DNA of 27,853 bases, taken from the IMG/VR virus record IMGVR_UViG_3300006924_000125, positions 1 to 27,853 of that record; one strand, given 5' to 3'. Source of the DNA: a virus. A model generated the notes under the pieces. The model was not told where the DNA came from. It made no database searches and saw only the letters and a program-made list of their open reading frames with translations. This document shows positions 1-27,853 of this stretch, in pieces (position 1 is the stretch's first letter; every line of letters starts with the position of its first letter). A program made the translations under genes and the position numbers.

Positions 1-330
1 ACACTTGATACCACCGTTACCATATACAAGTCCGTTGGTAATGTTCTTGCCTGCCCAACTAATAACATCAGTGGGTCCAATTTTATCCATGTCAACGTCA
101 ACACTAAAGAAAGCATCATGTACAATATTGTCTGCATCAATTGTAATAAACCTATCAGTCTCTGCCATCTGTGCTGCGGCCTTGTGTGCTGCATCACTTC
201 CTTCTACGCCATGACTACGTTTAGCCCACGGGCATTTGTCTAGCAAGTCTGCATAGTTCTCATCTGCATTAGGCTCGTCGTAGCTGATATATACAATATC
301 AAATTCATTAATACTTTGTATGTTACTCAT
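1..330 (-). CDS. Glycosyltransferase-like protein, C-terminus beyond window
   Basis: This frame stays open from the ATG at 330 to the left edge (110 codons seen), so the gene is partial. The visible part looks like the N-terminal half of a GT-A-type glycosyltransferase: a beta strand near residues 11-17 (DIVYISY), then ITIDADN at residues 62-68, whose D65-A-D67 fits the metal/nucleotide-sugar binding DXD motif. Near the cut edge is the run NGLVYGNGG, which I recall from uncharacterised proteins of marine T4-like phages (not checked). The start overlaps the upstream gene by 8 bases (ATGAGTAA), so it is probably translationally coupled and the last visible member of the cassette starting at 3362. 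The substrate is unknown; phage or host glycan, DNA base or virion protein are all possible. Confidence 0.6.
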   Translation of the reverse strand, partial: MSNIQSINEFDIVYISYDEPNADENYADLLDKCPWAKRSHGVEGSDAAHKAAAQMAETDRFITIDADNIVHDAFFSVDVDMDKIGPTDVISWAGKNITNGLVYGNGGIKC

Positions 331-1297
331 TCTTTTCTCCGTGGTAATTTACTGTCAACTTTTTATTCTTAAATGTAATTATAGGATTAGCTGGCCAATT
401 ATCTGGCAAATCTATTTCTATCTTATTATTAAGCAACTTGTCAGTGTTAAATGTTAAAGTGTTGACATAGTTGTCAATTTCTTTATCTGATACATGTAAT
501 GCTAACTTAGGTTTGTTATCAAAGTAATACATTGTATCTGGATTGACTTCGCTCTTAATAATTAACTTATCATTTAATGTATACATATTTATGTGTGCGT
601 TTTCACCTATGTTTGCATATTGATGCGGCCGCTGGTTGTTATCATCAGCAGCTGATATTGTAACATCGCTAAATTCAATACCATAGCATTCAAACACAGG
701 CTTAGTGAAAAAACTTATTTCATCCCAACTATTAATATGACGTGTTATATTAGGTGGAACTTGTATATAAAGATGTCTTTCATTAATTAATTTAATTGCA
801 TCAACTGGAATAACACCAATCATATAATCCGGATCATTCTTCCTACAAAGATAAAGATCTAGTATGCTTGTGTTATCTTGTTTGATACTATTGATTTGTC
901 CTAGGTTTAACGACTGTTTAATTGTAGTTAGATTAATTTCCATCTTGATAGTATTAGTTGCACGTATAACTTTAATATATACATCACATATACTTGGATC
1001 TCTTTCTAGTGCTTGATTTAGTTTCTCGCCCTTGGTCTTTAATTCTAGCACTGAACTTTTTACATCAATGTCCCAAACCTCATTAAATAGATCCCAATGA
1101 ACTGCATACTTATTAATCTTTTTCTTGCCTGATATTAAATGCTTGCATACATTATTTGTGGATGCTGTTACTTCTTCGTCTTCGGTTGTAGTAACAAATG
1201 GTCGTGGACCAATACTCAGTATTCTGCCTGAGTTTTTATTAAATCGAATATACCACGTTTTACTTTGTGATGTTGCTGTAGTAGTCTCTTTGCTCAT
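323..1297 (-). CDS. Unknown 324-residue protein of the glycosyltransferase cassette
   Basis: I do not recognise a named family. The N-terminus is Ser/Thr-rich, followed by WYIRFNKNSGRILSIGPRP (about residues 15-33), a stretch I associate with uncharacterised marine myovirus proteins. The rest is mixed and apparently beta-rich, ending in segments such as NPIITFKNKKLTVNYHGEKNE. No signal peptide or membrane segment is visible. The ATG at 1297 lies inside the end of the upstream gene, giving a 38-base out-of-frame overlap; no Shine-Dalgarno is seen, so translation may depend on coupling. The start is kept because the conserved-looking N-terminal segment begins just after it. Its place between glycosyltransferase-like genes and downstream of tail-fibre-like genes suggests a role in virion or surface modification, but that is inference from position. 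Confidence 0.7.
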   Translation of the reverse strand: MSKETTTATSQSKTWYIRFNKNSGRILSIGPRPFVTTTEDEEVTASTNNVCKHLISGKKKINKYAVHWDLFNEVWDIDVKSSVLELKTKGEKLNQALERDPSICDVYIKVIRATNTIKMEINLTTIKQSLNLGQINSIKQDNTSILDLYLCRKNDPDYMIGVIPVDAIKLINERHLYIQVPPNITRHINSWDEISFFTKPVFECYGIEFSDVTISAADDNNQRPHQYANIGENAHINMYTLNDKLIIKSEVNPDTMYYFDNKPKLALHVSDKEIDNYVNTLTFNTDKLLNNKIEIDLPDNWPANPIITFKNKKLTVNYHGEKNE

Positions 1298-2111
1298 TAA
1301 ATATTTCGTCTGTTAGGAATTCATTCTCATGGTAACTTAGTGTTCCATTGATTGCATAGTTTTGAATTTTAATTTTTCCATTAGCACTTGACCAAATGTT
1401 TAACTTATCAGTCCACTTGGTTATTTTACCTAATGCACCCGACTCTACACTATTTTTCATATCAATGTATTGTAATACATTATGATGTGCAACTACATTG
1501 TCACCTGTGTGTGTAGCAACAAGCGTGTGCATAACATCAACATCAAAGAAGTCTGGTATGTGTTGAGGCTGTAAAAATTTAACACAAGTGTCTTTCCAAT
1601 ATTGAAAATAAACATCTGCTAATTTAAAATGACGTAGTGATACGTTATTCTTTTTAAAGAAGAACATGTTAGCGTAAACTATGTTTAAATTGTATTCACT
1701 TTCTAAATCGTCTTGATATTTTAGATTAATTTTATTTTTTCTAATATCATTGACTTGGTTTGGAAATACAATATCATAATGATCTATTAAATAATCCCAC
1801 ATGCTAGTTTGATCATCTTTGACCAATGACTTGCAATCTATCGCTATTGTATTTTCATATGGACTACTCCAATATAGCTGCCAATCATTCTGTCTACATG
1901 TTGTATGTTTTTTAAATGGTAATTCTGCAACTGCATCAAATCCTGTTAGGAAAGAACTTTCTACTTTATTGCTGTCTGGAACTACTAGTGTTACACTAGC
2001 ATCTGGCATCTTACTTTTAATTGAAAATGCACAACATTGTGCTTGTCTAAACTCAATTGGATTAACTGCTATAATTACATAACCGTTCTCTGATATAATT
2101 TCACTATTCAT
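1260..2111 (-). CDS. Glycosyltransferase-like paralogue with degenerate DXD
   Basis: This 283-residue protein aligns by eye with its upstream neighbour (2104-3012). Shared landmarks are SSPYENTIAIDCKSLVKDD here against YSPFSKTLLLDTDYIVKN there, the following hydrophobic strand with aromatic residues, and a late FFDVDVMHTLVATH segment matching LFRTDYCVSIAVH. The expected DXD has become D92-C-K94, which should weaken or remove metal and sugar-nucleotide binding unless other residues replace it. It may be a non-catalytic partner, a regulatory subunit or an enzyme of changed specificity. It overlaps the upstream gene by 8 bases (ATGAATAG). No secretion signal is visible, so it probably acts in the cytoplasm. 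Confidence 0.6.
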   Translation of the reverse strand: MNSEIISENGYVIIAVNPIEFRQAQCCAFSIKSKMPDASVTLVVPDSNKVESSFLTGFDAVAELPFKKHTTCRQNDWQLYWSSPYENTIAIDCKSLVKDDQTSMWDYLIDHYDIVFPNQVNDIRKNKINLKYQDDLESEYNLNIVYANMFFFKKNNVSLRHFKLADVYFQYWKDTCVKFLQPQHIPDFFDVDVMHTLVATHTGDNVVAHHNVLQYIDMKNSVESGALGKITKWTDKLNIWSSANGKIKIQNYAINGTLSYHENEFLTDEIFNEQRDYYSNITK

Positions 2112-3012
2112 TAAAGAACTCCATAAGTTTTGGCTTTATTCTTGATAATGCACGTTTGTTCATAACATGCAAGTCTAAATTTTTATGATTAATTAATATG
2201 TTCTTCCATTCTTCTTTTGTGTCGTTACCAAGACAGATCCAATCTTGTAGATTATTAACATCGACTATATCATCTTTTTGAGATAGAAAATACATTGGAT
2301 GGTCATCAAAGTTATGAACAGCATCACCATCTTCCATTCCATTTAGTATATGAACCGCAATACTTACACAATAATCTGTTCTAAATAGTTTATGTGGGAA
2401 ATTATATAAGAATTGATAGAACTCATAGTTCTCTGCAATATGAGCCCATAGCTCAAAAAACATTTTACTAAAGTCGCTACGATCAAAATATACAACTGTG
2501 CTCCACCACATCTTAATACCGCCTGGGTATAGTAACACTTCGTTTATGTGTGGTTTCTCATTTCTAGCACTTATGGCATTGTTAAACATTGCAACACCTT
2601 CATATGCCATACTGCGTAGTAAGAATTTATTTTTTACAATGTAGTCAGTGTCAAGTAATAATGTTTTTGAAAATGGACTGTATTCCCATACCTTGTGCTT
2701 GTTGCTATTGCTGAACTGTGCTTTAAATTCTGTCCATGGACTATCATAGTGTCTACGCTCATTAGGTCTGAACTCATCTTCTGTTATTTTTATATAATCA
2801 AAAGACTCATTGATAACTTCATCTTCTTGTGACTGTTTCATCCATGCATATGTTCCAGCATCAGTAATTATACAAACTGGTAAGTTAAGATATTCTTTAA
2901 CATATCGAGAAGCTAGTATTGCCAGATCAACATAATCTAAATGCTCATTATTATAAACAAAGAAGCACACACCTTCGTCTTCTTTGTATGGTTGCACTTT
3001 GTATTCGCTCAT
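2104..3012 (-). CDS. Glycosyltransferase-like protein (GT-A type, DXD present)
   Basis: I choose the ATG at 3012 (302 residues), not the in-frame TTG at 3018, because the ATG makes a TAATG stop/start junction with the upstream gene, the arrangement used repeatedly in this genome. The fold looks like GT-A: an N-terminal Rossmann-like start (GVCFFVYNNEHLDYVDLAILA), VCIIT around residues 46-50, and TLLLDTDYIVKN with D121-T-D123 as the DXD motif. Later come an aromatic strand (WWSTVVYFDRSDF) and FRTDYCVSIAVH. The protein is soluble, with no membrane segment. It pairs with the DXD-degenerate paralogue immediately downstream. Acceptor and donor sugars cannot be deduced; nearby fibre genes make fibre or host-surface glycan modification plausible. 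Confidence 0.65.
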   Translation of the reverse strand: MSEYKVQPYKEDEGVCFFVYNNEHLDYVDLAILASRYVKEYLNLPVCIITDAGTYAWMKQSQEDEVINESFDYIKITEDEFRPNERRHYDSPWTEFKAQFSNSNKHKVWEYSPFSKTLLLDTDYIVKNKFLLRSMAYEGVAMFNNAISARNEKPHINEVLLYPGGIKMWWSTVVYFDRSDFSKMFFELWAHIAENYEFYQFLYNFPHKLFRTDYCVSIAVHILNGMEDGDAVHNFDDHPMYFLSQKDDIVDVNNLQDWICLGNDTKEEWKNILINHKNLDLHVMNKRALSRIKPKLMEFFNE

Positions 3013-3362
3013 TACCAATCCATTATTGTTTTGATACTTCTAGACTTTCGTAGTTTTTGGTATTCAACATCATACTCTTGTGTAGCACTAATATATTGAT
3101 CTACTAATTTATCAAGCAGTTCAGTTAGGTCAGCAACTTGAACTGGATTATCTTTTGAATCAATTAAGACTGTATTTTTACTTTTGTCAAGATCAATTAA
3201 TGTCTTTACAAATGCAATTGTTTCTTGATTTGCAACAAACACACCTGCTTGGTGATGCACTAATTGTAATTGTGCTACTCTATTTTTAATATTTCGTTTT
3301 TGATTATTAAGTGTTAGAGTGTAATTACTAAACTCTAACGCTTTCTCAAGACGTTCGTCCAT
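3012..3362 (-). CDS. Small charged helical protein, first gene of the cassette
   Basis: A 116-residue soluble protein of unknown function. The N-terminal third (RLEKALEFSNYTLTLNNQKRNI) and C-terminal half (LTELLDKLVDQYISATQEYD followed by basic KLRKSRSIK) are predicted by eye to be amphipathic helices around a short beta-like middle (NTVLIDSKDNPVQV). From memory, similar short proteins occur in marine T4-like phages without assigned function. The start is supported by GGAG at 3371-3374, eight bases upstream. It is first behind the double promoter at 3388-3425, so it should be the most directly expressed cassette gene, and its stop overlaps the next start in TAATG. Confidence 0.75.
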   Translation of the reverse strand: MDERLEKALEFSNYTLTLNNQKRNIKNRVAQLQLVHHQAGVFVANQETIAFVKTLIDLDKSKNTVLIDSKDNPVQVADLTELLDKLVDQYISATQEYDVEYQKLRKSRSIKTIMDW

Positions 3363-3387
3363 AGAAAATTCTCCTAGTTTATATACT

Positions 3388-3416
3388 ATAATACGCTAAT
3401 TGTGGGGTTTTGTCAA
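3388..3416 (-). promoter_or_regulatory. Host sigma70-type promoter for the glycosyltransferase cassette
   Basis: On the minus strand, TTGACA (3416-3411) is followed by a 17-base spacer and TATTAT (3393-3388). This is a perfect -35 box, ideal spacing and a five-of-six -10 box. The predicted start near 3381 leaves a short leader containing AGGAG before the ATG at 3362. It is the only such match I noticed on the minus strand between genes. Confidence 0.75.
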
Positions 3417-3417
3417 G

Positions 3418-3425
3418 TATTTATT
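3418..3425 (-). promoter_or_regulatory. T4-type late promoter element AATAAATA
   Basis: The minus strand reads AATAAATAC, seven of eight bases matching the T4 late consensus TATAAATA recognised by RNA polymerase carrying gp55. It lies just upstream of the sigma70-type promoter, so late transcripts would start near 3412 with a leader of about 50 bases. In such AT-rich DNA chance matches occur; the support is its intergenic position and its likeness to elements at 6064, 20606 and 25983. Confidence 0.55.
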
Positions 3426-3427
3426 AT

Positions 3428-3441
3428 CGACGTAGACGTCG
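3428..3441. repeat. Short perfect inverted repeat
   Basis: CGACGT and ACGTCG are separated by two bases, which can form a 5-bp GC-rich stem with a four-base loop. It lies 14 bases past the stop of the tail-fibre-like gene ending at 3455 and immediately upstream of the late element at 3418-3425. No T-run follows on the minus strand, so it is not a typical intrinsic terminator. It could protect the 3' end of the fibre transcript or bind a protein. Confidence 0.45.
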
Positions 3442-3454
3442 GTAATTGTAACGG

Positions 3455-4558
3455 TTAGCTAACAGCCGTCCATGGAGTTACTTGAGATATGAGTGGAGCG
3501 GTACGCTCTGTAAATATATAGTCTACACCAGTTGCTGGTGAGAAATAATCGTGTGCTGATGATTCACTTGGCTCTGGTGTGTTTAATGGTTGTGAGAATC
3601 CAAACTCACCTACAATATTTGTATTGATAGATGATCCATCTTCATCGTCTTCGGTAAGTTTTATTTTTACATGTATTTCAAATTGATTTGGATTAGTGTT
3701 AAGAGTTCCTCTTAACTCAATTTGAAATCTTCGTTGTGAATATATACCACCTGGTGAATTATAACCACCATTAGAATATGCACTTTCAACATAATCATCT
3801 GCAGCAACATTGTATACTGTTACCCAATCAGCAAGAACAGGAGTTGTTCCATTATCAACGCCAGTTAAACTATAAAAGCCTTTTGCACCACCAAGACTAC
3901 TATAAGGTCCATCGCCTTCACCGTCACCGTCATTGGTTGTAGTTTCTGCACCTACTCGGACAATACCTAAGTTTTCAAAGAATGAATTCCATGCCAATGA
4001 TGGTGGGTTTGTGCCACCAACAGTAGAAGACATATCAATAATTAATTCTCCACCACTATTAAAAAAGTGTCTAGCTTTGTTGTAATCTGTGAATACAAAT
4101 TTATGTTCACTATACAAATCGTCTGGCCAAGGTGTGCTACTGTTTGATGTAGTAACAATAGCAGTATTAACATTTTTTGAAGAAGGGTCTATATTAAACT
4201 TCTTTGGTTCTATAACGTTGTCGTATACATTCTCTAATTGAGTATATAAAGTTGCTGATATTGAAGTTGAAGATGAACGTTTAACTTGTAGAGAAGCAAC
4301 ATCTTCTTCAATGTGCCATAGTCCTGCGTTAATCTGTGCAAGTAAATAATTTGTATGTTCTGCTGTAATTGTTGTAGATTGTGCTACAGTTGGTATAACC
4401 GCTGGTTGTCCCCAGCCTTTTCTTCTAGGAAATTCACTAGAATGATTTGTGTCGTATGAATATGAGCCGCCTTGCCAGAAAGCATTGTATAAGCTAACTA
4501 ACTCGTTAAACTGTGTGGCAGTAATATTCTCACCAGCTTGTAATCCACTAACAGGCAT
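3455..4558 (-). CDS. Tail-fibre-like virion protein
   Basis: A 367-residue protein with the look of a phage tail appendage. An N-terminal region resembles attachment domains (AGENITATQFNELVSLYNAF, residues 8-27), with a helical stretch around residues 65-95. A segment FVFTDYNKARHFFNSGGEL (154-172) is, from memory, common in fibre-like proteins of marine phages. A Gly/Asp-rich loop (NDGDGEGDG, 209-217) precedes a beta-rich, Ser/Thr/Asn-rich C-terminal part with a strand FQIELRGTLNTNPNQFEIHVKIKL split around NPN. No transmembrane segment or signal peptide is present. It begins one base after the stop of the preceding fibre-like gene and is probably cotranscribed from the late element at 6064. 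The receptor cannot be inferred. Confidence 0.65.
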   Translation of the reverse strand: MPVSGLQAGENITATQFNELVSLYNAFWQGGSYSYDTNHSSEFPRRKGWGQPAVIPTVAQSTTITAEHTNYLLAQINAGLWHIEEDVASLQVKRSSSTSISATLYTQLENVYDNVIEPKKFNIDPSSKNVNTAIVTTSNSSTPWPDDLYSEHKFVFTDYNKARHFFNSGGELIIDMSSTVGGTNPPSLAWNSFFENLGIVRVGAETTTNDGDGEGDGPYSSLGGAKGFYSLTGVDNGTTPVLADWVTVYNVAADDYVESAYSNGGYNSPGGIYSQRRFQIELRGTLNTNPNQFEIHVKIKLTEDDEDGSSINTNIVGEFGFSQPLNTPEPSESSAHDYFSPATGVDYIFTERTAPLISQVTPWTAVS

Positions 4559-4559
4559 A

Positions 4560-5444
4560 TTACTTTACCCCAACTACTACTTCAACTAATCCAACGCCTA
4601 ATGTGTCTTTATTCTCTAATGCTCTGCCCACTACACGGAACCAATCCATGCCTACTTCTTTTTCGTAATCTGTTACTGCTCTAGCTACACCTGGTGTATC
4701 ACTTGCAATTAAACGTTGTCCCTTATGAACTTCGCCAATAACTTTGCAAGGAACTCTACCTTCTAGTGCTACTGGAACTGTGGTGCCTTCTGCGCCACTG
4801 TTCATTAAGTATGCTGGGTTACTTGATATAATACCAAATACTTCTGGACAGTATTCAATTGTTGTTTGTGTTACTTCAGCTTCGCCGCCAATTTTAACAA
4901 CTGTGCCTGCTTCATACTCTGCATCACTTGTGTAAAGTTCTGCAAGGTCGGCGTATTCTGCTGTAGTTGCCGTTCCGTGCATTTTCATGCCTGTGCCTAG
5001 TGTTATTCCTACTTCTATTTCGTTACCTGGAAATAAAGCATTGTGGTAATCTGACTCACTTGCATGAATTGTAAATTTAGCATTGCTAAATGCTGCAATT
5101 GGTGTCCCTTCGGATTCAACTACAAATACATCATGTGGATTATTTGATGTATCTTTAATTGATTTCTGATTGAATGTTGTTCCATTCCAGTTGGCTCCAT
5201 CATATACTTTAAGTGTAGATGCTGCATCATGATACCATAATTGACCTGCTGTTGCGTTAGCTGGTTCTGTTGTTTCTTTTGCAAAATTTTCTAATAGGTC
5301 TACAAAGTTTTGAGCTACTGCTTGACCATATCCAAAATAATCTTTACCAACAAGTTGTAAGTCGGTTTCTGTATTAAGGGTGCCGTATTCTACTGTTATG
5401 TCTGTAGCTGTTAGCTTATTAAGTCTGTTAATTGTGTATGCCAT
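4560..5444 (-). CDS. Tail-fibre-like protein with DLAE-type C-terminal domain
   Basis: This 294-residue protein has two recognisable parts. Residues 30-86 (LVGKDYFGYG, then FVDLLENFAKETTEPANATA, then GQLWYHDAASTLKVYDG) match a module frequent at the start of marine T4-like fibre proteins. Residues 163-294 (EYADLAELYTSDAEYEAGTVV, ISSNPAYLMN, VALEGRVPCKVIGEVHKGQRL, VVGRALENK) match a beta-rich C-terminal domain common on marine phage appendages, similar to intramolecular-chaperone/peptidase-G2-type ends; I cannot confirm self-cleavage. GGAG inside the end of the upstream gene, about nine bases before the ATG, supports the start. The likely role is host recognition or a short accessory fibre. 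Confidence 0.7.
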   Translation of the reverse strand: MAYTINRLNKLTATDITVEYGTLNTETDLQLVGKDYFGYGQAVAQNFVDLLENFAKETTEPANATAGQLWYHDAASTLKVYDGANWNGTTFNQKSIKDTSNNPHDVFVVESEGTPIAAFSNAKFTIHASESDYHNALFPGNEIEVGITLGTGMKMHGTATTAEYADLAELYTSDAEYEAGTVVKIGGEAEVTQTTIEYCPEVFGIISSNPAYLMNSGAEGTTVPVALEGRVPCKVIGEVHKGQRLIASDTPGVARAVTDYEKEVGMDWFRVVGRALENKDTLGVGLVEVVVGVK

Positions 5445-5447
5445 TTT

Positions 5448-6038
5448 TTATACTCCTGCTCTGATTCTAAGCGAATACAGAATTTCTATTTTCCTATTGC
5501 TAGATTTTTGAATAGGATGAAAAATTAAATGTGTAAGGAATGATCCGCTTTCTGTTACAAGTGCAATCTCATCAATAACAAAATTATCGTTAGTTGTAAA
5601 GTCTGTTGCATTATCTGATGCTTGTTGTAATGCAGGTTCGTTATAATCAAGTATAACTTTTACTGTTATGTCTGAATATGGATTACTTTCTGCATCAACT
5701 ACATCAATACTGTCAACTGCCAGCGAAAAATTAGTTCCTGCTGGTTGTTCTAATGGTTCGTATAATGCGCCATGCACACCATCTACTTGTGGATTTCTAT
5801 AAGTGATATTACCATTAGCATCAATAAGAGTGCCGCCTTTTCCAAACGCCATCTCTTCAATGAAGAACTGCTCACCATTCACTGATTTGTTTGCAAGCAG
5901 GTTTGAAACTGCAAAAGCAAAGTTTTGAAAGTTAATAGCATTATGTTTGTCTAATAATACTTCACCGGTGTCCATGTCTTTAATTACACAGTGACCATCT
6001 ACTGAAATATTTGATTGTTCGTTATAATTGTTTTTCAT
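5448..6038 (-). CDS. Conserved virion structural protein (marine T4-like)
   Basis: A 196-residue protein without a T4 name that I can give. Its N-terminal pattern (GHCVIKDMDTGEVLLDKHNAINFQN, about residues 15-39, interrupted only by ordinary variation) and FIEEMAFGKGGT (59-70) recall proteins found after the baseplate genes in cyanophages and other marine T4-like phages. The C-terminal half is beta-rich (DITVKVILDYNE, NFVIDEIALVTE, RKIEILYSLRIRAGV), consistent with a baseplate or fibre connector. It has its own late element (6064-6071) and a good Shine-Dalgarno (AAGGAG near 6052-6057), so it heads the fibre transcript instead of relying on the giant gene upstream. Confidence 0.65.
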   Translation of the reverse strand: MKNNYNEQSNISVDGHCVIKDMDTGEVLLDKHNAINFQNFAFAVSNLLANKSVNGEQFFIEEMAFGKGGTLIDANGNITYRNPQVDGVHGALYEPLEQPAGTNFSLAVDSIDVVDAESNPYSDITVKVILDYNEPALQQASDNATDFTTNDNFVIDEIALVTESGSFLTHLIFHPIQKSSNRKIEILYSLRIRAGV

Positions 6039-6063
6039 TGCTGTCCGCCTACTCCTTATATAC

Positions 6064-6071
6064 TATTTATG
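6064..6071 (-). promoter_or_regulatory. T4-type late promoter element CATAAATA
   Basis: The minus strand reads CATAAATAG in the 51-base gap between the giant gene and the 196-residue structural gene. A start about six bases downstream (near 6058) gives a leader that begins just before AAGGAG and ends at the ATG at 6038, a compact and sensible layout for a late gene. Confidence 0.65.
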
Positions 6072-6089
6072 CCAATTGTATTTTTGCAT

Positions 6090-9000
6090 TTATAGTATAG
6101 TTCCTTTTCCTATTCCGTTCAACATAATAGCTTCTGCTGAGGTTGAACTATCTAAAATTGTTGTGTTATCGTCATTAAACCTTTTATCTGCTGAAGAAGT
6201 TACATAATGTAATGCATTATCAGTAACATCAGTAATGGTTGTGCCAGTTGTATGTTTGTTTGCAAATGTTAGATTTAATCCACGTTTTTTAATATAAATT
6301 ACACCGCCAACGTTTTGAACTTGTATTATTTCATTGTTAACTAATACTAATTCTGCTGTTGCAAATTTACTTGGGTCAGCAACTGCTAACACTGTGTCAC
6401 TCATATTAAGATCTGCTGACAGTGTAGATGTTTTTGCATCTTCCATTCCATATACATGCTGATACTTGTTTATATCAAGCATATATGCAAATGTTCTTGT
6501 TTCAGTTGTATCAGTTGACCCTGATCTGTTTGTTTGCACTTTAATTATTGCTGTTTCTTGTGGTCTAATATCTGCGTCAGTTGATATATTTTTGTTGCCA
6601 TTATTTGCTAATGTATAATACTCTGGCTGTAAACTGTCTCCGCCATCTACTATTGCAAATCCGCCTACCCCACTTATATCTATAAAGTTTGTTTGACTAT
6701 CGCCACCTATTAACTGTATTGGATTAGTAAATTCAAGTGTAACTGTAACAGTTCCCAATGGTGTTGAAGCAAAACTTATCGTTTGATCTACTAAGAAATA
6801 ATCAGTGTCTAATACTAATTCACTTACTCCGTCCTTAACTAACGTTGCATTCCATTCGGTCATATCTGCATCAGTTTTAGATATTACATAAGTGTTTGTT
6901 CCATTGTTAACTAATGTAACAGTTTTTTCTAATTCATTGTTTGCATCAAGCACAAGTCCATTAAAGTTAGTGCCTCTTGTATCTGCTTTAATTGTAATTG
7001 CTGAGTTGTGTTCTTCTGTAATTGCAAGCGGAACCTCTTCTTGTTTATTGAATGTTCTACTTGTCTCGCTTATTTTAACATGGAAAGGTTTAGCATCATT
7101 TACATATCCTTCAATAGTTGACAGCATATCCTTCTTATATTTTTTGACTTCTTTGAAATCACTTTTGACTTCTAGTCTGATATAAGATGTTTTCATTGCC
7201 CATTCAACTTGTTTAGTTCTTGACATTGCATAGTCAATCATTCCAAAGAAGAACTTATTAAATTTATGTGTATGTTCGTTTACAAATAATACATCTCTTA
7301 GTATTTGAACAATACCCTTCCACCAATCAGCAATAGCTTCACTGCTCCAGTTTACACTATCCCATGGTTCCATATCCCAGGTATAAGATTTAGCAAGACG
7401 TTCTTCAATCCAGTTAATAGTTGCGTTGCGTTTTTTACTTAAAACCCAACCAGTTGTTGTGTATCTATAGAATTCAGTTCTATCAACATTGTCATCATTA
7501 AATATTTCAATTCTAGCTGTTTGGTATTCGTCTGTATTAAGTGATTCTAATTCTTCTATATTCGTAACATTTTTTGTATATGTGTTAGAAAAATTATGTT
7601 CTGGTTCTATATAATCTGTCCATTCCCATGTATCATTAGGAATACCATTGTCGATAATTGATTGAAAGAATTTAGTTTTAAAGTCATTGTATACGTTTAC
7701 TGATACAAGTAATCTATTAATAATATCAAGTGCATTTTTTCTAGCTGATGCAATATCATCAAACCATGCTTGTCTGTTAGCTCTGTCATCGCCGTATCTT
7801 GCATACTCATGCTTGTTGAAATCTGGAATACGTAAGTCATCTTCGTCTATAGATGCTAGGTTACTCTTTAATCCTGTATACCAATGCGTGGGTATAATAT
7901 CTGTGTCTCTGCCCACAAGTATCCATTGAGCATGACTGTTATCAACTTTCTTATTTAATTGTAGCACAACTTTTTTATTTACAAAATCCCAAATGTCTGA
8001 TATAATAATAGCATCGCTGTCTACTACAGAGAACCAATATATTCCGTTTGCACTTGGATCAGTAATAATATTTTCTACTTCGCTTATAACAATGTTTTTA
8101 TCTGCAGAGCCAATTGTTTCTTTGTTACGCACCCAGAAATAATAAACACTTTCGTATTTGCTATTGGTTGCATTCCATTCACTACGTAATGTATAGTAAT
8201 ATTCATTTTGATTCTTTACTACGTCAAATTCAGCATAAGCTGTGCCACTTGCTGGCACACCAAACATCACTTTATTACTTGCAACCGCCTTTGTATAATC
8301 GTCTGGTGCAACTGAACTCTTGGTCCATTCCCAGATTGCAATTTCGCTACCTACAAATTGTTTAGCCCAATTAGATGTTTTATCTTTTATATCTCCCTGA
8401 TCATAATCGTAGTATCTTACTTTACTAGTATCCCACCAACGTTTACCTACTTCGGCATCTGCCCATGCACTATCATCGTCGGCTTCATATTCTTCTTCAG
8501 TTGATGTATTATATATTGCAACATCATGCACACTCTTAATATCAATTTCTGCATCAGCAACACCTGGAATAATTCCACGCATTGGATCAAATAATTCTAG
8601 ATCAAGCATAGGTGTATTAGTTTCGTAATCATAGACTGTAATATTGTCTAGGTCTGTATTTGTAATTCTAGTTGATTGACTTCTAGCCGGTATTTGAGAA
8701 GCTTCTACTTCAGATGCTGTTGACTGTGATAACGTGCCTGCAATATAACCTGCACCATCTGTTGAGTAAGTGGTTTCAAATACATTTATTGATCTTGTTC
8801 TTCCTTCATTATCTTTTTTGTCATAGTCTGAAAATATATTAGTTGTAGGAGGAACATTCCAACTATCACTTTGTAATGCAGCATTTCTATCTTCTATTGA
8901 TGCAAATCTTGTTGGACGCAATGTCATTATAGAGCTAGATGATCCACACTTATCAATGTATTCATCAATATAAAATGTTGTGGAGTCTTTAATTTTTGTA

Positions 9001-12000
9001 ACTTTGTGTATACCATCAATATTAGGAATAGTTGTTGTGTTTAACACCATTACATAATCGCCTAGTTTTAATCCGTGATTAATGTGAACTGTTATTTGTG
9101 CATCGTTTCCATCGGCAGTCATTGCGCCTGCACATATTCCACACGGCTCATTTTTTGTAAATTCATCCTCTGCGTTGTTTTGTAAATCTGCTGTATATAA
9201 TCCTTTGTTTTGAACTTGTAACACATTCCAACCAAAATGCTTTGTTGTAATACCGTTTATTCCTTTAACTTCGTAATCTGAATCGTTAGCAACCCAAATA
9301 TTAAACAATGCTGGATCTGTGTGGCTTATGTTTGTCCATTCATTTGATACAAATGTATTTTCTAGTGTATCATCTGATAGTTGATTTATTACTCCAGTTG
9401 ATGTTGTTAAGCCTGCTTGGACTAAGAAAGGATCTGTAGAACTTGCTGGTAATGTAAGTGTTGAATTAGTTGATGTAATATTTAAAAAATTACCTGTATC
9501 TGATACTGTGACTCCTGTAATACCATCAGCAATCAATTTGGCCTGTATATCGTTTACAGCTTGATTTAATGGGGTTTTTGCTTGAACTGTGCTAGTTCCA
9601 GCTTGATATGGGTCAATACTAAATCCTAATACGGTTCGTTGACTTCCACCAATTGTTAATTCTGTTCTGCTGCCGGCACTTACTAATCTCAACTGGTTAG
9701 ACTCATTTGATGCAGAAATATATGTAAGTCCAGGTGTATTGTTAATTGCGATTACAACTGCATCTAAATCCATATCTTGTTCTATTTGTTGTTTTTCTGC
9801 TGTAGGCAAGTCTTGCTCGCCTGTATCTTGAAATCCTAAAACTGAGTTTGTTGTTGATGCTGAAAGAGTTAAGAAACTTGTTTGAACCGTTGCCCAATAT
9901 CTGATACGTAATCTATTATCGCCGGTAAGGTCTGCTAGTATTGCCTCATCCACACCTGCTGTTGTGCTAACACTACTTGCTGTCAATGTATCGTTTATCT
10001 TAGTTACAATTTCTGCTGTAGTCATTCCAAGCACAACATGAGTTAGTGTTACTACAATAGCTTCGCCACCTGCAAATGTTGGAGTATTAAATGTAATGTC
10101 TTGTCCACTTACTGTAAAGTCTGTGTTTGCTGTTCCATCAACTGTAACACTGCCAACACTGTATGTTGAACTAGTTAGTGCTTGACTAATTGTGTATGTT
10201 TGCTGTGCCGCTACACCTGTGAAGTTTTCTATTACATCTGCTGGAGTTGTATCAAAGTCAACTACGTAACCATTTATTGTAATTGTTTTACCAGTGACAT
10301 ATCCATTACTACTATCAAATGCTGGGTTAATTGCATTGCCAGTTAATAATGCTGGTCCAGTAACAACATCAACTTCTTGCACATTAGTTAACGATACTGA
10401 AACACCGTCTATTGTCAATGTTGTGCTTGGTGTTGGTGCTAATACAACTGGGCTAGTTTCGGTGCCAAGGACAGAAATTGTATCGGTAGTTGTTGATGTA
10501 GTTCTTAATATTGTTTCACTTCCGTCAATAATAACTGATGTGTCGTAATCAAATTGAGCAAGTGATTTACTACCAACTAGCTCAATGACATCTGTTGACG
10601 TAGTTACAGTCGTGCTATCAACGTTACACTGATATAATGCACCTCTGTATCTTACTAAGTTATTTAATTTATAGCTTTTGTTATCTGCCCAAGTTTCAAT
10701 TATTGCATAATCTGATGTTGGTTCATAAACATTTGTAATTTCATTTAGTAGGTTTATTTTATATTTTGCTTCTGCGTCTAATAATGAACCAGCAGTTAAA
10801 TTACTTATGTCAACTTCTTTAATAGGCTGAGTAGTAAAGTTAGCTGCAACTTCAAATGGATTAACAAACCTTTTATCACCTGGTGCATAAACTAAAACAT
10901 CATCATATACTGTTCCCGAAGAGAACTTAATAGCTTGTGGAGATGTTTCAAAACTATTATTTTCTAATGTAAATTCTACTGCTTTTAATTTATCGGTATT
11001 ACCAAAGTAACTTCTAGACAACATATACTGTTCGTGAACTTTAATGTCCAGCTTATCATCAATAAACTTGCGTTCAATTTTATCTAGTCCTGTGGAAGTT
11101 CCTCGTTGCTTAATTAACCCTTGGTAATAATTACGTTTAGTTATTGAATCAAATTCATTGCCACTGATTGTAAGCTCGTTATTTGAATTACCAATTGTAA
11201 TATCTTCTAATTTTCTAACTGAAGGATTGAAATCTATTCCATCTGTTTTATAATAATCATCTACAGCCTGAACGCTACTATCAAAGTTTTCAACAATCTT
11301 ATCATCAAATACTAAGTAGCCTGGAGCTCGTTTATTACCGTCCCACTTATCTGTTATTAGTCCTCTAAATCTTATTTTCTCTTGTATAATGTTCTTTACG
11401 TTATCATACACAACAACACCAAAGTTTGTTTTGTTATTTAATAATGCAATATGTTCGTATTCAACTACAACAAATCCAGCCGAACCAATCATTGTATTAT
11501 CTTTTGTTTCTAATGTTAATGTATTATCTACTCTAGCTACTAGTAAGTTATCTGAATTAATTGTATTGCTTGTTGCATCAGTTATTGTATTTTCTTTAAA
11601 CACACCTGTGTTTAATTCCATAACGTTACCGTGTGTTGGTGCAAACTTAAAATTATTTCCTAAATCAAATGTTTTGCTTTCTTTAGGATTAGTCAATGCC
11701 CATTTGGCAAAACTAGCCGCTATACTATCTCCGCTGTATGGGAATTCAAATCCAATTGATTCTAAATAAGCATAGTATCCTCGTATAAATGAATATACAT
11801 CTTGTATTTTGTCAAGTGTTGCATTGTATTCTAATATACTATGTGTTGGTGCAAACTTTTTATATTTTCTAACTTGTGTGCCTACTATATCTACATTTTT
11901 AAACGAAGATGAGTTTGTATTGTCTGGTGCAAAGAAATTAAATTCTTGTTTACCATATCCGTTGCCACTAATTTTCCAACCTGGTTCTAACCATTCAACA

Positions 12001-15000
12001 GTTATCGAACTTGCAATTGCAATGTTAATTGGTGTGCTTTTATACATTTCTAGTGCAAAGTCATTTTCACTCAATGTATGATTTGCATCGTTATATGTTT
12101 GTGTTTTAAAATCTAGCAAGTGTTTGCTACTAAATCCACGTAACTGAGTTGATAAATGTGTGTCAATTCTAGTATGTAAGTTATCTAGATTATAATCAAT
12201 ATTATTGCGTAATGTATAATTGTATAGTGCTTGAACTATGCCGCTTGCTACGTGTTCTACTTCTTTTGTTTTAAATGTAAATGTAGAAGTTCCTATCTGT
12301 GCTGGATTAAAATTAGTATATACTGCTGGCAGTGTTGTTAGATTTCTACCACGCTGTGATAAACTTGCTCCAACTACATAACGCTTACCGTCATCTCCTG
12401 CGGTGCCAAATATTTCTGGGTAACTTGATTGTCTGTTGTCAAATGCTAATGTAACTTCAGCATCAACACTATCAGCTCCAACTAATCTTACAAATGTATT
12501 TGTATAAAATCTATCAATTGTTTTAATTTCAACATCAGAAACTACTCTGCCATATACTTTACCTGGTGTTGCAATAGAAGATGTTGTGTAAGTATTTAAA
12601 TTGTCTTTGTTTAAATAATCTAGTTGCTTTTTAGTAACTCGTAAACTAGGCGAATAGAATATACTGGATGCTTTTGTTGGATTTAATTTTACAATTGCAT
12701 CAATTAATGCAGCTTTACCGCTTGCACTATTTCTCCATTCAGCTTCTAATCCTGCATAATCTCCAAACGTAAAACGTTTTTGCTTTTCTTCATTTGTAAT
12801 ATTGTTGTTAGGATCTAATACTGTTTCGATTGACACTAATGCGCCATATGTATTAACTGGGCAATGATTATCCCAATCCCACATATGGTTTGCCCATTCT
12901 ATGTCTTGTCTGTCAGTTGATACTTGTCCACGTTTTAATGCACTTATAAGTGCAGCACGTTTTGTTACATCAGTCCAGCTATATTTTGCAAACCACCATG
13001 ATGGTTTAAATGCATATCCTAACATTTGCCACGGTGTTGAGTGTGGGGTGCTTGTTCCAAATAAAACTTCGTATGCACCTTTCCACTGACCAGGAAGTTT
13101 ATTAGTTCCAAATCGACCACCCGGTGCAACCGAACTAAAGTTCCAAGTATCTACATCAAGTGAATCATAATTAATTTTTATATCGCTACGTTTATTTTTT
13201 TCTTTCCACTGCGTGAATGATTTATACATTGCATCATTAATTGTTTCTAATGTATACCATGTTTCTCTTGTTGCGTTTGGTATAAACTTAGAAGTAAATC
13301 CATACTGTAAACTTTCAACACATGCGTCATCTGTATTAATACGATCACTAATAACTAATCCTGAATAAATTCTTTTTTCTAATTCAAACTGACATGCATT
13401 TATAACATCAAATGATTCAGAGTTCATATCAATTAACTTTGCAGTGGATCTTAAGTTCCACTGTGTTCCATCGTGTCCGATTAATGTATTCGTTGAAGTG
13501 TCCCATGTTGGAATCATACCAGAGGTAAGTTTAAGTTTTGTTAAACTTGGTGGAACATATGAGGCATTATCCATTGCGTGATGATGCACTATAATTGTTG
13601 GTTTAACTTCAGTTGGTGTTGCAATTGGCTGAAATGTAAATTCAATTAAATTTCCTGCTTGCCTATAGTCAACATCCTTAATTAATAATCGAGTTTCTAG
13701 TTTGATTCCATTCCAGTCTGTCAAGTAAACATAAACATGATCTTGTATGTTGTCATCGCTGTGAATATTATCTTTTAAAAATATTCTAGGATTGTTATTG
13801 ATATCTGTCCAAACAAATTTTTCTAATCGAGAACTATTTGTATAAACCATGTTAGATGTTTTAAATAATTCTCCGCCCTGTCTAGTAACTGTAATTGCTT
13901 TAATTGTATCATCAACTAAGTCGTTAATACTTTTATAAGTGTTAGCTTCGTATAACCTAACTACTTGACTTCTAAATCTATTTTTAAAGTTATCCCAATC
14001 TTCTCCGGTAGTTGCTAATGCGTTTGTAATGTTAATTGAATCGTTGGCATACAAGGCATCATGCACAATACTTAAATCAGTATGAATGAAAATCTGGCCA
14101 CCAAAGTAATGTTGCTTATTAATTGCATCATAATTGTTGACACCAAATACATCACCTTCAAATCCTGGAGTAGAAGTTATTATGTCTTGCCAATGGGTTA
14201 ATGTTTCGCCCATTGTAAAAGTTTTTAATATTTCGTTATTTGGATTATGTTTTAAAGTTTTAGGTAATGACAGGTTTGTGGTTCTGTTTTTATTATTATT
14301 ACTTGCATATTTTAAATCAACAACATCATCTACATTTAGTTTTTCTTTTGGTATAACAATTGTATCTGCATTGATTGTATAATTATTAGGACTTAACTGC
14401 TTACCATTAACTTCTACTGTATGCTGAATACTATCATAGTTGTCAAGTGGTATAATTGTATAGTCATTTGTTAATGTTGCATCTGCTGGGTCAATAATAA
14501 TTTTGCTACTGTATGTAGTAAGTGATAAGGTAATATCATTTCCACTTCTTGTTACAGTTACACCTGCTTGTGGAGTTGTTTCAATGTCAACACCAGCTAC
14601 AGTTTTAAATCTAACATCACCAGTTTCCAATAAGTTGTTAAATACAACAGGTATATTTTTACCTACATATATGTTTGTGTGGTCTACATTTGTTTTGTCT
14701 AAGTAAACACCGTTTTGTATTTCTGTTACTACACATTCTTTATTTTGCTGATGTAATGCAATACGTCTATCTGCTCTCCATGAACTGTGTCCAGTATTAA
14801 TTGTAAAGTCTGAACTTACACTATCTACATCATATGTTTCTAATGTTTCTGCTCCACTAATTTCTTCACTTTGCTTGTATAGATTAGTTAATTTATCATT
14901 AACTTTAAATAAGTTTTGTCCTATTATCTGTCTATGGTAATTTGTGTCTTTATTAAATTGAGATGTAATACTTTGAAATTGTGTTTCAGTAAACAAATAA

Positions 15001-17102
15001 TTTTCAAACTGATACTCACCAATGCCATTAATGTCTTTATATGATAATGGTATGCTTAATTCAGGATCGGTTGTGCCTGTTCCTATTTTGTAGTTAAAAA
15101 GTCTACTACCTTGAAACTTGCCGCCTTCTAGTTGTTCTACTGCTAATCCACCAGTTGTATAAAGTTTAAACAGTGGCATTTGGTTAATAGTTGTGCGTTG
15201 TTGCCCAGTGCTCCATTTTGTTCCATCAAAGAACACATCACTATTTGACCAAATCTTATCTTCAGTATCCGGTAATGCTTCCCTTACATATGCACAATTA
15301 TTTTCTGTTAAAGAAATACCTTCTGTTAATACTCCATTAGAACCTACTTCCCAAATTTTATTTGATAAGTCACCTTCTGTGAATGCAATTCTCTGGTTAC
15401 CTTTTATTTCAACCTTACTTAAATCTAACGAGTAGACTGGTCCAGCTGATTCTGTTGGCGCATAATCACCAATAGGTTTAACCATAAAGTCAATTACACC
15501 AGTCCAATGACTATCGCCTAAGTCTGGTGAGTAATTTGCCCACTGCCACATATTTAATTTGCCGTCAAACTCAATAATAGGTCTCTTTGCAATAAACTTT
15601 GTATCAGTTAATGCTTCAATATTAATACCACCGTATATAAGTTCGTTGACCTTTTTAAGAGTATCAATATCTGTCCATTTGTTATTTCTGCTCCATGCGG
15701 TTCTAAATGGGCTATCTGTTTCTATTACTTGATAATCTTTTTCAGTAAAGATTACTGTAGACTTATCGTAATTTTGTGTATCAAATCCTTCTAGTCTATC
15801 TTTATATTTTGCCCATACTGTTTCGTCTGTGCCCGGCACAATAAACTGTTCCCACTTGCCAGGATTTGTTCCTATTTGCTTTGCATCAACAATTAATATA
15901 AAATCAATATCACCTGTTACATTGTCTACTGTTGTATACCATATCTTATGATAGTCAGCATCGGGTAGAATTGGCTGACTTATCCCATTGGGATCGATAA
16001 TGCTCCAGCTATCTGAGAATGATATTAGCTCTCCTTCTATAAATTGTGTTTTGTTTGACTCTTCGTTTGTAAATACAAATCCATCAAATATTGGTAAGCG
16101 ATTAGCGTCTACATTATAACTTCCCTTCATCTCACTAGGTGTTGTAGCAGGACTATATAATGAACTTGATTTGTTAGGATCAACATCAGTTATTTTACTT
16201 TTATCCCATATTCCACCTACTGTTACTGTAGTTTTTGTTGTCTCCGGATATAATGTCTGTCGCATTGGCCAGCTATATATGTTGATCAGTTTAAGCTCTT
16301 TGCCTGTTCCTGTAACAAGATATGTTTTTGTGCGTGAATCTGAATGCCATCCATCGCCAACAAATTTAATAAGCATTTGGTCTGCTAGATCAAATGTATT
16401 GTTGTTATCTATAATTGTATAAGATAATTGATCAGTTAACATTTCTACTGGATTAACTACACTTGTAAATCCTGCATTATTATTGTTCCTAGTATAAATT
16501 GCATCTGTTGTTCCGCTTGGTTGCCAAACTTTAACATTGTCATCCCATTGATAAGTTTTTGTGCTTACTCCATCATTAAGTGCAAAGTAATCACCATGTG
16601 ATGGGTTTGCAGGATATGATGAGCCCGATGTTACTGTCCCTACAGTTGCAGCATCAAGTGTTCTAATACTTTCGTATGTAGGCATTTGATCAACCCACGC
16701 ATAATTTTGATAGTCTACAAACTTGTGTATGTTAATAGGAGGTCTGTAACTATATGATTTTGTTGCGTATGCTGTATTATAATTGTATTCGCTAAAGTTT
16801 ATGTTAATTGCATTTGCAATGTCGTCCATTGTAATTGCGTCTACTAATTTGTTATCAGTATTTGTAATTACAATTGCAGGATCTAATTTTCCATTTTCTA
16901 AATAAACATCGCCTTGAGATCTATTGTTTCCAGATTTATCACCAATGTAGCCTTCTACATTCTTTAGGCGACCCTTTGAAATCATTTGGTCTAATGTGCT
17001 GTCAAGCCATTTTTTATTTACATCAGTATTAAAGACCTGAGGTAATAAATTTGCCGATTTTATATTTGGAGTTTTATAACTTCCTGATTTTTTCTTAGAC
17101 AT
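6090..17102 (-). CDS. Giant baseplate/tail structural protein, 3670 residues
   Basis: An uninterrupted 11-kb gene covering about 40% of the window. It follows gp6, the place of gp7 in T4, but is over three times the length of T4 gp7 (1032 residues), and I cannot show homology. The start is supported by a short AGGATAAG before the ATG. N-terminal NLLPQVFNTDVNKKWL (19-34) is typical of giant structural proteins in marine T4-like phages, from memory. Further landmarks: beta-rich NG...D(Y/F) modules near nucleotides 14300-14490, 13570-13755, 10040-10215 and 6725-6940; a W...Y...G..Y carbohydrate-module-like segment near residues 2136-2157; hook-protein-like repeats near 2190-2570; HGLKLGDYVMVL near 2672; RYGDDRANRQAWFDDIASAR near 3102-3121; and a C-terminal LSADL...VNNEIIQV...KRG...H..G motif near 3558-3624. 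The likely role is a baseplate-to-fibre scaffold or peripheral baseplate arm. Confidence 0.75.
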   Translation of the reverse strand: MSKKKSGSYKTPNIKSANLLPQVFNTDVNKKWLDSTLDQMISKGRLKNVEGYIGDKSGNNRSQGDVYLENGKLDPAIVITNTDNKLVDAITMDDIANAININFSEYNYNTAYATKSYSYRPPINIHKFVDYQNYAWVDQMPTYESIRTLDAATVGTVTSGSSYPANPSHGDYFALNDGVSTKTYQWDDNVKVWQPSGTTDAIYTRNNNNAGFTSVVNPVEMLTDQLSYTIIDNNNTFDLADQMLIKFVGDGWHSDSRTKTYLVTGTGKELKLINIYSWPMRQTLYPETTKTTVTVGGIWDKSKITDVDPNKSSSLYSPATTPSEMKGSYNVDANRLPIFDGFVFTNEESNKTQFIEGELISFSDSWSIIDPNGISQPILPDADYHKIWYTTVDNVTGDIDFILIVDAKQIGTNPGKWEQFIVPGTDETVWAKYKDRLEGFDTQNYDKSTVIFTEKDYQVIETDSPFRTAWSRNNKWTDIDTLKKVNELIYGGINIEALTDTKFIAKRPIIEFDGKLNMWQWANYSPDLGDSHWTGVIDFMVKPIGDYAPTESAGPVYSLDLSKVEIKGNQRIAFTEGDLSNKIWEVGSNGVLTEGISLTENNCAYVREALPDTEDKIWSNSDVFFDGTKWSTGQQRTTINQMPLFKLYTTGGLAVEQLEGGKFQGSRLFNYKIGTGTTDPELSIPLSYKDINGIGEYQFENYLFTETQFQSITSQFNKDTNYHRQIIGQNLFKVNDKLTNLYKQSEEISGAETLETYDVDSVSSDFTINTGHSSWRADRRIALHQQNKECVVTEIQNGVYLDKTNVDHTNIYVGKNIPVVFNNLLETGDVRFKTVAGVDIETTPQAGVTVTRSGNDITLSLTTYSSKIIIDPADATLTNDYTIIPLDNYDSIQHTVEVNGKQLSPNNYTINADTIVIPKEKLNVDDVVDLKYASNNNKNRTTNLSLPKTLKHNPNNEILKTFTMGETLTHWQDIITSTPGFEGDVFGVNNYDAINKQHYFGGQIFIHTDLSIVHDALYANDSINITNALATTGEDWDNFKNRFRSQVVRLYEANTYKSINDLVDDTIKAITVTRQGGELFKTSNMVYTNSSRLEKFVWTDINNNPRIFLKDNIHSDDNIQDHVYVYLTDWNGIKLETRLLIKDVDYRQAGNLIEFTFQPIATPTEVKPTIIVHHHAMDNASYVPPSLTKLKLTSGMIPTWDTSTNTLIGHDGTQWNLRSTAKLIDMNSESFDVINACQFELEKRIYSGLVISDRINTDDACVESLQYGFTSKFIPNATRETWYTLETINDAMYKSFTQWKEKNKRSDIKINYDSLDVDTWNFSSVAPGGRFGTNKLPGQWKGAYEVLFGTSTPHSTPWQMLGYAFKPSWWFAKYSWTDVTKRAALISALKRGQVSTDRQDIEWANHMWDWDNHCPVNTYGALVSIETVLDPNNNITNEEKQKRFTFGDYAGLEAEWRNSASGKAALIDAIVKLNPTKASSIFYSPSLRVTKKQLDYLNKDNLNTYTTSSIATPGKVYGRVVSDVEIKTIDRFYTNTFVRLVGADSVDAEVTLAFDNRQSSYPEIFGTAGDDGKRYVVGASLSQRGRNLTTLPAVYTNFNPAQIGTSTFTFKTKEVEHVASGIVQALYNYTLRNNIDYNLDNLHTRIDTHLSTQLRGFSSKHLLDFKTQTYNDANHTLSENDFALEMYKSTPINIAIASSITVEWLEPGWKISGNGYGKQEFNFFAPDNTNSSSFKNVDIVGTQVRKYKKFAPTHSILEYNATLDKIQDVYSFIRGYYAYLESIGFEFPYSGDSIAASFAKWALTNPKESKTFDLGNNFKFAPTHGNVMELNTGVFKENTITDATSNTINSDNLLVARVDNTLTLETKDNTMIGSAGFVVVEYEHIALLNNKTNFGVVVYDNVKNIIQEKIRFRGLITDKWDGNKRAPGYLVFDDKIVENFDSSVQAVDDYYKTDGIDFNPSVRKLEDITIGNSNNELTISGNEFDSITKRNYYQGLIKQRGTSTGLDKIERKFIDDKLDIKVHEQYMLSRSYFGNTDKLKAVEFTLENNSFETSPQAIKFSSGTVYDDVLVYAPGDKRFVNPFEVAANFTTQPIKEVDISNLTAGSLLDAEAKYKINLLNEITNVYEPTSDYAIIETWADNKSYKLNNLVRYRGALYQCNVDSTTVTTSTDVIELVGSKSLAQFDYDTSVIIDGSETILRTTSTTTDTISVLGTETSPVVLAPTPSTTLTIDGVSVSLTNVQEVDVVTGPALLTGNAINPAFDSSNGYVTGKTITINGYVVDFDTTPADVIENFTGVAAQQTYTISQALTSSTYSVGSVTVDGTANTDFTVSGQDITFNTPTFAGGEAIVVTLTHVVLGMTTAEIVTKINDTLTASSVSTTAGVDEAILADLTGDNRLRIRYWATVQTSFLTLSASTTNSVLGFQDTGEQDLPTAEKQQIEQDMDLDAVVIAINNTPGLTYISASNESNQLRLVSAGSRTELTIGGSQRTVLGFSIDPYQAGTSTVQAKTPLNQAVNDIQAKLIADGITGVTVSDTGNFLNITSTNSTLTLPASSTDPFLVQAGLTTSTGVINQLSDDTLENTFVSNEWTNISHTDPALFNIWVANDSDYEVKGINGITTKHFGWNVLQVQNKGLYTADLQNNAEDEFTKNEPCGICAGAMTADGNDAQITVHINHGLKLGDYVMVLNTTTIPNIDGIHKVTKIKDSTTFYIDEYIDKCGSSSSIMTLRPTRFASIEDRNAALQSDSWNVPPTTNIFSDYDKKDNEGRTRSINVFETTYSTDGAGYIAGTLSQSTASEVEASQIPARSQSTRITNTDLDNITVYDYETNTPMLDLELFDPMRGIIPGVADAEIDIKSVHDVAIYNTSTEEEYEADDDSAWADAEVGKRWWDTSKVRYYDYDQGDIKDKTSNWAKQFVGSEIAIWEWTKSSVAPDDYTKAVASNKVMFGVPASGTAYAEFDVVKNQNEYYYTLRSEWNATNSKYESVYYFWVRNKETIGSADKNIVISEVENIITDPSANGIYWFSVVDSDAIIISDIWDFVNKKVVLQLNKKVDNSHAQWILVGRDTDIIPTHWYTGLKSNLASIDEDDLRIPDFNKHEYARYGDDRANRQAWFDDIASARKNALDIINRLLVSVNVYNDFKTKFFQSIIDNGIPNDTWEWTDYIEPEHNFSNTYTKNVTNIEELESLNTDEYQTARIEIFNDDNVDRTEFYRYTTTGWVLSKKRNATINWIEERLAKSYTWDMEPWDSVNWSSEAIADWWKGIVQILRDVLFVNEHTHKFNKFFFGMIDYAMSRTKQVEWAMKTSYIRLEVKSDFKEVKKYKKDMLSTIEGYVNDAKPFHVKISETSRTFNKQEEVPLAITEEHNSAITIKADTRGTNFNGLVLDANNELEKTVTLVNNGTNTYVISKTDADMTEWNATLVKDGVSELVLDTDYFLVDQTISFASTPLGTVTVTLEFTNPIQLIGGDSQTNFIDISGVGGFAIVDGGDSLQPEYYTLANNGNKNISTDADIRPQETAIIKVQTNRSGSTDTTETRTFAYMLDINKYQHVYGMEDAKTSTLSADLNMSDTVLAVADPSKFATAELVLVNNEIIQVQNVGGVIYIKKRGLNLTFANKHTTGTTITDVTDNALHYVTSSADKRFNDDNTTILDSSTSAEAIMLNGIGKGTIL
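9400..10430 (-). repeat. Three degenerate hook-protein-like repeats within the giant gene
   Basis: The encoded region (about residues 2225-2570) holds three diverged units with one pattern: a helix with an IN or I-x-A core (IVTKINDTL; AVVIAINNTPG; AVNDIQAKLIADG), then strands of type LRI/LRL/LNITS, then a strand ending in SVLGF or TVLGF in the first two units and an equivalent VQAGL in the third. The first unit starts with ITINGYVVDF and carries an inserted beta module. This layout recalls repeats in flagellar hook-associated (FliD-like) and phage structural proteins. Boundaries are by eye; DNA identity between units is low. Confidence 0.45.
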
Positions 17103-17118
17103 TAAATCTTATCCTATT

Positions 17119-20100
17119 TCATTTTGCAACAGCGTTAACGTTACTAACGATATTAATATCGTCTATACTTACATCTGGTATAAACATCTCATCTATGTTT
17201 GGTGTAATTTCAAATAACTCTCCAAACACACTTGATGCACCATGTGGTATAATAGTAAAACTACTAATTAACATAGATAGTTCTTTATGAACATATGCTG
17301 CCAATTCTGTAAAGTAAAATGTTTCACCAAATTCCCAATTGCCTACATCGAAGAATTCATTAATTGCTTTTACTACGTTTGCTCTAATTTCACTGTCAAC
17401 TATATTGCTGCCTTTTACTTTAACTACGTTAAATGTTGCACGTAGAGATGAATGAGCAGTTGGTCCAAATAATGTTTTATATTTTACTGGCTTATATAAA
17501 ATAGTATCACTAATTATTTTTTGTTTTTCTATGCCTGTAAAGTTAGTGGCTAACGAATCACTGGATGGCGCAATTGGTTCTTCGCCTACATTTGTCATTA
17601 ACCAATTTCTATAATCTGTATCATATGTTTTATCTAACACATATACATCGATAATGTTTGTGTAGCTTGGATCAACAATTTCTCTATCTGCTGCAACATG
17701 GCGCCATTCAAATCTTAAATTACTTTTATCAGCTCGCTCTATGCCATCAACGATAGCTGTTGAATCTCCAACAATGTCAGTAAACACTAATGGATTATCT
17801 GGTCTGTTGTCAAAATTATCATCAACCAATGATAAGAAGATGTGGGAAGCATCAATAACTCCATTAGAGTCTTGTTCTATACCACTTACATGCATCTTAC
17901 CGCTAGTCGTTAATACTCCATCTACTACACTAGTAAATTCAACTGTATCTCTTGCTTTTTTCTTTGTTAATGAATCTAATCCACTGTTCATGCTAACATT
18001 TGTAAATGCAACATCGTTGCTTTCTAAAACGTATTGTGTTGTTCTTGTATATATGTTATACTTTCCTCCAGTGAAGTTAAAGTAAATAAGCCATGTATCT
18101 TTATCATATGAACCAGGTGTTACATTATAAGATCCAGGGTTGCTGTCTAGTTCCCAACTTTGATTTTGATAATCAAACGAAAGAGCAAATGTTCTTTTTG
18201 CTTCTAAATATGTTGTAATAATATTTGATTCTTTTGTTTTAAATAAACGTGGGAACGATGGGATAATAGTATCAACAGTCCAACCAGTTGGAATATTTGC
18301 ATCTAATGTAATTGCACCAAGTCCGTTTGATCTTAATCCACTTGCTTCACCAAGCTGAACTCCAGTCTTGTCTATACCAAGTCCGTAAGCAAATACATTT
18401 AATACTTTTGCCCATTTATGACTTCCATTACTTGGGTGTGTAAACTTAACCATTGCTCCTACTCTGAACTGATTCAAATAGTTTGTGCTTGTTGCAGTTT
18501 TGCCTACTCGTTGAACTACTGAATTTGCATTTTGTAATTTGCCTGTGTTCGCTGTATATAAATTAGTTCCTGGTGCATCCCAATAAAATGTTTCTGCATT
18601 AAATGTATTTTTTAAATTATCAAATGCGGTTGTGTATTTTGTATAGTAAAGGTTAATTAAATCAAAGTCTGATAGTTGTGGCTTTACGTATTTTTCAAAG
18701 ATGTAATCTTTATTTTGTCCTACACTTGTGGTTTTACTTTTAACTGTATCTGTTTCATACAAACGACCATCGGTTCCGTGTAACAATAAGTTACTGTATT
18801 CTCCGGTTGGATCTGTAAAGTCAACATATCTACTATGTCCACTAAATGTTCTGTTAAGGCTTTTAACTTTTACAACACTTGATGTTTGATATCCAATTAT
18901 TGTATTATAATCGTCTGCTGTGACTAATCTGTTCTGGCTTGCATATGCCATTGGAGCATTTTGTTTAATACTATCTAATGACTCAGCACTGCTTCCGTTT
19001 GTAATGCTTGTTTTTAATTGCAACGTAAATGTTGCAGTATAAGAATTACCATCAATGCCTTTATATTGAACTGTAATTTTTTTGTTTGATAAATCGTCTG
19101 GTCTAACTACATAAGACTCGTTTTTACTTACACGATACCAAACACGTATAATTCCCTTTGGTGCATTACCAAATGTTTGGTCTGCAAAGTTAATTGATAT
19201 TTGGTTGTCTTTGCGTGTCTTAACTGAGTATATATCTCTAGTTGTAGCCACTACTCCATTGTATGATGTATTTGCATACGCATCCACATTTTTTACATTG
19301 GTCCAATCTTTAACAACATTACCTGCTGATGTAATTGTTTGCACCCATACGTCACTATTATTAATGTGATCTACATTAATATCAATAGTCTGATTATCAA
19401 TTGCTTCTGTAATTTGAATATCTTGGAATGCTAGTGTTCCTTCTTTTACTCCAAAGAAGAAACCTGTATCTTTGTTTGATAAACCTAACCCACTATTTTT
19501 ATAATATAATCCAAATGCATTACTAGGATTAGGAGATTTTTCGTATACAATGCCGTCTGCATAATCTACACTCACAATATTAAATGTGGATGATCTACCA
19601 TTTGCAATACCTGTTACGTCAAACTTGATTTGATTTGCGTCGTTGTTTAATTCATAAAACTGTTGTGCGATATTATTTACTGATGTTTGTTTTTTAGGAC
19701 TACCATATTGATTACCAAATTGTAATACACTATTCATTACCGCAATGAAATCATCCAAGTTGTTTACATTACTTGTTGATTCAAATTTAATATCTTGCCC
19801 GCCTAAACTGGTTCCTGCACTGCCAATTACAGACTCGTTTGTTTTTACACTAATTACTTTCATCTCACCAAATGCTGGCACATTACGTCTTGGTGTGTAG
19901 CCAATAAATTCTGCTAGTTTATAAACACTATCTTGTCTTTCTGCTGTGCTTAAAAAGTTATTACGTGAGTTTAGGTCAACTCTAAATGCTAAGTTGTGTC
20001 CCATTTGTGCTACTACGTCAAGTAGTGCAACAAACTCTGAACTTTCAATCCAGTCATTATAGTTTTCTGGATATGTGCTTCTTACATACTCGACCATCGC

Positions 20101-20214
20101 TGTGCGAATAGTATCATAATCATATGCTTGTAAATTAGCATTGATATATGATTCATATACTGCTACATAGTCTTCAGCTGCAAAAAGTTTTGATTGTCTA
20201 ATATTTTGTGCCAT
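17119..20214 (-). CDS. 6: Baseplate wedge protein gp6
   Basis: T4 gp6-type wedge protein, which forms the ring that holds the baseplate together and drives its change of shape. The N-terminal block is characteristic: DYDTIRTAMVEYVRSTYPEN (32-51), DWIESSEFVALLDVVAQMGH (54-73), then AFRVDLNSRNNFLSTAERQD (76-95) and FIGYTPRRN (103-111). The C-terminal 120 residues (RATFNVVKVKG, NEFFDVGNWEFGETFYFTEL, SSFTIIPHG) match the conserved end of the family and the related phage Mu gpJ-type baseplate proteins. At 1031 residues it is well above T4 gp6 (660); the excess is in the central, beta-rich Asn/Thr-rich part. It begins two bases after the gp25 stop, and gp25-gp6 is a conserved pair whose products contact each other in the wedge. 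Confidence 0.9.
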   Translation of the reverse strand: MAQNIRQSKLFAAEDYVAVYESYINANLQAYDYDTIRTAMVEYVRSTYPENYNDWIESSEFVALLDVVAQMGHNLAFRVDLNSRNNFLSTAERQDSVYKLAEFIGYTPRRNVPAFGEMKVISVKTNESVIGSAGTSLGGQDIKFESTSNVNNLDDFIAVMNSVLQFGNQYGSPKKQTSVNNIAQQFYELNNDANQIKFDVTGIANGRSSTFNIVSVDYADGIVYEKSPNPSNAFGLYYKNSGLGLSNKDTGFFFGVKEGTLAFQDIQITEAIDNQTIDINVDHINNSDVWVQTITSAGNVVKDWTNVKNVDAYANTSYNGVVATTRDIYSVKTRKDNQISINFADQTFGNAPKGIIRVWYRVSKNESYVVRPDDLSNKKITVQYKGIDGNSYTATFTLQLKTSITNGSSAESLDSIKQNAPMAYASQNRLVTADDYNTIIGYQTSSVVKVKSLNRTFSGHSRYVDFTDPTGEYSNLLLHGTDGRLYETDTVKSKTTSVGQNKDYIFEKYVKPQLSDFDLINLYYTKYTTAFDNLKNTFNAETFYWDAPGTNLYTANTGKLQNANSVVQRVGKTATSTNYLNQFRVGAMVKFTHPSNGSHKWAKVLNVFAYGLGIDKTGVQLGEASGLRSNGLGAITLDANIPTGWTVDTIIPSFPRLFKTKESNIITTYLEAKRTFALSFDYQNQSWELDSNPGSYNVTPGSYDKDTWLIYFNFTGGKYNIYTRTTQYVLESNDVAFTNVSMNSGLDSLTKKKARDTVEFTSVVDGVLTTSGKMHVSGIEQDSNGVIDASHIFLSLVDDNFDNRPDNPLVFTDIVGDSTAIVDGIERADKSNLRFEWRHVAADREIVDPSYTNIIDVYVLDKTYDTDYRNWLMTNVGEEPIAPSSDSLATNFTGIEKQKIISDTILYKPVKYKTLFGPTAHSSLRATFNVVKVKGSNIVDSEIRANVVKAINEFFDVGNWEFGETFYFTELAAYVHKELSMLISSFTIIPHGASSVFGELFEITPNIDEMFIPDVSIDDINIVSNVNAVAK

Positions 20215-20216
20215 AA

Positions 20217-20600
20217 TTAAAACTCTGCCTGTTCTGTGAAATCACTGTCAAATTGAATCTGCAATTCTGTTGCAGTTGTTGTGGGTAGATATAATAATTT
20301 GACTGTTACTGTAACTGAATGAGCGTCTTGATCAATAACAATACTTTGCTTATCTAATTCAAAACGTGGATCATATGATACAATATTATATACTTCTTCG
20401 TTTATTGCATCTGTTGTAAACTCATCTAGTGGTTGGAACACATATTCAAGTAGGTTGCTACCAAAATCTGGGTCTGTCCATTTCTCGCCTTTGCGAATAT
20501 GGAAATGATTTACTAAGTCGCGTTTAGCAAGTTCAAGACCATCTAGTCTTAGACTTCCATTTTGCTGATTTATTGTTGTGTAGCCTACTATACTGTTCAT
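20217..20600 (-). CDS. 25: Baseplate wedge protein gp25
   Basis: A 127-residue member of the GPW/gp25 family (T4 gp25 is 132 residues), also related to the TssE subunit of type VI secretion. The family core is visible: RDLVNHFHIRKGEKWTDPDF (27-46) followed by GSNLLEYVF, then YNIVSYDPRFEL with D77-P-R79 in the place of the family's EPR signature, and a C-terminal strand (VTVTVKLLYLP). The protein joins the gp6 and gp53 parts of the wedge and helps start sheath assembly. No Shine-Dalgarno precedes the ATG; a late promoter element ends only five bases before it. gp6 follows directly. Confidence 0.9.
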   Translation of the reverse strand: MNSIVGYTTINQQNGSLRLDGLELAKRDLVNHFHIRKGEKWTDPDFGSNLLEYVFQPLDEFTTDAINEEVYNIVSYDPRFELDKQSIVIDQDAHSVTVTVKLLYLPTTTATELQIQFDSDFTEQAEF

Positions 20601-20605
20601 ACTAG

Positions 20606-20613
20606 TATTTATC
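20606..20613 (-). promoter_or_regulatory. T4-type late promoter element GATAAATA, very close to the gp25 ATG
   Basis: The minus strand reads GATAAATACTAGTATG, with only five bases between the element and the gp25 ATG. If the element occupies the usual -13 to -6, transcription begins at or next to the A of the ATG. It lies in the 47-base gap after the lysozyme-like gene, which otherwise holds an AT-rich 7-bp inverted repeat near 20630-20644. Confidence 0.5.
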
Positions 20614-20647
20614 TAATTCATTATCGGCTAATATAATGATTATATAA

Positions 20648-21373
20648 TTACCTATTTAATTTAGAGGATAGTATCCGTTGTCTAGATTCTGCTATATTTG
20701 GCAAAAACCTTTTTGTTTCAGCATAGTATACATATTCCGCTTGAGATCTGCTTTTATCATCTAGCATTCTTGCTGGATATTTATTTGCTATGTCTTGTAT
20801 ACCTTGTCTTTTAATTAATGATCTATCTTTGACTATTCCATAGTCTGCAAGCATAATAACTTTTGCTTCCAACTGTCGTTGAATTCTATTAACTCCACTG
20901 CTGGTCATAGCAGTTGCTACATATTCCCATTCTCTATTTTTTACGTAATCGTATAATTGAAATGTTCTTTGTTCTGATCCAACTCTAGTCCAGTCACCTG
21001 TAAAGTAATACATGCTTACCATACCATCATACTGACTTTGACTAATTGAATCTAACACAAATATTTCTTTGAATCTTCTCTCAGCGTCTTTGAAATGTTT
21101 AATCCATTTTTCAAATGCATCTGCTTCAGTTAATCCTACACTGCTGACACCATCTGTTAGATTATATCCTATTTTTACAATGTTGTCAACATCTTTGTAT
21201 GCAAATCCACTCCAGCCAATATTTCTTAACATTAAGTTAATCATTGCTGGACTAGTTTCTAGATTTCTAATAGGAACTATTGTTTTAGCTAATGTATTAT
21301 CAGCAACTGGAAATAGATCAAAAGGTAGTAAATCTTCCTTTGTTATTATATTAGGTAAAGTATATGTTGCCAT
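20648..21373 (-). CDS. Lysozyme-fold baseplate protein, catalytic residues missing
   Basis: A 241-residue protein whose middle (about 43-180) matches the T4 lysozyme (GH24) fold by eye: MLRNIGWSGFAYKD (48-61) against MLRIDEGLRLKIYKD, IGYNLTDG, GLTEADAFEKW, SQSQYDGMVSMYYFTGDW (111-128), then TFQLYDYVKNREWEYVATAM and RIQRQLEAKVIMLADYG. D61 matches catalytic Asp20, but the positions of Glu11 and Thr26 hold non-acidic residues and Lys67, so muramidase activity is doubtful. There is an extra ~42 residues before and ~60 after the fold. The gene overlaps gp5 by one base (TAATG). In T4 this fold lies inside gp5; here gp5 lacks it. It probably acts as a structural or peptidoglycan-binding part of the hub. 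Confidence 0.65.
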   Translation of the reverse strand: MATYTLPNIITKEDLLPFDLFPVADNTLAKTIVPIRNLETSPAMINLMLRNIGWSGFAYKDVDNIVKIGYNLTDGVSSVGLTEADAFEKWIKHFKDAERRFKEIFVLDSISQSQYDGMVSMYYFTGDWTRVGSEQRTFQLYDYVKNREWEYVATAMTSSGVNRIQRQLEAKVIMLADYGIVKDRSLIKRQGIQDIANKYPARMLDDKSRSQAEYVYYAETKRFLPNIAESRQRILSSKLNR

Positions 21374-22578
21374 TAGCCTGAATTTCCTTTACCCGTTTCC
21401 ATTTTTTCTCGTATAGATACACCTTTCCATGGGTGATGCTCAGGAACTCTGCTACTAATACTTTCCGTTACATTTGTGTTTACTGTCTGTGCCTGAACTG
21501 CTGCCTTACTTGTTTCACCAGGTTGTGGTCCGTTAATCTCTACAAGGTCTGCTTTTAAAATATAACTCGGGCCTGCAGTTATATTAATATTCCCATCGGC
21601 GTTATTGTTAATATCAAGATTACTATGCACATCAATTGATCCAGAACTGCTTTCTAATTTAAGGCCTTCTGATCCTGTGCTTTTAATATTAACTCCTTGA
21701 TCTGCTTGCATGTTAATGGATCCTTTTGCATGAACATTATAATCTCCGTCTGTTGCTACGCTGACACCACCTTGGCTATAAACATCAACACGACCATCTG
21801 CATCCATTTCTATCCATGCATTACCTTTGTTATTACTAATGAATATAAATCCACTAGTATCGTCTAGCAAAATCTGATTACCACCACTAGTTCTAATTCT
21901 AATATTATCATTTTCCTCGTGGTCGTCCATACTAATTGTATGTCCACTTTTTGTTGTGATTCCAAATACCTTACTAGGTGATTCTCTTCTTGCACTACTT
22001 TGACTGTGTCCTCTAACATAGTCTAATATAAGACCAGACTCAAGTAATTGAGCGAGTTGTTTTTGTTTGGCTGCTTTTGTTACTGAATCAGACTCATCTA
22101 GACTATTTTTTTCTGTAGTTTGAGATAATATAATATTACCGTCACCATCATACGCTTCATTACTTGCGTTGCCGCCCATGGTTGCATTTCTATCCTTGGG
22201 TGGAAGATAACCTAAGAAAAATCCTTGTGCCATTGATCCTGTGTATCCCACTAAAATATTTGATCCTATTTCAGGTGGTTGTGGCCACATGCCATATGTA
22301 ATAGCTGAACCTTCTTCTATATCCGGCTCTTTAATTTCAGTCTTAATTTCTGTGTTGCCACCGAACGGAGTAGTCAGCAACACAATACGTTCTGAATCTG
22401 CTCCAAATTCTGGAATTTTAACAGTAACTCTGCCATTGTGTTGTGCATCACTATTGTTTATTACTTCACCAACATATAAACCGTTAAGAATATTACTGTT
22501 GTATGAAGTTGATGCGTGAGCACGTTTGGCTACTTTATTGCCATCTGTTTGAAACCCTGAACCTGCTGATACACCCAT
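21373..22578 (-). CDS. 5: Baseplate hub/spike protein gp5 without lysozyme domain
   Basis: The cell-puncturing spike at the tail tip. Residues 32-127 form an OB-type domain (NGLYVGEVINNSDAQHNGRV, then TVKIPEFG, YGMWPQPPEIGSNILVGYTG and GFFLGYLPP). A polar linker of about 80 residues follows. Residues 212-350 form the trimeric beta-helix needle, with alternating short strands and polar turns (GRVDVYSQGGVSVATDGDYN, GSINMQADQGVNIKS, GSIDVHSNLDINNNADGNIN). Near the end RVPEHHPWKG (378-387) matches a conserved gp5/VgrG-type tail. T4 gp5 is 575 residues and has a lysozyme domain between OB and needle; here the two are joined directly and a lysozyme-fold protein is encoded by the next gene. The start is one base after the upstream stop. 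Confidence 0.85.
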   Translation of the reverse strand: MGVSAGSGFQTDGNKVAKRAHASTSYNSNILNGLYVGEVINNSDAQHNGRVTVKIPEFGADSERIVLLTTPFGGNTEIKTEIKEPDIEEGSAITYGMWPQPPEIGSNILVGYTGSMAQGFFLGYLPPKDRNATMGGNASNEAYDGDGNIILSQTTEKNSLDESDSVTKAAKQKQLAQLLESGLILDYVRGHSQSSARRESPSKVFGITTKSGHTISMDDHEENDNIRIRTSGGNQILLDDTSGFIFISNNKGNAWIEMDADGRVDVYSQGGVSVATDGDYNVHAKGSINMQADQGVNIKSTGSEGLKLESSSGSIDVHSNLDINNNADGNINITAGPSYILKADLVEINGPQPGETSKAAVQAQTVNTNVTESISSRVPEHHPWKGVSIREKMETGKGNSG

Positions 22579-22579
22579 T

Positions 22580-24430
22580 TTAATCTACCTTTAATTCTAC
22601 TATTTGATCAAGTAACAAATACGTATTACTATTTCCATCTCTGTATGTTTTTATTGTTTGTGTAAAACTTCCTTGTTGGAATTTACTGTTAACTTCGTTA
22701 ATTCTATATATACCTGTACTTATCATGTCAACTGGGCCTTTTCTTTGCTTGCCTAATAAATCTTCTGGATTAGGTGTAAAGTTTAAAAATGCCATATATG
22801 CTGACTTTGGACTATCTCCTTCTTCTTCGGAAAAAAGATCATTCCCACTTTTGCCTAAGAATATAGGGTCGCCTCTTACTTCTAGTGTTAATTCTGCTGC
22901 ATCACGTGTTCTTGCTGCGTGGTCAAGTAATGATAAATTTGCAATCGTATCTACACTTGTTGATTCATTCACTTGTTGTCCATGTGGACCAACTGGTTGC
23001 ACTCTGAATATTGGGCTTTGTTCAACGTTGTATTTTACTAATGGCATGTCGCTTAAAAATCTGGCAGGAAGTGGAACACGTTGTCCATCGTGCGGGTTAG
23101 CGTCTAACGATTCTGGATCATTTATAGTATCTACATTTACTATGTTTGCTTCAAACATACTATGATTATCTGCGTAATAAACTCCTGCCTGCGGTGACAA
23201 TGCGTTATAAAAATATTGATTAAGGTTTAAATCAATATCCATTACTTCTGTGTTTTCACCTGTATATTGATATGTATATTTTTTAACAAGATTGGGACGA
23301 ATAAGGTCATTGAATCTTTCTGTCTGTGCGGCTTTTTGGTTTCTTAACTGTGTAATACTAACTTTGTCTTGTGGAATTTGTGTAGCGTGTGTTACAAGAC
23401 CTATATGCAATGTAATTCTTTTACGCTGTAAATTAACAGTCGTATCAACTCCATCTAGTAGTTCCATTTTTGGCGTAACAACGACCTCATATGTAATTCC
23501 GTTTTTTGACGCTCGTGCGTTATGCTGAGCGTAAGCTGGAACTTCAGCAATAAGCTCACGTATTTTTGCACATAATTGTGTATTGTTATTGATTGTTATA
23601 TCTCTTATACCTAACGCTTCAAGTGATTCACTTTGAGCACCAGACGTTGAAGTATCAACAGTTCCGCCCCAAGGTGCTTCACTTAAATTAAAACTTGGTA
23701 ATCTAAAATAATCTTGTGCTTGTGTAGTCATTGATGAGCTGAGCACAACTTTATATTCAACTTCAGTTTGCACCATTCGTCCTGCAGGCCCGCCTACTGT
23801 CGAGTCTGGTCGTATAGCCTGTGCATTTTTATTTAATGCTGTTTCTAAATTTTCAGAGAATGTTTTTACCGTAGTTACATTTTTAACTGTCATGTCAGTT
23901 TTAGTAACTGTATCAAGTTTAGCCTCTGTGTCCATGTTATTAAATTCACAAAAGTATTTTGCTCCAGCTTCGCCTATTGTTGCACTAACATCTTTTAATA
24001 CTAATGCATAAACAAATGTGCCTTCTCTTTTTCTACTTGCTCCGTTAACTGGATCTATTCCTATAAAATCTAATAATAATACCCAGTTAATTGATTTAAA
24101 ATTTTGAGCTTGTCCGAGCATCCTTGATACTGTTAGTGATCTTTCTAAAAGTCCAAATCCAAGAGGTTCCATTATATCAAAATGAACTAATGTAGATTTA
24201 GAATAACCATTGGATACTGCGCCTTGGCTTGTCATTATGTTTACATTTTGAACAGCATACGCACTTTCAACTCCATCTTCAGCAACAATAATTCCTTTGC
24301 CTTGTGCAAGTGTTTGTTCTTTATTGAATGATCCTTTAGATGCGTCATTCCAGGTATCTTTGTCTACAATCATAAATGTAAACTTATAAGACCCAGATGA
24401 GACTGTATTAAGCCAATTATCTCTTAACAT
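22580..24430 (-). CDS. Probable baseplate hub protein (gp27 position)
   Basis: A 616-residue protein between gp53 and gp5. I recognise no clear motif, but the position is where a hub protein binding gp5 would be expected, as gp27 does in T4 (391 residues). Visible features: an opening MLRDNWLNTVSSGSYKFTFM, a conserved-looking VHFDIMEPLGFGLLERSLTV (about 83-102), a long polar middle, a basic stretch NLQRKRITLHIGLVT, and a C-terminal GIYRINEVNSKFQQGSFTQT that resembles the tube-domain ends of hub proteins, where a beta-hairpin carries the test 'NKGxFTQ'. It is soluble, with no membrane segment. The stop/start with gp53 is TAATG. The gp27-like role rests on synteny and the C-terminal pattern only. 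Confidence 0.55.
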   Translation of the reverse strand: MLRDNWLNTVSSGSYKFTFMIVDKDTWNDASKGSFNKEQTLAQGKGIIVAEDGVESAYAVQNVNIMTSQGAVSNGYSKSTLVHFDIMEPLGFGLLERSLTVSRMLGQAQNFKSINWVLLLDFIGIDPVNGASRKREGTFVYALVLKDVSATIGEAGAKYFCEFNNMDTEAKLDTVTKTDMTVKNVTTVKTFSENLETALNKNAQAIRPDSTVGGPAGRMVQTEVEYKVVLSSSMTTQAQDYFRLPSFNLSEAPWGGTVDTSTSGAQSESLEALGIRDITINNNTQLCAKIRELIAEVPAYAQHNARASKNGITYEVVVTPKMELLDGVDTTVNLQRKRITLHIGLVTHATQIPQDKVSITQLRNQKAAQTERFNDLIRPNLVKKYTYQYTGENTEVMDIDLNLNQYFYNALSPQAGVYYADNHSMFEANIVNVDTINDPESLDANPHDGQRVPLPARFLSDMPLVKYNVEQSPIFRVQPVGPHGQQVNESTSVDTIANLSLLDHAARTRDAAELTLEVRGDPIFLGKSGNDLFSEEEGDSPKSAYMAFLNFTPNPEDLLGKQRKGPVDMISTGIYRINEVNSKFQQGSFTQTIKTYRDGNSNTYLLLDQIVELKVD

Positions 24431-24714
24431 TATGTAAACCTTAATGGAACTTGAATAGTTAATCCTGCTTCAAAATCAGTAATAGGATCATTTAATATAT
24501 CTTGATTTATTGTTGCAAATACCCACCAAAGTTTAGCGTTACCATATAGCTTGTCTGCTAATGTGTCTGGTCGTTGATGATATTTGTTTTCTATTGTATA
24601 TGGCTGAGTAGTAAGTGATGAAATTTCAGTAACCGTTGGTTCCCATATGCTAAGATACTGCTTATTCTCTACCTCAGTGTGTCTATATAAACTATCTCTT
24701 CGATATTCTACCAT
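24430..24714 (-). CDS. 53: Baseplate wedge protein gp53, short form
   Basis: A 94-residue protein with the gp53 signature: YHQRPDTLADKLYGNAKLWW (45-64), then VFATINQDILNDPITDFEAG (65-84) and IQVPL (87-91). This is a LysM-like fold in which the RPDTLA...YGN..LWW and DP...FE.G..I..P pattern is typical of gp53. T4 gp53 is 196 residues, so this is close to a minimal version, with only about 40 residues before the LysM-like part. In the T4 wedge, gp53 links neighbouring wedges around the hub. It overlaps both neighbours by one base in TAATG junctions. Confidence 0.85.
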   Translation of the reverse strand: MVEYRRDSLYRHTEVENKQYLSIWEPTVTEISSLTTQPYTIENKYHQRPDTLADKLYGNAKLWWVFATINQDILNDPITDFEAGLTIQVPLRFT

Positions 24715-25358
24715 TAGATAAATCCTCCGCCAAGTGAATTACCTTGTGCAAACTTACCTATGTCAAATCCTTTTCTAACTGTTTTCGGCGAAAGTTGAAC
24801 TGATAGTTCACATGCTATCAATAACATTGTAGGAACTGTCCCATATTCTGTTTCAACATAGTTAACATCTTCTGGCATTGTATAGTTCATACTTCTGACT
24901 ACTACTGGTGTATTTTGAGCATTAAGCGTTGATCCTCCATAGATTTTAAGGCTTAGTATCGGAGGTGGTGTGCCTGCTGTTGTAAGTCTGCTTTCACCAA
25001 AGTCTGACTTAGTGCATGTTTTTAAAAATTGTATTGCTGCCGCTGTGTGTTTTGCTTCTGCAATACTATTTGCTGTAAAGTTTGCTGTAATACTTATGCT
25101 AGGATTTGGTGTTGAAATATAATACTGCGGCTGATATATTGTATGTGTAATATCATATGTTCCATAAGTAGCACTATGACCTACCATAACAGTTGGTGTG
25201 TAAGGGAATACCAATCCGTGGTCTGCAGCCAAAGGCGATAGTGTTTCTGTTAAGGTAAATGGATTATTGGGCCTTACTAATAATGAAACTACACCAGTTA
25301 CATCCGAGCTTTTATTTTCATTGCTACTATTTTGTATTCCTGATCTGAAACTACTCAT
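24714..25358 (-). CDS. Probable tail-tube cap/baseplate protein (gp48/gp54-like)
   Basis: A 214-residue soluble protein. The core HGLVFPYTPTVMVGHSATYG followed by TIYQPQYYISTPNPSISITA and FTANSIAEAKHTAAAIQFLK (about residues 47-125) is a pattern shared by many myovirus baseplate or tube-end proteins: hydrophobic Y-T-P, strands, then a helix with EA..A..I.FL. The C-terminus is Gly-rich (AQGNSLGGGFI). The location directly before gp53 and the hub candidate fits gp48 or gp54, which cap the tube-baseplate junction in T4; I cannot choose between them, and both are longer in T4 (364 and 320 residues). It is coupled at both ends through TAATG. Confidence 0.5.
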   Translation of the reverse strand: MSSFRSGIQNSSNENKSSDVTGVVSLLVRPNNPFTLTETLSPLAADHGLVFPYTPTVMVGHSATYGTYDITHTIYQPQYYISTPNPSISITANFTANSIAEAKHTAAAIQFLKTCTKSDFGESRLTTAGTPPPILSLKIYGGSTLNAQNTPVVVRSMNYTMPEDVNYVETEYGTVPTMLLIACELSVQLSPKTVRKGFDIGKFAQGNSLGGGFI

Positions 25359-25966
25359 TATGTCAACCTCTCTTCGATGAATCTAAATATTTTCTCATCA
25401 AACTTTCCAAAGAACTTTGTAAATTCTTTTTGTTTTGCTTCCGGTGTGGCATTACTTGCCATTGCTGCACGGAATTCACTTGCACTCATTCCACCTTGCA
25501 TTAGTGGTGCTTCATAATAATATATCATTTCGCTTTGAGGCTTTATGTCTTTTAGGTTGTCTGGCAGCTTTTGAACATTTGCTGATCCACCTAAGCGTCC
25601 TGCATCTTTGGCACCAAACACTAATACAATACCTGTTGTATTATTATCTCTGCCTACTGTAGACGGTTCGCTTCTGTATGGATTGCTGTTTACAATTTTA
25701 TCTGCTGGTATGCCAAACATTGTAGACATGATACTTTTCTTTTCATCAAACGTAAATGGATCATCACTGTAGTTGCCTGCAGCATGGGCCTTTGTAGCTT
25801 TTTGACTAAAAGTTGTGGCGATAAATACATTGTCTGCACCAAACTTACCTACAAGATGTTGATATACATCTCGGTGTCCTTGGTGCATAGGTTGAAAACG
25901 ACCACCATAAAATACTGCAATGCTACCTACGTCTTCTCTAATTTGTATAATTTCATTTATAATCAT
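25358..25966 (-). CDS. HxGH nucleotidyltransferase (cytidylyltransferase/NMNAT-like)
   Basis: A 202-residue protein of the HxGH nucleotidyltransferase superfamily, which transfers NMP from an NTP with release of pyrophosphate. Visible motifs: IAVFYGGRFQPMHQGH (16-31) with the paired H28 and H31 of the active site, VFIAT after the next strand, a FTFDEKKSIM helix, VLVFGAKD (115-121), and GMSASEFR (159-166) in the place of the ISxTxxR motif that binds the triphosphate. These point to NMN adenylyltransferase or cytidylyltransferase chemistry, but the substrate cannot be read from motifs. It is first in the baseplate operon, behind the late element at 25983, with GGAG at 25974-25977 before the ATG, and joins the next gene by TAATG. 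Confidence 0.8.
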   Translation of the reverse strand: MIINEIIQIREDVGSIAVFYGGRFQPMHQGHRDVYQHLVGKFGADNVFIATTFSQKATKAHAAGNYSDDPFTFDEKKSIMSTMFGIPADKIVNSNPYRSEPSTVGRDNNTTGIVLVFGAKDAGRLGGSANVQKLPDNLKDIKPQSEMIYYYEAPLMQGGMSASEFRAAMASNATPEAKQKEFTKFFGKFDEKIFRFIEERLT

Positions 25967-25982
25967 GTCTATTCTCCATTAG

Positions 25983-25990
25983 TATTTATG
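25983..25990 (-). promoter_or_regulatory. T4-type late promoter element CATAAATA for the baseplate operon
   Basis: The minus strand reads CATAAATACT. A start about six bases downstream (near 25977) would give a leader of only about 11 bases that begins with GGAG and ends at the nucleotidyltransferase ATG. It probably drives the chain of coupled genes down to the lysozyme-like gene at 20648. Confidence 0.7.
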
Positions 25991-26005
25991 ACTTGCAAAA
26001 ACCGG

Positions 26006-26033
26006 TTGACTTTTACACGCATTCAGTTATAAT
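26006..26033 (+). promoter_or_regulatory. Strong sigma70-type promoter for gp55-gp47
   Basis: TTGACT (26006-26011) and a perfect TATAAT (26028-26033) are separated by 16 bases. Transcription should start near 26040, followed by the Shine-Dalgarno AGAGGA (26044-26049) eight bases before the gp55 ATG. The match to host consensus suggests expression before late genes. Confidence 0.8.
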
Positions 26034-26057
26034 AGTTAAGAACAGAGGAATAAAATT

Positions 26058-26942
26058 ATGGCAAGAGCACCAAAACAATTTTACTTAACAAACAAAGAGT
26101 TGTTAAAAGAAATACATAAATCTAAGATGTCCTATTGTTATGTGAATGATGATCAGTATGCAGATTATGATTTGATCGTTGAAACATTTGAAGATATTAC
26201 ACCGGATGCTGTAGCAGAAGCAAAACAATCACGTGCAACACGTTTACAAAAGAAAGCACATGAAGCCGAAGTTAAACGTTGGGAGCAAGGACTAACAGGC
26301 AAGAAAACTAAACCAAGAGTAGCAGATTTCTTAGTTGAAGTAGACACAATACTAGACACAGATATTGTTATTCGTGTAATGACATTTGATCACATTCCAT
26401 TAGAGAATAGAAAAAACAAACCCAAAACAGAGGCAGACTTACATAGTAAATGTAACTTCCCTCCGTTTAAGCATTATGCTTATCAAGAAGGAAACCTCAA
26501 AGAAGTCGCTAGAAGTCATTGGGAAGGTGGATTAGATAATGGTTACTTTAACACTACACACGGTGGCACAACAAATCAACTAGGCGGAATGTATATTAAA
26601 CTATGTGAACGTTATAGTATGCGAGGCAACTGGCGTGGTTACACATATGTAGATGAGATGCGTGGGCAGGCATTAGTTCAACTTAGTCAAATTGGATTAC
26701 AGTTTAATGAGTTTAAATCGCAAAACCCTTTTGCGTATTACACTGCGGCTATTAACAATAGCTTTACTAGAGTATTGAATTTAGAAAAGCGTAGTCAAAA
26801 TATTAGAGACGACTTACTAGAAGAAGCAGGTCTTAATCCAAGTCACACTAGAACATTTAATGCTGAATGGGAAGGCAAAGAGAAAAAAGAGATTGAGAAG
26901 ATTAGGCAAATGAACGCCGAAAACGCCGCAGCTAAAAAATAA
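26058..26942 (+). CDS. 55: Late-transcription sigma factor gp55
   Basis: A 294-residue homologue of T4 gp55, the small sigma that directs host RNA polymerase to late promoters. Shared landmarks are the early LTNKELL (10-16; T4 has NNKELL) and the sigma region 2-like block at 178-245 (MYIKLCERYSMRGNWRGYTY, VDEMRGQALVQLSQIGLQFN, SQNPFAYYTAAINNSFTRVL, then EKR), matching T4's LSKRFNFSGYTQSWKQEM and [22 protein letters not shown]. T4 gp55 is 185 residues; the extra length is an insertion between the KELL segment and the core (about 25-175), with a basic helical part (SRATRLQKKAHEAEVKRWEQ) and a MTFDHIPLENRKNK segment. I recall a similar insertion in marine phages. A strong host-type promoter and good ribosome site precede it, and gp47 follows after 18 bases. 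Confidence 0.9.
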   Translation: MARAPKQFYLTNKELLKEIHKSKMSYCYVNDDQYADYDLIVETFEDITPDAVAEAKQSRATRLQKKAHEAEVKRWEQGLTGKKTKPRVADFLVEVDTILDTDIVIRVMTFDHIPLENRKNKPKTEADLHSKCNFPPFKHYAYQEGNLKEVARSHWEGGLDNGYFNTTHGGTTNQLGGMYIKLCERYSMRGNWRGYTYVDEMRGQALVQLSQIGLQFNEFKSQNPFAYYTAAINNSFTRVLNLEKRSQNIRDDLLEEAGLNPSHTRTFNAEWEGKEKKEIEKIRQMNAENAAAKK

Positions 26943-26960
26943 AAAGAGGTAACACCAAGT

Positions 26961-27853
26961 ATGCTATTTGATAAAGCAGTAATATTCACTGACATTCATT
27001 TAGGTAATAAAAACAATTCACGGTTACATAATCAAGACTGTGAAGATTTTATTATATGGATGATTGATGAAGCACACAAAAGAGGAATTAAAAAATGTTT
27101 CTTTTTGGGAGATTGGCATCATCACAGAGCAACAATTAATGTAAGCACATTAAATTATACAGTAAGTAATCTACGTAGACTCAATGATAACTTTGATGAG
27201 GTTATTATGATTATGGGCAACCACGATTTATATTATCGAGAAAAGCGTGAGATACATAGTATCCCAATGGGTAAGGAATATCCTAACATACGCATTGTAA
27301 ATGATACTATGTTAATTGAAGATGATGTTGCTTTTATCCCCTGGCTTGTTGATGATGAATGGAAGAAAGTAAAGGAAGTAAAATGCAAATATATGTTTGG
27401 ACATTTTGAACTTCCACAGTTTTATATGAATGCATTAGTTCAAATGCCAGACCATGGTGGACTTAAAGCAGAAGACCTAAGAGGCCCTGAAAAAGTTTTT
27501 AGTGGACACTTTCACAAACGACAAGAACGTGGTAATGTAATTTATCCGGGCAACTGCTTCCCACATAACTTTAGTGATGCATGGGATGATGATAGAGGTT
27601 GTATGTTCTTAGACTGGGCTGGTAAGATAGATTATCTACCTTGGCCAGAGGCACCAAAGTATCGCACACTGCCATTAAGCAAACTTATTGATAGCCCAGA
27701 AAAATATCTAGCAGACAAAACATATGCTCGTGTGGCACTTGATGTAGGTATTACATATGAAGAAGCAAACTTTATTAAAGAAACATTTGCTAAACAATAT
27801 GACTTACGTGAGATTAGTTTGATACCAAGTAAAAAAGAAGAACACACAAACGA
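26961..27853 (+). CDS. 47: Recombination endonuclease subunit gp47 (Mre11/SbcD-type), 3' end beyond window
   Basis: The frame is open from the ATG at 26961 to the right edge (297 codons). It shows all metallophosphoesterase motifs of Mre11/SbcD nucleases: FTDIHLG with D11 and H13, FLGDWHHH with D51, GNHD (86-89), GHFE with H148, and SGHFHKRQ with H183 and H185. With gp46 (an SMC/Rad50-type ATPase, not in the window) it would process DNA ends for recombination-dependent replication and host DNA breakdown. T4 gp47 is 339 residues, so perhaps 40 residues are missing. GAGG, about a dozen bases upstream, supports the start. It is the second gene of the gp55 transcript; genes 47 and 55 are near each other in T4 as well. 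Confidence 0.9.
   Translation, partial: MLFDKAVIFTDIHLGNKNNSRLHNQDCEDFIIWMIDEAHKRGIKKCFFLGDWHHHRATINVSTLNYTVSNLRRLNDNFDEVIMIMGNHDLYYREKREIHSIPMGKEYPNIRIVNDTMLIEDDVAFIPWLVDDEWKKVKEVKCKYMFGHFELPQFYMNALVQMPDHGGLKAEDLRGPEKVFSGHFHKRQERGNVIYPGNCFPHNFSDAWDDDRGCMFLDWAGKIDYLPWPEAPKYRTLPLSKLIDSPEKYLADKTYARVALDVGITYEEANFIKETFAKQYDLREISLIPSKKEEHTN

Follow-up and report, generated by a model that had tools for sequence, protein, structure and literature searches.

A candidate dual sigma70 and late promoter at the head of a putative glycosyltransferase cassette in a T4-like phage

The transcription of a phage gene in more than one phase of infection is known from T4, where gene e (lysozyme) and I-TevI are transcribed both early or middle and late, and where the late promoter is located just upstream of the ribosome site (described in the accessible part of PMC3014915). 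The glycosyltransferases of large aquatic phages form a second point of reference. In the accessible parts of the sources they are read as enzymes that decorate the virion, protect the DNA or change the host surface (PMC12619734, PMC7029224), and for glycosyltransferases that occupy a similar place in pelagimyophages the authors propose modification of the host O-chain against co-infection; in the same study, middle or late promoters could not be found (PMC7029224). The promoter class of phage genes of the glycosyltransferase type is a direct and testable clue to when they act.

The present work examines the gap at the head of a five-gene cassette of this putative type in a stretch of DNA, referred to here as the window, which comprises a 27,853-nucleotide (27.9-kb) virus record of a T4-like phage. 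The baseplate wedge gene of this phage (17119-20214) matches jumbo phages at 34-36% identity (Erwinia pEa_SNUABM_47, Agrobacterium Atu_ph07, Sinorhizobium Phosso, Salicola SCTP-2 and Klebsiella K64-1), and no cultured relatives were found by tblastn with the 116-aa gene at the cassette head and the cassette genes GT1 and GT3, or by a DNA search with positions 1-8000 of the window. On the evidence of these searches, the phage family that carries the cassette is known from metagenomes only. A single 3670-aa ORF takes up 11 kb of the minus strand (6090-17102), with the tail genes on one side and the baseplate wedge gene on the other.

Parts of the gap and their arrangement

The gap (3363-3454) contains, in minus-strand order, a 5-bp hairpin, the late-promoter box AATAAATA, a sigma70 host-type promoter TTGACA-17-TATTAT, the Shine-Dalgarno sequence AGGAG of the first cassette gene and its ATG; all of these parts had been listed by an initial annotation of the window, and all were found on the minus strand as given. 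The sigma70 site (3388-3416, minus strand), which is identified by its sequence and by its conservation in relatives, is made up of TTGACA at 3416-3411 and TATTAT at 3393-3388 with a 17 bp spacer between them; it scores 11/12, its -10 ends 25 bases before the ATG, and about 0.01 such site would be expected by chance on one strand of 92 bases. The late box (3418-3425, minus strand), which is of the T4/gp55 type, is assigned from its sequence and from box counts in relatives, and one base separates it from the -35. The AGGAG (3371-3375, minus strand) is assigned by sequence, and the ATG is at 3362. Standard spacing places the predicted sigma70 start at about 3381, 7 bases past the -10, and the predicted late start at about 3412, 6 bases past the late box.

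These positions bear on the explanation that early transcripts are made but left untranslated, for which T4 gene e provides a precedent: its ribosome site is masked by upstream RNA, which the late start removes (accessible part of PMC3014915). In the window, however, the predicted sigma70 start is downstream of the late start, and the resulting leader would be only about 19 bases long with a ribosome site that is mostly open, GAGAA being unpaired in the predicted fold. Silencing of early transcripts in the manner of gene e therefore does not fit, and this explanation is very improbable.

The hairpin (CGACG-TCTA-CGTCG, 3428-3441, minus strand) is an inverted repeat with an RNA energy of -7.5 kcal/mol and a z of -2.5. 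Among 12 aligned sequences it is present in the window and in L002, which is a near-copy of the window phage in this comparison, and it is missing from the other ten. The gene upstream of the gap (3455-4558, minus strand) has an early stop in the same two sequences and is about ten residues longer in L003 and L005; its C-terminal end is WTAVNYLTVTITGV in L003, WTAVNYLGVTITGV in L005 and WTAVS in the window. The old coding end of this gene is still legible in the window's gap, and the hairpin sits in that remnant. As it is a coding relic without a T tract and is restricted to two sequences, it was rejected as a terminator or a conserved element: the GC-rich hairpin of the initial annotation exists, but it is not a conserved part of the layout.

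The gap is the sole minus-strand gap of the window with an 11/12 sigma70 site; at this level the earlier statement that no other such gap holds a host-consensus promoter is borne out, since the other gaps of at least 25 bases are without one. The motif NATAAATA occurs in all four minus-strand gaps of at least 25 bases, at 3425, 6071, 20613 and 25990. The tail genes immediately upstream of the cassette have a late box and no sigma70 site, which agrees with the earlier remark that the cassette is unlike the structural genes around it. A gp55-type late sigma factor is encoded at 26058-26942 on the plus strand (PHROG 12791, E 4.6e-93), with its own TTGACT-16-TATAAT. Divergent from this gene, a cytidylyltransferase-like gene (25358-25966, minus strand) stands first in the late minus-strand block and has a CATAAATA box ahead of it.

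Conservation of the sigma70 site and distribution of the late box

A single match to a host promoter might be a product of chance in AT-rich DNA, in which case the cassette would be purely late. Such an explanation is favoured by the number of looser matches (at least 9/12), which is 56 in one half of the window and 59 in the other and does not exceed that in shuffles, and by the presence of one perfect 12/12 match inside a CDS. It is opposed by the conservation of the site. The 41 virus loci found to carry the 116-aa head gene yield 28 distinct upstream gaps, and a sigma70 site of at least 11/12 is present in 26 of these 28 (dinucleotide shuffles: mean 0.13, maximum 2); the corresponding controls give 0/28 gaps on the reverse strand and 2/924 tiles of upstream DNA, and the two gaps without the site are those of L067 and L069. 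The hexamers and the 17-base spacing are constant across the relatives, while the flanks and the spacer sequences vary. Over the 69 bases that precede the ATG the window does not differ from L003, although the head gene does so at 4/35 fourfold sites, and 67/68 bases match in L005, where that gene differs at 10/34. With the site also conserved in all 45 heads of the near clade described below, a chance match is rejected, and a purely late cassette is the least probable of the explanations considered here. Long, operator-like palindromes were seen at the cassette heads of L067 (gap before 4001) and L135 (gap before 5022), the latter spanning the sigma70 site.

The perfect in-CDS match, TTGACA-17-TATAAT at 21189-21161 on the minus strand, lies within the CDS 20648-21373. 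In a survey of 80 loci with repeats counted once, it scores 12/12 in 7 of 8 distinct close relatives, 10 in the remaining one and 8 in 2 distant ones, the 55 other rows being uninformative because the search pattern missed the place; spacer changes in the close relatives are synonymous. As a second dual promoter this site is unsupported, and amino-acid constraint suffices as an explanation.

The phylogenetic extent of the sigma70 site was mapped on a tree of GT3 (328 aa), the relatives of which number at least 559 loci in the viral collection. Of these 559, the 80 best were retained and 74 used (six have little upstream DNA); 68 have the head gene, and 57 are distinct. The tree splits the 57 distinct rows into a near clade of 45 and a far, or sister, clade of 12 with support 97/98; because it is midpoint-rooted, it leaves undecided whether the site was gained or lost. 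The window is left out of the tree since its GT3 is cut, and it is represented there by L084, which comes from the same contig as L002 and has the same gap as the window and an identical GT1.

Near-clade heads have a sigma70 site of at least 10/12 in 45/45 cases (shuffles 1.7) and of at least 11/12 in 40/45 (shuffles 0.12), compared with 46/1456 and 6/1456 tiles internal to the cassette. Far-clade heads reach 10/12 in 1/12 cases. Six far-clade records nevertheless contain between 3 and 23 strict TTGACA-16/18-TATNAT matches each (G016 10, G017 23, G018 22, G019 8, G020 6, G021 3), so the mostly late-only heads of this clade do not result from a lack of the motif, and their existence means that the cassette does not strictly need a head promoter of the host type. 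Among 20 chosen loci, matches within cassette coding sequence were seen in the far clade at 11 and 12 of 12 in the closely related L147, L148 and L159, the 12/12 match falling inside cassette gene 4 near 7641, and once at 11 in L142; some internal transcription of the cassette from these matches is conceivable.

The NATAAATA late box is present in 24/45 near-clade heads (shuffles 3.3, maximum 8) and in 10/12 far-clade heads (shuffles 0.66, maximum 4). Its position relative to the sigma70 site in the near clade is not fixed. The box is inside the sigma70 spacer in 22/45 heads (17 NATAAATA, 5 NCTAAATA), upstream of the -35 in 5/45 (4 NATAAATA, 1 NCTAAATA), which is the type of the window, and downstream of the -10 in 3/45; 15/45 heads have neither NATAAATA nor NCTAAATA, and 6 more have NCTAAATA only. 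Several records with NCTAAATA at the head use NATAAATA at another late gap. Another promoter of composite type, in which a late box lies within a 16-base sigma70 spacer, was noted before a 170-aa gene at L175 (G010 220711-220738, minus strand).

The heads without a box, and the movement of the box where there is one, would be expected if only the sigma70 promoter worked, the late box being a chance product of AT-rich DNA and late cassette RNA being readthrough from the tail operon; transcription from the box at 6071 could read through into the cassette, since the hairpin lacks a T tract. The excess of the box over shuffles in near-clade heads argues against this, as does its restriction to the coding strand (0/28 gaps in the reversed-strand control), and far-clade heads keep the box in 10/12 cases when 11/12 are without the sigma70 site. 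A cassette head at which only the sigma70 promoter works is thus distinctly unlikely, though less so than untranslated early transcripts.

Promoter classes in a large relative and the expected order of use

The association of each promoter type with genes of known class was examined in G010, a 221,643-base relative whose genes were located by a simple gene caller. The gaps of G010 have late boxes ahead of the genes for the portal, the tail sheath, the terminase, a virion structural protein and tail fibres. Sigma70 sites (at least 11/12, within 120 bases) precede the genes for the gp55-type sigma, dNMP kinase, DNA polymerase and peroxiredoxin, the site of the DNA polymerase gene falling in the preceding coding sequence by these gene calls; an endolysin-like gene (212285) also has a sigma70 site, and the DnaB helicase gene has both promoter classes. 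Of the genes in the late-strand block 6272-38567, none but the cassette head has a sigma70 site at a distance of up to 120 bases, and the two further 11/12 matches of the block are both in coding sequence. Over the whole record, both signals occur in 4/266 genes, where 4.8 would be expected under independence. Dual signals are therefore not favoured generally in G010, and the case for the pair at the cassette head rests on its conservation.

The location of the sigma70 site inside a long late operon suggests another possible function, which is to top up late transcription or to relieve polarity, with activity throughout infection or mainly late. The division of classes in G010 speaks against this function, in that sigma70 sites precede early-type genes and no other gap of the block 6272-38567 has one, and in the window the neighbouring late operons are likewise without a sigma70 site. 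Such a supporting role is unlikely, if somewhat less so than a sigma70 promoter acting alone.

The reading that is considered probable is that the gap 3363-3454 constitutes a compact dual promoter which would give early (sigma70) and then late (gp55) expression of the cassette. From the arrangement of the sequence we infer the following order of events. Soon after infection, host RNA polymerase with sigma70 would start at TTGACA-17-TATTAT alongside the early genes, producing a transcript with a short leader and an open AGGAG. Once a gp55-type sigma had been made, polymerase would begin at AATAAATA, some 30 bases further upstream, together with the transcription of the preceding tail genes. The sigma70 and late sites are probably too close for joint occupancy, so that the first would give way to the second, and in the near-clade layouts two polymerases would be rivals for a single place. 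Selection in the near clade would fix the sigma70 promoter, while the late box would be rebuilt upstream of it, inside it or downstream of it. The early-plus-late reading had already been put forward in the initial annotation, together with a job inside the infected cell: the part concerning the two promoter types agrees with their presence far above chance in relatives, but the cellular role is not readable from the cassette itself.

The cassette and its place among known systems

The cassette lies on the minus strand. Its first gene (3012-3362) encodes the 116-aa protein, for which a confident model (pLDDT 86.5) gives a helix-beta-beta-helix-beta-beta-helix arrangement; the nearest protein is an uncharacterised phage protein, and there is a weak likeness to DUF4376 phage proteins. 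PDB matches to the model (Z 7.7) are helical hairpins such as prefoldin, and were set aside as a common arrangement. The second gene (GT1, 2104-3012; about 302 aa, D120xD122) is a putative GT-A glycosyltransferase by motif only, the third (GT2, 1260-2111; 283 aa) is a putative GT1 relative at a level that is not significant, and the fourth (323-1297; 324 aa) is fast-evolving and without a family match. The fifth (GT3, 1-330) is cut by the window end, and in relatives it is a highly conserved protein of 328 aa with D65xD67.

The name glycosyltransferase, which the cassette had been given at the outset, is consistent with the DxD motifs, which follow a hydrophobic strand and are invariant as D120 and D122 in 21 GT1 sequences and as D65 and D67 in 23 GT3 sequences, and on these motifs GT1 and GT3 are designated as putative glycosyltransferases. 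The motif is unclear in GT2. The name finds no usable match in Pfam, however: GT1 and GT2 match no family, glycosyltransferase models are matched by 0/21 GT1 sequences, and 1/23 GT3 sequences has a match (E 0.049). The GT1 fold model is poor (pLDDT 44), and profile comparisons of GT1 with GT3 (P 0.098) and with GT2 (P 0.044) are not significant, though the motifs align.

The order 116 aa, GT1, GT2, 324 aa, GT3, with genes that mostly overlap or are a few bases apart, is kept over the tree in the 46 of the best 80 GT3 loci that were used and in 20 chosen loci. The five-gene unit described initially is therefore retained in relatives, but the run extends beyond it there, with variable genes that include radical SAM/SPASM and phosphopantetheinyl transferase-like genes and a fusion of cytidylyltransferase and mannose-6-phosphate isomerase domains. 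The regions after the core differ among L002 (9670-12317), L005 (9668-12193), L007 (9651-12209) and L010 (9652-11966), where other genes are without assignment.

A role of the cassette inside the infected cell is plausible. Since sister-clade heads are mostly late-only and have the same five genes, such a role is not deducible from the cassette as such. Gtr-type lipid-linked transferases are expected to show membrane helices; a hydropathy scan of the five proteins found none, so no transferase of that type is apparent among them. DNA glucosylation of the T4 type needs a hydroxymethylase of the thymidylate synthase family, and PF00303 was found in 1/8 records, which may be fragments, and not in the 221-kb G010. 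Like a moron, the cassette has its own host-type promoter amid late genes; variation in presence and absence among close relatives, which would also mark a moron, was not seen at the 68/74 GT3 loci that could be read in this respect, all of which have the head gene in place. The most economical guess is that the cassette would modify a target present early (cell surface, DNA or a host protein) and that late expression would continue the supply. A more ambitious proposal is that selection holds the promoter pair together as one half wanders and one phase excludes the other, and that in one clade alone the composite promoter brings early control to a sugar-transfer cassette linked to the tail genes, whose enzymes would remodel the infected cell, for instance to counter superinfection, and afterwards act for the virion; in this full form, the proposal is speculative and rather unlikely to hold.

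The near clade with its host-type start and the sister clade mostly without it, both with the same five genes, constitute a natural comparison, and the dual promoter provides a concrete sequence for testing the hand-over of T4-like genes from sigma70 to gp55. The cassette resembles T4 gene e and I-TevI in that T4-like genes are reached by early-type as well as late transcripts, but the early transcripts of those genes start further upstream and RNA structure blocks their translation (accessible part of PMC3014915), whereas the host-type promoter of the window is local and downstream of the late box, with a short open leader predicted. As in T4-like late promoters (TATAAATA, gp55), NATAAATA stands before structural genes and a gp55-type sigma is encoded; the first base of the box is relaxed, as it is in RB49, KVP40 and S-PM2, and the CTAAATA variant (NCTAAATA type) is the form of the late promoters of Aeh1 (accessible part of PMC1524935). 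Here, unlike in those promoters, the box adjoins a sigma70 promoter or falls within one. T4 early promoters are likewise a class read by host polymerase, but their -35 is GTTTAC (PMC1524935, same part) and that of the window is the host consensus TTGACA, so the window promoter is not of the T4 early type.

The pelagimyophage host recognition cluster also has putative glycosyltransferases and radical SAM genes beside tail genes in the structural region, but GT8 is the commonest family there (accessible part of PMC7029224), and no GT8 match was found in the 8 records examined in the present work. Moraphages, by their description, are large aquatic phages with four core groups of putative glycosyltransferases and a sigma factor; they differ in that their predicted hosts are Bacteroidota (accessible part of PMC12619734). 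A literature search gave no description that was recognised as this promoter among the matches listed. What is known, then, is that T4 genes can be read in two phases, and what is new is a promoter layout that is local, composite and wandering.
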